64,000 bases of DNA from Bowmanella denitrificans (GTDB lineage: Bacteria; Pseudomonadota; Gammaproteobacteria; Enterobacterales; Alteromonadaceae), in NCBI RefSeq assembly GCF_002887595.1, contig NZ_PEBU01000005.1, positions 182,648 through 246,647 on the forward strand, given 5' to 3'. The stretch's first letter is position 1. Each line of letters begins with the position of its first letter. The translations under genes and the position numbers were made by a program. Below the pieces are notes generated by a model. The model worked only from the letters and a program-made list of their open reading frames with translations. It was not told the origin of the DNA and searched no databases. Of this stretch, positions 1 through 64,000 are shown piece by piece.

Positions 1-46
1 ATGTCCGGGTCCTTCGGTCTTCTGACCTTAGTCCCTTATACACACT

Positions 47-98
47 TCAGCAAATGACCATATGACTAAGGAATCGATCGCTCCTCAGCAAATGACCA
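47..98. repeat. 14-bp direct repeat downstream of the toxin locus
   Basis: TCAGCAAATGACCA occurs at 47-60 and again at 85-98, in the 127 bases downstream of the minus-strand immunity gene. No gene is visible in 1-127. The repeat may be debris from tip exchange at the RHS locus, but that is inference from position only. Confidence 0.5.
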
Positions 99-127
99 GA
101 AGGGCGGGGCTTTGGATTCAAATACGA

Positions 128-817
128 CTATTCTTCTTCAAAATATATGTGATAGTGTTTTGAAATATCCGATTCACCAAGCCTATTCATTGTGCTCTTG
201 AACTCTGGTGAGTCACCCAAATGTTTATACGCTGCCACATAAGTACAGACCACAGAAGCCTTGTTATTTTCAAAATTGTTAAATTGAATAAATTCTTGAG
301 CTAAGCTCTGTTCATAGCCCTCCATTAAGATTCTCATTCCTAATCCAATATCAGCTAAGCTATCAACATTTTTGGTAAGCTTATAGATACCTTCGATTAC
401 TTTGTCACTTAAGCCAAAGATTATTGTGATTACACGCAACCTAATTGATTGTTCTACGTCTTCCAATAGCTTTAACAAAGCCAAATAATGAGCTGGGTCC
501 TCCGTACAATTCAAAAAACAATCACAAGCTTCATCTCGAACCTCCGACCATGCAGAATTAATCAAAGGAAATACATACGGAAATATACTAGCTGCGCCAT
601 TTCCCTCTTGAGCAGCAATGTAGGCAGCGACATATTGACAATGCTTACTACCAGACTCAAGCAAGGGAACTAAGTCAGACACATCTTCCAATTTATTGTG
701 AAGCTCGTTCATTGCCAAGTTATGCTCTTCCCAACTTTCATCATAGTTTCCAGCTAGAAACTCATCCCTTAATTGGGTAAATGATTTTTTCTTTAATTCA
801 AATTTTGAGTCAGTCAT
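128..817 (-). CDS. Putative immunity protein for the RHS toxin, HEAT-like
   Basis: A 229-residue cytoplasmic protein with no signal peptide or membrane segment. Residues about 40-150 read as paired amphipathic helices with HEAT-like spacing (for example around AAYIAAQEG and EVRDEACDCFLN), the fold of several known polymorphic-toxin immunity families. Its start ATG overlaps the TGA stop of the RHS gene as ATGA, so the two are translationally coupled, and it is the last gene of the unit. That position, directly after a C-terminal toxin tip, is the main argument for an immunity role: it should bind and neutralise the 89-residue tip of sister-cell or self toxin. Base composition is AT-rich, like the tip and unlike the RHS core. 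I cannot assign it to a named Imm family. An unrelated HEAT-repeat protein is the alternative. Confidence 0.7.
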   Translation of the reverse strand: MTDSKFELKKKSFTQLRDEFLAGNYDESWEEHNLAMNELHNKLEDVSDLVPLLESGSKHCQYVAAYIAAQEGNGAASIFPYVFPLINSAWSEVRDEACDCFLNCTEDPAHYLALLKLLEDVEQSIRLRVITIIFGLSDKVIEGIYKLTKNVDSLADIGLGMRILMEGYEQSLAQEFIQFNNFENNKASVVCTYVAAYKHLGDSPEFKSTMNRLGESDISKHYHIYFEEE

Positions 818-3800
818 TTTATTTCAAGATATCTATCCAACTTGTCTTTAAGATCTTGTTCCAAATCAATTCTGTTTTTATGATCTTGATACGTTTTATT
901 TCTTTTATTGGTCTGTCTTTTTTGATCCGCCCTTCTTGTTTTTAAGCTTTCACCTAACTTACATGAAGCGCATTCCATCGCTTTTTTGTCACCACTATTG
1001 ATGATATCAATAACAGTATTTTTGACCTTATCATCGCTGCCTTTTGTACTATTTCCAAGACCACCGGGTTTCAGTTCCAAATTACAATTATGTACTAAGA
1101 CATTTTTTTTGGTGACGTAATAAGTATGAAAATCTGCCACAGTAAAGTTATAAGTTAAATCAAGTCTTTGCTCATCGATAACACTTACAACTTCCATCGC
1201 TCCATTGCCATCGGTTTCAATCTTATCACCGACTTTTAACTCAATAGTTTGTTTCCAACCCTTACCAATGACATAGAAAGGGTGGTCATCTGTTGCTTGA
1301 ATTTTTTGTTCAAATCCATCGCCAGCAACTAATTTGATTTCAAAAATACCTCGATCTGGTTCGATAAATACCTTTGTAACAGGTTTCCAGTCTTGTTCAC
1401 CTGTTTCAGTATTTTTGGCCCACAGTTTTTCACCTAATTTAACATCTTCAATGTTCTTGTAGCCGTCTTCAGTTAACACTTGAGTTCCAGCAACAAAACA
1501 ACAAGTTCTGCGCAATGCATTTGCTGCATCGACACCTTTATCACCCGCCCTTACGCCTAAGCCAAGACCAGTAGCCCCCGGAATCATCAGTCCAGCAACA
1601 TTAGCAGTTAGAGACGCAGAATTAGTTGCGTTAACACCGTTAGTTGCCATGTCGTAAAGGTCATATGCTATGAAGCCGATATCAAGAATGGCATCTAAGA
1701 ATTCACCATTTGGATCGGTATATTTATAAGGGTTGTTGTTCACATACAAATAACGATTGAAGGACATTACTGGATTTGAAGCAGTATATCCAACCGGATC
1801 ATTCGAATAAAAACGCCCGATAACTGGATCATAATATCGTGCCTGCATATAACTCAAACCCAAGTCTGTATCAAACTTATGCCCGGTATAGCCCACATCA
1901 TCTATTGCCCCTTCAATACTTTCACCGTACGGGCGGTAATGCTGGGTGCCACTGTCCTCAGGGATCACGCCGTCTTTAGCAATAAGCTTTTTACCCAGGT
2001 AGATATAGTTAATCCCACCCTGGTCGGTCTCGCGGTACAGCAAGGTGCCATCCAGGCTATACAGACTGTAACTGGTGCCCTTGCTGTCGGTTTGTTTTAC
2101 CCGGCGGTTATGGCCGTCATACAGATAGGAAAAACTTGAGTTACTGCTGACCAACTGATTGGCGCGGTTATAGGTAAAGGTTTTAGCACCATTGTTGTAA
2201 ATATTGCCTCTGTCGTCATAGGCAAAAGTGGAATACTTACCTGTCATACCTGCCACCGACGACAACCTGTTGCTGGCGGTATCGTATTTATAGGTTAAGT
2301 TACGGTCTTTACTGCTATAACTCAGGATATTACCCAACCCATCATAGCTGATACTGCTCTTACCAATATCGTCAGCACCGTCTGTACTTGTCAGTCTATC
2401 TAAACCATCGTACGTCAGGCTAGTGAGGCTAAAGGTCGGATGCACGCCGTCGGTCAGCTTGGTGATATTCAGGTTGTTGTCGTACAGATAACCATATCGA
2501 AGGGCATGGGTTGTGCCTTTAAAGTCCTCTAAATCTGACGGCACATTACGTGTATTCAGTGTGGTTTTATGCTGATAGCCATTACCGTAGTTAAAGCTGT
2601 CGATACTGCCATTGGGATAATAGACTGCATTCGAGGCATAGGTGAAGTCCGTGGTGCGCCCGGCACGTTTGCCCACCGCCTGCGTTGGCTGGCCAAAGGC
2701 ATTCGGCGCAAAACTAATTACATCACCATCGGGGTAGGTCAGGCTCTTCACATTGCCCAAGCTGTCGTAGGTGTAATCCAGTGAGAAGGCCGTTGCACTG
2801 GCAGCGATGCGTTTGCCGTCTACCGTTAAGGTCTCGTCATCTAGCAGATTTAAGCTATTGTAGTGATATTCTTGACGAACTGTGCCTGCCTTAAGCATTA
2901 GCACATTGCCATTACCATCCCGGGTATAAGTAATGTCCGGGGTGTTAGCGTCGGCATAATTCACCTTCCACAGGTCACCCAGATTGTCATAAACAAACTC
3001 AACTTTTTGTTTGCTCTCGTTTGTATAGCTAAACCCGCAGCCAACATTGCCTGGCGTCACCCCCTGGGCTTGCAACGTCATTTCGCCCAGGTCGTTATAT
3101 TGATACGCTGTGGTACCCACATCTCCCCGTATCACCAGACACAGCTGTTGCTGGGCATTGTAGCGGCGTGCTTCGGTGTGGCTGACGGTACTATTGTTGG
3201 CACCCTTGCCACTTTGGGTAATTGAGTTGATATTGCCAAAAATATTGATATCGATATCGGTGGTGACACTTTCCGGCGATTCTATTTTAACCGCCTGGTC
3301 ATAAGCAGGGCTGCCATAGGCCTGATAGGTAGTGGTCGTGACATTTTTTTCAGCGTCCGTGACCTTTATTTTATTGCCAGCTAAATAGTCGTATTTCTGC
3401 TCAATAGAGTTGTCATTACTTAGATACTGTCTTCTCAATCTCCCTATTGAATCAAATAAGTAATGAGTACCACCAAGAGCATTTGTATCGTACCAATAAG
3501 ATTCATAAGTTTTAAGACCAAGCTGGTTGTAAGAATACGCCTTATTTCTAACTAAATTAGCTGTAACATCCGTCTCTTTAACGCCTTTAAGCCTCAAAAG
3601 ATGATCGAAGTACTCCGTTCTTTCGTTGACAATGGTATCGTTAATACATTCGCCCGCATTAATATCAACGGAGCACTGATACATAATTCTATTCGGTGGT
3701 AATCCAGTTGAAACTCTTGTTACTTCATCAACCCAAACATATACGGAATCAAGAAAGTTGTCTTCTCGATCAACTAATCTTATACGCCCTTCTTCATCAT

Positions 3801-6087
3801 ATCTATAATTAATAACAGCATCGTTGGCATCTTTTGTTCTCTCAATTAGGCCATACCAATTTACATCAGCTATAATTTTTGGCGATATACCGCCAGCATA
3901 TCTGGGTGAGAATATTTCTTCTCTGGGTATTCCGCGGTAGAAGTCGTTTAGCTCTTTATACCGGTAACTGTCAGTGTTATTGCCGGCGGAATCTTTCAGC
4001 GGTGCTGAATATTCTACTCTTTTTACGTTACCATCGTCATGATAAATCTTAAACTTCTTAACCCATTGACCATGACGTTTCTCCTCGGCCAATAGGTTCA
4101 AACCTGCATACTGCCCAGTGGTATAATAGGTGTAGTATACATCTGCCGTGGAAGAAAACTGGTTTGATACAGAGGTATAAATGCCTTTTGGCAACCCTAC
4201 GACCCATTTATCTGTATCATGTAAATAGGACCTTTTGGTGTACCGCTTTCCAGATGTACCGTTTTCTTCGGTAAGTGTAGGGAAAAGGTAACTGTCTCTT
4301 TCAGAAATTTTTATCTCAAAGCTATCTTTAACATTAGCATCTACAGTATCGTAAATGTAATTTTTAATGCCTGAATTTAAAACAACACGACCTGCATAAG
4401 AAGCATCAATTTGAGGAACAGCAATACCGGCACCTATATTGATAAACTTATATTCATTTAACACTTCTTTTTGAAGAACCTCAGAACCGGTAAAGTGCTG
4501 CTCAGCCATCAGTTGTTCATAATTAGGGCTATTAGTATTTCGATTAAAAAAATACTTAATATAACTACCATTTTTCAGTTTCAGCTTGGTATATTTATAG
4601 TCTGCACTGTTACCACTAATATTCTCAGGAAGATTAGAGCCACTTAATTGCATTTCCGGCAATAAGCCAGAATATTCCACAGCTCTAAGTCTGTCCTCAG
4701 AATCACTCAATGAAATATATTCTGATCCAGAATAACGTCCATGATTCTCAGAATAACTGTAATTCCAATATTCACCAGAAGAAAATCTTTTTTCTATCAA
4801 ACTAATAATATAAGAGCACCTTCGATTACCTATCCTATCTCCTGTTGTCCTGATATCTCCCACTGTAAAAGAATCAGGATGTGGATTTGCATCTACTTCG
4901 GTCTTACCATGTATTTTCCAGTCCAGAGCAAATGTACCAACTAACCCATTGGGATGGGTTACTTGCATTGCGGGGAGTGATCCTTTTGAAGGGTATAATT
5001 TGTCGGTGCTGCATTGCCAGGGTTTATTAAAATAGCTTTGAGTAATATCGTCATTCATAATTTTACTCAAATTATACTTCCAGAATCGCTTTTCACCTGG
5101 CAGTGTTACTGAATCAAGCTTGTTATTTACATAATTATAAGTCCAGATTTTTTCATTGGCGGTAACAGTCGAGACCTTACCTTGGTCATAAGCAATATCA
5201 ATCTGACGAAGATCACTGCTATGAATTTTATTTAATTGCTTACCTTGGTTACTGTATACATACTTAACCCAGTTACCAAACCTATCTTCTATCGTACTGG
5301 CTTTAAAATGATAAATTGCATGGGAAATATTCCCAGAATGATCTAAAGGTCGTTCATAGTCTACCGTTACAACATCAAAATAGTATTTAGTTCCTTGTGG
5401 TGACTCTGCTAAATAGCCCTCACCAGTTCCGTCCGATTGAGCAATACAGCTTACTCGCCACATGCTATCCGTAAAAAATCTGATATCGTCAATAGGTCGA
5501 AGCCCATCTGGATCTTCATTAGTCCTTTTAGTGCCAATAAGCTTAGTATTAAGCAACCCAGGTATATTTAGAGAAAATCCAGATGAGTATGCCTCAGCAG
5601 CTATAAAGTTTCTTGTTGTTTGACCTTTAGGATAAGGGATAATCTCTATTCTTCGAGGAATTATATCCCCTGAACACTCTTTATTAGTTGAAAAGCCAGT
5701 GGGCAAAAAATAATGATCTTCACTTCTATCTGTCGCAGCAGCGGCTAGCTGTATTGTTATTTCGGGGACAGACAGCCGCCAACCGGCCATTTCTTCATTT
5801 AAACTATACTCTGCAGAGTTTTGTCCAACAGAAACATTGTATTCACGCCGAAATTCCACCGGTATATTAAAATTACCAGGAATAGACACATCGACATTTT
5901 CAAACTTTAATGTACCGCTGGCAAGGTCAACTTTATCGCCCAAAAAATCAGGAGAATAAGGTGTTACTTCATATGATTTTTTCATTCTATCAATCAATGT
6001 TGATTCAAGAAAAAAATCATCCGCGTTGGAATGAAATGATGAACTAAACATTATCATCCCTAAAACTACATTCCTGAACTTAAACAT
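814..6087 (-). CDS. RHS-repeat polymorphic toxin with Hint domain and novel C-terminal tip
   Basis: A 1757-residue secreted RHS/YD-repeat protein. A signal peptide (about residues 1-22, ending SNA before DDFF) suggests Sec export. Residues about 25-640 form an N-terminal region. YD-type repeats (such as YRYDEEGRI and FAYDDRGNI) run from about 700 to 1380. The RHS core end, around RYYDPVIGRFYSNDP, lies near 1410-1455. A Hint (intein-like) domain begins at CFVAGTQVLTEDG (Cys1530) and ends VLVHNC (His-Asn-Cys1668), the layout of pretoxin-Hint domains that release the tip by self-cleavage. The last 89 residues are highly charged, carry a CASC motif and end in a YQDHKNRIDLEQDLKDKL helix; they match no toxin family I know. 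Rhs shells normally encapsulate such tips. The 4-bp overlap with the downstream gene supports a toxin/immunity pair. The activity of the tip is unknown. Confidence 0.85.
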   Translation of the reverse strand: MFKFRNVVLGMIMFSSSFHSNADDFFLESTLIDRMKKSYEVTPYSPDFLGDKVDLASGTLKFENVDVSIPGNFNIPVEFRREYNVSVGQNSAEYSLNEEMAGWRLSVPEITIQLAAAATDRSEDHYFLPTGFSTNKECSGDIIPRRIEIIPYPKGQTTRNFIAAEAYSSGFSLNIPGLLNTKLIGTKRTNEDPDGLRPIDDIRFFTDSMWRVSCIAQSDGTGEGYLAESPQGTKYYFDVVTVDYERPLDHSGNISHAIYHFKASTIEDRFGNWVKYVYSNQGKQLNKIHSSDLRQIDIAYDQGKVSTVTANEKIWTYNYVNNKLDSVTLPGEKRFWKYNLSKIMNDDITQSYFNKPWQCSTDKLYPSKGSLPAMQVTHPNGLVGTFALDWKIHGKTEVDANPHPDSFTVGDIRTTGDRIGNRRCSYIISLIEKRFSSGEYWNYSYSENHGRYSGSEYISLSDSEDRLRAVEYSGLLPEMQLSGSNLPENISGNSADYKYTKLKLKNGSYIKYFFNRNTNSPNYEQLMAEQHFTGSEVLQKEVLNEYKFINIGAGIAVPQIDASYAGRVVLNSGIKNYIYDTVDANVKDSFEIKISERDSYLFPTLTEENGTSGKRYTKRSYLHDTDKWVVGLPKGIYTSVSNQFSSTADVYYTYYTTGQYAGLNLLAEEKRHGQWVKKFKIYHDDGNVKRVEYSAPLKDSAGNNTDSYRYKELNDFYRGIPREEIFSPRYAGGISPKIIADVNWYGLIERTKDANDAVINYRYDEEGRIRLVDREDNFLDSVYVWVDEVTRVSTGLPPNRIMYQCSVDINAGECINDTIVNERTEYFDHLLRLKGVKETDVTANLVRNKAYSYNQLGLKTYESYWYDTNALGGTHYLFDSIGRLRRQYLSNDNSIEQKYDYLAGNKIKVTDAEKNVTTTTYQAYGSPAYDQAVKIESPESVTTDIDINIFGNINSITQSGKGANNSTVSHTEARRYNAQQQLCLVIRGDVGTTAYQYNDLGEMTLQAQGVTPGNVGCGFSYTNESKQKVEFVYDNLGDLWKVNYADANTPDITYTRDGNGNVLMLKAGTVRQEYHYNSLNLLDDETLTVDGKRIAASATAFSLDYTYDSLGNVKSLTYPDGDVISFAPNAFGQPTQAVGKRAGRTTDFTYASNAVYYPNGSIDSFNYGNGYQHKTTLNTRNVPSDLEDFKGTTHALRYGYLYDNNLNITKLTDGVHPTFSLTSLTYDGLDRLTSTDGADDIGKSSISYDGLGNILSYSSKDRNLTYKYDTASNRLSSVAGMTGKYSTFAYDDRGNIYNNGAKTFTYNRANQLVSSNSSFSYLYDGHNRRVKQTDSKGTSYSLYSLDGTLLYRETDQGGINYIYLGKKLIAKDGVIPEDSGTQHYRPYGESIEGAIDDVGYTGHKFDTDLGLSYMQARYYDPVIGRFYSNDPVGYTASNPVMSFNRYLYVNNNPYKYTDPNGEFLDAILDIGFIAYDLYDMATNGVNATNSASLTANVAGLMIPGATGLGLGVRAGDKGVDAANALRRTCCFVAGTQVLTEDGYKNIEDVKLGEKLWAKNTETGEQDWKPVTKVFIEPDRGIFEIKLVAGDGFEQKIQATDDHPFYVIGKGWKQTIELKVGDKIETDGNGAMEVVSVIDEQRLDLTYNFTVADFHTYYVTKKNVLVHNCNLELKPGGLGNSTKGSDDKVKNTVIDIINSGDKKAMECASCKLGESLKTRRADQKRQTNKRNKTYQDHKNRIDLEQDLKDKLDRYLEIK

Positions 6088-6123
6088 ATTTACTCAACCA
6101 TTTTAAAACTTAAAAAAATATCA

Positions 6124-6528
6124 TTAGTTCGATACTGGAGCAGTTTCAGCAGCAGGATTCCCCAATAAATCCGTATGCACAAATATCACCCGGCGTTCGC
6201 CGGTGTTTTTACTGGCATCCACAGTAAGTTCATTGCTATATACTGCTACCTGCTCGCCACAGTGCACTGCCACACCAGGTTCCTGAACACATCCACCAAC
6301 CCGAAACGTAAATTTGCCGGTGTTTCGCCCTTTAACGGCAAATGACAACGCCGTTTGATAAGGGGCACTGCTACTGGCGTCTTGCCAGGTGCCGTTAACC
6401 TTTTCCTGCACCTTATAATGGCTTGCTCCTGTGACAGGCTCCCACACTAAGGTGAAGTCCGCGGACAACACAGGGAAAGTGGCGGTTCCAATAAAAAACA
6501 GCGCCAAGAAACGTGGTAATACTCGCAT
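6124..6528 (-). CDS. Small secreted FN3-like protein upstream of the RHS toxin
   Basis: A 134-residue protein with a signal peptide (MRVLPRFLALFFIGTATFPV, cleavage near VLSA). The rest reads as one fibronectin-III/Ig-like beta-sandwich: LVWEPVTGASHYKVQEK at the start resembles the A-B strands of FN3 domains, and SNELTVD ends the module. Two cysteines (in VGGCVQEP and VHCGEQ) could form a disulphide. It lies 36 bp upstream of the RHS gene on the same strand and 35 bp downstream of the large Ig-like protein, so the three are probably cotranscribed. The module resembles repeats in the 6564-8654 protein (NRYELFRNN, FKVRACAQTCG), suggesting a shared origin. It may help export or surface assembly of the RHS protein; there is no direct evidence of function. 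Confidence 0.7.
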   Translation of the reverse strand: MRVLPRFLALFFIGTATFPVLSADFTLVWEPVTGASHYKVQEKVNGTWQDASSSAPYQTALSFAVKGRNTGKFTFRVGGCVQEPGVAVHCGEQVAVYSNELTVDASKNTGERRVIFVHTDLLGNPAAETAPVSN

Positions 6529-6563
6529 TTAAACTCCCTTGTGCAGGCGTTAATTCAAATTAT

Positions 6564-8654
6564 TCAGTGCCTAACTTTTAAATTTTCTGGTGCAGGTAGT
6601 GTGGTTACATTCACTTGTTCACGCACCTCGAATAGTGTCTCATTGGCATCGTCGGAGCAGGAAAACTTTATCTCTTTCTGGCCTACTTCAAAGATACGCA
6701 TGGGGTAAGCAACTTGCCCCCCTGTTTCCTGGCCCTCCCCATTGACTGCACAACTCGCTGCTCCGGGCGCATGCCAATTTGCCATGATCTCCTGACCGAA
6801 CATCACGGTATTGGTTGATAACGAAAAGGACATTAGATAATTTCTGACGCTTTTACTGATAACCCCTCCATCTGGAAGCCCGCAAGTGACGTTTTGTAAC
6901 CAAGACTTTGCGCTGTCTCTTGGGGGAGAAGTCCATTCATAGTGGCCACTTTGTAACGTGGGGAGAACATTTTCATCAAGTACCGCAGGGATATATGTGG
7001 TTTTAGCCGTTTCATCCGCAGTGTTATCCGTATGTTCTGACCAATGACCTTGACAGGATGTAATGTTGGCATAGCCGAAAGAAAAGGTTTGAACCTTAGT
7101 AGAATTCTGATCAGCAATATTGACCACTCTTGGTGCATAGGCCAAGTTAGTAATTGCTGGCTCTGCGTTTTGGCCCTGCACTTGATTGACCACGTTTACT
7201 ATATGTTTCCCGCCCTGTAGGTCTTCGCAAGTGACAACTTGCTTCCAGACTTCTGCGGTGGCTCTTCTAACCCCACCTGTCGCCGGCCAACGGTATACTC
7301 CGGATTGCGCAATGGGGTTATTACCTGCGTCAAGTTGCTTTGGAACATAAACAATATCAATATTAACTTTTGCATTAAGATCCGCGTCAGCATAGCAAGT
7401 CTTCACGTTCTTATATTGGAATGTAAAATACTGCTCTTGACCAACAGATACCGGGTTTGGAACATATTTTAACCCCTCCAGATGCACAGTTCTGGCTTGT
7501 ACATTATTTGTGACAGATAATCTGCGAGATTGGCCGTTAATATCGATACAGGTAACCGATTGAACCCAACTCTCTGCCTTATCCCGGAGCTTCGTTCCAC
7601 TTGAAGGCCAGCGATAGATACCGGATTTAATTAGTGGCACGCCATTGGGGTCGAATTGTTTGGCTACATACACGATATCCGTAGTCAGCTTGTCGTTAAA
7701 TCTGGCTTCCGCTACACACTGCTGGACATTTTTATATCTAAAAGAAAAATATTGCCCATCTCCCACAAATACAGGGTTGGGCACGTATTCTAAAGATTCC
7801 AGCGACACAAAGGTGGGTAATGGACTAATAGTGACATTGACACTGTTACCAAATGGTCCACATGTCTGCGCGCAAGCCCGTACTTTGAATGAAACTCGTC
7901 CGGTGGAAAGTTCCCGTCGCGTAAACACTCCTGATGACGTTAATGACTTAAGTAAGGTATTGTTCCTAAAAAGTTCGTATCGATTAGCCCCGGATACCGC
8001 TGAAATGGAAAGATTAACTTCATTGCCCTGAACAACATTACTTGGTCCACTGATGGAAACGGGGGCTAAAGGGTCCACTGTTAATGTGGTGGTTGCCGTT
8101 ACCGAGCGCCCGCCAGGACCATCACAGTAAAGCGAATCTGTGCGGGTTTCTACACGATTTGTGCCAACCGAACTACCACTTGCAGGCTTGCTTTGCCCAT
8201 TCAGCACACAGGACGTGGCGTGAGTTGAACTCCAGGTCAGCGTTGACGAACCATTGTAAGTAACCCTTGATGGGTTCCATGACAAGCTAGCGGTAGGCTT
8301 AGGATGCGCCCGAATAGTAATTGGACCTACAGTACGATATGGATTACCAGGAGCACTTCCATCTGGTTTTATATCAACTGCATAGAGCATTAGCGAATGA
8401 TTTTGCCCATCTCTGTAAGCAGCGGGAATGGTGTAAGAAAACGTGCCATTATTGGCAAAAATAGTTCCTGTTGATACACCATTAACCCATGTGCCTATAC
8501 GCACTCGACTTGGGTGATCAGGATCACTAGCAGTACCGGTTAAAGTGGTCTGACCAAGGGAATACTGGTAAGTGACGTCAGGAAGTTGCTCCGCTACCAC
8601 AGGCAAAGTAATCAGAAAAACCGCTAAGCCAAAGGCAGCTTCAGTAAGACGCAT
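6564..8654 (-). CDS. Secreted multi-domain Ig/FN3-like protein with triplicated module
   Basis: About 696 residues. I chose the ATG at 8654 over a GTG at 8678 because AGGG lies just upstream and a signal peptide (LTEAAFGLAVFLITLPVVA) follows at once. An N-terminal Ig-like region of about 120 residues is followed by a domain with the STLTWSSTHATSCVLNG pattern of Ig-like folds, then an FN3-like unit. Then come three tandem modules of about 105 residues starting LESLEYVPNPV, LEGLKYVPNPV and ITNLAYAPRVV, each with a YKNV or YANI core, a conserved Cys, Tyr-Arg-Trp or Tyr-Glu-Trp, and a terminal VTC. A last Ig-like unit follows (MANWHAPGAASCAVNG). It is the first gene of the RHS operon and carries a 10-bp inverted repeat in its leader. 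Surface display or substrate binding is likely, but I recognise no catalytic motif. Confidence 0.7.
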   Translation of the reverse strand: MRLTEAAFGLAVFLITLPVVAEQLPDVTYQYSLGQTTLTGTASDPDHPSRVRIGTWVNGVSTGTIFANNGTFSYTIPAAYRDGQNHSLMLYAVDIKPDGSAPGNPYRTVGPITIRAHPKPTASLSWNPSRVTYNGSSTLTWSSTHATSCVLNGQSKPASGSSVGTNRVETRTDSLYCDGPGGRSVTATTTLTVDPLAPVSISGPSNVVQGNEVNLSISAVSGANRYELFRNNTLLKSLTSSGVFTRRELSTGRVSFKVRACAQTCGPFGNSVNVTISPLPTFVSLESLEYVPNPVFVGDGQYFSFRYKNVQQCVAEARFNDKLTTDIVYVAKQFDPNGVPLIKSGIYRWPSSGTKLRDKAESWVQSVTCIDINGQSRRLSVTNNVQARTVHLEGLKYVPNPVSVGQEQYFTFQYKNVKTCYADADLNAKVNIDIVYVPKQLDAGNNPIAQSGVYRWPATGGVRRATAEVWKQVVTCEDLQGGKHIVNVVNQVQGQNAEPAITNLAYAPRVVNIADQNSTKVQTFSFGYANITSCQGHWSEHTDNTADETAKTTYIPAVLDENVLPTLQSGHYEWTSPPRDSAKSWLQNVTCGLPDGGVISKSVRNYLMSFSLSTNTVMFGQEIMANWHAPGAASCAVNGEGQETGGQVAYPMRIFEVGQKEIKFSCSDDANETLFEVREQVNVTTLPAPENLKVRH

Positions 8655-8670
8655 GATGTCCCTATCAAAT

Positions 8671-8694
8671 ATAGTCACATTACCATGTGACTAT
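8671..8694. promoter_or_regulatory. Perfect 10-bp inverted repeat in the RHS-operon leader
   Basis: ATAGTCACAT at 8671-8680 and ATGTGACTAT at 8685-8694 are exact complements around a TACC loop, 17 bp upstream of the first start codon of the operon. It could be an operator dyad or an RNA hairpin that affects translation. The half-sites face the wrong way for a CRP site (TCACA...TGTGA instead of TGTGA...TCACA). Confidence 0.5.
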
Positions 8695-8786
8695 TTAGCA
8701 CTATGCGGGCAATGGTATGGGAAATAAACTTTTTGTAAAGATGCTACTAAGGACTTATACGTTCTTTATATGCTAATTCCATCTTT

Positions 8787-9839
8787 TTAAAGTGCCACAC
8801 GACCACCACCCAATAAGCCACGGTAAAAGTTTTGTCCTTCCACCAGCAGAATTTCGCCGCTTTCACCACCTTTGATACCGCTGTCGATGGCGATAACGTC
8901 ACCGTTATACAGAGCGCGGATATGTTTCTGGGTGGTATGGCCGACTAAGATATGGGCAACACCGAAATGTTGTTTCAGTAAGTCGATATCCTGCTGCGAG
9001 GCCTGCGGGTCTTTAAAATAGCCGCGATACCAGATGGGTCCGTTGGTTTTATGCAGATAGCGGGCGAAACCTTGTCTTGGCTGGTCCTGATCTTCCACCA
9101 GTTGGCCGGTAAACACCTGGTTGATGTCAGCCAGGGTACGCCCTTCCCTGGCCAGCTCTGGGTGCAGGCCACCATGCAAAAACAGCATATCGCCGATTTT
9201 AACCAGCACATTACGCGTGCGCAGCCATTGGCCCAATAAGGTGTCTTCGCCATAAAGCCTGGCAAAAGGCCGATTCAGTAGGTTAGCGACTTTTTCATAC
9301 TTTTCATGCAGGTAACGCAGATCGCCGTTAAGCACCATGGTTTCATGGTTGCCAAGCAGAAAATGCACCTTACCACCGGCTGCCTGGGCCTGTTGTTGTA
9401 ACTGATAAATCAGCCACAACGCTTCGGTTTGCTTAGGGCCGCGGTCAAATACATCACCGCTGATCACCAGCCCCCCTTCGCCAAACAGCCAGTTACCCTG
9501 GGCATCCATAATCTGATGCGCAACTAGCAGGCGTTTAAACAGGTCAAACTGGCCGTGAATATCACTGATGACCGCCAGTTTTTCCGCCGCTGGATAGGTT
9601 ACGTCGGGCCGCGATGCTGGCAATGGGCTAAGCTGGGCCGCCTGGCCGCATTTTTCAATGGACATGTCCTGCACCGGGGGCGGGAATCGGTAACTTTTTC
9701 GTTGCCCCTGGCACACCCATAGGGCTTCCCACTGGTTCACCTGCATTTGCACATAAGGGCCGTCCGTCAAGGTATCGTCACTGACCAAATCCGAACAACC
9801 AACCAACAGCAAAACAAGCAACAGCACTTTGCAATTCAT
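8787..9839 (-). CDS. Shewanella-type (Shelph) PPP metallophosphatase lipoprotein
   Basis: A 350-residue calcineurin-like phosphatase. Metal and catalytic motifs are in the usual order: SDIHGQFD (about 92-99), GDVFDRGP (about 125-132), LLGNHETM (about 161-168), HGGLHPE and VGHTT. The GNHE motif followed by NGDLRYLHEKY and QWLRTRNV is characteristic of the bacterial Shelph group of PPP phosphatases, which act on phospho-Ser/Thr/Tyr or small phosphoesters. The N-terminus MNCKVLLLVLLLVGCSD carries a lipobox (LVGC), so the enzyme should be a periplasmic lipoprotein. It sits alone between the RHS operon and the first TonB-receptor gene, with a stem-loop upstream. The family assignment is firm; the substrate is unknown. 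Confidence 0.85.
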   Translation of the reverse strand: MNCKVLLLVLLLVGCSDLVSDDTLTDGPYVQMQVNQWEALWVCQGQRKSYRFPPPVQDMSIEKCGQAAQLSPLPASRPDVTYPAAEKLAVISDIHGQFDLFKRLLVAHQIMDAQGNWLFGEGGLVISGDVFDRGPKQTEALWLIYQLQQQAQAAGGKVHFLLGNHETMVLNGDLRYLHEKYEKVANLLNRPFARLYGEDTLLGQWLRTRNVLVKIGDMLFLHGGLHPELAREGRTLADINQVFTGQLVEDQDQPRQGFARYLHKTNGPIWYRGYFKDPQASQQDIDLLKQHFGVAHILVGHTTQKHIRALYNGDVIAIDSGIKGGESGEILLVEGQNFYRGLLGGGRVAL

Positions 9840-9864
9840 ACTGACTCCAATTGCAATGAATTCA

Positions 9865-9888
9865 GGGTCGGCAGTTTCCTGCCGACCC
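9865..9888 (-). terminator. Stem-loop downstream of the first TonB receptor
   Basis: GGGTCGGCAG (9865-9874) and CTGCCGACCC (9879-9888) form a perfect 10-bp GC-rich stem with a TTTC loop between the receptor stop and the phosphatase start. There is no T-tract on the minus strand, so it may end or only attenuate transcription into the phosphatase gene. Confidence 0.5.
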
Positions 9889-9894
9889 GCCAGA

Positions 9895-12882
9895 TTAGAA
9901 CTTCAGCTCAGCGCCGGCATAAACAAAACGACCGATACCACCACCATAGGCACTGGCAAAGTTGCCGGTTCCGGACTCATACAGGTCGCCGGTATTGGCA
10001 ACAAAGGGCCCCTGGTTATCGAACAGGTTCCTAACCCCGGCGTACAAACGCAGGTCGGTACTGTTGTCAAATTCCAGGTCGTAGGATACCGAGATGTCGT
10101 GGCGCACATAGCTGCCGTAATACAGATACATGGGCACCTCGGGATTGGCGATGGCGTCAGGATCGCCCGCATCTAACTTAGCCTGATTGTCGGCTTGCAG
10201 TTTTTCCCAGGCGTCCACCCGCTCATGCGAGTCGACTATGGCACTCTTGAACTTAGTGCTCCAACGCACCCGCCAGTCCTGCCAACGCCAGGTGATAGAC
10301 CCTGTTGCTGCATCGTCAAAGATGCCACTGTATAGCTCCCCTTTGTAATTCAGGGTTTCCAGCCCATCGTTGCCTTCAAAGGTTTTGGAGTGCTCGATAA
10401 CATGGGTCATATCGGCCTTAAACTTCAGACTGCCCCAGTCGCCGAGGTCATACTGGTAAGCAAGCGCCACGTCATAACCGCGGGTACGTACCTCAGAAAG
10501 GTTAAATACCCGTTGCATCACCTGCATCAACTGGCCTTCACTGTCACGACTGATATCACCGCAGAAGGTATTGTCCTGACCATAAGCCAGTGACGAGTTG
10601 TAGCATTGCTCCAGGATTTTCTGATTGTCGATTTCTTCAATGGCATCCTGGATCTCGATATCGTAGTAGTCCACCGCCAGTTGCAACCCCGGTGCAAACG
10701 CAGGGGCCATGCTGATCCCGAAGGTGTATGTGTCAGCCGTTTCTTCTTTCAGATTTTCATTACCGGCATTGGGTGAATAACCCGAGTTTTCATCTTCGAA
10801 TTCACCGTATAAAGCAATGGCATTGGCAATGCCGGGGTCCAACCGACAGTTGTCATGACCTGCTTCGGTAGAGGTTGCAGTAGTGCCGTCACAAATATCG
10901 GCAAAGCTGTCATAGTCACCACGAGGGGGCGACAACAATTCGGTAATATTGGGAGCACGCTGGGCTCTGGCGTAGTTGGCACGCAACATATAGCCGTCCA
11001 TGGGCTCCCACATCAGTCCGGCCCGGTAGCTGGCCATCAGGTCAATATTTTTGTGACTGTAATCAGCCAAACGCAGAGACAAGTCGGCAGATAAGCGCTT
11101 GGCCAGTGGTGCATCTTTTAACAACGGCACATTCGCTTCGGCAAAGGCTTCCCACACATCAATGTCACCGGCAAAACTCGGTACCAGATTAAAGGTAATA
11201 CCGCCGTATCTGTGTCCTTCGCTGGTATCCAGGTCCTGCTTATCTTTACGATATTCCACACCAAAGGCGGTGGATACCATGCCGGCCGGCAATTCGAACA
11301 AGTCACCACTCATATAGCCCAGCACATTAAACTGGCTGATATTGGTGGTAATAGTGGGGTTGGCACGAATATAGTCGGCGGCTTCGGGGCTAATACTGCC
11401 ATAACCGAAGATGTTGACCGGCACACAACCTTCAGCCCTGGCATCCGCGTCGGCACATTGAATAGTGCTGCCGTCCTCAGCGTATTCGGCATCCAGCGCC
11501 TGACGCAGCTTCAGAATATTCAATTCATTGCGGCGTAGTTGTTGCTGCTTAAACTTGCCATAGCCTACCGACAGATCCCAGTCCCAGTTACCGTCAAACG
11601 CGGTGCCTTGCAGGCCCGCCCAGGTACGCAGGGTTTCCCGTTCGTTGTCGGTGATCACATTGCCCAATTCCACAAACAGCCGGTCCCAACTCACACTGCT
11701 ACCCGCAGTCGCGGCAATTTCGGCAGGCACAAAGGGGTTATCGGGAGAAATACTGCCCGCTGCCTGTTCTGACGCTTCGCCGGTAATTGGGTCGATCACC
11801 AGTTCGGTGTCGTTGTAGTCCTGCCCTTCCGGGTCCTTAATGTTCAGCGACTGGTTATTGCTGTATTGCACCTGGAAATTGGCCCGCACATCGTCGGTCA
11901 GGTCGTAGTTCACTTTAAACGCGGCAGCTACTCGGTCACTGGGAACTTTCAGGCGTTCGTATATCGACAGATTGGCGCCGTCACGCTCTTCAACGAAGCC
12001 TTCGGTCAGGCCATTCTGCGGATGGTAAAACCAGTCGTCGCCTTCAAAGGTACCGCCAGCGGTATTGTCGCTGCGCTCCCGCCAGTCATCCATACTGATG
12101 TCGCGCATGCACTGGTCACCATCAATAGTGTTGTTGGCGTTACACATTTTTTCGGTATCGTAATCGAAGCTGGATTCATACTTAGCCCGCTCCCGGTCGC
12201 CCCAGGCCAGACCAAATTGTCTGTCCCAGGTTGCGCCAACATACAGATAGCCGCGACCATCCTGAAAATCAGCGCCGTAGCCCGCATCCAGAGTGAATTC
12301 CTTGCCGCCCCCTTCCGGGGTATAACCACGACGGGCATCCAGTTCAAAGCCGGTTTTGTTATTGCGGGTAATAATATTCACCACCCCGGCAATGGCGTCA
12401 GAGCCATAGATAGCGGATGCACCACCACTGATGATTTCAACCTTTTCCACCATGGCGCTGGGAATGGTGCTAAGGCTGACGTAGTTACCACTGTAACTGT
12501 TCGAAACCACCCGTCTGCCATCAATCAGCGTTAGAGTACGGTCGGTGCCAAGGTTGCGCAGATCAATGGTAGACAGGCCGGTGTTCTGCACACTGGATTG
12601 AGAATTGGTGTTACTGACACCTTCGGCAATGGCCGGTATTTCTTCCACCAGAATTTCTGACAGTTCACCCAGGCCGGTATCCATAATAGCGTCCTGGTCA
12701 AGACTGACGATGGGCGTGGCAAAAGAAAAGCTGTCGCGCTTGATACGCGAGCCGGTGACAGAGATACGCTCGGCGTCTCCGACCTGCGGCGCGCTCTGGG
12801 TTTCTTCCTGCTGCTGAGCCATTGCCGGTAAACTTCCCAGCAGTATGGTCTGTATAGCCAGGGTCAGGATGGTCTTATGCAT
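9895..12882 (-). CDS. TonB-dependent outer-membrane receptor, paralogue 1
   Basis: About 995 residues. I place the start at the ATG at 12882 because the signal peptide MHKTILTLAIQTILLGSLPAMA begins there; an upstream in-frame ATG at 12915 would add an 11-residue lead unlike the paralogue. The plug follows (ERISVTGSRIKRDSFSFATP, then DLRNLGTDRTLTLIDGRR and SGGASAIYGSDAIAGVVNIIT), then a 22-strand-type barrel ending in aromatic Phe (AGAELKF). It is closely similar throughout to the receptor at 15480-18491. It is divergent from a membrane winged-helix regulator and carries a tandem 11-bp box about 145 bp upstream of its start. Receptors of this style usually import peptides or oligosaccharides through TonB. 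A peptide ligand is inferred from the nearby M16 protease that shares the box. Confidence 0.93.
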   Translation of the reverse strand: MHKTILTLAIQTILLGSLPAMAQQQEETQSAPQVGDAERISVTGSRIKRDSFSFATPIVSLDQDAIMDTGLGELSEILVEEIPAIAEGVSNTNSQSSVQNTGLSTIDLRNLGTDRTLTLIDGRRVVSNSYSGNYVSLSTIPSAMVEKVEIISGGASAIYGSDAIAGVVNIITRNNKTGFELDARRGYTPEGGGKEFTLDAGYGADFQDGRGYLYVGATWDRQFGLAWGDRERAKYESSFDYDTEKMCNANNTIDGDQCMRDISMDDWRERSDNTAGGTFEGDDWFYHPQNGLTEGFVEERDGANLSIYERLKVPSDRVAAAFKVNYDLTDDVRANFQVQYSNNQSLNIKDPEGQDYNDTELVIDPITGEASEQAAGSISPDNPFVPAEIAATAGSSVSWDRLFVELGNVITDNERETLRTWAGLQGTAFDGNWDWDLSVGYGKFKQQQLRRNELNILKLRQALDAEYAEDGSTIQCADADARAEGCVPVNIFGYGSISPEAADYIRANPTITTNISQFNVLGYMSGDLFELPAGMVSTAFGVEYRKDKQDLDTSEGHRYGGITFNLVPSFAGDIDVWEAFAEANVPLLKDAPLAKRLSADLSLRLADYSHKNIDLMASYRAGLMWEPMDGYMLRANYARAQRAPNITELLSPPRGDYDSFADICDGTTATSTEAGHDNCRLDPGIANAIALYGEFEDENSGYSPNAGNENLKEETADTYTFGISMAPAFAPGLQLAVDYYDIEIQDAIEEIDNQKILEQCYNSSLAYGQDNTFCGDISRDSEGQLMQVMQRVFNLSEVRTRGYDVALAYQYDLGDWGSLKFKADMTHVIEHSKTFEGNDGLETLNYKGELYSGIFDDAATGSITWRWQDWRVRWSTKFKSAIVDSHERVDAWEKLQADNQAKLDAGDPDAIANPEVPMYLYYGSYVRHDISVSYDLEFDNSTDLRLYAGVRNLFDNQGPFVANTGDLYESGTGNFASAYGGGIGRFVYAGAELKF

Positions 12883-13207
12883 TTTTCTGGTCCCATGATG
12901 TGTGAATGTGTTCAACTTGTTGCGTCAGGCAAAGATGCTTAGCAATATCTCTTGCCTGACACCGTTTTAGTTGCCGATGGAATTTCGCACAATCTGGCCA
13001 GGCTCGTTTTTGCCTCTGCTATCTGGTTTTTACCTCTTTTTAATCTCTTTCATAAATAAATGCATATTTATCAAATAGTTAAACATACCACTGTAACTTT
13101 TGCTAACCGCACTATGTATTGAGGATGATTGATGATCCCAGGCCCTTTGGTTAGAGTGGTGTTATTGCCATTCAACCCGTTACGCCAGAAAAACAGGCCT
13201 GATATCC
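12883..13207. other. Divergent intergenic region, receptor 1 / regulator 1
   Basis: No gene is visible. It holds the tandem 11-bp box at 13027-13048 and an AT-rich tract beyond it (about 13049-13100) that likely contains promoter elements. A further TGCCTCT-like half-site lies just left of the box near 13010. Confidence 0.6.
13027..13048 (-). promoter_or_regulatory. Tandem 11-bp direct-repeat box upstream of receptor 1
   Basis: TTTTTACCTCT (13027-13037) is followed directly by TTTTAATCTCT (13038-13048). On the minus strand this reads as two near-identical AGAG(A/G)TNAAA units with an 11-bp pitch, the geometry of OmpR/PhoB-type winged-helix sites. The same box recurs at 18626-18647 and 23685-23706, so it is the best candidate operator for the adjacent CadC-like regulators. 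Confidence 0.65.
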
Positions 13208-15301
13208 ATGCGAAATTCTTTCCAACTGGGCAACTGCCGGGTGGTGCCCAGCGAGTGTGCTGTGTATTTCAATAATGGAGAAAAACAAAACCTGCAGCCC
13301 AAACTGATTGAGGTGCTGATTTACCTGGCCGACGCTCACCCGGCGGTGGTATCCAGACAGGAGCTGATTGACAAAGTCTGGCAGGGTAATACCTATGTGG
13401 GGGAAAATGCCCTCAACAATGTGATCTGGAATCTGCGCCAAATCTTCAAAGAGGGTATGCAGGATGAGGTGATAGAAACCTTGCGCAAAACCGGCTATCG
13501 GCTGCTCATTGCGCCAGATAGTCTGTCATCACCATCCTCACCGGCAGAGCACACCACCAGACCATCTGCCCGCCGCTTATGGCCATGGCTGGCCGCCGCT
13601 GTGCTGGTTATTTTGTTTATTAGCAGCTTCGGGCTATTGAATCACAGCCAGCAAACATCCCAGCGCAGCATCCAGGCGCTGACCACTGAACCGGGACTGG
13701 AGCTGTTCCCTTCCCCTTCGGCTGATGGTCGTTATCTGGTGTATAAATGGGTGAGCGCCGACGGCCAGGTGGACCTGTTTAAACGTGACCTGCTGCAACC
13801 CGGACTGGCCGCCGTGCGTTTAACTTATGATCAGGCTTCTGAAGGCCATTCGGTATGGAGCCATGATAGCCGCTTTTTGTATTTCAGCCGCAAGGACCGC
13901 AGTAAAGCCCAATGTGATATTGTGCGAATGGACATGCAGAACTACGAGGAAGTCTTTGTTACCCATTGCCCCATAGGCGGCGGCTACTATTACATTGATA
14001 TCTCCCCTGACGATAAAACCCTGGCGTTCTACGGCTCCGACCCGGACGCAGAGCAATCTGGCGTGTATTTTCTGGATCTGCAGGATAAAAATGCCAGCCC
14101 CGTGCGTTTTTCCTGCGCCAGACACTGTGGATACAAAGATCGCGATATGGCGTTTTCGCCCGACGGTAAGCACCTGGCCCTGACCCGCAGAGTCAATGAA
14201 TTTAACGAAAACATCTATCTGGTCAGGTTGTCAGATCAGTCCACCCGGCAGTTAACCCAAGGTGAGGAAGATATTGTCGGGCTGACCTGGCACCCTGATG
14301 GCCAACGCTTGGTATACGCGGTACAACGTGCAGATGTGCGCAGCGGCTTTATGCTGGATTTGCGCACTCAGCGCCAGTATCCGCTGGAAATAGAAGGCCT
14401 GAGTTATCCATTCTTTGCCCGCAACCAGCCCTGGCTGTTCTTTCAGCACCGCAGTGAACAATACCAGATAGCATCAGTGCAGGTTGACGCCCAAATCAGC
14501 AGTGCCCCCTACCCGGTTTTGCAGTCCGTATACAATCATAAGTATCCGGACTATTCAGCAACAACCAATCAGCTTGCCTTTATTTCCAACGAAACCGGCC
14601 ATTATGAGGTTTGGGTGTCTGATGCGTTTGGTAACAACAGGCGGCAACTGACCCATTTGAAACGCAACAGCCGTTATCCCACCTGGTCACACAACGGCCA
14701 GCGCATTGCGTTTCTGGCCACAGACGATGATGGCAAAGGCGATCGCATTTACCAGGTGGATGTGGCCACTAAACGCATTTCGGCACTGGACAGCCCTTTT
14801 GAGGGCCACAATCGACCAACCTGGACCTTGGATGACCAAGGCATTATTTCCGCCGTATTCAATCAGGACCACACCGATATCTATCTGTTCAGACAGGATG
14901 GCAGTGTTCCGCAGCGCCTGACCTTTAACGGCGGCGAATACGGCATAATGCAGGACAATGACAAACTGATTTACAGCGTGCAGCGCAAAGGATTATGGCA
15001 AACCGATATTCACAGCGGGCAAACCAGGCAATTGCTGGAAGAACAGCATTTCCGTAATCCCTATAGCTGGACCTTGTCTGAGCAAGGTGTGTATTTTATG
15101 CAGGCCAACAATCAGCATCAGCAACTCAGGCATTACGACTTAGCCAACGGACAAAACCTTGTGCTGCTGCAGATCCCAAGTGCCAGTGTCGAATCGGACA
15201 GCCCGCTGACTTATGATGCCAACCACGCCAGACTGCTGTTTACCGAGACGGAGTTTCCCCAATCCGACATCAAAATGCTTAAGGACCCGTTGTTTCAATA
15301 A
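13208..15301 (+). CDS. CadC-like transmembrane winged-helix regulator with PD40 sensor, paralogue 1
   Basis: 697 residues. Residues 1-102 form an OmpR/CadC-type winged helix (LQPKLIEVLIYLADAHPAVVSRQEL, then NNVIWNLRQIFKEG and the wing KTGYRLL). A linker and one membrane segment at about 125-145 (WPWLAAAVLVILFISSFGLL) follow. Residues about 160-690 form a periplasmic TolB/PD40-type beta-propeller with repeats such as FSPDGKHLAL (around 318), WHPDGQRLVY and WSHNGQRIAFL. This is the ToxR/CadC layout: DNA-binding domain inside, sensor outside, signalling through one membrane span without a kinase. It is divergent from receptor 1 and very similar to the protein at 18802-20898. It probably senses the imported substrate or envelope state and controls genes with the tandem 11-bp box. 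The signal is unknown. Confidence 0.88.
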   Translation: MRNSFQLGNCRVVPSECAVYFNNGEKQNLQPKLIEVLIYLADAHPAVVSRQELIDKVWQGNTYVGENALNNVIWNLRQIFKEGMQDEVIETLRKTGYRLLIAPDSLSSPSSPAEHTTRPSARRLWPWLAAAVLVILFISSFGLLNHSQQTSQRSIQALTTEPGLELFPSPSADGRYLVYKWVSADGQVDLFKRDLLQPGLAAVRLTYDQASEGHSVWSHDSRFLYFSRKDRSKAQCDIVRMDMQNYEEVFVTHCPIGGGYYYIDISPDDKTLAFYGSDPDAEQSGVYFLDLQDKNASPVRFSCARHCGYKDRDMAFSPDGKHLALTRRVNEFNENIYLVRLSDQSTRQLTQGEEDIVGLTWHPDGQRLVYAVQRADVRSGFMLDLRTQRQYPLEIEGLSYPFFARNQPWLFFQHRSEQYQIASVQVDAQISSAPYPVLQSVYNHKYPDYSATTNQLAFISNETGHYEVWVSDAFGNNRRQLTHLKRNSRYPTWSHNGQRIAFLATDDDGKGDRIYQVDVATKRISALDSPFEGHNRPTWTLDDQGIISAVFNQDHTDIYLFRQDGSVPQRLTFNGGEYGIMQDNDKLIYSVQRKGLWQTDIHSGQTRQLLEEQHFRNPYSWTLSEQGVYFMQANNQHQQLRHYDLANGQNLVLLQIPSASVESDSPLTYDANHARLLFTETEFPQSDIKMLKDPLFQ

Positions 15302-15323
15302 TTGACTGCATGGCTATTTCAGC

Positions 15324-15440
15324 CCGTCCATCCCTGGACATCGCCGACGAGTGCTCCTGCTACGTCGGCATACCGTCCATCCCTGGACATCGCCGACGAG
15401 TGCTCCTGCTACGTCGGCATACCGTCCATCCCTGGACATA
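15324..15440. repeat. 49-bp tandem repeat, 2.4 copies
   Basis: Two identical 49-bp units at 15324-15372 and 15373-15421 begin CCGTCCATCCCTGGACAT and end TACGTCGGCATA, followed by a 19-bp partial copy at 15422-15440 that runs into the terminator. CGTCCATCC(C)TG(G/A)ACATCGCCG also occurs in the array at 29671-29841. There are no unique spacers, so this is not CRISPR. Confidence 0.85.
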
Positions 15441-15444
15441 AAAA

Positions 15445-15462
15445 AGGGCGCAAACGCGCCCT
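15445..15462 (-). terminator. Intrinsic terminator of receptor 2, possibly bidirectional
   Basis: AGGGCGC (15445-15451), loop AAAC, GCGCCCT (15456-15462). On the minus strand the stem is followed by six T residues, fitting termination of the receptor gene that stops at 15480. On the plus strand an ATTATTA tract follows, so it may also end the regulator 1 transcript. Confidence 0.75.
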
Positions 15463-15479
15463 ATTATTAGATCAGGTTG

Positions 15480-18400
15480 TTAGAACCGAATTTCGGCCCC
15501 CAGGTAAGCGAAGCGACCGACACCGCCGTCGTATTCACCTTCGTAGTTACCATCACCGGTTTCTACAATATCGCCGGTGTTAGGAACAAAGGCACTTTCT
15601 TTGTCAAACACGTTGCGCACGCCACCGTAAAGCTTCAGATCCATGCCACCGTCCAGTTCCAGATTGTAGGATACAGACAAGTCATGGGTGATGTAGGAGC
15701 CATAGAACAGATACATGGGCGTTTCAGGATTGGCAATACCGCCTGTGCCCGCGTCCAGTTTGGCCTGATTTTCTGCTTTAAGTAGTTCCCAGTCCTCAAC
15801 CCGGCCGTGATCATCGACCACTGATCCTTTGTACTTGGTTTTCCAGCGAATACGCAGGTCATCATAACGCCAGGTCACCGAGGCTGTAGCGCGGTCGGTA
15901 AACACGCCACTGCTAAGCTCGCCGTTGTAGTTTAGGGTTTCCAGACCATCGTTACCCTCATAGGTAACCGAACGCTCAATCACATGGGTGAAGTTCAGGT
16001 TGAATGACAACGCCCCTAGATCGTCCAGGTCATATTTGTATGCCATGGAGATGTCGTAGCCTCTGGCAGTTTCTTCTGCCAGGTTGAACTGGCGCTGAAT
16101 CAACTGGGTGATATTCCCTTCTGAGTCACGGGTAATTTCACCACAGAAAGCGTTACCTTCACCAAAAGGCACGGAAGAGTCATAACACTCTTTAAGGATC
16201 TCTTCATTGCCGATGGAGGTAATGGCATCCTTAATGGTGATGTCGTAGTAATCCAGAGCAATATTGAAATTCTCAATAAAGCTCGGTGCGGCTGTAATCC
16301 CCAGGGTGTAGGTATCTGCGGTTTCTTCTTTCAGATTTTCATTACCGGCATTGGGTGAATAGCCGGTGTTACCGTCGGTAAACTCGCCGTACAGGTTAAT
16401 GGCATTGGCAATACCCGGTTCCTGGCGACAAGCTTCGTGGCCTGCGTCTGTGGAAGTTGCGGTTACGCCGTCACAAATATCAGAGTAGCTGTTGTAATCG
16501 CCTCTTGGTGGCGATACCAGCTCAGTGATGTTAGGCGCACGCTGGGCTCTGGCATAGTTGGCACGCACTGCATAACCTTCGGCCGGCTCCCACATCAGAC
16601 CGGCGCGATAGGATGACATAAGGTCAATGTTTTTCTGGCTGTAGTCAGCCAGGCGCAAGGACAGGTCTAAATCCAATCGCTTGGCGGCTGGTGCATCTTT
16701 AAGCAGCGGTACTGTTGCCTCACCAAACGCCTCCCACACTTTAACTTCACCAGAGAATGGCGGTACATCGTTAAAGGTGATGGCCTCGCCACGCAAGGCA
16801 ACGTCGGTGTCCACTTTTTGCGTGTCGCGACGATATTCCACCCCAAAGGCCGCCGCGACCATACCGGCTGGCATTTCAAACAAATCACCGGCCATAAAAG
16901 CCTGTGCGTTGAACTGGGTAATGTCGGTATTAATATAAGGATTGGCACGAATATAGTCGGCCGCTTCCGGGGTAATGCTATTAATTCCAAAGATATTTAC
17001 TGGTACACACCCTGCAGCACGGGCCTGTTCATCCGCACATTGAATAGTAGTGCCGTCGGCGGCGTATTCCGCATCCAGGCCTAGCGCCAGCTTGGTAATG
17101 CTGATTTCGTTAAAACGGCGTTGCTCCTGCTTAAACTTGCCATAACCCACCGAAGCTTCCCAGTCCCACTGTCCATCAAACAACGTGCCCTGTAAACCGG
17201 CAGATGTGCGAATGGTGGTACGGGTATTCTCGGTAATAACGTTACCCACCTCGTCAAAACGGCGATCCCAGGTGACACTCTTGCCAGCCATTTCCGCTAT
17301 CACAGCGGGCACGAATGGATTGTCGGGGCTGATGGTGCCTGGCATGACTAACTCCGATGCACCAGTTAATGGATTAATACGCAACTCATCGTCGTTATAA
17401 TCCTGTCCTTCAGGTGAGTTGGTGCGGCCGGACTTGTTCTTAGCGTAATGTATCTGGAAAGTACCGCGCAGGTCATCGGTCAGGTCGTAATTTACTTTCA
17501 GGGCACTAGCCAGCTTGTCAACGGGGATCTTAAGAATGTCCCACTCGTAGGTATCATAGCCGTCACGCTCTTCTTTGAAATCTTCCCTGAGATTATTGTC
17601 GGCATCGTACCACCAGCTATTGCTTTCAAAACGACCACCAGAAATATCATTGCTGCGCTCACGCCAGTCATCCATGGTGATATCACGCATACACTGGTCG
17701 CCATCAATAGTATTGTTGGCGTTACACATTTTCTCTGCGTCGTAATCAAAGCTTGACTCATATTGCGATCTGTCACGGTCCCAGGCCAGTAAGCCAAACT
17801 GACGGTCCCAGGTAACGGCTGCATACAGATAACCGCGATCATCGGCAAAGCTGGCACCATAACCAGTATCGATAGTGAACTCACGGGCGCCGCCTTCGGT
17901 ACTTTCACCGCCGCGCACATCGATTTCAAACCCAGTCTTGTTGTTTTCGGTGATAATGTTGACCACCCCGGCAATCGCATCTGAACCATACACGGCAGAG
18001 GCACCACCGGTGATCACTTCGACACGGTCTACCATGGCAGCAGGAATAGTGGCCAGACTGATATAGTTACCGCTGTAGCTGTTAGACACTGCGCGGCGAC
18101 CGTCAATCAGTGTCAGGGTACGGTCGGTACCCAGGTCACGCAAATCAATAGTAGATAAGCCGGTGTTCTGCACACTGCCTTGGGAGTTGGTATTGCTGGA
18201 ACCGGCACTGATGGAGGGAATTTCATCCACCAGAATATCTGCCAGTTCACCAATGCCAGAATCTACCAGGTCATCCTTACCCATCATCATCATGGGCGTA
18301 GACATGGAAAAACTGTCACGTTTAATCCGTGAGCCGGTCACGGAAATCTTCTCGACTTCCTTAACTTGCTGTTCTTCAACCTGGGCGGCATTGCTGCTCT

Positions 18401-18491
18401 GGGTGGGGGTAACATCAACTTGTTGCGCCATGACCGAAGCGCTGCTAAAAACAGCGGCCTGGATGGCAAGGGTCAGGAGTTTCTTTTTCAT
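15480..18491 (-). CDS. TonB-dependent outer-membrane receptor, paralogue 2
   Basis: 1003 residues. Signal peptide MKKKLLTLAIQAAVFSSASVMA, then the plug (EKISVTGSRIKRDSFSMSTP, DLRDLGTDRTLTLIDGRR, SAVYGSDAIAGVVNIIT) and a barrel ending YLGAEIRF. Long runs match the receptor at 9895-12882 (CNANNTIDGDQCMRDI, DWRERS, ARAQRAPNITEL, SPNAGNENLKEETADTYT), so the two arose by duplication. The start follows a GGGAC element 10 bp upstream, as in paralogue 1. A tandem 11-bp box lies about 135 bp upstream, and the divergent neighbour is the second membrane winged-helix regulator. It differs from paralogue 1 mostly in putative extracellular loops, which suggests related but distinct ligands. Confidence 0.93.
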   Translation of the reverse strand: MKKKLLTLAIQAAVFSSASVMAQQVDVTPTQSSNAAQVEEQQVKEVEKISVTGSRIKRDSFSMSTPMMMMGKDDLVDSGIGELADILVDEIPSISAGSSNTNSQGSVQNTGLSTIDLRDLGTDRTLTLIDGRRAVSNSYSGNYISLATIPAAMVDRVEVITGGASAVYGSDAIAGVVNIITENNKTGFEIDVRGGESTEGGAREFTIDTGYGASFADDRGYLYAAVTWDRQFGLLAWDRDRSQYESSFDYDAEKMCNANNTIDGDQCMRDITMDDWRERSNDISGGRFESNSWWYDADNNLREDFKEERDGYDTYEWDILKIPVDKLASALKVNYDLTDDLRGTFQIHYAKNKSGRTNSPEGQDYNDDELRINPLTGASELVMPGTISPDNPFVPAVIAEMAGKSVTWDRRFDEVGNVITENTRTTIRTSAGLQGTLFDGQWDWEASVGYGKFKQEQRRFNEISITKLALGLDAEYAADGTTIQCADEQARAAGCVPVNIFGINSITPEAADYIRANPYINTDITQFNAQAFMAGDLFEMPAGMVAAAFGVEYRRDTQKVDTDVALRGEAITFNDVPPFSGEVKVWEAFGEATVPLLKDAPAAKRLDLDLSLRLADYSQKNIDLMSSYRAGLMWEPAEGYAVRANYARAQRAPNITELVSPPRGDYNSYSDICDGVTATSTDAGHEACRQEPGIANAINLYGEFTDGNTGYSPNAGNENLKEETADTYTLGITAAPSFIENFNIALDYYDITIKDAITSIGNEEILKECYDSSVPFGEGNAFCGEITRDSEGNITQLIQRQFNLAEETARGYDISMAYKYDLDDLGALSFNLNFTHVIERSVTYEGNDGLETLNYNGELSSGVFTDRATASVTWRYDDLRIRWKTKYKGSVVDDHGRVEDWELLKAENQAKLDAGTGGIANPETPMYLFYGSYITHDLSVSYNLELDGGMDLKLYGGVRNVFDKESAFVPNTGDIVETGDGNYEGEYDGGVGRFAYLGAEIRF

Positions 18492-18801
18492 TGGTTTATG
18501 TCCCTAGACTATGTGTGCTTTACGGGTCTTTGTATTTCTGCGACTTGTTGGTCAGATTAAGCAGATGTTTCCTTTTATTTAACCCGCTTAACAAGCACAA
18601 CACAGCCTGACTCTATTCTTCCCCACTTCTATCTCTATTTAATCTCTATTCTGAAGTTTTTACTTTAATATCAATATGTTGATAAGTTCACTCATGAGGA
18701 GTAACATTTACTCACGCTATTGTGTTTGCGGGCACGCCAGCAATCCGCTAGATTGCCATCTAACTGCCCGACCACTTGAATATGCCTAAGAAATCAGTCT
18801 G
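18492..18801. other. Divergent intergenic region, receptor 2 / regulator 2
   Basis: No gene is visible. It contains the tandem 11-bp box at 18626-18647 with a further CTCTATTCTT half-like unit just left of it (18611-18620), then an AT-rich stretch (about 18655-18700) expected to hold promoters for one or both genes. Confidence 0.6.
18626..18647 (-). promoter_or_regulatory. Tandem 11-bp direct-repeat box upstream of receptor 2
   Basis: CTTCTATCTCT (18626-18636) is followed directly by ATTTAATCTCT (18637-18647). The second unit is identical to that at 23696-23706. The first is more diverged than in the other two copies (CTTCTATCTCT against TTTTTACCTCT). Confidence 0.6.
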
Positions 18802-20898
18802 ATGCTTCAATCTGCTCCCTTTACCATTGGTGAGTTCAGGGTCGAACCCCTGGAATGTGCCATTTATCTGCCAGATGGCGAGAAGCACAGCCTGCAGCCT
18901 AAATTTATCGAAGTATTGTGTTATCTGGCATCCCATTATCCCCGCGTGGTGCCCCGTCAGGAACTGATTGAACATGTGTGGCAGGGCAATGGTTATGTGG
19001 GCGAAAAAGCCCTGACTAATGCCATTTGGCATTTACGCCAGGCGCTTAAGCAACAGGATGGCAGTGAAAGTATTCAAACCATTCGCAAGAGTGGTTATCA
19101 GCTCCTGGTGCAACCCGAATTTGAGGCAGAGCCAGCCGTTGTACCTGCCGCCGCAGACATGGCAGGAAAACCGCGGATGCCGGTCTGGGGATGGTCGGGC
19201 TTAGGCATAATACTGCTTATTGTTGGCTTGTTCTGGTGGTGGCCGCAAGAGCAAATAGCCGCTATCCAACCCGATATCATTACCAAACAGCCAGGTATGG
19301 AGCTTTTCCCTGCTCCATCGCCCGATGGCTTATTTACTGCCTTTAAATGGCGTCGCTCAGACGGCAGCATGGATTTGTACCTGCAGGATGCCAGACAGAC
19401 GAACCTACCCGCCCGGCAACTGACCTTTGATGAAGCCAATGAAGGACGACCAGTTTGGGATATGACAGGCAAGTTTCTGTTTTTCAGACGTAAAAATGAC
19501 GATCTGGAAACCTGCCAGGTGATCAGGCTGGAGGTTGAAAGCCTGCAGGAAAAAGTGGTGGGCAAGTGCCCGCTGGGTGGTGATTTACATTACCTGGATA
19601 TCAGCCCGGATAACAGCGTGCTGGCCTACTGGGGCCTGGAAGGTGTGGCAGATACCCCGGCGGTTTATATTAAAAACCTCAACGACGAGAGTCAGTCTGC
19701 CCCCACCTGTCTGAATGAATGCAATATGCGTGACCGGGATTTAGCCTTTTCACCCGATGGCAGTCAACTGGCCATCAGCCGCCGAATCAGCCGGTTTGCC
19801 GAAAACATCTATCTGCGCAATCTGGCCACCGGCGAGGAAAGACAACTCACCGAAGGGGAATCAGACATTGTCGGGATTAGCTGGCATCCGGACGGCAAAC
19901 ATCTGGTGTATGGCGTACAACGGGCGGATGCCCGCTCGGGCTTTTTGCTGAATATTCACAGCGGTGAGTCTACGCCCATGAATATCGAGGGTTTTAGTTA
20001 CCCGTCGTTTGCCAAGCAGGTACCCTGGCTGTATTTTCAGACCCGCAGCGAGTTTTATCAAATAGCCTACCTGCCTGTGGCCGAGGAGCTGCCATCCAGC
20101 CCTTTCCCCTTACTACAATCGGACTACAACCATAAGTACCCTGATTATTCTGCGGCCACAGACCGGATTGCTTATCTTTCCAATGAATCCGGCCATTATG
20201 AAATATGGGTGGCTGATGCTGAGGGCAACCAGCGCCAGCAATTAACCCACTTAAAACGCTCGGTATTGTATCCGCGCTGGTCCCACGACGGCAGGCGCAT
20301 TGCTTTTCTGGCCGCCAATGCTAACGGCAAAGGCGACTCACTGATGATTGTGGATGTGGATAGCAAACGCCTGATCCGCGTGCCCAGCCCTTACCAGACT
20401 CATCAGCGCCCCACCTGGACGGCAGATGATCAGGCACTGGTAGCATCGGTTTATGATGAAGAACAGCGTCAGCTCTATCTGTTTCCGCTGGATAACAGGC
20501 CCGTCAGCCAGTTGACCGAAGATGGCGGTGTTTTCGGTATTATGCTGGCAGATGATACGCTGATTTATTCCCGCTCTGAACCCGGCCTGTACAGTATGGC
20601 TGCCGGTTCAAAGCAACCCAAACTGTTGATCGCGCCGGACCACTTCGGCACAAGATACACCTGGACCCTGGCCGACAGTGGCGACATTTACTTTGCCGAC
20701 CCTGGTGCCCGCCATACTGATATCAAGCGATTTGACGCAGAAAATGCCACGGTGGCTGCCATAATGCGCCTGCCTCTGTCTGCCGTGGTGGCGTACAGTT
20801 CACTGAGCCTGGACAGCAAACGCCAGCGCCTGCTGTTTAACAACACCATTAAGGCCCAGTCGGATATCAAAAGAATCAAAGATCTGCCGCTAAACTAG
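18802..20898 (+). CDS. CadC-like transmembrane winged-helix regulator with PD40 sensor, paralogue 2
   Basis: 698 residues with the same plan as the protein at 13208-15301. An N-terminal OmpR-type winged helix (LQPKFIEVLCYLASHYPRVVPRQEL, wing RKSGYQLL near residue 98) is followed by a membrane segment at about 132-150 (WGWSGLGIILLIVGLFWWW) and a periplasmic PD40/TolB propeller (DISPDNSVLAYWG, FSPDGSQLAISRR, WHPDGKHLVYGVQRAD, WSHDGRRIAFLAANANGKGD). Identity with paralogue 1 is high over the sensor too, so the two probably recognise related signals. It is divergent from receptor 2. Its last 23 bp overlap the 3' end of the opposing M16 protease gene. It is a likely activator of box-bearing genes; cross-regulation with paralogue 1 is plausible because their boxes are nearly the same. 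Confidence 0.88.
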   Translation: MLQSAPFTIGEFRVEPLECAIYLPDGEKHSLQPKFIEVLCYLASHYPRVVPRQELIEHVWQGNGYVGEKALTNAIWHLRQALKQQDGSESIQTIRKSGYQLLVQPEFEAEPAVVPAAADMAGKPRMPVWGWSGLGIILLIVGLFWWWPQEQIAAIQPDIITKQPGMELFPAPSPDGLFTAFKWRRSDGSMDLYLQDARQTNLPARQLTFDEANEGRPVWDMTGKFLFFRRKNDDLETCQVIRLEVESLQEKVVGKCPLGGDLHYLDISPDNSVLAYWGLEGVADTPAVYIKNLNDESQSAPTCLNECNMRDRDLAFSPDGSQLAISRRISRFAENIYLRNLATGEERQLTEGESDIVGISWHPDGKHLVYGVQRADARSGFLLNIHSGESTPMNIEGFSYPSFAKQVPWLYFQTRSEFYQIAYLPVAEELPSSPFPLLQSDYNHKYPDYSAATDRIAYLSNESGHYEIWVADAEGNQRQQLTHLKRSVLYPRWSHDGRRIAFLAANANGKGDSLMIVDVDSKRLIRVPSPYQTHQRPTWTADDQALVASVYDEEQRQLYLFPLDNRPVSQLTEDGGVFGIMLADDTLIYSRSEPGLYSMAAGSKQPKLLIAPDHFGTRYTWTLADSGDIYFADPGARHTDIKRFDAENATVAAIMRLPLSAVVAYSSLSLDSKRQRLLFNNTIKAQSDIKRIKDLPLN

Positions 20899-23611
20899 CG
20901 CTTGTGCCCGCCTGAGTATGATTTTGCAGTAACACCCCACTTAACTGGCTGTTAAGCAATGTCGTGGCCATTTCCTGAAAGGCCGGTAACGGCATAGTTA
21001 CAATGGCATGCAATAATTGCTGATGATGTTCCAAATCGCGCTGATAGCGAATATGGCTGCGCAAATCTGCTTCAATATCACCGCTGTTTATCTGCTGTTG
21101 TTGTAGGGCACTGACCAGATTCTGCTGCAACTTGCTAAATTCGGCTGGCTGCAAGGATGCAATTTGCGCGATAAATACCTGGTTAAAATGTGCAATGCGT
21201 TGCAGGAGCTGCTGCGCCGATGTTACCGGCGACTGCACATAGTAGCTGATATGGCGCTTGCCATACCGCTCTGCGGCCAGCGCCGAGACCCGGTATCCCA
21301 ATTGTTCCTGGGTACGCAATTGATGAAAAAACGGTGCCTTAAGCATGCTGCCCAGCAGTTCCACCATGGCCTGTTGCTGCACATCCTGCCCCTTTGGCAC
21401 TAGCATCAGTTTCACTGCACTGTCACTGCCGGCAACCGGATGCTGGTGGTGTTCCTCGGGCCAAGGCTTGCTGTCAATTGGCCTGTGAGAGGCCAGGTTG
21501 TTATGTTCAGCCAGCCCCTGCACGGCAGCGATAAGCTGTTGTGTCTGCTCTGTTTGTAAAGGACCATAGGTGATCAGGCTCAGATAGGCATCATGCAGGT
21601 AGGCAGCCGTAAAGCCACGGTAGTGGCCCTCGCTCATCTTTTGCAGATACGCCAGGTCGTCTTGCGCTAAACTGGCTCGACCCAACTGATAACTAAGCAA
21701 TCTGTCAGCCTGGCTGCTGAGTCGCTCCTGGACAAAGCCGGCCAGACTGTTAATTCGGCGCTTTAAGGTAAGACGCAGGGCCGTGTCATCCAATTCAGGT
21801 CGCTGCAAGCCTGCCAGCATATCCGCAAACAGTGCTGACCAGTTACCGCTTTGCCCTTTAACTTGTATGCGCATGCCGCTACTGGTCGCGGTTACCGATG
21901 CCTGAATCTTTGCTGCGCTGGCCCGTTCAATCACCTGCTGCAGTTGCAATTGCAGACGCTTCTCGAACAGCACATTCAGGGCAGAAAAGTCAGCGGCAGT
22001 GGTAGGCCGGTCAATATACAATGTGATGGCCGTGTAACTGTCTTTATCCCGCCTGGCGGGTAATTGCCAAATGGCCAGCCCTGGCTGATGCGTTACTTTT
22101 TGCTCGGTTACCGCCAACGCCTCAGTGCTGGCGGCAAAATAGTCAGACAAACCGGGCAGGCTGAAATCAAGCGGCTGAGCCTGCCAGTCCGGTATGGCGG
22201 CATACCGGAACTCCGTCTGATAAATAGGTTCGACCATCTGGGTGTTAAGCTTACTGCCTTCACGAATAACCAGCATATTCTGCGCATTGAAGTGCGACCA
22301 GAAATCCGTTAGCGCCTGGGGGTTAAAAGCCACAGGCAGGCTGTCCTGGCTAAGTAACTGCTGAACAGGTCGTTGCAACAAGGCTTTGGACAATGCTCTT
22401 ACCCTGCTGGCATCGGCATGCTCGGGGGTCTGATGAAATTGCGCCGCCGACAGGGATGAAAAAGTCTCAAATACCTTGCTATCCAACGCCTGATGGCGAA
22501 TCTGCTGCACATAGGCAAAGGTCGCCGCCATAATCGCGGCTTCTTCTTTCATTCCGGCACCGGTGAGATTAAAGCTCAGGTTGAATAGCGCATGGCGGCT
22601 ATCCAACTCACTGTCACTGGCCGACAAGCTTTGGATCCAGCCCTTGTCACGCAGATAAGCTTCCAGTCCTTGGTCATTGTAACTGGCCAGCAGCCATTGG
22701 GTGTAAGGTATTGCCAGGGTATCGCGGCTGGCCTGATTAACCGGTAAAGGAAAACTCAGGGTCAGATAAGAACGCTTGCGCAGCGTTTTAATCTCCACCT
22801 GGCGCGGCGCGTCTGCAAGCAAGGGCGCGGGTTGCTGATTAAGGGTCTTGCGGCAATTGTCCTGCACTGCACCGAATTTACTTTTTGCCTGCTCACCCAG
22901 TTGCTGCATAGATTGCGGCCCGGCCAGCACCAATGCCATGCGCGAGCTGCAATAATAGTCCTGGCCAAAATCTACCAGCGCCTGATGCAAGGTTTTCTCT
23001 GTCCGATCCTGTAAGGTATCCAGATTGCCGGTGGAAAACTTGCGGTAGCCATGCTCTGGATGAAACAGGGTACGCATCACTTCCCGTTTGCGCCGAAAGG
23101 CATCCTGGTATTTTAAGTTAAACTCGGCCTGTACCGCATTGCGTTCCTTGTACACCATCTGTGCAGGCAGAAGCGGGCCAACAAACTGCCAGGCAAATCT
23201 GTCCAGTGCCGGAATAAAACCGTCACTGGCCGCCTCGAAATAGTAGTTGGTGATTAAGGCCGACGTGGCTGCGTTTGAGCGCCCGCCCTGCTCTGCCAGA
23301 AATTGCTTATATTCAGCCGGGTCAGGGTATTTTTGCGAACCTTTGGACAGCATATGTTCATATAAATGCGCCAGTCCGGCCATGTCGGGCGGGTCCTGAT
23401 AATAGCCAGCCTCAACACTCAGTGCCCCATATACTTTGCTAAGCTGTGCATCGCTGACCAGCAACACTTTTAAGCCGTTATCCAGCATCAGATATTGATA
23501 ATCTGCCGGGTCCTGTTGACCTTTAAGTGGCGTATTGGCTATTTCAGGCTGGGTAATCTGACAGGCGCAAAGCAGTAGAGCAAGGCCGAATGGCACTATC
23601 CGCTGAAGCAT
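20876..23611 (-). CDS. M16 family (pitrilysin/insulinase-like) zinc protease lipoprotein
   Basis: 911 residues. The signal sequence MLQRIVPFGLALLLCACQ has a lipobox with Cys17, so the protein is membrane-anchored on the periplasmic or outer-membrane side. The inverted zinc motif HLYEH lies at residues 82-86, with the third ligand in ERNAVQAEF (Glu163), 77 residues after the last His as in M16 enzymes. The C-terminal half carries the RTQEQLGYRVSA motif of pitrilysin-type substrate-binding domains. M16 enzymes degrade oligopeptides. The tandem 11-bp box lies 74 bp upstream of its start, matching those of the two receptors, so it is predicted to trim peptides for, or after, their import. The 3' end overlaps regulator 2 on the opposite strand by 23 bp. 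Confidence 0.9.
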   Translation of the reverse strand: MLQRIVPFGLALLLCACQITQPEIANTPLKGQQDPADYQYLMLDNGLKVLLVSDAQLSKVYGALSVEAGYYQDPPDMAGLAHLYEHMLSKGSQKYPDPAEYKQFLAEQGGRSNAATSALITNYYFEAASDGFIPALDRFAWQFVGPLLPAQMVYKERNAVQAEFNLKYQDAFRRKREVMRTLFHPEHGYRKFSTGNLDTLQDRTEKTLHQALVDFGQDYYCSSRMALVLAGPQSMQQLGEQAKSKFGAVQDNCRKTLNQQPAPLLADAPRQVEIKTLRKRSYLTLSFPLPVNQASRDTLAIPYTQWLLASYNDQGLEAYLRDKGWIQSLSASDSELDSRHALFNLSFNLTGAGMKEEAAIMAATFAYVQQIRHQALDSKVFETFSSLSAAQFHQTPEHADASRVRALSKALLQRPVQQLLSQDSLPVAFNPQALTDFWSHFNAQNMLVIREGSKLNTQMVEPIYQTEFRYAAIPDWQAQPLDFSLPGLSDYFAASTEALAVTEQKVTHQPGLAIWQLPARRDKDSYTAITLYIDRPTTAADFSALNVLFEKRLQLQLQQVIERASAAKIQASVTATSSGMRIQVKGQSGNWSALFADMLAGLQRPELDDTALRLTLKRRINSLAGFVQERLSSQADRLLSYQLGRASLAQDDLAYLQKMSEGHYRGFTAAYLHDAYLSLITYGPLQTEQTQQLIAAVQGLAEHNNLASHRPIDSKPWPEEHHQHPVAGSDSAVKLMLVPKGQDVQQQAMVELLGSMLKAPFFHQLRTQEQLGYRVSALAAERYGKRHISYYVQSPVTSAQQLLQRIAHFNQVFIAQIASLQPAEFSKLQQNLVSALQQQQINSGDIEADLRSHIRYQRDLEHHQQLLHAIVTMPLPAFQEMATTLLNSQLSGVLLQNHTQAGTSASLAADL

Positions 23612-23684
23612 GGCTTTTCCTTTGGCAAAACAAAAGCCGCACCCTAACGTTCGGGCCCACGTTCACTCAATGCCCGCCAGCTCC

Positions 23685-23706
23685 TTTTTACCTCTATTTA
23701 ATCTCT
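23685..23706 (-). promoter_or_regulatory. Tandem 11-bp direct-repeat box upstream of the M16 protease
   Basis: TTTTTACCTCT (23685-23695) is followed directly by ATTTAATCTCT (23696-23706). It lies between the M16 start and the stop codon of the upstream DUF3325 gene, touching that stop. Its first unit is identical to that at 13027 and its second to that at 18637. Confidence 0.65.
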
Positions 23707-24046
23707 ATCCGGCGTACAGCAGGGCTATCAGGCTGAAAAGGCAGAGTAGCAGCGCCACAACCCGAATACGCTGAAGCCAGGTGGAACGTTGCTGCAATAT
23801 CAGCAGCACAAACAGTGCCGCCGGGGTCAGCAGCCCAATCCAGATCAGACTGCCATGGGCAAAACCTTTCACCAGACAGGCAGCCAGCAAACCACCAAAC
23901 AGAATGCCCCAGGCACTGAGCAACTGGCGTTGTCGCCTTGTGCCTGTGAGTTTGACACCGTGCACAGCGCGAAAATGGCTGAATTGGCCGGTGGCAAAAT
24001 AGCTCATGGATAAACACAACAAACTAAATACCATTAGGTAACTCAT
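23705..24046 (-). CDS. DUF3325 family membrane protein of the PepSY iron operon
   Basis: 113 residues with about four membrane segments (VFSLLCLSMSYFATG, LLSAWGILFGGLLAACLV, LIWIGLLTPAALFVLLIL, VVALLLCLFSLIALLYAG). Its size and the N-terminal YFATGQFSHFRAVHG pattern match DUF3325, a small inner-membrane family usually found beside PepSY proteins and siderophore receptors. It is the third gene of the operon and its start overlaps the stop of the PepSY gene by 4 bp (24043-24046). Known members are linked to ferri-siderophore use, but their molecular role is undefined. Confidence 0.8.
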   Translation of the reverse strand: MSYLMVFSLLCLSMSYFATGQFSHFRAVHGVKLTGTRRQRQLLSAWGILFGGLLAACLVKGFAHGSLIWIGLLTPAALFVLLILQQRSTWLQRIRVVALLLCLFSLIALLYAG

Positions 24047-25635
24047 TGGGTTACCACCTTATAACTGCCGGGCCGGGCATTTTGCTGGTGCGCAATACCT
24101 GGTTTGGACAAGCAATGCCTGGCTCCCCAAAGCGCGATTAAGCCGCCTGCCAGTACGATAAGTTCGAGACCGGCCAATGCCCATTGGCCATTAACGAGGT
24201 AGGCCAGCAAATGGTAATCAGTAGTAAGCAGGTTCAGTAACGGCAACGCCAGCGCCATGCCGCCGGTCAGCATCCAGACAAAGGCCCAGCCCCGTCGCCC
24301 GGGCTGATAAAGAGCAAACAGAAAAACCAGCAGGTAGCAGATAAAAAAGCCATGCATTTCCCATTCACGCCGCCCGTCAAAGTCCGCCGCCAGTAACCTG
24401 TTGAGGTACAAAAACACCAGACTGGCCAGCGGTAGCCCTGCCACAGTGGCAAGATTCATGGCTTGCACCAGACGCAGATTCCAGCCCATAGGCTGATTGG
24501 CTTTAAGGCGTTTTTCGGCAATACGTCTGGCCCACAGAACCCCGCCACTGGCCACCATAATGCAGCCCAGCACCCCGCCCAGCACAAACAGCCAGCGTAG
24601 CGGCCAGGGGGCGAACTTAGCCGTATGTAAGGCGATTAATGTATTGGCGGTTTTTTCTGGTGCATAAAACGCTGCTTCGCGGCTGCTACCTAGTGCATCA
24701 CCCTGACTATTGTATAAGGTGGAACGGGCATAATGGGCTATCTGGCCTGCTTCGCGGCCATATACTGTCACCGTGGCATTTTCATCGGCCGGATTGTTAA
24801 TACTGATGCGGCTGACCGATTCCACCTGCTTTTCGGCCTTAAAACGCTGAATAAAATCCTGTATCGGCAATGGCTCGCTACGCCGCTGGCCAGCGGCTTT
24901 AACAGATTGAAAGGTGGGATTTTGATCATCAAAAAACTGCGCACGACCGCCTGGATAGACTTTATCTACTGGTGCCGACATATATAAAAACATCAGGGTC
25001 AGTAAGCCGGTGTAAGTGATCATCAGATGATAAGGCAGCGCCAGTACCGAACTGATATTGTGCAAATCCAGCCAGGTTCTGGCGCCCTTGCCGTTTCGAA
25101 AGGTAAAGAAATCGGCGAAAATACGCCGGTGAATCACTATGCCGGTGACCAGTCCAACCAACATAATCATGGCGGCCGCTCCCACTATCCAGCGCGCAGT
25201 AATCGCCGACATATAGTGCAGGTCGAAATGCAGACGGTAGAAGAAGTCGCCGCCTTTGGTATCCCGTAGATTGATACCATCCTGTTGACTATCGCCAAAT
25301 AGATAGCCGTCGACAAAACGGCCGCGCTTTTGACCCGGTTGCGGGGCTTCCCGGTACCCATAGTAAGTCAGTGGATTGCGCTCATCCGCTAAGTTGATAA
25401 ACCACAGCGGTGAATCCGGTGCTTTGCTCTGCAGTACCGATATAACCTGTTGCACTGCCTGCTGCTGGTCCGGCTCAGCCACCACGCCATGGCTTTCGGG
25501 CTGCATCCACCAGCTTATTTCGTAACGGAAATAGCTTAACGTTCCGCCAAAAAACACCACAAATAATAACCAACAGGCCAGCAAACCTCCCCAGGTATGC
25601 AGCCAGGTCATGGAGCGAAAAAAACTGCCTTTCAT
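24043..25635 (-). CDS. PepSY-associated TM (PiuB-like) inner-membrane protein
   Basis: 530 residues. It opens with RSMTWLHTWGGLLACWLLFVVFFGG, the conserved first segment of PepSY_TM proteins, with the His of WLHTW as a possible haem or metal ligand. Further membrane spans occur near AAAMIMLVGLVTGIVIHRRIF, SSVLALPYHLMITYTG, WLFVLGGVLGCIMVASGGVLWARR and four in the C-terminal third. A large periplasmic segment lies between the first two. The family is thought to act in reductive release of iron from siderophores at the inner membrane. It overlaps the DUF3649 gene upstream and the DUF3325 gene downstream by 4 bp each, forming a tight operon behind a Fur-like site. Confidence 0.87.
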   Translation of the reverse strand: MKGSFFRSMTWLHTWGGLLACWLLFVVFFGGTLSYFRYEISWWMQPESHGVVAEPDQQQAVQQVISVLQSKAPDSPLWFINLADERNPLTYYGYREAPQPGQKRGRFVDGYLFGDSQQDGINLRDTKGGDFFYRLHFDLHYMSAITARWIVGAAAMIMLVGLVTGIVIHRRIFADFFTFRNGKGARTWLDLHNISSVLALPYHLMITYTGLLTLMFLYMSAPVDKVYPGGRAQFFDDQNPTFQSVKAAGQRRSEPLPIQDFIQRFKAEKQVESVSRISINNPADENATVTVYGREAGQIAHYARSTLYNSQGDALGSSREAAFYAPEKTANTLIALHTAKFAPWPLRWLFVLGGVLGCIMVASGGVLWARRIAEKRLKANQPMGWNLRLVQAMNLATVAGLPLASLVFLYLNRLLAADFDGRREWEMHGFFICYLLVFLFALYQPGRRGWAFVWMLTGGMALALPLLNLLTTDYHLLAYLVNGQWALAGLELIVLAGGLIALWGARHCLSKPGIAHQQNARPGSYKVVTQ

Positions 25636-25931
25636 ACCAACGCTCCCAACAACAGGTAGTTACTCAATGCCGCTGCCAGGTAAAACCCACCGAGATCCGT
25701 CAGCGCCCGCCAGGCGCGGGGAACATGAAAACTCCACATAATCAATGCAGTAAACAACGGGAACGACAGTAGCATGGCTGTCAGTACTGACGACAAGGGC
25801 GCGGAAGGTAATAATGCGGCAATCAGTACTGCACATTCCGCGGTGGCCAGATAGCCTAATACCGTAGCACTGCCGATGCGCACCAGAATGCCGGTGGCTG
25901 GTGCAGAAAAAATACCTCTGATCCCTTGCAT
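25632..25931 (-). CDS. DUF3649-like small membrane protein, first gene of the PepSY operon
   Basis: 99 residues from the ATG at 25931. A longer in-frame reading exists, but GGAGG lies 9 bp upstream of this ATG and the extra N-terminal residues would run through the Fur-like site. There are three hydrophobic segments: GSATVLGYLATAECAVLIAALL, VLTAMLLSFPLFTALIMW and LGGFYLAAALSNYLLLGALV. Size and position match DUF3649, a family encoded with PepSY and DUF3325 proteins in iron-uptake operons. The TAA/ATG junction with the PepSY gene overlaps by 4 bp. Function at the molecular level is unknown; iron acquisition is inferred from partners and the promoter. Confidence 0.75.
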   Translation of the reverse strand: MQGIRGIFSAPATGILVRIGSATVLGYLATAECAVLIAALLPSAPLSSVLTAMLLSFPLFTALIMWSFHVPRAWRALTDLGGFYLAAALSNYLLLGALV

Positions 25932-25945
25932 GGCCCCTCCAAAAA

Positions 25946-25960
25946 TGCGAATTATTATCA
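25946..25960 (-). promoter_or_regulatory. Fur-like box of the PepSY operon
   Basis: On the minus strand the site reads TGATAATAATTCGCA. The left half is a perfect TGATAAT of the 7-1-7 Fur consensus and the right half keeps ATT and CA. It lies 15 bp upstream of the operon's start codon, where bound Fur would block transcription or initiation. Confidence 0.6.
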
Positions 25961-26036
25961 AATACAACAAGAAACTCAAGCGAAGTTCGGCTATAGGAGG
26001 ATATTCGGGGCAAACAAACAAAAAAAGCCGATAAAA

Positions 26037-26069
26037 AAGGGCCATGACAGGAGATTGAACATGGCCCTT
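26037..26069 (-). terminator. Intrinsic terminator of the Oar-like receptor
   Basis: AAGGGCCATG (26037-26046) and CATGGCCCTT (26060-26069) form a perfect 10-bp stem. On the minus strand it is followed by a T-rich tract (26031-26038). It separates the receptor transcript from the PepSY operon, which starts about 100 bp further on. Confidence 0.8.
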
Positions 26070-26113
26070 GCGGGAAACGAACCGGGCTGCCCCGGAGTTT
26101 CAGTCAGGGAAAG

Positions 26114-29100
26114 TTAGAAATCGTAGCGCACCGACAAGCGCACCGAACGCGGTGCCTGCCAGTTGGACGGCGTGCGCCACAGGGCATTGTCATTGGCAGT
26201 CAAAGGTTGGCCGTCGGCCAGATCCTGAATTGACGAGGTTTCACCAATTTCACGTACATCTGTCACTCTGTCCCAGTCGAACGGGTTGAATACCGTCAGA
26301 CTGAATTGTGTCTGACCACCAAACAGCTCCACAAAGTAATTCAGCCCCAGATTCAAGGTCTGAATGTTTTCGGTGCGACCGGCAGTGCCACGGGGAACCG
26401 CTTGCTCATCCTTACGGAAGTATTCTGCATCCCAGCCTGGTAAATCTTCGTGGTAACCAAAGTGGTTGATAGGCCGACCCGAATAGAAGTTGTAATTGAA
26501 AGACGCGGTTAAATCTTCACTCAGTTCGTACACCCCCCACAGCTTAAAATTGTGCGGTCTGTCATTGGGCAAACGACCATAACCGTCCTCTACAATTTGC
26601 GGTTCGTCAAAGGCGCGGGTCCAGCCAGGGTCGCGCTGACCGTTATCCGAACGCACCAAGCCTTCGGTATTACCCTCAGAGCGACTCCAGGTGTAGGACC
26701 CGGCAATATGGAATTGCTCGGTCACTTCGCCGTCAAAGGTAAAAGTCAGGGCGTGGTATTTACGTTTTGCCTCGGGGTAACCCAGATAGGCGGCAGGAAT
26801 GGTTTCCTGAGTCAGCGTGCCGTCGCCGTTGAAGTCTTCCCAGATGGTCAGATCCTGACCGGGATTCAGCAAACGGGCCGAACCACCGTTCCAGACCTGC
26901 CCTGCCACATCGGCAAAACCGCTGCAGTCCTTGTTATTATCGGCACACCATTGCAACACGCCCCAACCACCTTCACCGGCGAAACCATCCACTTGTGAGT
27001 CTTCAATGGAACGCACCAAATCCCGATAGGTGTAGGTGACGCCAAGCAACCAGTTGTCATCCAGCACCACTTCATAGCCCAGGTTATAGCCATCCAGATA
27101 CATAGGTTTGAGGTCAGCATCGGCAAATATCTGACCGGGCCGGACATTACCGTCACCCACGATCTGCACGCCCTGAATCGGACCGGTGCTGAGTTGGCCG
27201 TTATCCAGGTTGGCGGTGCGGAAGGTACGAATATCAAACTCCGGTGCCACGAAGCGCTCACTTACCCGCAATGCCACGGGCTGATAGTAACGGCCATAGT
27301 TAAAAAAGACTTTCTGGTTGCCGTCAATATCATAGTTAAGCTCTAACCGGGGCGCCCATTGGTTGTCCATATCTATCCATTTATCACCATTATTGGTGGT
27401 ATTGGAAAAGGCTTCGTTGCGCACACCAAAAGTTGCAACCAACTGGTCGGTCACCTGCCACTTATCCTGAACATAGTAAGCAGAGAATTTACCGTCGATA
27501 TCAGCTTTCTTGGTAAATTCACGGGTATACAGGTAGTCACCGGCTGGCATGGTAAATTCCCCATCCACACAGGCATTCCCCAGCGAGCACCAGCGGGTAC
27601 GGTCGGTGGATGCACGCCACACTTCCATGGTCGAGTAATGTTTGGACAGACCAAATTCATCCAGATCATCCGGGCCGTGGCCATGGTTGTCGATTTTGGC
27701 GTTGATATCATCCTGTTCATAGCCAAACGACAGGGTATGGTCATCGGTTATCACCCAGTCAAAGTCGACCCTGAAGGTATCCCGGGTGTCTTCCTCCAGC
27801 CTCGCATAGCTACCAAAAGTATCAGTTGCTAGTGCACAACTGCCGGTGCGACAGTCATATAAACTATTCTGATCCGAGGTGCCCAAACGGCCATCGTTGG
27901 TGGTTTTCATTCTGCCGTAGTTAGCGATTACTGACAGGTCGTCGGTTAAGTAACCTGTGTAATTAACAATGGTCAGCTTGTTATCGATTTCAAAGGTGCG
28001 GTCCAAGCCATCAATATCCACCACCAGGTCGCCCCGGCCGGTTTGCGCCGACCATTGGTACTGATAGTCTGTGGTATCACGCTGGGCATCCAAATGCATC
28101 AGGGTCAGGCTGTGGTTTTCGGTTACTTGCCAGTCCAGGTTAACGAACAGCGAATCTTTGTCCACGTCACGAGAGGTAAAGGTGGTATCGCCTTCACCGG
28201 CATCGGCCCACTCATATTGGTTCCTGGCCGGGGCGTAGAGCACATAGAAAAATGCTTTATCCTGAATAATCGGGCCACTGGCATACAAGCTGTACTCCAT
28301 CAGATCGCTGCTGTCTTCTGAGTGGCGGGCATGGTTGTACCAACCTTCTCCGTTGCGGTCTGTATAGTTAAAATCTGGCTTGGTGCCCCCCATGCCACCG
28401 GGTTCCCAGTCCAGTTTCACACCGAAGCGGAATTCGTTATCACCGGTTTTCGACACCATGTTGGTGACGCCGCCCACTGTGCGCCCATAGCGCGCGGGAA
28501 TACCGCCATTGATCACCTGAATCTGGTCGACTATTTCCCAGGGAAACTCCGAGATAATCGCGTTGTAACGAATATCGGTAATATTAAAGCCATTCAGGTA
28601 ATAGCCGTTTTCTGCCACCGAGCCACCAGCCGAGCTGACCAGACGGCCGTCAGAGCCCCCAATCCCGGAGAAGATATCGCTATCGCCAATGGCATTGCCG
28701 GGTGCCAGGGTCGCCACATCCGTCAAATTCTCACCTATGGCCATAGTAGACAAATCTACCGCACTGAAACTGACCCCTTGTTGCGAGCCCTGAAAGTCAA
28801 TCTTGGCCACAGCACTGCCTGAGATCTGAATCACTTCCATACTGCTGTCGGCAAGGTTGACCTCACCCAGATCGGCAGCATTGCCCAGGGTGATTTCCAC
28901 TTTACTCACCGACGCGCTTTGGTAGCCGTCTTTACTGATAGTGACGGTATAGCTGCCAACGGGTAGGCCCTTAATACTGAATTCACCATCTGCATTGGTG
29001 GTGGTTTTACGCACGATCCCTTTACTGTCGTGCACCAGGGTAATCTGTGCATTGGCCAGGTCTGTGCCCTTGGCCATCACTGCGCCGCGCATTTCACCAT

Positions 29101-29194
29101 AGGTGTCGCTGGCGGCCTGCGCGAGTGGGGTACAAAGACAGCTCGCCACCGCGGCGGCCAGTAAGCTGCGTTGCCATCTTGTTTGCTTGTTCAT
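26114..29194 (-). CDS. Oar-like TonB-dependent receptor with N-terminal carboxypeptidase-regulatory domain
   Basis: 1026 residues. A signal peptide (SLLAAAVASCLCTPLAQA) is followed by a CarboxypepD-regulatory-like beta-sandwich at about 30-115 (GAVMAKGTDLANAQITLVHD, TTNADGEFSIKGLPVGSYTV). Then come the plug (LTDVATLAPGNAIGD, YYLNGFNITDI, IPARYGRTVGGVTNMVSKTGDNEF) and a long barrel ending SVRLSVRYDF. This is the Oar/Omp_b-brl_3-like class often used for peptide or protein-derived ligands. A palindromic TTGTATACAA operator lies about 80 bp upstream; the same core occurs in the hydroxyproline gene promoter near 38.2 kb. Although it lies just upstream of the PepSY operon, a terminator and a Fur-like site separate the two, so it probably belongs to the hydroxyproline/collagen-peptide regulon. 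Confidence 0.9.
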   Translation of the reverse strand: MNKQTRWQRSLLAAAVASCLCTPLAQAASDTYGEMRGAVMAKGTDLANAQITLVHDSKGIVRKTTTNADGEFSIKGLPVGSYTVTISKDGYQSASVSKVEITLGNAADLGEVNLADSSMEVIQISGSAVAKIDFQGSQQGVSFSAVDLSTMAIGENLTDVATLAPGNAIGDSDIFSGIGGSDGRLVSSAGGSVAENGYYLNGFNITDIRYNAIISEFPWEIVDQIQVINGGIPARYGRTVGGVTNMVSKTGDNEFRFGVKLDWEPGGMGGTKPDFNYTDRNGEGWYNHARHSEDSSDLMEYSLYASGPIIQDKAFFYVLYAPARNQYEWADAGEGDTTFTSRDVDKDSLFVNLDWQVTENHSLTLMHLDAQRDTTDYQYQWSAQTGRGDLVVDIDGLDRTFEIDNKLTIVNYTGYLTDDLSVIANYGRMKTTNDGRLGTSDQNSLYDCRTGSCALATDTFGSYARLEEDTRDTFRVDFDWVITDDHTLSFGYEQDDINAKIDNHGHGPDDLDEFGLSKHYSTMEVWRASTDRTRWCSLGNACVDGEFTMPAGDYLYTREFTKKADIDGKFSAYYVQDKWQVTDQLVATFGVRNEAFSNTTNNGDKWIDMDNQWAPRLELNYDIDGNQKVFFNYGRYYQPVALRVSERFVAPEFDIRTFRTANLDNGQLSTGPIQGVQIVGDGNVRPGQIFADADLKPMYLDGYNLGYEVVLDDNWLLGVTYTYRDLVRSIEDSQVDGFAGEGGWGVLQWCADNNKDCSGFADVAGQVWNGGSARLLNPGQDLTIWEDFNGDGTLTQETIPAAYLGYPEAKRKYHALTFTFDGEVTEQFHIAGSYTWSRSEGNTEGLVRSDNGQRDPGWTRAFDEPQIVEDGYGRLPNDRPHNFKLWGVYELSEDLTASFNYNFYSGRPINHFGYHEDLPGWDAEYFRKDEQAVPRGTAGRTENIQTLNLGLNYFVELFGGQTQFSLTVFNPFDWDRVTDVREIGETSSIQDLADGQPLTANDNALWRTPSNWQAPRSVRLSVRYDF

Positions 29195-29271
29195 CTGGGT
29201 TTCCCTTGTTGTTGTTTGTTAGCCGGTGAAACCGGCCCGACTGATGATAAAACGAACACAACAAAGAATTC

Positions 29272-29293
29272 AATATATTGTATACAATATATT
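29272..29293. promoter_or_regulatory. 22-bp perfect palindromic operator with TTGTATACAA core
   Basis: The whole 22-bp interval is self-complementary, centred between 29282 and 29283, with core TTGTATACAA. It lies 78 bp upstream of the Oar-like receptor start. Such short AT-rich palindromes are typical of FCD-type GntR regulators, and the core recurs at 38198-38207. Confidence 0.7.
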
Positions 29294-29426
29294 TAACTAT
29301 TTTTTTACACGCCATAAGCGGCAGTATCCAGACAGAAGTATCGGTATTGGTGCGAGAACCTGGAGCTGTTTATCTTTCAGGTATAGATTTTGTTCAAATT
29401 CAGCCTCCAGGCTAAGAGCGAACTTT

Positions 29427-29471
29427 GTCGGACTAAAGTCCGACCTACAGTGGGTTGGACTTTAGTCCAAC
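29427..29471. repeat. Paired REP-like palindromes
   Basis: GTCGGACTAAAGTCCGAC (29427-29444) and GTTGGACTTTAGTCCAAC (29454-29471) are two 18-bp hairpins with a shared GGACT/AGTCC core, 9 bp apart. They look like a REP/BIME-type intergenic element. Confidence 0.7.
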
Positions 29472-29670
29472 AGCTTACGGGTAACCGGCTAAAGTATATG
29501 TCTGCCACGGGCGAAGAAAGTACCGAAAACACGCGACTCCAGGGATGGAGGACGCAGGGCGACTGAGGTAAAGCGACTCGGGAGACAAAGCCGGGGAGCA
29601 CTATAGAACAGCTTTAGCTGGCCTGCTTTGCAGGTAAGCTGCTACATGGACGTAGCTTGTAATTTTTCGT

Positions 29671-29841
29671 CCCGTCCATCCTGAACATCGCCGCTCCTGG
29701 TCATCCATGAACCCACGGCATACGCCTGCCATGGATGGTAACAGTGCAGATTACGCAGGAGCAGTTATCTGCCCGTCCATCCCTGAACATCGCCGCTCCT
29801 GTTCATCCATGAACCCACGGCATACCGTTCATCCTGAACAT
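29671..29841. repeat. Degenerate array related to the 49-bp repeat
   Basis: Units beginning CCCGTCCATCC(C)TGAACAT and continuing CGCCGCTCCTG(G/T)TCATCCATG start at 29671 and 29772, with a partial unit at about 29826-29841 that runs into the terminator. The first 20 bases match the 15324-15440 array with GG changed to GA. Confidence 0.7.
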
Positions 29842-29866
29842 AAAAGCCGCTTCGGGAGCGGCTTTT
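29842..29866 (-). terminator. Intrinsic terminator of the choice-of-anchor-A gene
   Basis: AAAAGCCGCT (29842-29851), loop TCGGG, AGCGGCTTTT (29857-29866), with T-tracts on both sides, so it can work in both directions. It lies 15 bp past the stop of the minus-strand gene. Confidence 0.85.
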
Positions 29867-29880
29867 TATCATCTTATTTT

Positions 29881-30954
29881 TCAGGCCAGTGCTGGCTGGC
29901 AGCTAACCGGCGTGCTGCGCCGCCATAACAGCAATCCTGCCAATAATGCAAACAGCATGGCCAATGACGGCTCGCTGATTGGATTCGGCGGCGGGGTGGA
30001 ACCAACCGGCTCAAATGGATCATAGTTAATCTGGCCGTTGCCTTCCCAGGATTTACCAATTACCTGACCCCAAACCGGCGACCAGCCGGTTTTAATCGCC
30101 GCATCCGGTGCCAGAATGGAACCAAATACATCGGTAGCGATATTGACCTTGCTGGCGCCAGCAAAGTTATACAGTACCTGGCTGGGCAATCTGCCATCCA
30201 GGTTATGCTCCTGGAAATAATCGCTAGTGGCTTTGCCGTTAATATAGACTTTGTGCTGGCTAAGTTGCACGCAGCCACTGTCCCCTGCCGGGCAGCCATT
30301 CCAGTCTTTTCCTGCAATGCCGTTAGGATTACTGATATTGAAGATAATAGTGGCATTCTCAGCCACACCATTAACAAACCAGTCGGTACTGGCGTTAATT
30401 TGCTCTTGTGTCACATTAAACACATAGACATTATCTGGAGGTGTGCTGGTAGGATTGAAGTCCAGTCGGCTCCACTTATGTTCAGTCGAAGCACTGGCCG
30501 TGCGGCTGGCAAGCTCAGCGGAAAGCTGTTTCAAATGAGCAAAGGCACTGTCGAAATCCACCGGTAACTGGCTTTTATCCACTTTTACCAGTGTTGCTTC
30601 AATATTGCTGCCACTCACCGTACCGGCATAGGCTAACTTGCCGCTATGGGGTGATTGATGCACACCGTCTTCGTAAACATTCAAATGGCCACCGCCAGAT
30701 TTGCGGACATTGCCGCCCACCACCAGACTGGGACCTGAGCCCATACCAAAGGCGTCAATCTTGAAACCGATATCGTAACCGCCTTCAACAATGACATCAC
30801 CACCAGCAGCAACCCGCCCCTGAGTATCAGAGCTGTTTGCCTTAAAATTCTGCTTAACAAATACGTTGTAATCACTAGCCTGACCAAAGTCGATAGGACC
30901 AGCCAGCACGGGTAGGCTGAATAACAAAGTAACTGCGGCGCTTAACCACTTCAT
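29881..30954 (-). CDS. Choice-of-anchor A family protein with PEP-CTERM-like sorting signal
   Basis: 357 residues. After a signal peptide (MKWLSAAVTLLFSLPVLA), residues about 20-310 match the choice-of-anchor-A domain: DFGQASDYNVFVKQNF, RVAAGGDVIVEGGYDIG, the VVGGNV strand and FGSILAPDAAI near the end. The C-terminus has SEPS, a hydrophobic span (LAMLFALLAGLLLW) and RR, the PEP-CTERM layout recognised by exosortase/EpsH systems, though PEP is here SEP. About ten residues follow the arginines, which is longer than usual. The next gene upstream is a PrsT-like TPR protein, typical of PEP-CTERM systems. It is probably an extracellular or matrix protein. No exosortase gene is in the window. Confidence 0.82.
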   Translation of the reverse strand: MKWLSAAVTLLFSLPVLAGPIDFGQASDYNVFVKQNFKANSSDTQGRVAAGGDVIVEGGYDIGFKIDAFGMGSGPSLVVGGNVRKSGGGHLNVYEDGVHQSPHSGKLAYAGTVSGSNIEATLVKVDKSQLPVDFDSAFAHLKQLSAELASRTASASTEHKWSRLDFNPTSTPPDNVYVFNVTQEQINASTDWFVNGVAENATIIFNISNPNGIAGKDWNGCPAGDSGCVQLSQHKVYINGKATSDYFQEHNLDGRLPSQVLYNFAGASKVNIATDVFGSILAPDAAIKTGWSPVWGQVIGKSWEGNGQINYDPFEPVGSTPPPNPISEPSLAMLFALLAGLLLWRRSTPVSCQPALA

Positions 30955-31027
30955 ACGCTATCCCTTGTTAAATTTTGCGCAATTATACAGCAAGTTGTGA
31001 GCTTGACAACGCTGTCAGGTAAAACCA

Positions 31028-33784
31028 CTATCCACGACTGTTTTCACCCAGTATCGCCAGTACCTGCCTGGTTAAATCGGCTTCCTCAGCCAGTTGTTGC
31101 GCCTTCTTCAGCATACTTTCTGCCTGCTGTATTTCACCTAGCAAGGCCAGAGTGTAAGCCAGATGATACAGTATCTGTGCATTATCATTGTCACGCACCT
31201 GCGCTTCACGCAGCAATGGCAAGGCTTGCTCGGGCTTCCCAGACTTAGCATAAATCCAGCCCAGCGTGTCGTTAAACTGCGCCACCTGGGGTGCCAACTC
31301 ATTGGCGCGTTTTGCATAGGCCAGGGCCTGGTTGAGATCTGAGTCAATCAGGTAGTAGGCCAGATTGTTCAAAAATACCGGCGAGTCCTGTAATTGCGGA
31401 TAGGCCTTAAGTGTATCAATGGCCAGTGTCTGATCACCGCTTTGCATGGCAAGATGACTCAACTGGGCTACCGCCCAACTGTCCTGAGGGTGTTCACGCA
31501 ACCATTGCTTAAGCAAGGTTAACGCCTGATCAGTTTGATGATTCTCGGTGTACAGAGACGCCAGTGTTTGCATATGGCCGCGTAAGGGCTGCTGCTGATA
31601 AAGCGCCTGGACAATGGCCTGCGCCTGAGCAAGATCACCAGTCGCCCTCAATGCATAAGCCTTCAATTCCAACCACCTGGCATTGTCGGGGCTGCTGGCC
31701 AACCCTTTATCTAAAATGCTGATGGCCTTATCGGCTTGCCCTCTGGCCATGGCCATACGTGCCTGCAAATAGATATCGACCTGTTCGCCCAGCAAAGTTT
31801 TAAGTCTGTTCAGGGTTTTCTCAGCACCGCCTAACTCTGCCAAATCGATCTGCTTATGTGCCACTGAGTGCAACTTAACCGGATCATCATAGGCCAGTCC
31901 ATACAGCGCTTTAAGGGTGGAGATCGCCTTATCCTTCAACCCTTGCGCTTCTTCCAGCCTGGCTCGGGTGTACAGCAGCTTCTCGTCCAGATTGCGCTTT
32001 CTAATCATTTGTTCCAGCAAGGTATTGGCATCTATCCAGCGCTGCTGCTGCATATAGAGTTCCAGCAGGACCTGATTGGCTTGTTCATCCTGTTGGTCTT
32101 GTATACTTTCCAGCAGGGCCATGGCCTTGTCTGTACGGCCAAGTTGAATGGCCAGGTCGGCATAGAGTTTTGCTGTGGTGGCATCCTGCGGATTGCGTTG
32201 CAGCAACTGGATATAACTGCTCTCCACTTTATCCAGCTTACCCTGATTAAGGTAAATGCCAGCCAAGGCCAACTGGGCCGCATTAAACTCGGGAGCTAAG
32301 CGTAGAATTTCATTAAAAAAAGCTTCTGACTGCTGGGGTTGTCCTTGCCTGAGCGACAGCTCCCCGGCTAACTGCAGAATTTCCACTTTACCGGGATAGT
32401 CATTCAGCAGTGCCTGAGTGGTGTGATGGGCATCTTCCAGCATGCCGTTTTGCAGTTGCAAGAATCCCAACAAGGTACGACTGCGGATATCCTCGCCCTG
32501 TTGTTGTTTGAGCAGTTCCAGCGCCCTGGCAAATTGTTTATCAGCAATCAGCACCTGCACGGTGGCATCCAGCAGTCCCTGATGGGCCGGAAAACGCTGC
32601 CGACCTTTATCTGCCATTTGTAAGGCTGCGGCCAGATCGCCGCCGGCCTGATTTATGGTCACTGCCAACACAAACACATCAGGATCCTGACCAGACAGGG
32701 CCAGGGATTTGTCCACCTGCCGTTTGGCTTCTTTCAGATTGCGCTGCTGCAGCGCAATCATCGCCAGGTATCGATGGGCAGCGGCGGTCGCGCCGTAGGT
32801 ATGAATAAAATCATCGAATTTGATCAGGGCAGAATCCAGTTTACCGCTGGCATAATCCACCACCGCGGCAAGAAAGCTGACTTCACGGAGTTTACGTACC
32901 CGGTCGTCAATGGCTGAAAGCTGATGCTGAATGTCGGTTAATAGGTGCCTGGCTTCCCTGTCATCCCCTTGCTGCGCCACCAATGCTGAATGCATTAATT
33001 TGGCATAGGGGTTATCCGGATGCTGCTCACGAAACTGCTGAACCAGTTGTAACGCCGCTGCCAATTGATTGTCATCAACCAGCAAACTGGCCTTACCCAG
33101 CATGGCCTGCTCATTAGCCGGCTTTGCCGCCATGGCGTGGTCATAGAGCGCTGCGGCCTGTTCCGTTTGCCCATACATACGGTATAGCTGAGCCCGCAAC
33201 AACAGCGCCGGGAAATGCTCCGGTTGCTCCTTGAGCGCCCGTTCCAGCCAGGTTTCAGCGTCTTGCAGTGCATCCCTGGACAAGGCGATATTGGCCAGGG
33301 CGGTAAGACTTTCCACATGCCTTGAATCCAGCGCCAGGGCCTGATGAAAATCCTGCTCCGCGTTGTCCTTATGACCCTTTTCAAGGCCCAGCAAACCACG
33401 CAAATAGAAATATTCAGCGCTGTCCTGTAGCTGAGGATGGTCAGTTAACAGTGCTTGCGCCTGTGCATACTGACTTTGCAGCAACTTGGCACGTACCAGA
33501 CTGAGGATGACGGTTCTGGGATCGGCCTGACGTGACAAGGCAAAACTAAGTTCCTTGTCTGCCGCCAGCGCTTTACCGCCCTCCAACAGCACTTTACCCA
33601 ATAGCACCCGGGCCGGAAGAAATTCCGGGTCAAGCTGCAGACTGTTTTTGAGCTCTATTTCGGCTTTATCCAGATCACCAGCAAACTGATATTTAACCGC
33701 TGACTCGTAAAATGACGAAGCGTCCTGAGCCTGAACAGCCCAGACAAACAGAAATGAAAAAAAGCTAACAAAAATGCGCTTCAT
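31028..33784 (-). CDS. PrsT-like TPR-repeat protein of the PEP-CTERM system
   Basis: 918 residues. A signal peptide (MKRIFVSFFSFLFVWAVQA) is followed by TPR units almost to the end (ESAVKYQFAGDLDKAEIELKNSLQLDPEF, ALALDSRHVESLTALANIAL, FNEILRLAPEFNAAQLALAGIYLNQGKL, YAKRANELAPQVAQFNDTLGWIYAKSGKPEQALPLLREA). Length, the N-terminal SFYESAVKY start and the full-length TPR solenoid match the PrsT family found with exosortase loci. The usual PrsT is a lipoprotein; here no lipobox Cys is evident and the peptide ends AQA, so it may be soluble in the periplasm. It lies 73 bp upstream of the choice-of-anchor-A gene on the same strand. A generic TPR scaffold is the alternative. Confidence 0.75.
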   Translation of the reverse strand: MKRIFVSFFSFLFVWAVQAQDASSFYESAVKYQFAGDLDKAEIELKNSLQLDPEFLPARVLLGKVLLEGGKALAADKELSFALSRQADPRTVILSLVRAKLLQSQYAQAQALLTDHPQLQDSAEYFYLRGLLGLEKGHKDNAEQDFHQALALDSRHVESLTALANIALSRDALQDAETWLERALKEQPEHFPALLLRAQLYRMYGQTEQAAALYDHAMAAKPANEQAMLGKASLLVDDNQLAAALQLVQQFREQHPDNPYAKLMHSALVAQQGDDREARHLLTDIQHQLSAIDDRVRKLREVSFLAAVVDYASGKLDSALIKFDDFIHTYGATAAAHRYLAMIALQQRNLKEAKRQVDKSLALSGQDPDVFVLAVTINQAGGDLAAALQMADKGRQRFPAHQGLLDATVQVLIADKQFARALELLKQQQGEDIRSRTLLGFLQLQNGMLEDAHHTTQALLNDYPGKVEILQLAGELSLRQGQPQQSEAFFNEILRLAPEFNAAQLALAGIYLNQGKLDKVESSYIQLLQRNPQDATTAKLYADLAIQLGRTDKAMALLESIQDQQDEQANQVLLELYMQQQRWIDANTLLEQMIRKRNLDEKLLYTRARLEEAQGLKDKAISTLKALYGLAYDDPVKLHSVAHKQIDLAELGGAEKTLNRLKTLLGEQVDIYLQARMAMARGQADKAISILDKGLASSPDNARWLELKAYALRATGDLAQAQAIVQALYQQQPLRGHMQTLASLYTENHQTDQALTLLKQWLREHPQDSWAVAQLSHLAMQSGDQTLAIDTLKAYPQLQDSPVFLNNLAYYLIDSDLNQALAYAKRANELAPQVAQFNDTLGWIYAKSGKPEQALPLLREAQVRDNDNAQILYHLAYTLALLGEIQQAESMLKKAQQLAEEADLTRQVLAILGENSRG

Positions 33785-33868
33785 CTTGTTCCATGCATAT
33801 CCGACGAAATGCAGGCAAGGTTATAGGTTAAAGGAACAGACCACAATATCGGGCCGAAAATGAATAAA

Positions 33869-34534
33869 TCAGCCCTTCGCTTCCAATTTCAGCAGCAAGG
33901 TCTTAATGTCATCTTTAGCGCTGACAATATGTTTTTTCAGAAAACTGCAGGCTTTCTTGCTGTCACCGGCACGACAAAGTTCCAACAGCTCTTTGTGCTC
34001 ATCCGGCGCAGTATCGATGCCGCCAGCCAGCATAATATGCATTCGCACATAGCGCTCAGAGTTCTTATTCAGCATGCTGACCAGCTCTTCGGTCTGTGGC
34101 CGGTCGGCACGACAATACAACTTGGCGTGAAAGCGGCTATTCAGGTTGCCGGTTGCCAGATAGCTGTCGCCGTTGGCCATGGCTGCCTGCAACTCGCTAA
34201 GTAATGCCTCAGCTTCTGCATAGTCTTGTTCCGTAAGTTTACCGATGGAATATTTAAGCAGCTCGGCTTCCAGCAGCGCACGCAGCTCAAAAATCTCATC
34301 CACCTGTGCTGCAGATAATTCGGTAGCCGTGGCACCTTTATGTGCCTCAAAGCTCACCAGACCTTCGGCCTCCAGTTGCAACAGGGCTTCTCTGACCGGA
34401 ATACGGCTGACATTCAGCTCTTCTGCCAGCGCCGCTTGACGCAACGGCTCGCCAGCTTTAATGTCACCGTTAAGGATCTTTTCCCGTATGGCTTCCACCA
34501 CAAGTTGGGTGCGAGTTTTATGTTCTATGGCCAT
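33869..34534 (-). CDS. GntR/FCD-family regulator of hydroxyproline use
   Basis: 221 residues from the ATG at 34534, which has GGGAG 10 bp upstream; the longer in-frame reading to 34624 runs through the likely -10 element. An N-terminal GntR winged helix (TRTQLVVEAIREKILNGDIKAGEPLRQAALAEELNVSRIPVREALLQLEAEGLV) is followed by an all-helical FCD ligand domain from about residue 80. The FCD metal-site residues are likely in NSRFHAKLYC and APDEHKELLELC. It lies downstream of the catabolic genes on the same strand and divides the pathway from the PEP-CTERM genes. The shared TTGTATACAA operators at 29272 and 38198 are the best candidates for its binding sites. The ligand is probably a hydroxyproline catabolite, by context. 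Confidence 0.85.
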   Translation of the reverse strand: MAIEHKTRTQLVVEAIREKILNGDIKAGEPLRQAALAEELNVSRIPVREALLQLEAEGLVSFEAHKGATATELSAAQVDEIFELRALLEAELLKYSIGKLTEQDYAEAEALLSELQAAMANGDSYLATGNLNSRFHAKLYCRADRPQTEELVSMLNKNSERYVRMHIMLAGGIDTAPDEHKELLELCRAGDSKKACSFLKKHIVSAKDDIKTLLLKLEAKG

Positions 34535-34562
34535 GATGGCTCCCTGACTGCATATGGCATAC

Positions 34563-34568
34563 ATTATA
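34563..34568 (-). promoter_or_regulatory. Candidate -10 element of the GntR gene
   Basis: On the minus strand the site reads TATAAT within GGTATAATGTATGC, about 30 bp upstream of the start codon. No good -35 hexamer is seen at 17 bp spacing, so an activator or an extended -10 may be needed. Confidence 0.4.
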
Positions 34569-34643
34569 CCGATCATGGATCCAAGCGCCAGTGGTAGCGC
34601 TATCACTGATTGATTGGCTGCCATTCCGTGGCAGCATAGTTTA

Positions 34644-34677
34644 GCTACGGGCTACGGGCTACGGGCTACGGGCTACG
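34644..34677. repeat. 7-bp tandem repeat (GCTACGG), 4.9 copies
   Basis: Four perfect GCTACGG units and one GCTACG lie between the semialdehyde dehydrogenase stop and the GntR promoter. Such short tandem runs vary in copy number by slippage; here it could alter the spacing of the gntR upstream region. Confidence 0.85.
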
Positions 34678-34683
34678 CAGCCT

Positions 34684-36174
34684 TCAGAATGCATTCTGTA
34701 GGCAAAGTGGGCGTAAAAAGCGCTGCATTGCCTGCAGCCCCACCGAAGTGGAGCGCACATCGGTTGAGGCCGGAAAAGGCCCCCCATGGTTCATGGCCGC
34801 ACACACCTCGACGCCGGTTGGCATCTGATTATAAATAAGCCGCCCGACTTTATAGCTTAACGCCTCCACTACTTCATCAGCCTGGGCAATATCCCCGGCG
34901 CTGCCATGCACACTGGCGGTGAGTTGCCCCTCCAGCGACGCAATCAGCGTTAACAGTTGTGTCTGGTCCTGATAACTTACCATCAGGGCACAAGGGCCAA
35001 ACACCTCCTGCTGTAATTGCGGATTGGCCAGAAAATCTGCCGCGCTAACGGCAAATACCATGGCCTGAGCATGATATGGTTGCTGCAAGGGCCCTAAGCC
35101 AAGCTGTTTTAACTTGCTATTCATGGCCAACGACTGGGTCTGACTTTGATAAGTACGCAGAATACCTGGCGTCAGCAAGGTATCTGACGGCTGCTCTGCC
35201 AAAAATGCCTTAACCCGTGCGGCAAACGCTGCATTATCCTCTGGCACCAGCCACAGACCCGGACTGGTGCAGAACTGACCATTGCCCATTAATAGCGACT
35301 GGCAAAGCTGCTCAGCCAGAGCCTCGCCCCGCTCGGCCATCTGCTCTGGTAACAACACCTGCGGATTAACACTGCCAAGCTCAGCATATAAAGGAATGGG
35401 TTGTTCACGCTCGGCAATAGTGCGCTGTAAATGCCTGGCCACGGCCAAAGAGCCGGTGAATCCCACAGCCTGAATATGTGGGTCGGCCACCAGCTGATGA
35501 GCCAAGTCCACCTGATTGGTTTGTAGCAAGGAAAATACCCCAGGTGGCATACCGCAGGTTTCAATGGCCCTGGCAATGGCAAGGGCCATTAATTCGCTGG
35601 TGCCGGGGTGAGCCGGGTGACCTTTAACCACCACCGGACAACCGGCCGCCAGCGCTGCCGCCGTATCACCGCCCAAGGTAGAAAAGGCATAAGGAAAGTT
35701 TGATGCACCAAATACCGCCACCGGCCCCAAAGGCAGTCGGGTTAAGGTAAACGCCGATTTGGGCAAAGGTTGGCGATTCGGCTCAGCCTGTTCTTGCAGC
35801 AACACCACTGAACTGTTTTGTAAATGGCTGGCAAATGCGCGCAGTTGCCCCATCGTGCGACCGCACTCCCCCGTCAGTCTGGCCATAGGCAGATTGGTTT
35901 CTTCGTGGGTCAGGGTAAGCAGCGCGTCACCCAGTCCTGCAATTTCATCTGCAATAGCACATAAAAAGGCCGCGCGCTGGGCCGCTGACGTGCGGCGGTA
36001 GGCTAAAAACGCTTGCTGGGCAGCGCTGCAGGCCAGTTTTGTTTGCTCAGCACTGGCATTAAAAAACACCTGTTGCATCGGTTCATTACGCGCAGGGCTA
36101 AAGGCATAAAATACCGTCTGGCTCTCTTCCCCCAACCATTTGCCTGCAATCAGACTCTTACCTGTTAAATTCAT
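34684..36174 (-). CDS. 2,5-dioxovalerate (alpha-ketoglutarate semialdehyde) dehydrogenase
   Basis: 496 residues from the ATG at 36174, with AGGAG 9 bp upstream; a longer reading to 36279 overlaps the epimerase gene and lacks such a site. The aldehyde dehydrogenase fold is complete: GASNFPYAFS (Asn159), the GFTGS nucleotide loop, catalytic Glu265 in YAELGSVNP and catalytic Cys302 in GNGQFCTSPG. NGQFCTSPG and the GHPAHPGTSEL stretch are typical of KGSADH enzymes of hydroxyproline and sugar-acid pathways. It oxidises 2-oxoglutarate semialdehyde to 2-oxoglutarate, the last step of trans-4-hydroxyproline breakdown. It is the third gene of the minus-strand catabolic operon, after the deaminase and the epimerase. 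Confidence 0.88.
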   Translation of the reverse strand: MNLTGKSLIAGKWLGEESQTVFYAFSPARNEPMQQVFFNASAEQTKLACSAAQQAFLAYRRTSAAQRAAFLCAIADEIAGLGDALLTLTHEETNLPMARLTGECGRTMGQLRAFASHLQNSSVVLLQEQAEPNRQPLPKSAFTLTRLPLGPVAVFGASNFPYAFSTLGGDTAAALAAGCPVVVKGHPAHPGTSELMALAIARAIETCGMPPGVFSLLQTNQVDLAHQLVADPHIQAVGFTGSLAVARHLQRTIAEREQPIPLYAELGSVNPQVLLPEQMAERGEALAEQLCQSLLMGNGQFCTSPGLWLVPEDNAAFAARVKAFLAEQPSDTLLTPGILRTYQSQTQSLAMNSKLKQLGLGPLQQPYHAQAMVFAVSAADFLANPQLQQEVFGPCALMVSYQDQTQLLTLIASLEGQLTASVHGSAGDIAQADEVVEALSYKVGRLIYNQMPTGVEVCAAMNHGGPFPASTDVRSTSVGLQAMQRFLRPLCLQNAF

Positions 36175-36232
36175 GTCGTTCTCCTCTGATTTGTTTCCCG
36201 CCTGAAACAGCCCGGATCCTTCTGATGGCACA

Positions 36233-37234
36233 CTAAATAACTTGAAATCCCAGCGCATAAGGGTCGCTGTCATCCACATAGATACAGTTTTGTCCGGTGG
36301 CCCTGGCCCAGCCGCGAATGCTGGGTAGAATTGCCGGGTAATTGCCGACCTGACTCAGCCCTTCCACCCGCCCGACAAACTGACTGCCGATATAGCTTTC
36401 ATGCACAAAATCTTCGCCCACCCGCAGTTGACCTTTGGCATACAGCTGCGCCATTCTGGCGCTGGTGCCGGTGCCGCAAGGGGACCGATCAATGGCCTTG
36501 TCGCCATAAAACACCGCATTGGCAGCATGAGAGCCAGGGGTTTTCGGCTGCCCGGTCCACAGCAAATGCGAGGCACCGCATACCGTGACATCCTGCGGAT
36601 GAATACAGTCCAGTTGCTGATTAATTGCCTGCCTGACCAACGGGCTAAAATGCAGGACTTGCGCCGCCGACCAGTGCTGAATGCCGGGGAAATTCGCCTG
36701 TGGTTCAACAATAATGTAAAAGTTACCACCGTAGGCGATATCCACTGTCAGCTCGCCCAGGCCAGGCACGTTCACCTGAATATCCTGGTAGGCCAGATAG
36801 GCCGGGACGTTATAAATCCGCACCCACTCCACCTTATCGCCCTGCTGCTGATACTCCACCCGGATCTGCCCGGCGGGTACATCCAGCAGCAGTTGCCCTG
36901 CCACTTTGGGTGTCAGCAAACCCTGCTCCAGGGCAAAGGTAACAGTACCGATGGTGCCGTGTCCGCACATAGGCAAACAGCCAGAGGTCTCAATAAACAG
37001 GATGGCGGCATCCGCATCTTCGCTCACCGGCGGATACAAAAACGAGCCGGACATCATGTCGTGGCCTCTGGGCTCAAACATCAGAGCCTGGCGGATCCAA
37101 TCATAATGGGCCAGAAAGTCCTGGCGCTTGTCACTCATAGTCTGCCCTTTTAGATCGGGATGACCGCTGGTCACCAGTCTGACCGGATTACCGCAGGTGT
37201 GGCCGTCGATGCAGAAAAACGTCCCTTTACGCAT
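36233..37234 (-). CDS. 4-hydroxyproline 2-epimerase (proline racemase family)
   Basis: 333 residues of the proline racemase fold. Both catalytic cysteines are present: Cys90 in LPMCGHGT and Cys253 in DRSPCGTGTS. That fits two-base racemisation and separates it from the dehydratase at 38241-39266. The start FFCIDGHTCGNPVRLVTSG is the usual signature of 4-hydroxyproline epimerases. It converts trans-4-hydroxy-L-proline to cis-4-hydroxy-D-proline, which the FAD enzyme at 39271-40512 can then oxidise. Its start is 3 bp after the deaminase stop, so the two are coupled. A proline racemase with broader specificity is possible, but the pathway context favours the epimerase. Confidence 0.88.
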   Translation of the reverse strand: MRKGTFFCIDGHTCGNPVRLVTSGHPDLKGQTMSDKRQDFLAHYDWIRQALMFEPRGHDMMSGSFLYPPVSEDADAAILFIETSGCLPMCGHGTIGTVTFALEQGLLTPKVAGQLLLDVPAGQIRVEYQQQGDKVEWVRIYNVPAYLAYQDIQVNVPGLGELTVDIAYGGNFYIIVEPQANFPGIQHWSAAQVLHFSPLVRQAINQQLDCIHPQDVTVCGASHLLWTGQPKTPGSHAANAVFYGDKAIDRSPCGTGTSARMAQLYAKGQLRVGEDFVHESYIGSQFVGRVEGLSQVGNYPAILPSIRGWARATGQNCIYVDDSDPYALGFQVI

Positions 37235-37237
37235 ACG

Positions 37238-38152
37238 TCAGTCCAGGTTGAATTTGCTAAGGTCGATACGGTTTTGCATCCCGCTATCGAACATGGCCTG
37301 AATGCGCTGTTTTTCGTCTTGTGGCAGTGGCAGTCTGGGCGCACGCACATGCTCAACGCCGCGACCGGCCAGTTGCTCGGCAAATTTAATGCATTGCACC
37401 AGGGTAGGAATGGTATCCAGACGCAGCAGCGGCAGGAACCAGCGCCAGATCTCCAGCGCTTCGGCATAGCGACCGGCCTTGGCCAGTTTATAAATAGCCA
37501 CAGATTCACGGGGGAACACATTGGTCAGACCGGAAATCCAGCCCACCGCGCCCAGCATCAGGCTTTCCAGAGCGATATCGTCTACGCCGCTGAAGACGGT
37601 AAAACGATTTTCAAAGGCATTAAACAGCTCGGTGATACGACGTGTATCAGCGGTGGACTCCTTAACCGCCACAATATTCTGCTCTTCGGCCAATATCCCC
37701 ATGCCTTCAATACCAATATCCACCCCGTAAGTGACCGGGTTGTTGTAGATCATAATCGGCAGCGCGGTATTACGGGCAACCTGCTGGTAGTGATGAATGG
37801 CTTCACGTTCGGTGGAGCGATACACCATGCCAGGCAGAACCATCACGCCATCGACCCCGATTTTCTCGGCATCCTGGCAAAACTCCATGGCAAAACGGGT
37901 GGTGGTTTCGGCCACACCGCTAATCAAGGGCACCCGGCCATTAATTACTTCTTTGGCGGCGCGCAGCACAGTACGCTTTTCATCGGCGCGCAGTGAGCAG
38001 TTTTCGCCGACGGTGCCACAGGCAATGATGCCGTTTACCCCGTCTTTAATCAGCTCATCCAACATACGTTGGGTACTGTCGATATTAATGGAGTCGTCGC
38101 TATTAAATTGTGTGGTGACGGCGGGATACACGCCCTGCCAGTTGATAGACAT
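37238..38152 (-). CDS. Delta1-pyrroline-4-hydroxy-2-carboxylate deaminase (DapA family)
   Basis: 304 residues of the dihydrodipicolinate synthase/N-acetylneuraminate lyase TIM-barrel family. The Schiff-base lysine is Lys164 in VAVKESTADT and the proton-relay tyrosine is Tyr136 in IMIYNNPVTYG. The GTVGENCSL loop (46-54) is typical of the hydroxyproline-pathway deaminase subgroup, not of true DapA (GTTGE-S). It converts pyrroline-4-hydroxy-2-carboxylate to 2-oxoglutarate semialdehyde and ammonia, between the D-hydroxyproline oxidase and the semialdehyde dehydrogenase. It is the first gene of the minus-strand operon, transcribed away from a divergent promoter that contains the TTGTATACAA operator. 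Confidence 0.87.
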   Translation of the reverse strand: MSINWQGVYPAVTTQFNSDDSINIDSTQRMLDELIKDGVNGIIACGTVGENCSLRADEKRTVLRAAKEVINGRVPLISGVAETTTRFAMEFCQDAEKIGVDGVMVLPGMVYRSTEREAIHHYQQVARNTALPIMIYNNPVTYGVDIGIEGMGILAEEQNIVAVKESTADTRRITELFNAFENRFTVFSGVDDIALESLMLGAVGWISGLTNVFPRESVAIYKLAKAGRYAEALEIWRWFLPLLRLDTIPTLVQCIKFAEQLAGRGVEHVRAPRLPLPQDEKQRIQAMFDSGMQNRIDLSKFNLD

Positions 38153-38197
38153 AGTGAATTACCTCTGCTGGTGAAAATTTCTTGCATCATATGCATT

Positions 38198-38207
38198 TTG
38201 TATACAA
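38198..38207. promoter_or_regulatory. TTGTATACAA operator in the divergent hydroxyproline promoter
   Basis: A perfect 10-bp palindrome 45 bp upstream of the deaminase start and 33 bp upstream of the dehydratase start, followed by TATTCAATATAT. The same core is the centre of the 22-bp palindrome upstream of the Oar-like receptor, so one regulator, most likely the adjacent GntR protein, may control all three units. Confidence 0.7.
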
Positions 38208-38240
38208 TATTCAATATATCGATTTTCAGCAAGGAACTTT

Positions 38241-39266
38241 ATGCAAGTCCGCCCCGAAAACCTGCGCGGCTATCCACAGTTGCATTGCCTGGACCTACAT
38301 ACCGCAGGTGAACCCTTGCGTATTGTGTTGTCAGGCTACCCAACGATCCCTGGCAATAGCATGCTGGCCAAACGTCGTTATCTGATGGCCAACCTGGATC
38401 ATCTGCGCCAGCTATTAATGTATGAGCCGAGGGGCCATGCGGATATGTACGGGGCGCTGATAACCGAGCCGGTCAGCGTGGATGGCGATATGGGCGTGTT
38501 GTTTATGCACAATGAAGGCTATTCCAGCATGTGCGGCCATGGCATCCTGGCCCTGGTGACGGCACTGGCCGAAACCGGTGCAATCTCGCTGACCCACCCG
38601 GCCACAGTGCGCATTGATGCTCCGGCCGGGCGCATTCAGGCTTATGCTGAAATGCAACAGGATAAGCTTAATGCCAGCTTTGATTGCGTGCCCTCGTTTG
38701 TCGAAGCCACCCATCAGTATATTGAGCTGCCCGGCGTTGGCCGGGTGGACTACGATATCGCCTTTGGCGGTGCCTACTATGCTTACGTTGATGCCGATAA
38801 ACTGGGGCTGGACTGCAGCGTGGCCAATGCCAGGCAGTTGATAGACATAGGCCGCCGCCTGAAGCAGGCTATTATGCCCAGGCATCAGCTAATACACCCT
38901 GAAGAAGCCGACTTAGGCTTTTTGTATGGGGTGATTTTCACCTCTGATAAGGTTGAACATTCAACCAGCCACTCGCGGCACGTTTGCATCTTTGCCGACG
39001 GTGAGTTGGATCGCTCCCCCACCGGTACCGGCGTCAGTGGCCGGGCCGCGCTGCTGAGGTACAAAACCGCCTGGAGCGGCAGCGCACCGATTCAGATTGA
39101 AAGCATTATTGGTAGCACCATGTCGGTGAGTATCAGCCATGAGCAGATCTTCGGGCCGTTTCAGGCCGTGATCCCCAGAGTGTCGGGCCAGGCTTATATC
39201 ACCGGCGAGCACCGCTTTATGCTGCATGCGCAAGATCCCTTTCCACAAGGCTTTTTTATCAGGTAA
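38241..39266 (+). CDS. trans-3-hydroxy-L-proline dehydratase (proline racemase family)
   Basis: 341 residues of the proline racemase fold with LDLHTAGEPLRIVLSGYP near the N-terminus. The first catalytic Cys is kept (Cys98 in SSMCGHGI), but the second is Thr261 in DRSPTGTGVSG. The Cys/Thr pair marks trans-3-hydroxyproline dehydratases, which eliminate water to give pyrroline-2-carboxylate in place of epimerising. The start has AAGGA 7 bp upstream. It leads the plus-strand arm of the locus and is divergent from the deaminase. Having both a Cys/Cys and a Cys/Thr member in one locus suggests the cell uses both 4-hydroxy- and 3-hydroxyproline, which occur together in collagen. Confidence 0.87.
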   Translation: MQVRPENLRGYPQLHCLDLHTAGEPLRIVLSGYPTIPGNSMLAKRRYLMANLDHLRQLLMYEPRGHADMYGALITEPVSVDGDMGVLFMHNEGYSSMCGHGILALVTALAETGAISLTHPATVRIDAPAGRIQAYAEMQQDKLNASFDCVPSFVEATHQYIELPGVGRVDYDIAFGGAYYAYVDADKLGLDCSVANARQLIDIGRRLKQAIMPRHQLIHPEEADLGFLYGVIFTSDKVEHSTSHSRHVCIFADGELDRSPTGTGVSGRAALLRYKTAWSGSAPIQIESIIGSTMSVSISHEQIFGPFQAVIPRVSGQAYITGEHRFMLHAQDPFPQGFFIR

Positions 39267-39270
39267 TCCC

Positions 39271-40512
39271 ATGCAACAGCCGCAAAGAATCGCCGTTATC
39301 GGCGCTGGTGTTATCGGTATTTGCTGCGCCTTGTCGCTGCAAAAACAAGGATTCGCCGTGACCTTAATTGACCGCAAAGGTATTGCCAAAGAATGCTCTT
39401 ACGGCAATGCCGGGCATTTTGCCACCGAACAGGTCTTCCCGCTGGCGGATAAACGGTTGCTGATGCAACTGCCGTCTATGTTACTCAACCCCACTGGCCC
39501 GTTACGAATTCGCTGGTCTTATCTGCTGCGCGCCATGCCCTGGTTTATGCGCTTTGCCTGGAATATGCGCAGCCAACGCTTTCGTCGCCATACTCAGGCG
39601 TTGAAAGCATTAAATCAGTTGGCCCTGCCCGCTTATGATGAGTTGCTGGCCGAAGCCGGTTTAATCCACCTGCTGGAAAAAAACGGCAGTCTGCTGACCT
39701 TTGAAGACACCAAGCCAGAGCAGATTAAACGTGAGTTCGAGGCATTTAAAGCCGAAGGCGTGAAACTGCAGTGGCTGGACCGCCAGCAAGCTCTGGCCCT
39801 GGAACCAGCATTGTCGGAGCGGGTGCAATCGGCTTTTTTATTTGAAGAGGTGGGACACAGCCTCGACCCGGAACACTTATGCCTGAGCCTGGCCAAGCAC
39901 TTTATCGTCCTAGGCGGTCAATTGTTGCAGCAGGATGTGCTGGCAATTGAACATCATCAACATGGCGTTAAAGTGCGCAGTCAGGCAGGTATTCAGGACT
40001 TTGACAAAGTGCTGCTCTGCGCTGGCGCCTGGTCGAAAAAATTACTGGCCCCCCTTCGCTATAGAGTGCCGCTGGATACCGAACGCGGCTATCACCTGAT
40101 GCTGCCGGTCGACAACCCTATCAGTCGGCCAGTGGCCTCGGCGGAGCGTAAATTTATTATGACTCCCATGAGCGGCGGTTTGCGTCTGGCCGGTACAGTA
40201 GAATTTGCCGGTTTGGAGCGGGAAATGGATAATCGGCGGGCCGATTGCCTGTTGCCACACGCCAAGGCACTATTGAAGGACTTGCCTGAGACCCAGATGG
40301 CCAGCCGCTGGATGGGTATGCGTCCGTCGCTGCCGGACTCCTTGCCGGTGCTGGGTCAGGCGCCCAACCACCAGCATTTGTACCTGGCCTTTGGTCACCA
40401 GCATTTAGGACTAACCCAGGGCGCCGTTACGGCCAGGTTAATCACGCAACTGGTGGCAGGCCAACAGCCCGACATTGATATGCAGCCTTATTGCATCAGT
40501 CGTTTTAACTGA
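39271..40512 (+). CDS. D-hydroxyproline / D-amino-acid dehydrogenase (DadA-like FAD oxidoreductase)
   Basis: 413 residues from the ATG at 39271, 5 bp past the dehydratase stop; the longer reading would start inside that gene. The dinucleotide motif IAVIGAGVIGICCALSLQKQG (6-26) is followed by a DAO-type FAD domain; DRKGIAKECSYGNAGHFATEQVFPL matches the DadA/glycine oxidase family, and the C-terminal WMGMRPSLPDSLPVLGQAP binds flavin. It should oxidise cis-4-hydroxy-D-proline to pyrroline-4-hydroxy-2-carboxylate, feeding electrons to the respiratory chain. It is the only oxidase in the cluster and fills that pathway step. General D-amino-acid dehydrogenase activity cannot be excluded. Confidence 0.85.
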   Translation: MQQPQRIAVIGAGVIGICCALSLQKQGFAVTLIDRKGIAKECSYGNAGHFATEQVFPLADKRLLMQLPSMLLNPTGPLRIRWSYLLRAMPWFMRFAWNMRSQRFRRHTQALKALNQLALPAYDELLAEAGLIHLLEKNGSLLTFEDTKPEQIKREFEAFKAEGVKLQWLDRQQALALEPALSERVQSAFLFEEVGHSLDPEHLCLSLAKHFIVLGGQLLQQDVLAIEHHQHGVKVRSQAGIQDFDKVLLCAGAWSKKLLAPLRYRVPLDTERGYHLMLPVDNPISRPVASAERKFIMTPMSGGLRLAGTVEFAGLEREMDNRRADCLLPHAKALLKDLPETQMASRWMGMRPSLPDSLPVLGQAPNHQHLYLAFGHQHLGLTQGAVTARLITQLVAGQQPDIDMQPYCISRFN

Positions 40513-40524
40513 CAGGAGAAAAAC

Positions 40525-41748
40525 ATGTTTAACACATCAGGTATCGGTGGCAAAACGCCGGAACAGGCGCTGGCCACCTTATCGGATATGACCACCGACC
40601 TGCAGCCTATCGGCATCCAGGAATTTCATGCTCGTATCGCCAAGGCTCAGGCTTATATGCAGGCCAATGGCATAGATGCCATTTATCTGAATGCCGGTAC
40701 CAACCTGATGTATTTCACTGGTCTGCGCTGGTACGCCAGCGAACGCATGGTAGGCGCTATCCTGCCAGCCAAGGGCGAGCTGGAATTTATTGCCCCCCAC
40801 TTTGAAATTGGCAGCCTGAATGACTTTATGCAGATACCCGGCAAGATTAACCCCTGGCATGAACATGAATCGCCTTATGCGCTGTTTCTGCAGGTATTGG
40901 AGAAAATGGGTATTCAGGCCCCAGCTACCATCGGCATCGATGAAAGCGCGCAGTTTTTTATTTTTGATGGTATCAACCAGTTACAGCAGGGTCTGAGTTT
41001 AATCAACGCCAAAGCCGTTACCGCCCATTGCCGTATGCACAAATCCCCGGCCGAGATTGCCCTGATGCAACGTGCCATGGATATGACTCTGGAAGTGCAT
41101 AAGGCCGCTGCCAGTATTCTGCGCGAAGGTATCAGTACCACCGAAGTCGAGCAGTTTATTCATCAGGCCCATAAGCAGGTTGGCGCGCCGGGCTCCTACT
41201 TCTGTATTGTGCTGTTTGGTGTGGCCACCTCCTTTCCTCATGGGGTAAAACATGCTCAGCATCTGAAACAAGGCGATATGGTGCTGATTGATACCGGTTG
41301 TAAGGTACATGACTACCTGTCGGATATTACCCGCACTTATGTGTTTGGCGAGGCCAGTGCTCGTCAGCGCGAACTATGGAATGCCGAGCAGCAGGCCCAG
41401 ACCGCCGCGTTTAACGCCGCCAAACTGGGCGTGGCTTGTGAAGAGGTAGACAAAGCAGCCAGACAGGCGCTGGCACAAAGTGGTCTGGGCCCGGACTACC
41501 AGTTGCCGGGTTTGCCCCATCGCACCGGCCATGGCATTGGCATGGATATTCACGAATGGCCTTATCTGGTCGGTGGTAACACCCTGCCGCTGGCACCAGG
41601 CATGTGCTTTTCCAATGAACCGATGATTGTCGCGCCCAATGAATTCGGAGTACGCCTGGAAGATCATTTCTATATGACAGAGCAAGGCCCGCGCTGGTTT
41701 ACAAAGCCCAGCCACAGCATTGACGATCCTTTTGGGCTCAATGCTTAA
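40525..41748 (+). CDS. M24 family Xaa-Pro peptidase (prolidase/aminopeptidase P-like)
   Basis: 407 residues with the creatinase N-domain (about 35-165) and the pita-bread M24 domain (about 175-400). All five metal ligands are visible: Asp256 (LIDTGCK), Asp267 (LSDITR), His336 (RTGHGIGMDIHE), Glu365 (SNEPMIV) and Glu379 (RLEDHFY). GAGG-type RBS AGGAG lies 7 bp before the start. Such enzymes cut X-Pro bonds, including X-hydroxyproline dipeptides. It is the last gene of the plus-strand arm and has no signal peptide, so it probably frees proline and hydroxyproline from imported collagen-type dipeptides in the cytoplasm, upstream of the catabolic enzymes. Confidence 0.87.
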   Translation: MFNTSGIGGKTPEQALATLSDMTTDLQPIGIQEFHARIAKAQAYMQANGIDAIYLNAGTNLMYFTGLRWYASERMVGAILPAKGELEFIAPHFEIGSLNDFMQIPGKINPWHEHESPYALFLQVLEKMGIQAPATIGIDESAQFFIFDGINQLQQGLSLINAKAVTAHCRMHKSPAEIALMQRAMDMTLEVHKAAASILREGISTTEVEQFIHQAHKQVGAPGSYFCIVLFGVATSFPHGVKHAQHLKQGDMVLIDTGCKVHDYLSDITRTYVFGEASARQRELWNAEQQAQTAAFNAAKLGVACEEVDKAARQALAQSGLGPDYQLPGLPHRTGHGIGMDIHEWPYLVGGNTLPLAPGMCFSNEPMIVAPNEFGVRLEDHFYMTEQGPRWFTKPSHSIDDPFGLNA

Positions 41749-41793
41749 TTGATAAAATGGCCAAAGATAAACACCTCTGCCGCTGAGACTGTT

Positions 41794-41846
41794 GAGGTAT
41801 TAAGGTAGTAGACAGACTAAGGTATATAAGCTATCCCTAATACCTC
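41794..41846. promoter_or_regulatory. Spaced inverted repeat upstream of the small membrane protein
   Basis: GAGGTATTA (41794-41802) and TAATACCTC (41838-41846) are exact complements 35 bp apart, ending 26 bp upstream of the start codon. It may be a paired operator; no family is recognised. Confidence 0.4.
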
Positions 41847-41871
41847 GAATCAACAACGGAGTAATATCGAT

Positions 41872-42027
41872 ATGGAAAGTCAGGCTATGCTGGGCGCTTT
41901 TTCTTATATTGTTGTGGCGCTGTTTCAACTATTTACCCCCTTGCTACTGATCTACATTATTGTGCGACTGCGCAATATCTCTGATCAGCTCAGGACGCTG
42001 GAAGACAAGATAAAAAAACAGGGCTAG
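41872..42027 (+). CDS. 51-residue single-span membrane protein
   Basis: A short ORF, ATG at 41872 and TAG at 42025-42027, with GGAG 10 bp upstream. The product starts MESQAMLGAFSYIVV, has one long hydrophobic segment (about 9-33, including ALFQLFTPLLLIYIIV) and ends in a basic amphipathic helix of about 17 residues (RLRNISDQLRTLEDKIKKQG). The layout is that of a small inner-membrane protein with a short cytoplasmic coiled-coil-like tail. No family is recognised. It stands alone between the prolidase gene and the convergent beta-lactamase gene, with its own inverted repeat upstream and a stem downstream, which supports a real unit. Confidence 0.6.
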   Translation: MESQAMLGAFSYIVVALFQLFTPLLLIYIIVRLRNISDQLRTLEDKIKKQG

Positions 42028-42035
42028 CCAGGCAC

Positions 42036-42091
42036 GCTGAGCCTGTGCATGCAAACCTTATTGTGGTCTGATTTGGCATGCAAAGCTCAGC
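42036..42091. terminator. Large inverted repeat between convergent genes
   Basis: GCTGAGC (42036-42042) pairs with GCTCAGC (42085-42091), and GCATGC (42047-42052) with GCATGC (42076-42081). The imperfect long hairpin lies between the small membrane protein and the beta-lactamase 3' ends and likely terminates from both sides. No strong T-tract is seen. Confidence 0.45.
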
Positions 42092-42104
42092 ATTGAGGTG
42101 AAAT

Positions 42105-42899
42105 CTATTCAGGCACTGTTACTTTCAGGCTCTGCAGGCTGGCCAACGCTTTTTTAATGCGGGTTTCTGCCAGGCTTTTAAAACTGTCGGCATCCATATT
42201 AAAAGCAAAGTAATGCATACCCTGCTGGTTTTCTACCATGCCCACATACCAACCACGGGCCTGTCCTTTAGCCAGCATACCACCGCCGGTTTTGGCAAAC
42301 AGCCTGGCCTGTTTGTCCTGTCGCTGTAGAAAAATAGGTGAAAAATCCCGATAGGTTGAGGCTTTCAGTCCCAGTTGCTGGTGTTGGTATTTACGCAAAA
42401 ACTCAACTTGCTGCACCGCGCTGATTTGCAGACTGTCACCCAGCCAGAAGCCGTCCACCGGGCCAGACACATCCTGATTACCGTAACTGAATTGCTGGAT
42501 AAATTGTTCGTAAGCCGCCCGGCCCAAATCCGCCGACCATTGCCGGTAAAGAGGCAATACCGAATAATCAAAAGCAGATTTAAGATTTTGATCTGGTTCC
42601 CGCCAGGTTTTAAACCACCAATCCTGAGCCGGATAGCGATTCAGGTCAATCTGATAGCGTGCCGTTGTATTCACCTGGCCACTTTCCAGCAAAATCAGGG
42701 TATTGGCTATTTTAAAAGTGGAATAAGGGGCAAATGCCTGTTTAGCCCGTTCGGAGTTAATAAATTGCCATTGCCCGGCAGTTTCACTGTATAGCGCCAG
42801 GGTACAGGCATCACCCTCTATACACGGACTTACTTCCTCAGCCTGTACAGACTGCTGCATAACCAGGCCAAGACTGACTACCAGGCTTAAATATTTCAT
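42105..42899 (-). CDS. Class D (OXA-type) beta-lactamase
   Basis: 264 residues with signal peptide MKYLSLVVSLGLVMQQSVQA. Class D motifs in order: Ser60-Thr-Phe-Lys63 (nucleophile and carboxylated lysine), Ser113-Val-Leu in DYSVLPLY, Tyr-Gly-Asn at 139-141 (FSYGNQDVSG), FWLGDSLQISAVQQVEFLR (151-169) and Lys203-Thr-Gly-Gly. Normally the second motif is Ser-x-Val; here the third residue is Leu, at a position known to influence chemistry near the active-site lysine. It is a periplasmic serine hydrolase of penicillins and related drugs. It lies 38 bp downstream of an esterase gene on the same strand, with no integron or insertion sequence next to it, so it looks like a resident chromosomal gene. 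The spectrum cannot be told from sequence. Confidence 0.9.
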   Translation of the reverse strand: MKYLSLVVSLGLVMQQSVQAEEVSPCIEGDACTLALYSETAGQWQFINSERAKQAFAPYSTFKIANTLILLESGQVNTTARYQIDLNRYPAQDWWFKTWREPDQNLKSAFDYSVLPLYRQWSADLGRAAYEQFIQQFSYGNQDVSGPVDGFWLGDSLQISAVQQVEFLRKYQHQQLGLKASTYRDFSPIFLQRQDKQARLFAKTGGGMLAKGQARGWYVGMVENQQGMHYFAFNMDADSFKSLAETRIKKALASLQSLKVTVPE

Positions 42900-42937
42900 G
42901 TTTTTCCTTTTCTGTGTGATTAGAGGGTGTTGACCTT

Positions 42938-43774
42938 TTATTCACGGGCATACACCAGTCGAAGCGCATTCAATGCGGCAGGATGATAAACGGACAAATG
43001 GGTTTCATCAGGAAACTCTGTGAAGGATGCGTCCAGACCCGGTGCTTGTTGCAATATACCAGCGAGCTGCCGGGTTGGCTCAACAATCCCCTGCTGGCTA
43101 CTGGCCGCCAGGTGCACTCTTAGGCCCTGGTGGCCGCCATTTTTTAGCCTTTCCCCGGCCTGTTTAACCAGCGCCGCCTGGTTCCACCACAGGCTTGGAT
43201 CCACCGCAATGTAATTGGAAAACAGGTCCGGCTCAAGCAACATGGTTTCCACCACAAACAAACCTGCCAAGGATTCACCGATAATGCCGCGCTCAGCGGT
43301 GGTTCGATAATGTTGCTCAATAGTGGGAATCAGCTCCTGACGCAGAAAGGTTCTGAATTCGGCAGACTTGCCCACCACAGAGGAGATTTTCTTGTCTTCT
43401 TCATCTTCTGTGGGGCCGGTCAGGTCGCGTTTTCTGTCGGTATTTTCAATTCCCACCAGAATAACCGGGCGGGTAGTCCAGTTTAGCGAACCAATTTGCA
43501 CCAGGCCGGCAATATGCACAAAGTCTTCATGCACGCCGCCATCCGGCATATACAACACCGGCAGCGGTTGATCAGGTTGTTCGAAGTAGGCCTTTGGAAA
43601 ATACAGATTTATCCGGCGTTCCTCCCCCAGCACAGTGGACGACAACATAAAACTCTGGCCAATATTCAGAGGTGCTGGGTTAAGCGCTTGTGGAGCGGCT
43701 GGCAAACCGGCCGCACAGATGTAACACACCACCAGCAGCAGCCAGGAAGGCCTGAAAGGGGTACGCTTATACAT
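42938..43774 (-). CDS. Secreted alpha/beta-hydrolase of the Fes/IroE-type esterase family
   Basis: 278 residues with signal peptide WLLLVVCYICAAGLPAAPQA. The nucleophile elbow is IIGESLAGLFV (Ser168), the acid region is around VDPSLWWN, and the catalytic His is in DETHLSVYHPA near residue 258. ERRINLYFPKAYFEQPDQPLPVLYMPDGG is the typical start of the putative-esterase family that includes enterobactin esterase-like and S-formylglutathione hydrolase-like proteins. Export suggests action in the periplasm on an ester substrate. It lies between the LysR gene (25 bp upstream) and the beta-lactamase gene on one strand, so the three may be cotranscribed. The substrate is unknown. Confidence 0.82.
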   Translation of the reverse strand: MYKRTPFRPSWLLLVVCYICAAGLPAAPQALNPAPLNIGQSFMLSSTVLGEERRINLYFPKAYFEQPDQPLPVLYMPDGGVHEDFVHIAGLVQIGSLNWTTRPVILVGIENTDRKRDLTGPTEDEEDKKISSVVGKSAEFRTFLRQELIPTIEQHYRTTAERGIIGESLAGLFVVETMLLEPDLFSNYIAVDPSLWWNQAALVKQAGERLKNGGHQGLRVHLAASSQQGIVEPTRQLAGILQQAPGLDASFTEFPDETHLSVYHPAALNALRLVYARE

Positions 43775-43799
43775 AAGATCTCATCTCCTTATTGATTTT

Positions 43800-44759
43800 T
43801 TAATCCGCTCCAGACTGATGCTGGCCTTTGGACCAGGCAACCCAATCCGATTGGTTCGACCCGGTTGACTTCTGCATTAAGAAGTCCAGCAAGGCCGTGA
43901 CCTTTCTGGGTGTTTTGTCCCGGCCGTTAAAGATGGCATAGAGCACTAAATCTTCTGGTACTTTTTCCAGTACAACCCGTTGCAACAAACCTTGCTGCAG
44001 CTCGGTTTGACAACTCAATTCAGGCAAAATGACAAAACCCAGCCCCGCCAGCGCCGCCTCTTTGGCTAAATGGGCACTGTTGATCCGATACGTGGAATAC
44101 ACCGGCACAGTGACGGCCTGTGAGTCGTTTTGTTTAAACACCCAGGGAGTGCCATTCAGTGCACTCAAACTGGTAATACAAGGCAAAAATTTAAGCTGAT
44201 TCAGGCTAAGCTGCGCGCTGTAGCGCTGACAAAGCTGCGGTGCGCCAACCACAATACTTGGCCAGCGTGCAATTTCTTTTGCCACCCAGCCGCTACTTTG
44301 CAGCGGCCCCCGGCCATATTGCAATAACAGATCCACACCATCTTCCAACCCCTGTGTGGGGGCCAGGTTGGTATCGCAACTCAAGCTCAGCAGCGGGTAC
44401 TGACAGCAAAATTCAGCCAGCCATTTGCCCAACAATGGTAAATCCGGCATCAGCACTTTGAGATGTCCCGCCACTGTCTTGCCAGCCGCACTCATTTCAA
44501 GCAGTGCACTGTCCATACTATCCAGAAGCGGCACCACTTGTTGGTATAATGTCTCACCGGCTTCGGTCGCAGCCATTCTGCGGGTAGTGCGTTCAAGCAG
44601 ACGCAGACCAACAGCATCCTCCAGTTGGGCAACATGTCTGCTGACATTCGACGATGGCAGATTCAGGATACTTGCCGCCTGCTTAAAACTTTTTACCTCA
44701 AACACCTGACGAAAGCTTATCAGCCAGGCCAGTTCCAATTTTTCCAGCAATTGGCCCAC
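43800..44759 (-). CDS. LysR-family transcriptional regulator
   Basis: 319 residues. The N-terminal helix-turn-helix (SFRQVFEVKSFKQAASILNLPSSNVSRHVAQLEDAVGLRLLERTTRRMAATEAG, about 15-70) and a periplasmic-binding-like effector domain are standard; the SSNVSRHVAQLE helix puts it in the CrgA-like branch. It is divergent from the flavin monooxygenase (95 bp between starts) and upstream of the esterase and beta-lactamase genes, so it may control either side. LysR proteins usually regulate the divergent neighbour, here the monooxygenase, which makes an aromatic or heterocyclic compound the likely inducer. This is inference from position. Confidence 0.88.
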   Translation of the reverse strand: MGQLLEKLELAWLISFRQVFEVKSFKQAASILNLPSSNVSRHVAQLEDAVGLRLLERTTRRMAATEAGETLYQQVVPLLDSMDSALLEMSAAGKTVAGHLKVLMPDLPLLGKWLAEFCCQYPLLSLSCDTNLAPTQGLEDGVDLLLQYGRGPLQSSGWVAKEIARWPSIVVGAPQLCQRYSAQLSLNQLKFLPCITSLSALNGTPWVFKQNDSQAVTVPVYSTYRINSAHLAKEAALAGLGFVILPELSCQTELQQGLLQRVVLEKVPEDLVLYAIFNGRDKTPRKVTALLDFLMQKSTGSNQSDWVAWSKGQHQSGAD

Positions 44760-44854
44760 CTAATGGGATTATCAAACCATTTAACCGCAATTTATCTCAC
44801 CTGGCGGCTGATTAATACTCCCACCTGTCTATCAGCTACCAGGAACACAAAACA

Positions 44855-46006
44855 ATGCGAGCTAAAAACAACATAGCCATTATCGGTGCTGGGATCGCGG
44901 GCCTGGCTTTTGCGCTGTTGGCAGCACGCCAGGGCCATTCAGTACATATTTTTGAGCGCCGACAACTAGGCAAACAAATGGGCGCGGGTGTGACCTTATG
45001 GCCCAATGCCACTTTTGTGTTGGAAGCAATGGGCTTGTTAGCACAGATCCGCACAGCGTCCTGCCAGCCACACTGGCTGCGCAGATTCAGCCCGCAGGGC
45101 GATGATATTGGCCAATTGTCAGTAACAGAACTGGATAAGCTTATTGGCTATCCCAGCCTGACCATTCTGCGCCGGGACTTAATGGGTATATTAGTCGGGG
45201 CACTGGCGAAAACCTCGGTGGAGATTACCGACAGCCATGCAATAGATGCAGACAGATTAGCAGTGTTGAGCCAGCAATATGATTTAGTTATTGGTGCAGA
45301 CGGACGTATGCATTCGATAGCACGTCAGTATGTGGCCCCCACAGCCAGGGCAGTTTATCAGGGCTTCGTTAATGTGATTGGCATCAGCCAGTACCCGTCT
45401 GCAACCCTAAACCAGCCGGATATTGTGGATTTTTGCGGCAATGCTCAGCGATTTGGCATAGTGCCAGTGAGTAACAACCAGTGTTATTGGGCTGCAGCCT
45501 GGCCAACCCCATTAGATTGCCAGGACGCGTTAAGCATACAGCAATCCGGCTTAGCTAAACGCTTTGCACACTGGCCGCAAACCGTACGCACGATATTGAA
45601 CTTCGCCCAGCCAGACAGTATTAAGCCTATTTTTGTGCACGATATTGAGCCGCTCACACTGTGGCATCGCGACAATGTGCTTTTACTTGGTGACGCCGCG
45701 CATGCCTCGCTGCCAACGTCAGGGCAAGGGGCCTGTCAGGCCCTGGAAGATGCGTGGATTTTGGCAGAACTGCTGCAAGACAGCCCAGGCACTGCCACTT
45801 TGTTTAACAACTTTCAGTCCCGGCGACAGAGTAAAACCACAGAGATTCAGCGCATGGGCAGGCAACTGGCCCAAGCGCTGTTTTCCCCCGGCAGCAAGCC
45901 TGAGCAAAAGCCCGTTTCAGTTGCCCACTCCCCAGCCAGAATGGCTGCGTTCTACATGGCCGGGCTTGCCACTAACCCGGTAACCGCCCGGCAAACTGAC
46001 GAATAA
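44855..46006 (+). CDS. Class A flavin-dependent monooxygenase
   Basis: 383 residues. FAD-binding motif IAIIGAGIAGLAFALLAARQG (7-27), the middle motif LVIGADGRMHSIAR and the C-terminal LLGDAAHASLPTSGQGACQALEDAW place it with PHBH/UbiH-like aromatic hydroxylases. VTLWPNATFVLEAMG is typical of salicylate- and 6-hydroxynicotinate-hydroxylase-like enzymes. Its last 35 bp overlap the 3' end of the opposing phospholipase C gene. It is divergent from a LysR regulator. The substrate is unknown; small aromatics are typical, and drug-modifying members of the family exist, but nothing here proves that. Confidence 0.85.
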   Translation: MRAKNNIAIIGAGIAGLAFALLAARQGHSVHIFERRQLGKQMGAGVTLWPNATFVLEAMGLLAQIRTASCQPHWLRRFSPQGDDIGQLSVTELDKLIGYPSLTILRRDLMGILVGALAKTSVEITDSHAIDADRLAVLSQQYDLVIGADGRMHSIARQYVAPTARAVYQGFVNVIGISQYPSATLNQPDIVDFCGNAQRFGIVPVSNNQCYWAAAWPTPLDCQDALSIQQSGLAKRFAHWPQTVRTILNFAQPDSIKPIFVHDIEPLTLWHRDNVLLLGDAAHASLPTSGQGACQALEDAWILAELLQDSPGTATLFNNFQSRRQSKTTEIQRMGRQLAQALFSPGSKPEQKPVSVAHSPARMAAFYMAGLATNPVTARQTDE

Positions 46007-47990
46007 AATGCCCGTCGGTATCCTGTACGCTCAGATCATAGCGGCGGTCTGCATCCGCTTTTATGCTCAGAGCCTTATTCGCAGCCAGGGTTTTAAACTC
46101 GCCCTGCTGACCCAGCCGGTATTGCAGGGCCTCAGTACTGCTGTTAAGCCGCAGCGTATGGCGCTCAGCGTGCAATTGCACCTGATACGGATGCGCAGTG
46201 CCCCCTTTGATGCGCCGGTGAAACCCTTCCGGCCCCATCACCTGCAAATCGTACCTGCCGTGCAGCAGCGGCCAGTCGGCCTGTAAGCTGCCTTTGGCTG
46301 CCAGGGTATAGCGTCTGGGAATGGCATCCAGATCCAGCCGGTTATATACCTGAACCACCAGCGCGCGGGACCCGCTGTTTGTCAGTGTTAAGACCAGGCT
46401 GTCGGCCGTCAGGTGCTCTGTTACCTCCGGCGCATAAACACAAGGGCGGTGTGGCTTATGACCAGGCTGCTGGGCGATGGCGGCTGTTTGCTCAGGAATA
46501 GGCGGTAAGGTGCGTTCCTTATACTGCGCAGCGCGCAGGGCATCCTGATAGGGGGCAGGCAAGGCAGGAAAACTGTCTTTATTGGGGTTAGCAAAGTCAA
46601 AGGCGCTCAGAAAATCGCCACTTACCGCCCGCCGCCACGGCGTGATATTGGGCTCCATCACCCCAAAGCGGGCTTCCAGAAAGCGGATAACCGAGGTGTG
46701 ATCCAACACCTCAGAACAGACATAACCGCCGCGACTCCAGGGCGATACCACATAGGCAGGTACCCTTGGTCCCAGCCCATAAGGCCGCCCTCTTAGTTCG
46801 GGCTTGTCCAATTTGGCATTGTGTTTATCCGGATGCTGATGGTATTCCCCCTGGGTGGAAATTTGCGAATAACCGGCATAGCCGTCCTTAGCGCTTGGAT
46901 CCGGCGATGGCGGAGCCGGAGGCGGCACATGATCAAAAAAGCCGTCGTTTTCATCAAACATAATAAACAGCACGGTTTTAGCCCAGACCTCTGGGTTGGC
47001 CGTCAGGGCATCCAGCATATCCGCAGTATAGGCAGCGCCCTGTGCCGGACTGGACGGGCCGGGGTGCTCAGAACCTTCGGCCGTGGCAATCACATAGGAC
47101 ACCGCTGGCAGTTTGTCTGCCAGTACATCGGCTTTTAATCTGTCCAGAGCGCGGGTGGTCAGCGCCCGGTTCAGCAATTCAGGCTCTGCATCCGGCTGCC
47201 CGGCGGAGGCGTCACGATATGCCTTAAAGCCCACCAGCGGGTTGTCGGTAAAGTTATCCCCCATATCCTGATAAATGGTCCAGTCGATACCCGCTTGCTG
47301 CAAGCGCTCAGGGTAGGTCATCCAGGTATAGGACGCCGCAGGCCCGTCGTGTTCGGGCAGATTATCATGAGAGTTGCCCACCGCCGGGCCACCGCCACTG
47401 GCCCCCCCGTCATTGCACCCGGTCCATAAAAACAAACGATTGGGATTGGTACCGGCGTGCATAGCGCAGTGATAGGCATCACACAAGGTAAAAGCATCCG
47501 CCAGGGCAAACTGAAAAGGAATATCCTCGCGTTCGAAGTATCCCATGGAATGTAAGTGCTTAGCGTCGGGCCATTTATCCATGCGCCCATGATCCCAGGC
47601 ATGTTGCGCATCAGGCCAGGAATGCGGCGTTCCCTCAAGACGCATATGGGCAAAGGTCTGGCGGGTATTCAGGGCAAAGGGGCCAAGCTGGGCGGGGCCT
47701 TTGTGCATGGAGTTGACCTGAGTAAACACATTGCGTTCACTTTGGCCTGGCAGGGGTTTGGCCGGTGCCGGATAAGGATCAGAAAAACCCCGTACGCCGG
47801 GCATGGTGCCAAAGTAATGATCAAATGAGCGGTTTTCCTGCATCAAAATCACCACGTGCTGCACGTCTTCGATTGTCCCGCTTTGTACTTTGGCAGGAAT
47901 ACTCAGCGCCCTGACGATTTGCGGATAGGTTGCTGCCAGCCCGGCCATTGCACTGCCGGCCAGAAACTGCCGACGACTGATACCACTCAT
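45972..47990 (-). CDS. Tat-exported phosphocholine-type phospholipase C
   Basis: 672 residues. The N-terminus SRRQFLAGSAMAGLAATYPQIVRA is a Tat signal with the RR motif. The phosphoesterase domain (about 40-460) begins VVILMQENRSFDHYFGTMPGVRGFSDPY, with the Asn-Arg-Ser-Phe-Asp-His signature, and includes HPGPSSPAQGAAYTADMLDAL and FDENDGFFDHVPPP. Two beta-sandwich DUF756-type repeats fill the C-terminus (SLVLTLTNSGSRALVVQVYNR, then LHAERHTLRLNSS). This is the PlcN/PlcH family, which cuts phosphatidylcholine or sphingomyelin to phosphocholine. No separate PlcR partner is visible. The gene lies 90 bp downstream of a TonB-receptor gene on the same strand, suggesting linked use of phospholipid products. 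Confidence 0.9.
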   Translation of the reverse strand: MSGISRRQFLAGSAMAGLAATYPQIVRALSIPAKVQSGTIEDVQHVVILMQENRSFDHYFGTMPGVRGFSDPYPAPAKPLPGQSERNVFTQVNSMHKGPAQLGPFALNTRQTFAHMRLEGTPHSWPDAQHAWDHGRMDKWPDAKHLHSMGYFEREDIPFQFALADAFTLCDAYHCAMHAGTNPNRLFLWTGCNDGGASGGGPAVGNSHDNLPEHDGPAASYTWMTYPERLQQAGIDWTIYQDMGDNFTDNPLVGFKAYRDASAGQPDAEPELLNRALTTRALDRLKADVLADKLPAVSYVIATAEGSEHPGPSSPAQGAAYTADMLDALTANPEVWAKTVLFIMFDENDGFFDHVPPPAPPSPDPSAKDGYAGYSQISTQGEYHQHPDKHNAKLDKPELRGRPYGLGPRVPAYVVSPWSRGGYVCSEVLDHTSVIRFLEARFGVMEPNITPWRRAVSGDFLSAFDFANPNKDSFPALPAPYQDALRAAQYKERTLPPIPEQTAAIAQQPGHKPHRPCVYAPEVTEHLTADSLVLTLTNSGSRALVVQVYNRLDLDAIPRRYTLAAKGSLQADWPLLHGRYDLQVMGPEGFHRRIKGGTAHPYQVQLHAERHTLRLNSSTEALQYRLGQQGEFKTLAANKALSIKADADRRYDLSVQDTDGHFIRQFAGRLPG

Positions 47991-48037
47991 AATTCACTCC
48001 ATTTGCCACGCTATCCGGCGTGAACGAAAAACCACAC

Positions 48038-48065
48038 AGGGCTGGTGCGTCAGCAACGCAGCCCT
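48038..48065 (-). terminator. Putative terminator between receptor and phospholipase C
   Basis: AGGGCT (48038-48043) and AGCCCT (48060-48065) pair, with inner GCGT/ACGC. On the minus strand it is followed by a short GTTTTT tract. It lies in the 89-bp gap, so the phospholipase gene may have partly independent expression. Confidence 0.5.
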
Positions 48066-48079
48066 ATTTGTTACCCTAC

Positions 48080-50431
48080 TTAGAAGTCAGCAGTCAGTGA
48101 CAAAGTCACGGTACGCGGTGCCGCCGGGAATACCGCACCACTGTATACACCACTGATAAATTCCTGATCAAACAGGTTGTTAACGTTTAATCTGGCCGAC
48201 AATCCCTTAAAGTTGTCCGACAGGTTGGCCAGATCCACGCCAACATACAGATCAGACACGGTATAGGACGGCGCGACTTCGGCATTGTCGTAATTGATGT
48301 ATCGGTCACCAACGAAACGCAGCGACATACCGGCACTCATCATCTCGCCCATATAATCGGCGGCTAATACAAATTGCGACTTGGGTGAACCATGCACACG
48401 GTTACCTGGTACCACTTTCGCTTCCTTGTCCAGCGCCGCAGAGCCCGTGCCAACGAAGGTTGCTTTGTTGTAGGTGTACGAGCCCGACAAACTGAAACCG
48501 TTACCCAGATTGTACGACGCCAACATTTCCAAACCATTACTGTCGATACCGCCCAGGTTGTAGTAAACCCCATCCACCTGGCTCAGATAGTCAATGCCGG
48601 TGACCGCGCCATCTTCGATAAATACAATACGGTTCTCAAAGGCAATATCGTAATAGGTCATGGCAAACTGCAGATCACGCCCTTCATAACGCAGCCCTAC
48701 TTCAATGTTCTCGGCTGTTTCGGCTTCAATCCGCGACAGCTCTTCGCTGGTAGACCCACCAACCCTGTCCTTGCTGATGGCTGAGAAGTTTTCTGAATAG
48801 CCGGCAAACACTTCCAGTCCAGGCAGTGGAGTTATGTAATTAAGGCCAAATGAAATCAGCGGATCAGAGCTGGAAGAATTGGAAACCGCAGGATCCTGGC
48901 CGATGGGCTGATGGTAATCGGTATCCACCTTAAATTTCTTGACCCCCAGACGGGCAGTAACATCCCCTATTTCTGCCACTTCTTCCAGGTAATACATAAA
49001 TTCGTCTATCTGGTACTCACTGATGTACTGCACCCAGTAAGGTTTGGCATCAAACGCCGGGCCAACCAGTACGTTGCTGATTTTGTGCCAGTCGCGGGTG
49101 CTGGATGACTCGCCATCTTCGAACCAGATACCGCCACGCACTGTATGGTGAATACTGCCGGTGCTGAAGTGATACGCCACGTCAGCGGTCAGGCCAAGGC
49201 GATCATTGGTATAGTGGGAATGGCGGTAAGACATAACCGGCAACACATTGTCGGCATAACAAGCCGGGTCGTAGTCTTTGCTGAAACCATGAGTAGGCAC
49301 ACAGTTTTCATCCGCAATGGCCGCACTGCCGTCGGGATTAACAAAGTAAAAGCGGTCAATCTGCTTACCACCGTATTGGGTTTCGCCGCCCAAAAACTCT
49401 GACTGCGGCGCCCCCTCACCGTCATCCTTGATGTTGACCAGATAAGGTGGCACCCAGTCGCCCCGCCCTTTCATACGGTGTTTGTATACCGATGTCTGGA
49501 AATCCCAGTCACCGAAATCTTTTTCCACTTTGGCATACGCAAAGGTGTTTTCGCGCAGGGCGCGCCAGCCATCCCGATAATATTCATTAACCGCTGGAAT
49601 ATCTGTCCAGGTCATATGCAGCGCATCATTGCGAGGATTGTTGTTGTAATCCTGCAAAGAAATGGTTTCAAACTCGTGTTCATTGGCATCGTTGTAAGAG
49701 ATAAAACCCGTTAGCTTAAAGCCGTCAATTTCCGACGTGATCTTGGCCAGCCCATAATCACGGGTCACGGTAGAGGCATTATTAATCCAGTCTTTCACCG
49801 AGGAAGAAGACGCACTGACAAAGGCATGGGTATTGGCCGCGATTTCCCCGGTATCGTAGCGGAAGTAGTATTTACGCGCATCCTGATCACCAAAGGCCGT
49901 CACCAGACGCATGGCCTGCTCGTTGAGCGGGTCGCGGGTGATAAAGTTCAGGGTTCCGCCCAGGGCTTCATTGGAACGGGAACTGATGTCAGCCGTACCC
50001 TGCCCAACTTCCACGGTTTCCAGCTCCAGTACATCGATATAGCGGTTGGCTTTACTGCCACCACCATAGCTGGAACCGCCGTTAGGCAAACCGTCGATGG
50101 TTGTACCTATCTGATTGGCGCCACCACCAGTGTTAAAACCGCGCATAAAGATCGCCGTCAGCCAGTCCGACGCACCAAAGTAATCCCCTTGGGTCACCAG
50201 TACGCCGGGTAATTCATTCAGCACATCGTTCACCGACGCTACCGCAGCCTGGCGTTCAATCATGGTCTGGGAAACGTGAGAGGTGGCAAAAGTTTGTTTT
50301 TGCCCGACCACCACAATTTCATCAATGCTGGCGTTGTCCGCCGCGCTGGCGGCATCGTCATTAGCCAGGGCGGCCTGGCTTAACCCCATGGCCAGCGCCG
50401 ACAAGGCAAAGTGAGCAAGTTTGTTGTGCAT
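48080..50431 (-). CDS. TonB-dependent receptor next to phospholipase C
   Basis: 783 residues. Signal peptide (FALSALAMGLSQAALA), then the plug: DEIVVVGQKQTFATSHVSQTMIERQAAVASVNDVLNELPGVLVTQG, the TonB-box-like region first, then FMRGFNTGGGANQIGTTIDGLPNGG and EALGGTLNFITRDP. A barrel follows to the terminal TVTLSLTADF. AAGGA lies 9 bp upstream of the ATG. It is shorter than the other three receptors and not a close paralogue of any. It is divergent from a DeoR regulator with phased 10-bp repeats between them and is followed by phospholipase C, so a lipid-derived ligand such as phosphocholine or a glycerophosphoester is possible. Other small ligands (siderophores) cannot be ruled out. Confidence 0.9.
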   Translation of the reverse strand: MHNKLAHFALSALAMGLSQAALANDDAASAADNASIDEIVVVGQKQTFATSHVSQTMIERQAAVASVNDVLNELPGVLVTQGDYFGASDWLTAIFMRGFNTGGGANQIGTTIDGLPNGGSSYGGGSKANRYIDVLELETVEVGQGTADISSRSNEALGGTLNFITRDPLNEQAMRLVTAFGDQDARKYYFRYDTGEIAANTHAFVSASSSSVKDWINNASTVTRDYGLAKITSEIDGFKLTGFISYNDANEHEFETISLQDYNNNPRNDALHMTWTDIPAVNEYYRDGWRALRENTFAYAKVEKDFGDWDFQTSVYKHRMKGRGDWVPPYLVNIKDDGEGAPQSEFLGGETQYGGKQIDRFYFVNPDGSAAIADENCVPTHGFSKDYDPACYADNVLPVMSYRHSHYTNDRLGLTADVAYHFSTGSIHHTVRGGIWFEDGESSSTRDWHKISNVLVGPAFDAKPYWVQYISEYQIDEFMYYLEEVAEIGDVTARLGVKKFKVDTDYHQPIGQDPAVSNSSSSDPLISFGLNYITPLPGLEVFAGYSENFSAISKDRVGGSTSEELSRIEAETAENIEVGLRYEGRDLQFAMTYYDIAFENRIVFIEDGAVTGIDYLSQVDGVYYNLGGIDSNGLEMLASYNLGNGFSLSGSYTYNKATFVGTGSAALDKEAKVVPGNRVHGSPKSQFVLAADYMGEMMSAGMSLRFVGDRYINYDNAEVAPSYTVSDLYVGVDLANLSDNFKGLSARLNVNNLFDQEFISGVYSGAVFPAAPRTVTLSLTADF

Positions 50432-50510
50432 CTGTGTTCCTTAAGTGTTGTGTGAGATCACGGGGCAAGGTTTTACCAAGCAAAGATGACAAAAAAATTA
50501 TATTTTTATT

Positions 50511-50560
50511 GCTTTACGTTGTTTTATTTTGTTTTATGTTGTTTTGAGTTGTTTTTATAT
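50511..50560. promoter_or_regulatory. Five 10-bp-phased repeats in a divergent promoter
   Basis: Five consecutive decamers start at 50511, 50521, 50531, 50541 and 50551: GCTTTACGTT, GTTTTATTTT, GTTTTATGTT, GTTTTGAGTT, GTTTTTATAT. The unit is about one helical turn, so the GTTTTA faces line up. They lie 40-89 bp upstream of the DeoR start and 80-129 bp upstream of the receptor start. DeoR-family repressors often bind tandem half-sites of this sort. Confidence 0.65.
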
Positions 50561-50599
50561 CGCGATATACTGGCCTGGAATACACCTAAGGAAAGCCCT

Positions 50600-51361
50600 G
50601 TGAACACCGCCGAACGCCTGATAGAAGTGATGAATATTCTGCGCCAGCAACAGTCCAGCTCGGTCAGTGAGCTGGCGTCACGTCTGAATGTCACAATGGA
50701 AACCATCCGCCGGGACATCCGCCACCTGGAAAAAAACGGCAATGTGGTAAAAATGCATGGCAGCGTGCGCCTGCCCGACGCGCTGCTGGAACCCAGCTAT
50801 AAAAAACGCATCAATATGCATGCCCAGGTAAAGCAGCAGATTGGCCGCCAGGCCGCCGGGCTGGTGCAGGATGGCATGACGGTGTTTATCGATTGCGGCT
50901 CCACCAGCTTTTGGCTGGCCAGAGCATTGCATCAGCCCAAAGGCTTGCAGATAGTCACTAATTCCCTGGATATCACCAGCGAAGTGCTGGGCCGCAATGA
51001 CTGGCGCTGCGTGTTTGTTGGCGGGCAGATGGACACTGACTACCGCGCCGCCCTGGATCAGGAAGCCATCAGTCAGGCCCGTCGCTTTGCCCCGGACCTG
51101 CTGTTTCTGTCCATCAGTGCACTGGACGCGCAGCGGGGTTGTCTGGATTTAAATTTGCAGGAGGCCGACTTTAAGCGTTCACTGCTAAAACTGGCCCGCA
51201 AAACCGTGATTCTGGCCGACAGCAGTAAATTTAATAAAGCCGGGGCCGTGCATATGGCAGATTTTGCCGACATTGATTTACTGGTCAGTGATCAGGCACC
51301 GGAAGGAGAGCTGGCCGTTGCCCTGGAAACAGCCGGGGTGGAAGTGCTGATCGCTGAGTAA
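50600..51361 (+). CDS. DeoR/GlpR-family transcriptional regulator
   Basis: 253 residues from a GTG start at 50600, which has AAGGA 7 bp upstream; the longer reading to 50486 would run through the phased repeats and begins with an un-DeoR-like hydrophobic stretch. The N-terminal DeoR helix-turn-helix (AERLIEVMNILRQQQSSSVSELASRLNVTMETIRRDIRHLEKNG) and the DeoR sensor domain (VFIDCGSTSFWLARAL, VTNSLDI, FVGGQMD, ADSSKF) are complete. Such sensors bind phosphorylated sugars or polyol phosphates, for example glycerol-3-phosphate in GlpR. It is divergent from the TonB receptor and probably represses it. A phospholipid-derived phosphoester inducer would suit the phospholipase, but this is inference. 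Confidence 0.87.
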   Translation: MNTAERLIEVMNILRQQQSSSVSELASRLNVTMETIRRDIRHLEKNGNVVKMHGSVRLPDALLEPSYKKRINMHAQVKQQIGRQAAGLVQDGMTVFIDCGSTSFWLARALHQPKGLQIVTNSLDITSEVLGRNDWRCVFVGGQMDTDYRAALDQEAISQARRFAPDLLFLSISALDAQRGCLDLNLQEADFKRSLLKLARKTVILADSSKFNKAGAVHMADFADIDLLVSDQAPEGELAVALETAGVEVLIAE

Positions 51362-51365
51362 GTTT

Positions 51366-51815
51366 CTAGTTGCAACGTGAAACCTGAGGGGCGGGGTCAA
51401 TTTCATAGCAAATATGCAGCCCCGAAAAAGGGTTATTTTCCGGGGTCAGCGCTTTAAGTTTGTGAATACTGCTGACCTTGACTAACAGCTTATCATTACT
51501 AAGCCATTGCAGGGTCAGCCCGGATTCATCGGGTCTGCCCGCAAATTTGAGTATGCTTACCCCCTCATCCTCGTTTGTCGTTCGTAATCTGACATGGCCC
51601 ACATAGTCTGTAGTGGCGCCGCCACAATCAAACAAATCTATTTCCACCAGCCTGTTACCTTGTGGTGAAACGTTGCGTTGGACAATTTCGCTGTAACAGT
51701 TCCAATGTTCATCGGTATGACGGTTTATAAACCAGCCGCATACCAGAATCAGCATCAGAATCCACAACAGGTAGCCACTGTATAAGAAGATTTTTTTATC
51801 TGCGGGTAAATCCAT
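51366..51815 (-). CDS. Single-span membrane protein of unknown function
   Basis: 149 residues from the ATG at 51815; a start at 51827 adds four residues. Longer readings would overlap the divergent cryptochrome gene. One membrane segment (IFLYSGYLLWILMLILVCGWFIN, about 9-31) precedes a soluble domain of about 115 residues with SPQGNRLVEIDLFDCGGATTDYVGHVRLR, a motif like the SPDG...DCGATT pattern of small uncharacterised DUF5412-type proteins. Several cysteines are present (NCYSEI, DCGG, ICYEID, SRCN). It is convergent with the DeoR gene (4 bp between stops). I do not know its function. Confidence 0.6.
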   Translation of the reverse strand: MDLPADKKIFLYSGYLLWILMLILVCGWFINRHTDEHWNCYSEIVQRNVSPQGNRLVEIDLFDCGGATTDYVGHVRLRTTNEDEGVSILKFAGRPDESGLTLQWLSNDKLLVKVSSIHKLKALTPENNPFSGLHICYEIDPAPQVSRCN

Positions 51816-51834
51816 TTTCACTGCCATCCATACG

Positions 51835-51846
51835 AAACGATCGTTT
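51835..51846. promoter_or_regulatory. 12-bp palindrome between divergent genes
   Basis: AAACGATCGTTT is self-complementary and lies in the 84-bp gap between the small membrane protein and the cryptochrome operon. It may be an operator for light- or damage-responsive expression of the photolyases; the regulator is unknown. Confidence 0.4.
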
Positions 51847-51899
51847 TGCGCTGTTGTGCGTATCAGTATTAGCAACAATAAATGAGAATACCAGTGCCA

Positions 51900-53255
51900 A
51901 TGAAACATGGACTTTTCGTTTTTACCCGCGACCTTCGTGTGCAGGACAACCAGGCCCTTGCCGCCATTGCCCGTCAGGTGGACCGGCTGGACTGCCTGTA
52001 TATCGCAGACCCTGAAGACCAGCAACCCGGTCGCTATACCTGCCGTGGGCAAGGCATACATGCCAGGCGATTTTTACAGCAAAGCCTGAGCCAGTTACAG
52101 CAGACACTGCAACTTTTTGGGCAGCATCTGCATGTACTGGAAGAAGAGCCCCTGACAGCCGTCTGCCGTTTTGTGCAGGCCAGAAAAATCAACCTGGTGG
52201 GGCAAAGTGCGCCATTTGGTGTGTATGAACAAGCTCTGACCGCCCGCCTGGCTCAGAAGCTGGCAGCAATGGGGGTGGATTTTCAGACCAGCTGGCAACA
52301 TACGCTATTTGACAGGTCACAACTGCCGTTTGACCTGACTGACCTGCCAAAGCATTTCACCCCATTTCGTCAGCTTGTGGAGCCGCTGTTTTCTGTTGTG
52401 CCACCAGTGGAAAGGGTGATCTTATTGCCGCCGCCAGTTGCTGCGCCCGAGCAGAAAATGACGCTGAGCAGTGCTGGCAAGCCCGGCAATACGTTGGCGT
52501 TTCAGGGCGGCTGTCAGGCTGGCGCTGCCCATCTGCATACTTATTTCAATACCGATGCACCGCTGACCTACAAAGACACCCGCAATGCCCTCGACTGTCC
52601 ACAATCTTCCACCAGATTCAGTCCCTGGCTGGCCTTTGGTTGCTTATCTGTGCGTCAGATCTGGCAACGTCTGCGGCAATTTGAACAGGACAAGGGCGCT
52701 AACCAGTCTACCTACTGGATAAAATTCGAGCTTTTGTGGCGGGAATATTTCCACTGGTACCTGCAGCGTTACCAAAGCCAGGTATTCCGCTTTGCCGGTA
52801 TCCATAGCCAGCCTCCGCTGACCAGTTTTCACGCCGGGCGCTTCGCAAAATGGTGTATGGGCAACACGCCCTACCCGCTGGTGAATGCCGTCATGCGTCA
52901 GCTCAACCAAACCGGCTATATCAGTAATCGCGCCAGGCAAATTGCCGCCAGTTGCTGGCTCAATGAATTGCAGGGCGACTGGCGCTACGGCGCCGCCTAT
53001 TTTCAGCAACAGTTAATCGATTATGATGTGGCAGCCAACTGGGGTAACTGGCAGTATCTGGCGGGGGTGGGCGCCGATCCCCGTGGTGGGCGCTGGTTCG
53101 ATTTACACAAACAAGGCCGTTTGTATGACCCACAGGGGCAATTTATCCGTCGCTGGGGCGGCGAGGATTGTGATCCGCAACTGGATCATCAGGATGCTGC
53201 AGACTGGCCTTTACCTGACACTGATGCCAACCAGCCCGGCAGGGAATCCGAATGA
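51900..53255 (+). CDS. DASH-family cryptochrome / photolyase
   Basis: 451 residues from the ATG at 51900, chosen because the conserved start [17 protein letters not shown] follows at once. The N-terminal alpha/beta photolyase domain is about 1-130. The FAD-binding helical domain contains [101 protein letters not shown], the run typical of Cry-DASH. Such proteins repair CPD lesions in single-stranded DNA or act as blue-light receptors. Its stop overlaps the next start by 4 bp (53252-53255), so two flavoproteins are made from one message. Confidence 0.88.
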
Positions 53256-54730
53256 CGGCAGCAAAACCATCCATCAATATTGTATGGCTGAAGCGCGACC
53301 TGAGATTGTCTGACCATGCCCCGCTAAAACAGGCGATGACGTCGCCCTGTCCGGTACTGCTGCTGTATATTGTTGAACCTATGCTGCTGGATGATCCCCA
53401 TTATGACATCCGCCACTGGCGCTTTATCTATCAGTCCCTGGCAGATATGGCCAGACGCCTGCCACAAGATGCACTTTGGGTATTGCAAGGTGACGCGCTG
53501 GACTGCTTTGCGCAATTGGCGGAGCATTATCAAATCAGGCATATCTGGAGCTACCAGGAAACCGGCCTGAATAATACCTTTGCCCGCGACAACGCCCTTG
53601 CCCGCTGGTGTCAGCACAACAACATAACATGGCAACAATTTCAGTCTGGCGGCGTGATTCGAGGCCTTGCTCATCGCAAGGACTGGGACAAATCCTGGCA
53701 GCAAGTGATGCGCCAACCCCAGGCCGACGTTGACCTGCAGCCTATACCCTGGCTATCTCAGGTGCAGCCAGCCCATCATAGTCTGCCGTTTTTCAGCGCC
53801 CCGTCAGCCTGGCAAACAGCCGCTGCACATTTTCAATCCGGTGGTGAAAGTCAGGCATGGCAAACCCTGCACAGCTTCTTTGCCGGACGTGGTCAGGATT
53901 ATGCCAAGGCGATCTCCAGCCCACTGCGCAGCCGGGAAGGTTGTTCCAGGCTGTCCCCCTATCTGGCCTGGGGCAATATCAGTCTGCGCCAATGCTACCA
54001 ACATTTGCTAAAGCACTGGCAACGACCGGGTTGGCGTTATGCCCTTCGCGCTTTGTCGTCACGCTTGCATTGGCACTGCCACTTTATCCAGAAATTTGAA
54101 AGTGAATGTAGCATGCAGTTTGAACACATTAACGCTGGCTACCAGCATCTGCCCTACCTGCAGGGGCCTGACGTAGCGGTGCGCCTGAAAGCCTGGCAAC
54201 AGGGTAACACCGGTTACCCGCTGGTCGACGCCTGCATGCGCTGTCTTTATCACACCGGCTATATCAATTTCCGTATGCGGGCCATGCTGGTCAGCTTTCT
54301 GTGTCATCATCTGATGCTGGACTGGCGACTGGGCGTACAGCATCTGGCCAGGCTATTTCTGGACTTTGAGCCTGGCATTCATTACCCACAGTTTCAGATG
54401 CAGGCCGGGGTGACCGGCACCAACACCATACGTATCTACAACCCGGTAAAACAGTCGCAGGAGCAGGACCCGGACGGCCAGTTTATCCGTCAATGGCTGC
54501 CGGTACTGGCCGCCCTGCCCAACGAACTCATTCACCAGCCCTGGCTGATGACAGCCATGGAGCAGCAGATGTATCAGGTTCAACTGGGTCAGGACTATCC
54601 CTTGCCATTGGTGGACATTCAGCACAGCGCCAAAGCCGCCCGGGAGCTGCTGTGGGCCTGGCGAAAACGCCCGGAGGTCAGGCGCCAGGCCAGCCGCATA
54701 TTGCGTCGCCATGTGCGCCCAGGCTCATGA
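53252..54730 (+). CDS. Second cryptochrome/photolyase-family FAD protein
   Basis: 492 residues. It starts [21 protein letters not shown], the photolyase N-domain signature. The FAD domain has [104 protein letters not shown] and [13 protein letters not shown]. The N-x-x-M-R-A and the helix before it match class I-type enzymes, yet the sequence differs from the Cry-DASH partner and belongs to a separate branch of photolyase-like proteins. It may repair UV lesions in double-stranded DNA or sense light. It overlaps both neighbours by 4 bp (ATGA), the middle of a tight three-gene operon. The subclass is uncertain. Confidence 0.85.
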
Positions 54731-54885
54731 AACGTAATGGCAAAACAGTAAAAAAGACCGACTTACCGGTAAAAATCTGTGCGCAATGTCACAGGCCCTT
54801 TCGTTGGCGCAAAAAATGGCATGCCTGTTGGGAGCAGGTACAGTATTGCAGTCAAGGCTGTAAACAGCGGCGCAGCGGCTGCTGA
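54727..54885 (+). CDS. DUF2256 zinc-finger-like small protein
   Basis: 52 residues starting [22 protein letters not shown]-overlapping the photolyase stop. Four cysteines in [14 protein letters not shown]...[12 protein letters not shown] form a probable zinc ribbon; the [16 protein letters not shown] pattern is the DUF2256 signature. DUF2256 genes are very often adjacent to photolyase/cryptochrome genes, so this placement supports the call. Its role in the operon is not known; a chaperone or DNA-binding partner is plausible. Confidence 0.85.
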
Positions 54886-55016
54886 GATTAACACCTTGTA
54901 ACCCAATCAGGATGCCCTGGCTGTTGCAATTTGCTCGCCAAGCAAGTACTAATCGACTGATATAAAGTTACAAACCAGATGTATTCACAGCGCCTTGATC
55001 TAAAGGATATAACAAT

Positions 55017-58000
55017 ATGAAAAAGACTACCCTGGCCCTGTTGCTGGGCTCGCTGTCGCCCCTGATTGCCAGCACGACAGTGGCTGCATCCGGCAGCAAA
55101 ATGCTGCAATCCCCCACCCTGAGTAAAGAGCATATCGCCTTTGTTTACGCCGGTGATATTTACCGTGCAGACCGAAACGGTCAGGGGGTGACCCGTTTGA
55201 CATCCCACGCGGCAGACGAAGACCATCCGCATTTTTCCCCGGACGGTAAATGGCTGGCCTATACCGGCGCGTATGACGATAACCAGGATGTGTACATCAT
55301 CCCCACCCAGGGCGGGCAGCCACAGCGCCTGACCTGGCATGCCGGCAAAGACGACGTGGTGGGCTGGTCAGAGGACGGTAAATCTGTGCTGTTCACCTCT
55401 TACCGTGAAACCGCCAACGGCCGCACCGGCCAACTTTATCAGGTGAAAGTGTCGGGCGGTTTACCTGAGCAGGTCATGCGTGCCACCGTGGGCGATGCAG
55501 ATCTATCTGAAGACGGCCGTTATCTGGCCTACAATCCCCATCAACCGGCCCATCGTGGCGGCAGTGGCTGGCGCAATCACCGCGGCGGCACCACACCACC
55601 GGTGTGGATTTACGATCTGAAAAGCCATAGCTACCAGGAAATTCCCCACGGCAATTTCAGTGACACTAACCCTCTATGGGTGGGTGACAAGGTGTATTTC
55701 CTGTCTGACCGCAATAAAAGCCGCCAGTTATTCGCTTTTGATAAAGGCAAGCTAAACCAGGTTACCGACAACCAGGACTGGGATATCACCAGCGCCGACG
55801 CCAGCGGTACAGACATTATCTATGCCATGGGCGGCGAGTTATATGTACTGGACGGCAAAAAAGGTCGCAGCCGTAAACTGGATATCCGTGTTAATGCGGA
55901 TCTGGTGCAATGGCGCACACAGTGGCAAGACGCCATGCCGTCGATGACCCAGGCAGTATTATCTGCCACCGGCAAACGGGTACTGATCAGCGCCAGGGGC
56001 GAGATCTTCAGCGTGCCGGTGGAAGATGGCGCCACCAAAAACTTAACCAACAGCAGCCAGTATAACGAGCGGGACGGCCTGTGGTCAGCCACAGGTGATG
56101 AACTGGTGTATATCACCGACGAGGATGGCCGTTATCAGATTGTGGTGGCCGACCAATTCGGCAAGGAACGTCGTCGCTTTGCCGCCACCGACACACCGAC
56201 AGATGTCAGCTTGCGCCATATCAGTGGCGACGGTAAACATCTGGTGTATTCCGATTCCCGCCAGAAGCTTTGGCTGATGGCCCTGGACAGCGGCAAGCGC
56301 ACCGAAGTGATGGAAGATATCAGCATGCTGGGCTTTGACACGGCGGTGTCTAACGACGGTCGTCTGCTTGCCTACACCAAGCGTAATCCCAATTATTTTG
56401 CCGATCTGTATATATACGAAATTGCCACTGGCAAGCAGCATAAAGTCACCGACGGCATGAGCCATAACGCCCTGCCCGCTTTTAGCCCAGACGGTCAATA
56501 TCTGTACTTTGCCTCATCTACCAATGCAGGCTCTACGGCCTTTTTCCTGGATATGAGCACCCAGGAAAAACCGCAGCGCTTCGGTTTATATGCGGTGGTA
56601 CTGGACAAACAAGGCAAATCGCCGCTGTTGCCCAAGCTGGCGGATGAAGACGCCCGGGATCCCAGTGCCGACAAAGGTAAAGACGATAAGCCCGAAGATA
56701 AGCAGGATAAAAGCGCTGACAAGGCCGTCGATCTGGCCGGTGTGCAGCAACGTATCGTGGCCCTGCCGGTGGACCAGCGCTTTTATACCGGCCTGACGGT
56801 GGGTAACGATAACAATCTGTACTTTGTCGAACACAGCCAGGCCGGTGCCGCCATTGACAGTGACGGCAGCCCCCAGCGCGACGCCGAGTTAAAACGCTTT
56901 AATATGGACAAGCGCAAGGTTGAAGACGTTGAAAAGCAAGTCTTTGCTGTTAGCGCCTCGGCCGACGGCAAACATTTGCTGTTAACCGGAAAAGACAACA
57001 AACTCAGCATTGCCAAGGTGGCGGAGAAAATTAAAGCCGAGCCACTGAAAACCGCTGCGGTGAAGGCGCTGATCGACCCCAGACAGGAATGGGCGCAGAT
57101 ATTTGCTGAAGCCTGGCGCAATGAACGGGACTATTTCTACGACCCCAATATGCATGGCCTGAACTGGCAGAAGGTCTATAACAAATACCTGCCACTGCTT
57201 AGCCATGTGGGTCGTCGCGAAGACCTGAACTGGCTGATCCGCGAGATGATCGCCGAAATGGAGGTGGGCCATAACGTGGTCTACGGTGGCGACGGTCATA
57301 AAGAGAAACCAATCAAGGTAGGCATGCTGGGCGCCGACTTCGCCATAGTAAATGGCCAGTATCAGTTCAGCAAAATCTATAGCGGTGAGCGCTGGAATCC
57401 GGATCTTCACGCCCCGCTGGCCGTGCCCGGCATTGATATTCAGAAGGGTGACACCCTGCATGCCATCGACGGTGAAAACCTATCTGCTGATGACAATATC
57501 TATCGCCTGCTGACCGGTAAAGCTGATACCCAGGTGCGTTTACTGGTGAGCCGCAATGGTAAAGTTGAGGATGCCAAAACTCTGGTGGTGGATACCATCA
57601 GTTCAGAGCGTAAACTGCGCCACTGGCACTGGGTTGAACAGAATCGCCAATATGTGTGGGAAAAAACCGCAGGTAAGGCGGGTTATGTGTATCTGCCCAA
57701 CACCGCTGGCGCAGGCTACACCAACTTTAACCGCATGTTCTACCCACAGGCCGATAAGCGCGCCATGATTATTGATGAGCGCAGCAACGGCGGTGGTCAG
57801 GCGGCCAACTACATTACCGATGTGCTGTCCCGCCAGTATCTGGCCGGCTGGAAATACCGTTCAGGCAGCATGATTCTGAGCACCCCGGCCGGTGCCGTAT
57901 ACGGGCCTAAGGTGATGCTGATTGACCAGGATGCCGGCTCCGGCGGTGACTTCCTGCCCTACAGCTTTAAACGTATGGAGCTGGGTAAACTGATCGGCAA

Positions 58001-58286
58001 AACCACCTGGGGCGGCTTGATTGGCGTATCGGCTAACCGCAACTTTGTCGATGGTGGCCGGTTGAATGTACCGCATTTCCGTTTCTTTACCCCCGAACAT
58101 GAATGGCGGGTAGAAAACGAAGGGGTGGCACCGGATATCGATGTGGAACTGGATCCTGTGGCCGTGAACCGCGGCGAAGACCCACAGCTACAGCGTGCCA
58201 TCGCCGAAGTGCTAAACGATCTGGAAAGCTTTAAGCCCATTCGTCATGAGCAGGCACCGGCTATGCCTAAGGAATTGGGTAAGTAA
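55017..58286 (+). CDS. Tricorn-like S41 protease with PD40 propellers, exported
   Basis: 1089 residues. Signal peptide MKKTTLALLLGSLSPLIASTTVAA, a PD40/TolB propeller (about 30-300; FSPDGKWLAYTG), a second propeller (about 300-560; FSPDGQYLYFAS), an acidic lysine-rich linker (about 545-570), the C1 helical domain, a PDZ-like region (about 790-860; GDTLHAIDGENLS) and the S41-type C2 domain. Tricorn has Ser745, His746, Ser965, Asp966 and Glu1023. Here His752 (EVGHNVVY), Ser975 (DAGSGGDF) and Glu1033/Glu1035 (VENEGVAPDI) match, but the Ser before the His is Gly751 and the residue after the catalytic Ser is Gly976. It likely degrades peptides in the periplasm with altered specificity. It has its own terminator. 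Confidence 0.88.
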   Translation: MKKTTLALLLGSLSPLIASTTVAASGSKMLQSPTLSKEHIAFVYAGDIYRADRNGQGVTRLTSHAADEDHPHFSPDGKWLAYTGAYDDNQDVYIIPTQGGQPQRLTWHAGKDDVVGWSEDGKSVLFTSYRETANGRTGQLYQVKVSGGLPEQVMRATVGDADLSEDGRYLAYNPHQPAHRGGSGWRNHRGGTTPPVWIYDLKSHSYQEIPHGNFSDTNPLWVGDKVYFLSDRNKSRQLFAFDKGKLNQVTDNQDWDITSADASGTDIIYAMGGELYVLDGKKGRSRKLDIRVNADLVQWRTQWQDAMPSMTQAVLSATGKRVLISARGEIFSVPVEDGATKNLTNSSQYNERDGLWSATGDELVYITDEDGRYQIVVADQFGKERRRFAATDTPTDVSLRHISGDGKHLVYSDSRQKLWLMALDSGKRTEVMEDISMLGFDTAVSNDGRLLAYTKRNPNYFADLYIYEIATGKQHKVTDGMSHNALPAFSPDGQYLYFASSTNAGSTAFFLDMSTQEKPQRFGLYAVVLDKQGKSPLLPKLADEDARDPSADKGKDDKPEDKQDKSADKAVDLAGVQQRIVALPVDQRFYTGLTVGNDNNLYFVEHSQAGAAIDSDGSPQRDAELKRFNMDKRKVEDVEKQVFAVSASADGKHLLLTGKDNKLSIAKVAEKIKAEPLKTAAVKALIDPRQEWAQIFAEAWRNERDYFYDPNMHGLNWQKVYNKYLPLLSHVGRREDLNWLIREMIAEMEVGHNVVYGGDGHKEKPIKVGMLGADFAIVNGQYQFSKIYSGERWNPDLHAPLAVPGIDIQKGDTLHAIDGENLSADDNIYRLLTGKADTQVRLLVSRNGKVEDAKTLVVDTISSERKLRHWHWVEQNRQYVWEKTAGKAGYVYLPNTAGAGYTNFNRMFYPQADKRAMIIDERSNGGGQAANYITDVLSRQYLAGWKYRSGSMILSTPAGAVYGPKVMLIDQDAGSGGDFLPYSFKRMELGKLIGKTTWGGLIGVSANRNFVDGGRLNVPHFRFFTPEHEWRVENEGVAPDIDVELDPVAVNRGEDPQLQRAIAEVLNDLESFKPIRHEQAPAMPKELGK

Positions 58287-58340
58287 GGGTGGGTTGGCCG
58301 ATGACCGTGTTTGGGTCATTGGCATAGTCCATTAATTTAA

Positions 58341-58366
58341 AAAGCTGCAACTTAGGTTGCAGCTTT
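58341..58366 (+). terminator. Intrinsic terminator of the tricorn-like gene
   Basis: AAAGCTGCAAC (58341-58351), loop TTAG, GTTGCAGCTTT (58356-58366), then TTTTA: a perfect 11-bp stem with a T-tract, 55 bp past the stop. Confidence 0.9.
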
Positions 58367-58433
58367 TTTATTGGTCTATTCGCTATATGTGCATTTTTAG
58401 CGAGCCCTTGCGCGCCAGTCCCACTCGAGCGTC

Positions 58434-58610
58434 ATGGCTGTTGCTCTTTGGACCAGCTCAAGCTATTCAATCTGGTTCCTGGCCGCCCCAATAATGAAAA
58501 TTAAATATGTTTCACCACGAAGTTCACGAAGGACAATATCGATTGTCCAGTCTTCGTGCTCTTCGAGTCCTTCGTGGTAGAAAAATAATTACTTGTGAAA
58601 AGCGGGGCAA
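58434..58610. repeat. Dispersed repeat element, full copy with inverted ends
   Basis: An intergenic element in the 410-bp gap after the tricorn gene (no gene seen). A left part ends TTTCACCACGAAG, an inner GGACAAT...ATTGTCC pair follows, and the right part has CTTCGTGGTAGAAA, complementary to the left end. The right part reappears at 59608 and the left part at 60716, so the two halves occur separately as well as joined. It resembles a MITE-like or REP-like element. Confidence 0.6.
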
Positions 58611-58696
58611 AGCTTTGACTCAGTTGACCCAATACCAAGATCAATGAACCTGCCCCTACTAACCAGAATTTGATCCAAACCTATATGCTCAAAAAG

Positions 58697-59110
58697 TCAA
58701 CACGCGCCAGTCCTGCCTTCAAAATAAGCGGGTAACTCAGGCTGCAATTCACACCAATTGGCTTTATAGCCAGTATAAATTTGTGCATCGATTGTTACTG
58801 GAATATCAGTATCAAATGTCGCTATAGCCAGCTCAATATTGCCAACAGGCTCACCTTTAACTCTGAAACCTATACTTGAACCACAGTTGATGCAAAATGT
58901 GCGGATTGTGCCATTTGATGCCACAAAATCTTTAAGGAGATCTTTTCCAGAAAGCCAGGCAAGACCTTGAACTCCAACCAATGTGCCAAAGGCAGCACCG
59001 TGAAACTTACGGCACATAGAGCAATGACAATTCGCCGCTTTGTCACTGAATCCATCTACGGAAAAACGGACATTTCCGCACAAGCACGAACCTTGATACT
59101 TTTGACTCAT
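58697..59110 (-). CDS. GFA / CENP-V family zinc protein
   Basis: 137 residues from the ATG at 59110, which has AAGGAGAG upstream; a longer reading to 59197 is not supported. The zinc cysteines are in SCLCGNVRF (CxC), NCHCSMCRKFHG (CxCxxC) and TFCINCGSSIGF (CxxC), the pattern of the glutathione-dependent formaldehyde-activating (GFA) family. Members include GFA-like glutathione adduct enzymes and many of unknown role, so substrate cannot be named. It stands alone in a repeat-rich region. Confidence 0.85.
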   Translation of the reverse strand: MSQKYQGSCLCGNVRFSVDGFSDKAANCHCSMCRKFHGAAFGTLVGVQGLAWLSGKDLLKDFVASNGTIRTFCINCGSSIGFRVKGEPVGNIELAIATFDTDIPVTIDAQIYTGYKANWCELQPELPAYFEGRTGAC

Positions 59111-59239
59111 CCTGACTCTCCTTCTTTGTATAGTGCGAGCATTTACAGCAGTTGAAACAAAGCATGCAACATGCAAAAAGGGCATTGGCCAAACCATGTC
59201 ATGTGCTTCAACTGCTGCGTCCCAGGGCGGTCAGGGTCA

Positions 59240-59607
59240 CTAATTAGCTTCCGCAGACGCTGGCTTCTCCGTTAAATTAAAGCCTTTCACAAGCAACCAC
59301 AATGGCACCAGAAGTTCAAACAACGCCCCAGGAATATAAAGGAAACCGCCACCAATATAGATATTAAAGAAGTCTGACAGCATCTTCAGCAGTAACAATG
59401 GGTAACCGATCAGTCCCAGCGCGACAAGCGTGGTACCCGTCGGTATTGATAAAGGGTTTGGCATAGCAGAAAAGCGCCAACCGATAACGCCATCATACCC
59501 GGTTTAACACTAACGTAGCGCCCGGAGCGTATCGCATCGGCCATCAGGTGCTCAGCATTAGCCGGGGCCTCAAGCACCACCGGGCTTAGTGAAACCAGGG
59601 AAAAAAC
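59240..59607 (-). pseudogene. DUF4386 membrane protein, truncated and frameshifted
   Basis: The last 74 codons (59464 to 59240) read IPTGTTLVALGLIGYPLLLLKML...YIPGALFELLVPLWLLVKG, the C-terminal end of DUF4386. An overlapping frame upstream reads VVLEAPANAEHLMADAIRSG, then MMALSVGAFLLCQTLYQYRRVPRL, the preceding part of the same family, and stops at about 59412. Restoring one G in the GGGACTGATC region would join the two frames as WGLIGY. The 5' end stops at the repeat at 59608. So this is a remnant of a gene like 60920-61588, disabled by a frameshift and loss of its 5' half. The joined reading is inference from the two frames. Confidence 0.7.
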
Positions 59608-59725
59608 CGATTGTCCATTCTTCGTGTTCTTCCGATCTTCGTGGTAGAAAAATCAATAGTTGTGAAAGCGGGGGCAAAGCGGCTTGGGCCGCTTAAGGGG
59701 TGGCTTCTGGTTGATGTTTGTAGAC
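59608..59725. repeat. Right half of the dispersed element plus hairpin module
   Basis: CCGATTGTCCATTCTTCGTG and TCTTCGTGGTAGAAAAATC match the right part of the element at 58434-58610. It continues into a module (59667-59725) with AAGCGGC/GCCGCTT hairpin arms at 59677-59694. That module recurs almost exactly at 63730-63789. Confidence 0.7.
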
Positions 59726-59731
59726 CGTGAC

Positions 59732-60013
59732 TCACTTTTGCACTTTGAGCTGTTTAATCCCTGCAACATACAATGTGTCACCATCCCACCCTTGGTAAGA
59801 ATCAGGATTCAAATAATCGATAAGTTCACTATCTGCAGGTACGATTTTCATTTTCCCTTTATAAGCTACGTCTCCAGAAACATAATAAATTTCGCCCAAA
59901 TATTCATCAGGCATTAATTCTTCATTCTTTTGAATTAAAACAAACACACCACCATCAAGACCACCTATCCAAAATGCTTTTTCATTTAAACTCTCCCACC
60001 AGCTCAGGCACTG
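59732..60013 (-). pseudogene. 5'-truncated remnant of a hypothetical gene
   Basis: The readable part (59732-59947) begins at a GTG with no ribosome site, but coding-like sequence continues upstream in frame (WWESLNEKAFWIGGLDGGVFVLIQKNEEL) until a stop at 60014, with no ATG. It is best read as the 3' end of a larger gene: YLGEIYYVSGDVAYKGKMKI, then QGWDGDTLYVAGIKQLKVQK. I do not recognise the family. It is AT-richer than the core genes. A short functional gene with a non-standard start is possible but less likely. Confidence 0.5.
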
Positions 60014-60053
60014 CTAAAAAACGACGCGCTTGGCCTTGTTAAGGTTCCTGCCG

Positions 60054-60077
60054 TATACTAGTACGGAACTTCCGTAC
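60054..60077 (+). promoter_or_regulatory. Toxin-antitoxin promoter and palindromic operator
   Basis: TATACT (60054-60059) is a likely -10, followed at once by GTACGGAACTTCCGTAC (60061-60077), a perfect 8-1-8 palindrome 16 bp upstream of the antitoxin ATG. Binding there by the antitoxin would block transcription, as in other YefM/YoeB loci. The -35 is poor. Confidence 0.65.
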
Positions 60078-60093
60078 ATTAAGGTGCCGTTTT

Positions 60094-60366
60094 ATGGACA
60101 CAATCAGTGTAAACAAATTCAGAGATAACCTTAAAAGCGTTGTAGAGCAGGTGGTTAGCCGACACGAACCGCTCAAGGTAACGCGCCGTGCCGGAGAGGC
60201 TTTCGTGGTAATAAGTGCCGACGACTGGGAACGAGAGCAGGAAACCCTTCACGTACTCCAAAGCAAGAATCTTATGCAACAGATTGCTGACTCTCTTGAA
60301 ACCCACACCCGTGGACAAGGCTATAAACCCACTGGCGAGCAGTTGGATGAGATCACTGGTATTTGA
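60094..60366 (+). CDS. yefM: YefM/Phd-family antitoxin
   Basis: 90 residues starting MDTISVNKFRDNLKSVVEQVVSRHEPLKVTRR, the Phd/YefM DNA-binding N-domain, followed by the family's AFVVISADDWE segment (YefM proteins have a very similar VVLMSLDDYN-type strand). The C-terminal tail (LMQQIADSLETHTRGQG) would wrap the toxin. It is directly downstream of the palindrome at 60061 and overlaps the toxin gene by 20 bp. It should neutralise the toxin and repress the operon. Confidence 0.85.
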   Translation: MDTISVNKFRDNLKSVVEQVVSRHEPLKVTRRAGEAFVVISADDWEREQETLHVLQSKNLMQQIADSLETHTRGQGYKPTGEQLDEITGI

Positions 60367-60619
60367 GGGCAACACTTGGACAGCGTATGAGGCTATGCGC
60401 GAAAAAGACAAACCACTGCACAAGGCCCTGTGCAAATTGCTCAAGGAAATGCTGCGCTCCGATGACCCATCTTCCGGACTGGGAAAGCCAGAACCACTGA
60501 AGCACAACCTCTCTGGCTTATGGTCCAAACGGATATCACGGAAAGACCGTTTGATATATCGGTTCGACGATGAGTGCATTTATATCTTCGCTATCGGTGG
60601 TCATTACGATCAGCCCTAA
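60347..60619 (+). CDS. yoeB: YoeB/Txe-family mRNA interferase toxin
   Basis: 90 residues from the ATG at 60347, inside the antitoxin's end; a longer reading would run through the whole antitoxin. The fold and catalytic residues match YoeB: RSLVFEGNTWTAYEAMREKDK at the start, LGKPEPLKHNLSGLWSKRIS with the Glu of PEP, RLIYRFD with Arg, and IFAIGGHYDQP with His-Tyr. YoeB cleaves mRNA at the ribosomal A site after antitoxin loss. All known key residues look intact, so the toxin is probably active. The pair lies in a decaying repeat region, as addiction modules often do. Confidence 0.87.
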   Translation: MRSLVFEGNTWTAYEAMREKDKPLHKALCKLLKEMLRSDDPSSGLGKPEPLKHNLSGLWSKRISRKDRLIYRFDDECIYIFAIGGHYDQP

Positions 60620-60715
60620 CTACTGATATGACTCCCCGTTTCCTAAATTTTGCCTTTCAACTGGCAAGCATTGACTTTTTTGTGTTTTATGAAGCACCTG
60701 TCACCTTACAACAGA

Positions 60716-60805
60716 CGCTCTGTCTGTTGCTTTTACGGCCAGTTCAAGCTGATTCCAAACCGCCCTACTAATGGAATTTAAGTATCTTTCACCACGAAGG
60801 ACAAT
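60716..60805. repeat. Left half of the dispersed element
   Basis: This stretch aligns with 58434-58535: CTGTTGCT near the start, GCC-rich AACCGCCC, AATGGAATTTAAG, then CTTTCACCACGAAGGACAAT. The following CATGCGATTTTTATCG differs, so only the left half is present. The 300-bp gap between the toxin and the DUF4386 gene holds nothing else I can support; the 69-codon minus-strand ORF at 60701-60910 is not credible. Confidence 0.6.
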
Positions 60806-60919
60806 CATGCGATTTTTATCGAAATGCAGCTTAACATGGGGCGCGTTTGGGACGGCATCCATGCCTCCGATGGTTTCAAAATTCCCACGTGAACTACTCG
60901 TGTAACCCAACGCTCTATA

Positions 60920-61588
60920 TTACTTTTGTGATTTCGCTCCCATAATAAGCAACCAAAGGCAGGCTGAAAACTCACCTAAAGTTCCGGGCAGAGAGAGCCA
61001 AAGCGGTACATCCCCCGTTTCGAAGACAAACTTAAGCACAAAACCAGCGACATAATTCACTAGCCCCGAGACAATCAACAATATGCAGATAACTGTGGGT
61101 AGCATGCGAGTCCGATAGGCCAGCCATCCAAAAATTACCAACCAGATGCCAGTAATGACTTGAATTAGCGTAAACCCATTGCTGAATTGGCTGGCAAAGG
61201 AGAGGATCTGTGATGCAGTATGCTCGTTAACTTCAGGTTGGCCCATCATAATCGTTGCGACATTGATGTAGTTGAGCGTATTCGCTAACAGAGCCGTGGC
61301 ACCCATAACGCCAAAGCTAAGCAGCAGAAGTGCGCCAAGATTGGAGCTATTGAAAAAGAGTTTGCTCAATAGCCCCGACAATACTGTAAAAGAAACGAAG
61401 CTTAGTAAACAGGCACTGATTCCGGCTCGAAATAGGGTGGATTTATCATGTAAATTACTGACCGTTTGAATACTGTCAATCCAATCAAACATAACTCCGG
61501 GAACGTAAACCATCCCGAATAAACCACTTACGATTAATACCAGATAGCTCAGCCCGGATAATCGGGCGAAAAGGTTATTGTGATTCAT
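60920..61588 (-). CDS. DUF4386 family membrane protein
   Basis: 222 residues with six membrane segments, beginning NNLFARLSGLSYLVLIVSGLFGMVYVPGVMF. The RLSGLSYL start, LLSFGVMGATALLANTLNYI and the ending LSLPGTLGEFSACLWLLIMG match DUF4386. It overlaps the upstream membrane-protein gene by 4 bp (61585-61588), so they form an operon. The function is unknown; the family is often near transcriptional regulators, as here. The frameshifted relative at 59240 suggests a duplicated or repeatedly acquired gene. Confidence 0.8.
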   Translation of the reverse strand: MNHNNLFARLSGLSYLVLIVSGLFGMVYVPGVMFDWIDSIQTVSNLHDKSTLFRAGISACLLSFVSFTVLSGLLSKLFFNSSNLGALLLLSFGVMGATALLANTLNYINVATIMMGQPEVNEHTASQILSFASQFSNGFTLIQVITGIWLVIFGWLAYRTRMLPTVICILLIVSGLVNYVAGFVLKFVFETGDVPLWLSLPGTLGEFSACLWLLIMGAKSQK

Positions 61589-62307
61589 GACTGTCTCCTA
61601 AACTGTTGTATGTGCTGTTTGAGGTAGAGGTTTAGCTTATTGATCTGCCGACTAAAGACCGTTGATATCAGCCAGAATAGGGTTAGAAAGCCGATCAGGT
61701 GGACAGGTGCGGTCAACCAGAGTGTTCCAGCCAACTGTTCGGGAAACACCTTGGTACCAGGCCCATCCAACAGAGACCCGGCAGCGATATACAGAGAAAA
61801 CCCCATCCGCCACAAATGTCTGGTTATCCTCCAGTGATGTTTTAGTCCTCCCTGGCATAGGCTCAAAAAATCACCTACGGCTGCCATGGCTGCGATAGCT
61901 GCAAATCCAAAATAGACGGGGGGAGTAATGCCCAATTGCGGGCTAATTGAAGGCGCCTTAAGCCCAGAATAAACAAACGCTGTCACCAATAAAATAGCGG
62001 CTATAAGGATGAACCGATCAATCGAGGTCGACCATTTACCGCGGGGTTTTACGGTAATCAAACCGCTGACTACCAGATAGCATGTAAATAGGCCAACTAA
62101 GCCAGTCAGCGCTTCTGGGCGATCTATTGCTATTAGAGTTCCACCACCCGCCGTGTAGACCATTGCCCCGGCAAAAATGAGGCCTGTATAACGGTGCAGG
62201 GCACTGCCTTTTTTTGCAAAGAAAGCTGTTAGTCCAGCAATAACGGCAACAGCCCCGATAAACAAATGCGATGTAAGCAAGACAGTCATACTCTTAGTCT
62301 CAGTCAT
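61585..62307 (-). CDS. Polytopic membrane protein (DUF2306-like)
   Basis: 240 residues with seven or so hydrophobic segments: HLFIGAVAVIAGLTAFFA, LIFAGAMVYTAGG, LVGLFTCYLVVSGLI, FILIAAILLVTAFVYSG, YFGFAAIAAMAAVGDF, FSLYIAAGSLL, HLIGFLTLFWLISTVF. The KGSALHRYTGLIFAGAMV stretch with its His, and HHWRITRHLWRMGFSLYIAAGSLL, resemble DUF2306 and related haem-like membrane families. I call the ATG at 62307; one at 62289 is an alternative with equal support. It precedes the DUF4386 gene with a 4-bp overlap and is divergent from an AraC regulator. Function unknown. Confidence 0.7.
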   Translation of the reverse strand: MTETKSMTVLLTSHLFIGAVAVIAGLTAFFAKKGSALHRYTGLIFAGAMVYTAGGGTLIAIDRPEALTGLVGLFTCYLVVSGLITVKPRGKWSTSIDRFILIAAILLVTAFVYSGLKAPSISPQLGITPPVYFGFAAIAAMAAVGDFLSLCQGGLKHHWRITRHLWRMGFSLYIAAGSLLDGPGTKVFPEQLAGTLWLTAPVHLIGFLTLFWLISTVFSRQINKLNLYLKQHIQQFRRQS

Positions 62308-62427
62308 TAACTGTAGAAATCATTGCATTTGCTAAAAAGACATGTGTCCGTGCCCACTGGGCTGGACAAAAAACAGCAAAAAAAGATGTAAGCTGTGTGC
62401 ATTCTGGATATGAGGGCTGATTCTAAA

Positions 62428-63606
62428 ATGAGTTTGGAATATGTGACTGTAACGATGATTGGTGCGATGAGTGGGATATGCCTGATAGCGATATCCTTCA
62501 TATTAACCAATCGGCCGCGACTGCCTAGTTATGGTCCACTGACTAATTTGTTGTTGTCTATCTTGATATTAGTGGCTCCATCCTGGCTCGCAGTGGTTCG
62601 ACCTACGTATTTTGTTGTATCAGTGGGCCTTAGCTTGGTCGCATTTATGTCCCTGGGGCCGCTGCTATGGTTGTATGTTGATTCCCTGACATCGCGTATT
62701 GAGTGGCACTTTTCTCTTAAAAAGCTTACCCACTTTATTCCTGCGGCACTATCTTTGTTAGCCTTGCTAGGGGTATTCACTGCTCCCTATGAAGATGTAG
62801 AGAGTATGGTGCTATTGTCACAGGTGCCAGAAAACGGGCTACTGAAACCACTGGTCATTATTGTTTGGCTGTTGCTGGTGCTTTGGGTACCGCAATCAAT
62901 TTACTATCTTGTTGTTACCGGAGTTCGACTTGTCAGGCATCACAAGCGCCTTAAAGGCTTTTTTTCCAATACAGAATGCAGAGAGCTGAATTGGCTGTCA
63001 TGGCTGTTTGCGCTGGTCGCCGCTCTCTGGGGACTGTTAGTTGTAAACTTTTTTGTCGATACGGTTTTTAATGCTTCATTAGTAGTAAAAGAGCTATTGA
63101 TTCTAATTGCACTGCTGTCCGTTTGGATTCTGACGCTGTGGGGATTACGTCAGAAGCCCGCGTTTGACGGTCAGTATTTGCACAATGCTCCAGCAACTGA
63201 AGAATCAGAAACCCAATCAAAAAAGTACAGTCGATCTTCTCTGAGCAAAGATAGAGCTTCTGAAATAGTTGCTCTTATTAAAAAGGCGATTGTTTGCGAA
63301 GAGCTGTTTCTCGATTCAGATCTAACCCTGTCTGACCTTGCCGAATCCATCGACACCAGCAGCCACCTGGTGTCTCAGGTACTGAATCAGCACATGGGGA
63401 CGACGTTTTTTGACTACGTGAATGAGAATCGAATTGAAGCGGCCAAGGTTTTGCTGGCTCAAACGACAAAGAGCGCACTGGATATTTGTTATGAGGTAGG
63501 CTTCAATGCTCGCTCATCGTTTTATAAAGCCTTTAAACAGATTACTAATACCACGCCAGCACAGTACAGAAAAATGAGACTGGCTGACGCGTTGGGGGAT
63601 GAGTAG
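62428..63606 (+). CDS. AraC-family regulator with N-terminal membrane domain
   Basis: 392 residues from the ATG at 62428, with GAGGG 11 bp upstream; starts at 62410 or 62395 are weaker. Seven hydrophobic segments fill residues about 5-245 (VTVTMIGAMSGICLIAISFIL, LLLSILILVAPSWLA, VGLSLVAFMSLGPLLWLYV, LLALLGVFTA, PLVIIVWLLLVLW, WLFALVAALWGLLVVNFFV, LLILIALLSVWILTLW). A C-terminal AraC helix-turn-helix pair follows (TLSDLAESIDTSSHLVSQVLNQHMGTTFFDYVNENRIEAAKVLL, then DICYEVGFNARSSFYKAFKQITNTTPAQYR). It is a membrane-bound one-component regulator, divergent from the two membrane-protein genes, which it probably controls. Confidence 0.85.
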   Translation: MSLEYVTVTMIGAMSGICLIAISFILTNRPRLPSYGPLTNLLLSILILVAPSWLAVVRPTYFVVSVGLSLVAFMSLGPLLWLYVDSLTSRIEWHFSLKKLTHFIPAALSLLALLGVFTAPYEDVESMVLLSQVPENGLLKPLVIIVWLLLVLWVPQSIYYLVVTGVRLVRHHKRLKGFFSNTECRELNWLSWLFALVAALWGLLVVNFFVDTVFNASLVVKELLILIALLSVWILTLWGLRQKPAFDGQYLHNAPATEESETQSKKYSRSSLSKDRASEIVALIKKAIVCEELFLDSDLTLSDLAESIDTSSHLVSQVLNQHMGTTFFDYVNENRIEAAKVLLAQTTKSALDICYEVGFNARSSFYKAFKQITNTTPAQYRKMRLADALGDE

Positions 63607-64000
63607 CAGAGAACAGGTGGGTAGAACCCTAACTGACCTCCATGTCTTTTATGACGCGTCTTCCACTCAATTTTCTCCCAGCAAATTGCCCACCTTTTAG
63701 CAGCGCCCTGAACTGACCGGGAATTTTTTAGCGGGGGAGCAAAGCGGCTTGGGCCGCTTAAGGGGGGCTTCTGGCTGATGTTTGTAGACTAATATCTAAT
63801 TTATGCCAATAGCGGTCATTGACGGCAATAACCGTCTTGTCACCGCTCAATTGTCTCAAACTGTTTCAACAACTATGACACGGCTGATTAATGAGCGACC
63901 CTTTGATCCGGGGGAGTAGTGGGTTGTTTAGCTGACTAGTGTAAACAGATACTCCATCAAGGCTACATAACTAAATTGACATCGCCGCCACCACCTATCA
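63607..64000. other. Intergenic region with a copy of the hairpin module
   Basis: I see no gene in the last 394 bases. A near-exact second copy (63730-63789) of the module at 59667-59725 lies here, beginning AGCGGGGG and ending TTTGTAGAC, with the AAGCGGC/GCCGCTT hairpin at 63742-63759. The two copies bracket the toxin-antitoxin, DUF4386 and AraC genes. Confidence 0.6.

What the first reader, a model, noticed from the sequence alone, without database searches (positions are those of the whole stretch)
13027..23706. Shared tandem 11-bp box upstream of two receptors and an M16 protease
TTTTTACCTCT or a close variant is followed directly by (T/A)TTTAATCTCT at 13027-13048, 18626-18647 and 23685-23706. 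All three sites lie upstream of minus-strand genes: receptor 1, receptor 2 and the M16 lipoprotein. The 11-bp direct-repeat geometry is that of OmpR-type winged helices, and two such regulators are encoded here. This predicts a single regulon for an extracellular peptide capture, cleavage and import system.
Basis: partly seen in the sequence, partly recalled or inferred. Interest (0 to 1): 0.75.

Follow-up and report, generated by a model that had tools for sequence, protein, structure and literature searches.

The report
Conserved operator of an import regulon
A short tandem DNA repeat in front of two outer-membrane receptor genes and a protease gene is a conserved switch site, most likely bound by the membrane-anchored regulators encoded next door, and it marks a small nutrient-import gene set found in many related bacteria.

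Summary
Three tandem 11-bp repeats (gene strand, about AGAGATTAAAW-AGAGRTARAAR) precede TBDR1, TBDR2 and an M16 peptidase. A model built only from 17 receptor promoters of other genera gives these three as its best hits in the 5.48-Mb genome. A likely promoter follows (-35 TTGT-like, 17 bp, -10 TAAAA-like). The site goes with a CadC-like one-component membrane regulator (winged helix, TM segment, TolB/PD40 propeller): 38 of 47 family genomes with the regulator at E<=1e-100 have a model hit, against 2 of 149 without. One genome that kept the receptor but has no close regulator has a degraded site.

The single-regulon idea is supported; the functional picture is corrected. The core partner of the receptor is a Shewanella-like phosphatase (31 of 35 loci); M16 is recruited in a few lineages (window and 6 of 35), each time with its own site. 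S9 peptidases and other phosphatases recur beside the regulators, which fits import of peptides, perhaps phosphorylated. Binding, sign of regulation, ligand, and which paralogue acts where are untested.

The parts
13027..13048 (-). Operator 1: tandem 11-bp units AGAGATTAAAA|AGAGGTAAAAA upstream of TBDR1
13007..13017 (-). Third unit AGAGGCAAAAA of operator 1, in the place that unit 2 has in other genera
   Evidence: read from the alignment
12964..12992 (-). Predicted TBDR1 promoter: -35 TTGTGC (12987-12992), 17 bp, -10 TAAAAC (12964-12969)
   Evidence: similar spacing in other promoters
18626..18647 (-). Operator 2: AGAGATTAAAT|AGAGATAGAAG upstream of TBDR2 (extra, degenerate 11 bp at 18615-18625)
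18572..18600 (-). Predicted TBDR2 promoter: -35 TTGTGC (18595-18600), 17 bp, -10 TAAAAG (18572-18577)
23685..23706 (-). Operator 3: AGAGATTAAAT|AGAGGTAAAAA upstream of the M16 peptidase
23642..23670 (-). Predicted M16 promoter: -35 TTGAGT (23665-23670), 17 bp, weak -10 TTAGGG (same -10 in G002 and G004)
8787..9839 (-). Shewanella-like PPP phosphatase with lipobox-like start, probably co-transcribed with TBDR1 (inferred from the 55-bp gap)
9895..12882 (-). TBDR1, TonB-dependent receptor
13208..15301 (+). REG1: winged helix + TM segment + PD40/TolB-like propeller
15480..18491 (-). TBDR2, TonB-dependent receptor
18802..20898 (+). REG2: winged helix (nearest solved: CadC, PhoB) + TM segment + TolB-like propeller
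20876..23611 (-). M16 peptidase (pitrilysin/IDE-like), lipoprotein-like start read by eye, HLYEH motif

Best explanation
The box is the operator of a family of CadC-like one-component regulators encoded beside the receptor. SHOWN: the box and the promoter-like elements behind it are conserved, go with the receptor and M16 genes, and are nearly unique in the genome. INFERRED: the cytoplasmic winged helices of REG1/REG2 bind the 11-bp units head to tail just upstream of the -35 element and, when the periplasmic propeller senses a ligand, switch on TBDR1-phosphatase, TBDR2 and M16. INFERRED, weaker: the regulon imports peptides, perhaps phosphorylated; the receptor carries them over the outer membrane, and peptidase and phosphatase trim them. 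REG2, whose recognition helix has the commonest family sequence, is the likelier reader of sites 2 and 3; REG1 may be specialising.
For: Best three hits of an independent model in the own genome. Model hits in 38 of 47 genomes with the regulator and 2 of 149 without; without the 17 training genomes 21 of 30 against 2 of 149. Of 35 loci compared, 33 have a matrix site (score >14) before the receptor, 16 of 18 not used in training. Column information peaks at repeat, -35 and -10. M16 has its own copy in 7 of 7 genomes with adjacent M16. In G020, G065, G098 the site sits before the receptor although the regulator lies about 5 kb away on the same strand. G125 keeps receptor and phosphatase, lacks a close regulator, and its repeat is degraded. 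5 of 7 out-of-family regulator loci have the site, before a receptor in 3 and before an S9 peptidase in 2.
Against: No binding or expression data. Co-occurrence mostly reflects presence of the whole cluster in related genomes; only G125 separates receptor from regulator, and its remnant still beats most shuffles (16 of 5000 reach it). G066 has regulator, receptor and phosphatase but no site above score 12; two of 7 out-of-family loci have none; paralogous loci L125 and L126 show none beside the regulator. One of two R1 hits in G037 lies away from any cluster gene (L110). Weak M16 sites: G115 (11 of 5000 shuffles), G018 (3), G088 (2). The recognition helix varies: 26 of 36 regulators fit one pattern, REG1 does not. 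A PepSY/flavin-reductase gene in G057 would fit iron.
Confidence: 0.8

Rival explanations
1. The box is bound by another, global factor; its closeness to the winged-helix genes is incidental.
For: No binding test exists; in three genomes the regulator lies about 5 kb from the site.
Against: Only three hits with E<1 in 5.48 Mb, unlike a global factor; hits rare where the regulator is absent (2 of 149); degraded in G125.
Confidence: 0.1
2. The sites are chance AT-rich similarity or a leftover of duplication, without a regulatory role.
For: TBDR1/TBDR2 and REG1/REG2 are paralogues (66% and 46% identical), so sites 1 and 2 may share ancestry.
Against: M16 is unrelated yet has the site in 7 of 7 genomes; conservation across genera with diverged flanks; 0 of 5000 shuffles for each window site.
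Confidence: 0.03
3. The regulators bind the box but repress, and the ligand releases them.
For: Position alone does not exclude it; in several promoters a third unit comes close to the -35.
Against: In the 17 canonical promoters the repeat ends 14 bp before the TTG, not over the -35/-10.
Confidence: 0.12
4. The regulon serves iron or haem capture from proteins, Fus/PqqL-like, rather than peptide nutrition.
For: TBDR + M16 is the Fus/YddB-PqqL theme (PMC6793856); PepSY/flavin reductase downstream of a site in G057; TBDRs score best, far below cut-off, with haem-receptor models.
Against: The recurring partners are phosphatases and S9 peptidases; no FusA, YddB, FusC or PqqL named among listed solved relatives, though no direct comparison was run.
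Confidence: 0.22

Closest known systems
CadC/ToxR-type membrane one-component regulators
   Same: N-terminal OmpR-class winged helix, one TM segment, C-terminal extracytoplasmic sensor; CadC 5ju7 is the best solved match of the REG2 winged helix.
   Different: Sensor is a TolB/PD40 propeller of about 530 residues; targets are TBDR, phosphatase and peptidase genes; operator is a defined 11-bp tandem.
PhoB / Pho box (recalled, not from a call)
   Same: 11-bp head-to-tail repeats read by an OmpR-class winged helix.
   Different: Other sequence, no receiver domain, repeats upstream of a recognisable -35.
Fus / YddB-PqqL protease-associated import (PMC6793856 abstract and passages; PMC6071955 passages)
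   Same: TBDR and M16 peptidase encoded together.
   Different: Pitrilysin/IDE-like M16, phosphatase as core partner, own propeller regulator; PqqL is described there as Fur-regulated.
HypR regulon of Alteromonadales (PMC5343134, passages)
   Same: A regulon with a TBDR, peptidases and a peptide permease in the same order of bacteria.
   Different: The HypR regulator and its proline/hydroxyproline regulon; no winged-helix/propeller regulator ('OmpR' and 'CadC' occur 0 times in that text).
Shewanella-like (Shelph) PPP phosphatases
   Same: Window phosphatase matches 1v73/2zbm/2z72 over nearly its full length, E about 1e-89.
   Different: Here tied to a TBDR operon; the passages of PMC535813 that I saw treat sequence and phylogeny.

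Membership tests
OmpR/PhoB winged-helix DNA-binding domain | Trans_reg_C domain above gathering score | tested here: met
   PF00486 56.5 and 58.6 bits, cut-off 26.2
OmpR-type two-component response regulator | Receiver domain | tested here: not met
   No receiver domain among Pfam matches; winged helix at residues 25-101
CadC/ToxR-type membrane one-component regulator | One TM segment between winged helix and C-terminal domain | tested here: met
   Best hydrophobic 19-mer at residue 126 in both; 34 of 36 homologues pass the hydropathy rule; topology itself untested
CadC/ToxR-type membrane one-component regulator | Binds and regulates its target promoters | not testable with these tools
   Needs EMSA, ChIP or deletion
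Fus protease-associated import system | TBDR related to FusA/YddB | tested here: inconclusive
   20 solved TBDR2 matches listed (BtuB, colicin I receptor, ferric enterobactin receptors, FecA, PhuR and others); FusA/YddB not named; no direct comparison
Fus protease-associated import system | FusC/PqqL-type M16 protease | tested here: inconclusive
   Best solved relatives protease III and insulin-degrading enzyme; FusC/PqqL not named among 41 listed; no direct comparison
Shewanella-like PPP phosphatase | Full-length similarity to Shewanella phosphatase I; GDxxDRG and GNHE motifs | tested here: met
   GD..DRG in 30 and GNHE in 32 of 32 homologues, window included

The most novel reading that the evidence does not exclude
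An undescribed import regulon, spread over several families of the order, in which a peptidase-like propeller acts as periplasmic sensor of phosphorylated peptides and, through a tandem 11-bp operator, switches on a receptor plus interchangeable phosphatases (Shewanella-like, alkaline, perhaps purple acid) and interchangeable peptidases (M16, S9). It would give bacterial Shewanella-like phosphatases a role in scavenging phosphopeptides.
Probability: 0.27. Interest if true: 0.75.

Novelty: new variant of a known kind. Interest (0 to 1): 0.55.

Why it matters
It ties a regulator architecture (winged helix + TolB-like propeller) to a defined operator and target set, so that its ligand can be hunted directly. 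It gives a genomic context to Shewanella-like phosphatases, which have crystal structures, and shows how accessory peptidases can join a receptor regulon together with a copy of the operator.

Tried and rejected
Fourth genome match (C5:77869): inside an ORF of a polysaccharide cluster; judged chance. G003, without a close regulator (best 25% identity), gives one 3-mismatch pattern match and no R1 hit; not followed further. G082 and G179, the two genomes without regulator but with an R1 hit, and the second R1 hit of G037 have no window-gene homologue around them (L118, L119, L110); about two hits per 196 genomes are expected at E 0.01, and E-values of this model are rough. G137 counts as 'without' only because its regulator match (3.9e-97) just misses the cut-off; it has a matrix site of 18.4. 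Two-component reading rejected (no receiver domain). The REG2 structure model from 5 sequences was weak (mean pLDDT 63, pTM 0.41); its Foldseek list (tricorn, TolB, DPP IV and many unrelated propellers, low TM-scores) says no more than propeller. Ten paper searches (two searches returned nothing) and passages of five papers showed me no description of this operator or of TBDR control by a winged-helix/PD40 regulator; the library holds open-licence papers only. Trees: REG2 groups with G002/G004, REG1 with G001/G022/G088/G115; TBDR1 does not follow REG1, so the duplication history stays unresolved. On checking the draft I found and mended: G051 had not been examined; the recognition helix is less uniform than first written; -35/-10 hold for a majority, not all, of the 17 promoters; S9 membership of four proteins had been by eye and is now tested. 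The odds of the novel case were raised from 0.2 to 0.27, and those of the best explanation lowered from 0.82 to 0.80 for the variable helix.

Full report
OBSERVATION. The three boxes exist as described. On the gene strand they read AGAGATTAAAA-AGAGGTAAAAA (TBDR1), AGAGATTAAAT-AGAGATAGAAG (TBDR2) and AGAGATTAAAT-AGAGGTAAAAA (M16). A pattern drawn from them matches nothing else in the window at up to 3 mismatches (0 in 100 shuffles) and one further place in the genome, while the backwards control gives 3. In four same-genus genomes the pattern gives 2, 1, 1 and 2 matches (G001, G002, G003, G004; backwards control 0, 0, 0, 1); those of G001, G002 and G004 lie in the homologous cluster.

SURROUNDINGS. 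Phosphatase and TBDR1 (minus) | REG1 (plus), TBDR2 (minus) | REG2 (plus), M16 (minus). REG1 and REG2 (46% identical) carry a winged helix, one hydrophobic segment at residue 126 and PD40 repeats. Best solved matches of REG2 are TolB for the propeller and CadC, then PhoB among others, for the winged helix. The phosphatase is a relative of Shewanella phosphatase I; the M16 protein is pitrilysin/IDE-like.

ORGANISM. Three same-genus genomes are Bowmanella yangjiangensis, B. pacifica and B. dokdonensis (their contig lengths equal those of G004, G002 and G001), so the window is from Bowmanella or close kin.

FOOTPRINT. Regulator homologues (E<=1e-100) occur in 47 of 196 family genomes. The repeat appears in all 25 receptor-regulator intergenic regions aligned (23 genomes, two window regions; the search always returns a best site, scores 26-36). 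Seventeen other-genus promoters give AATAGAT.TTAAATAGAT.TA.AAA.GA....C....GATTGTA..T, then TAAAA: two 11-bp units, 14 bp, a -35 hexamer beginning TTG in 16 of 17 (TTGT in 13), 17 bp, and a -10 beginning TAAA in 11 of 17. Information is high at these elements and low outside, save a moderate rise 19-36 bp upstream of the repeat. Bowmanella-related genomes and several others have about 11 bp more between repeat and -35, sometimes a clear third unit (G127; out-of-family loci).

INDEPENDENT TEST. R1, made from those 17 promoters (none of the genus, none of M16 genes), gives the M16, TBDR2 and TBDR1 sites as best hits in the own genome. Over 196 family genomes 40 have an R1 hit at E<=0.01: 38 of 47 with the regulator, 2 of 149 without; without training genomes 21 of 30 against 2 of 149 (Fisher p 2.7e-18; genomes are related, so this p is not a true probability). 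Of the nine regulator genomes without R1 hit, G022, G050, G057, G065 and G146 have a matrix site before the receptor; G066 has none above score 12; G051, G152 and G188 were not examined.

RECEPTOR WITHOUT REGULATOR. G125 keeps receptor (60% to TBDR1) and phosphatase; its best regulator match is a 25% paralogue elsewhere. Its repeat scores 10.3 (16 of 5000 shuffles reach that) and gives no R1 hit at 0.01, while congeners score 34.2 and 34.4 (G017, G064, both training) or R1 E 3.8e-10 (G097, not training). The -35 remains. A single case. In G020, G065 and G098 the site stands before the receptor although the regulator lies about 5 kb on, so it goes with the receptor.

REGULON CONTENT. In 35 regulator loci compared (of those fetched, L111, L113, L118, L119 and L124-L126 among others were left out as partial, paralogous or without regulator) a receptor occurs in 35, the phosphatase in 31, M16 in 6. 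All seven genomes with adjacent M16 have a site before it; shuffles reaching its score, of 5000: window 0, G001 0, G004 0, G002 0, G115 11, G088 2, G018 3. S9 peptidases follow receptor or phosphatase in G135, G050 and G098 and lie downstream of the regulator in G007 and G143 (S9). In two loci of another family (G321, G244) the site stands before an S9 peptidase, in G244 followed 16 bp on by an alkaline phosphatase. Other sites precede a POT/MFS transporter (G102), a purple-acid-phosphatase-like gene (G075) and a 231-aa ORF followed by a PepSY/flavin reductase (G057). Peptidase plus phosphatase of unrelated families thus recurs; G057 fits iron as well.

MECHANISM. Shown: conserved site, promoter-like elements, targets. 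Inferred: neighbouring winged helices bind the tandem and activate from upstream of the -35; the propeller senses a periplasmic ligand; the products import and trim peptides, perhaps phosphorylated. The recognition helix fits GEKALTN[ATV]IW[HNQ][LIM]R in 26 of 36 regulators (14 exactly GEKALTNAIWHLRQ); REG2 has that exact form, REG1 reads GENALNNVIWNLRQ, and site 1 scores lowest with R1. So REG2 is the likelier shared regulator.

KNOWN SYSTEMS. Works like CadC/ToxR-type regulation with PhoB-like repeat geometry (the latter recalled). It shares TBDR + M16 with Fus/YddB-PqqL (PMC6793856 abstract and passages, PMC6071955 passages), membership inconclusive. Among regulon reconstructions, passages of PMC5343134 describe a HypR regulon with TBDR and peptidases in Alteromonadales under an unrelated regulator; PMC3223726 has 'TonB', 'CadC' and 'winged' 0 times.

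VERDICT. A real, conserved operator that defines a compact import regulon. New variant of a known kind.

Noticed in passing
window 8787-9839: Shewanella-like PPP phosphatase is a near-constant neighbour of this receptor (31 of 35 loci).
   Followed up: partly
L163 (G125) 7024: Genome with receptor and phosphatase but no close regulator has a degraded operator with the -35 still present.
   Followed up: yes
L181 1343-3874; L182 2896-6582: In another family the operator precedes an S9 peptidase, once followed by an alkaline phosphatase: peptidase and phosphatase recur with unrelated families.
   Followed up: partly
L111 10229; L113 4786; L123 8175: Operator-like tandems before a POT/MFS transporter, a purple-acid-phosphatase-like gene, and a 231-aa ORF followed by a PepSY/flavin reductase.
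   Followed up: partly
window 13208-15301: REG1 has a recognition helix unlike the commonest family sequence; possible change of specificity between the paralogues.
   Followed up: partly
17 other-genus receptor promoters, 19-36 bp upstream of the repeat: A moderately conserved stretch upstream of the operator, unexplained.
   Followed up: no
window 814-6087: 1757-aa Rhs/YD-repeat protein with a weak intein-N-like stretch at residues 1530-1606.
   Followed up: no
window 6564-8678: 704-aa ORF without Pfam or NCBIfam match at E 0.001.
   Followed up: no
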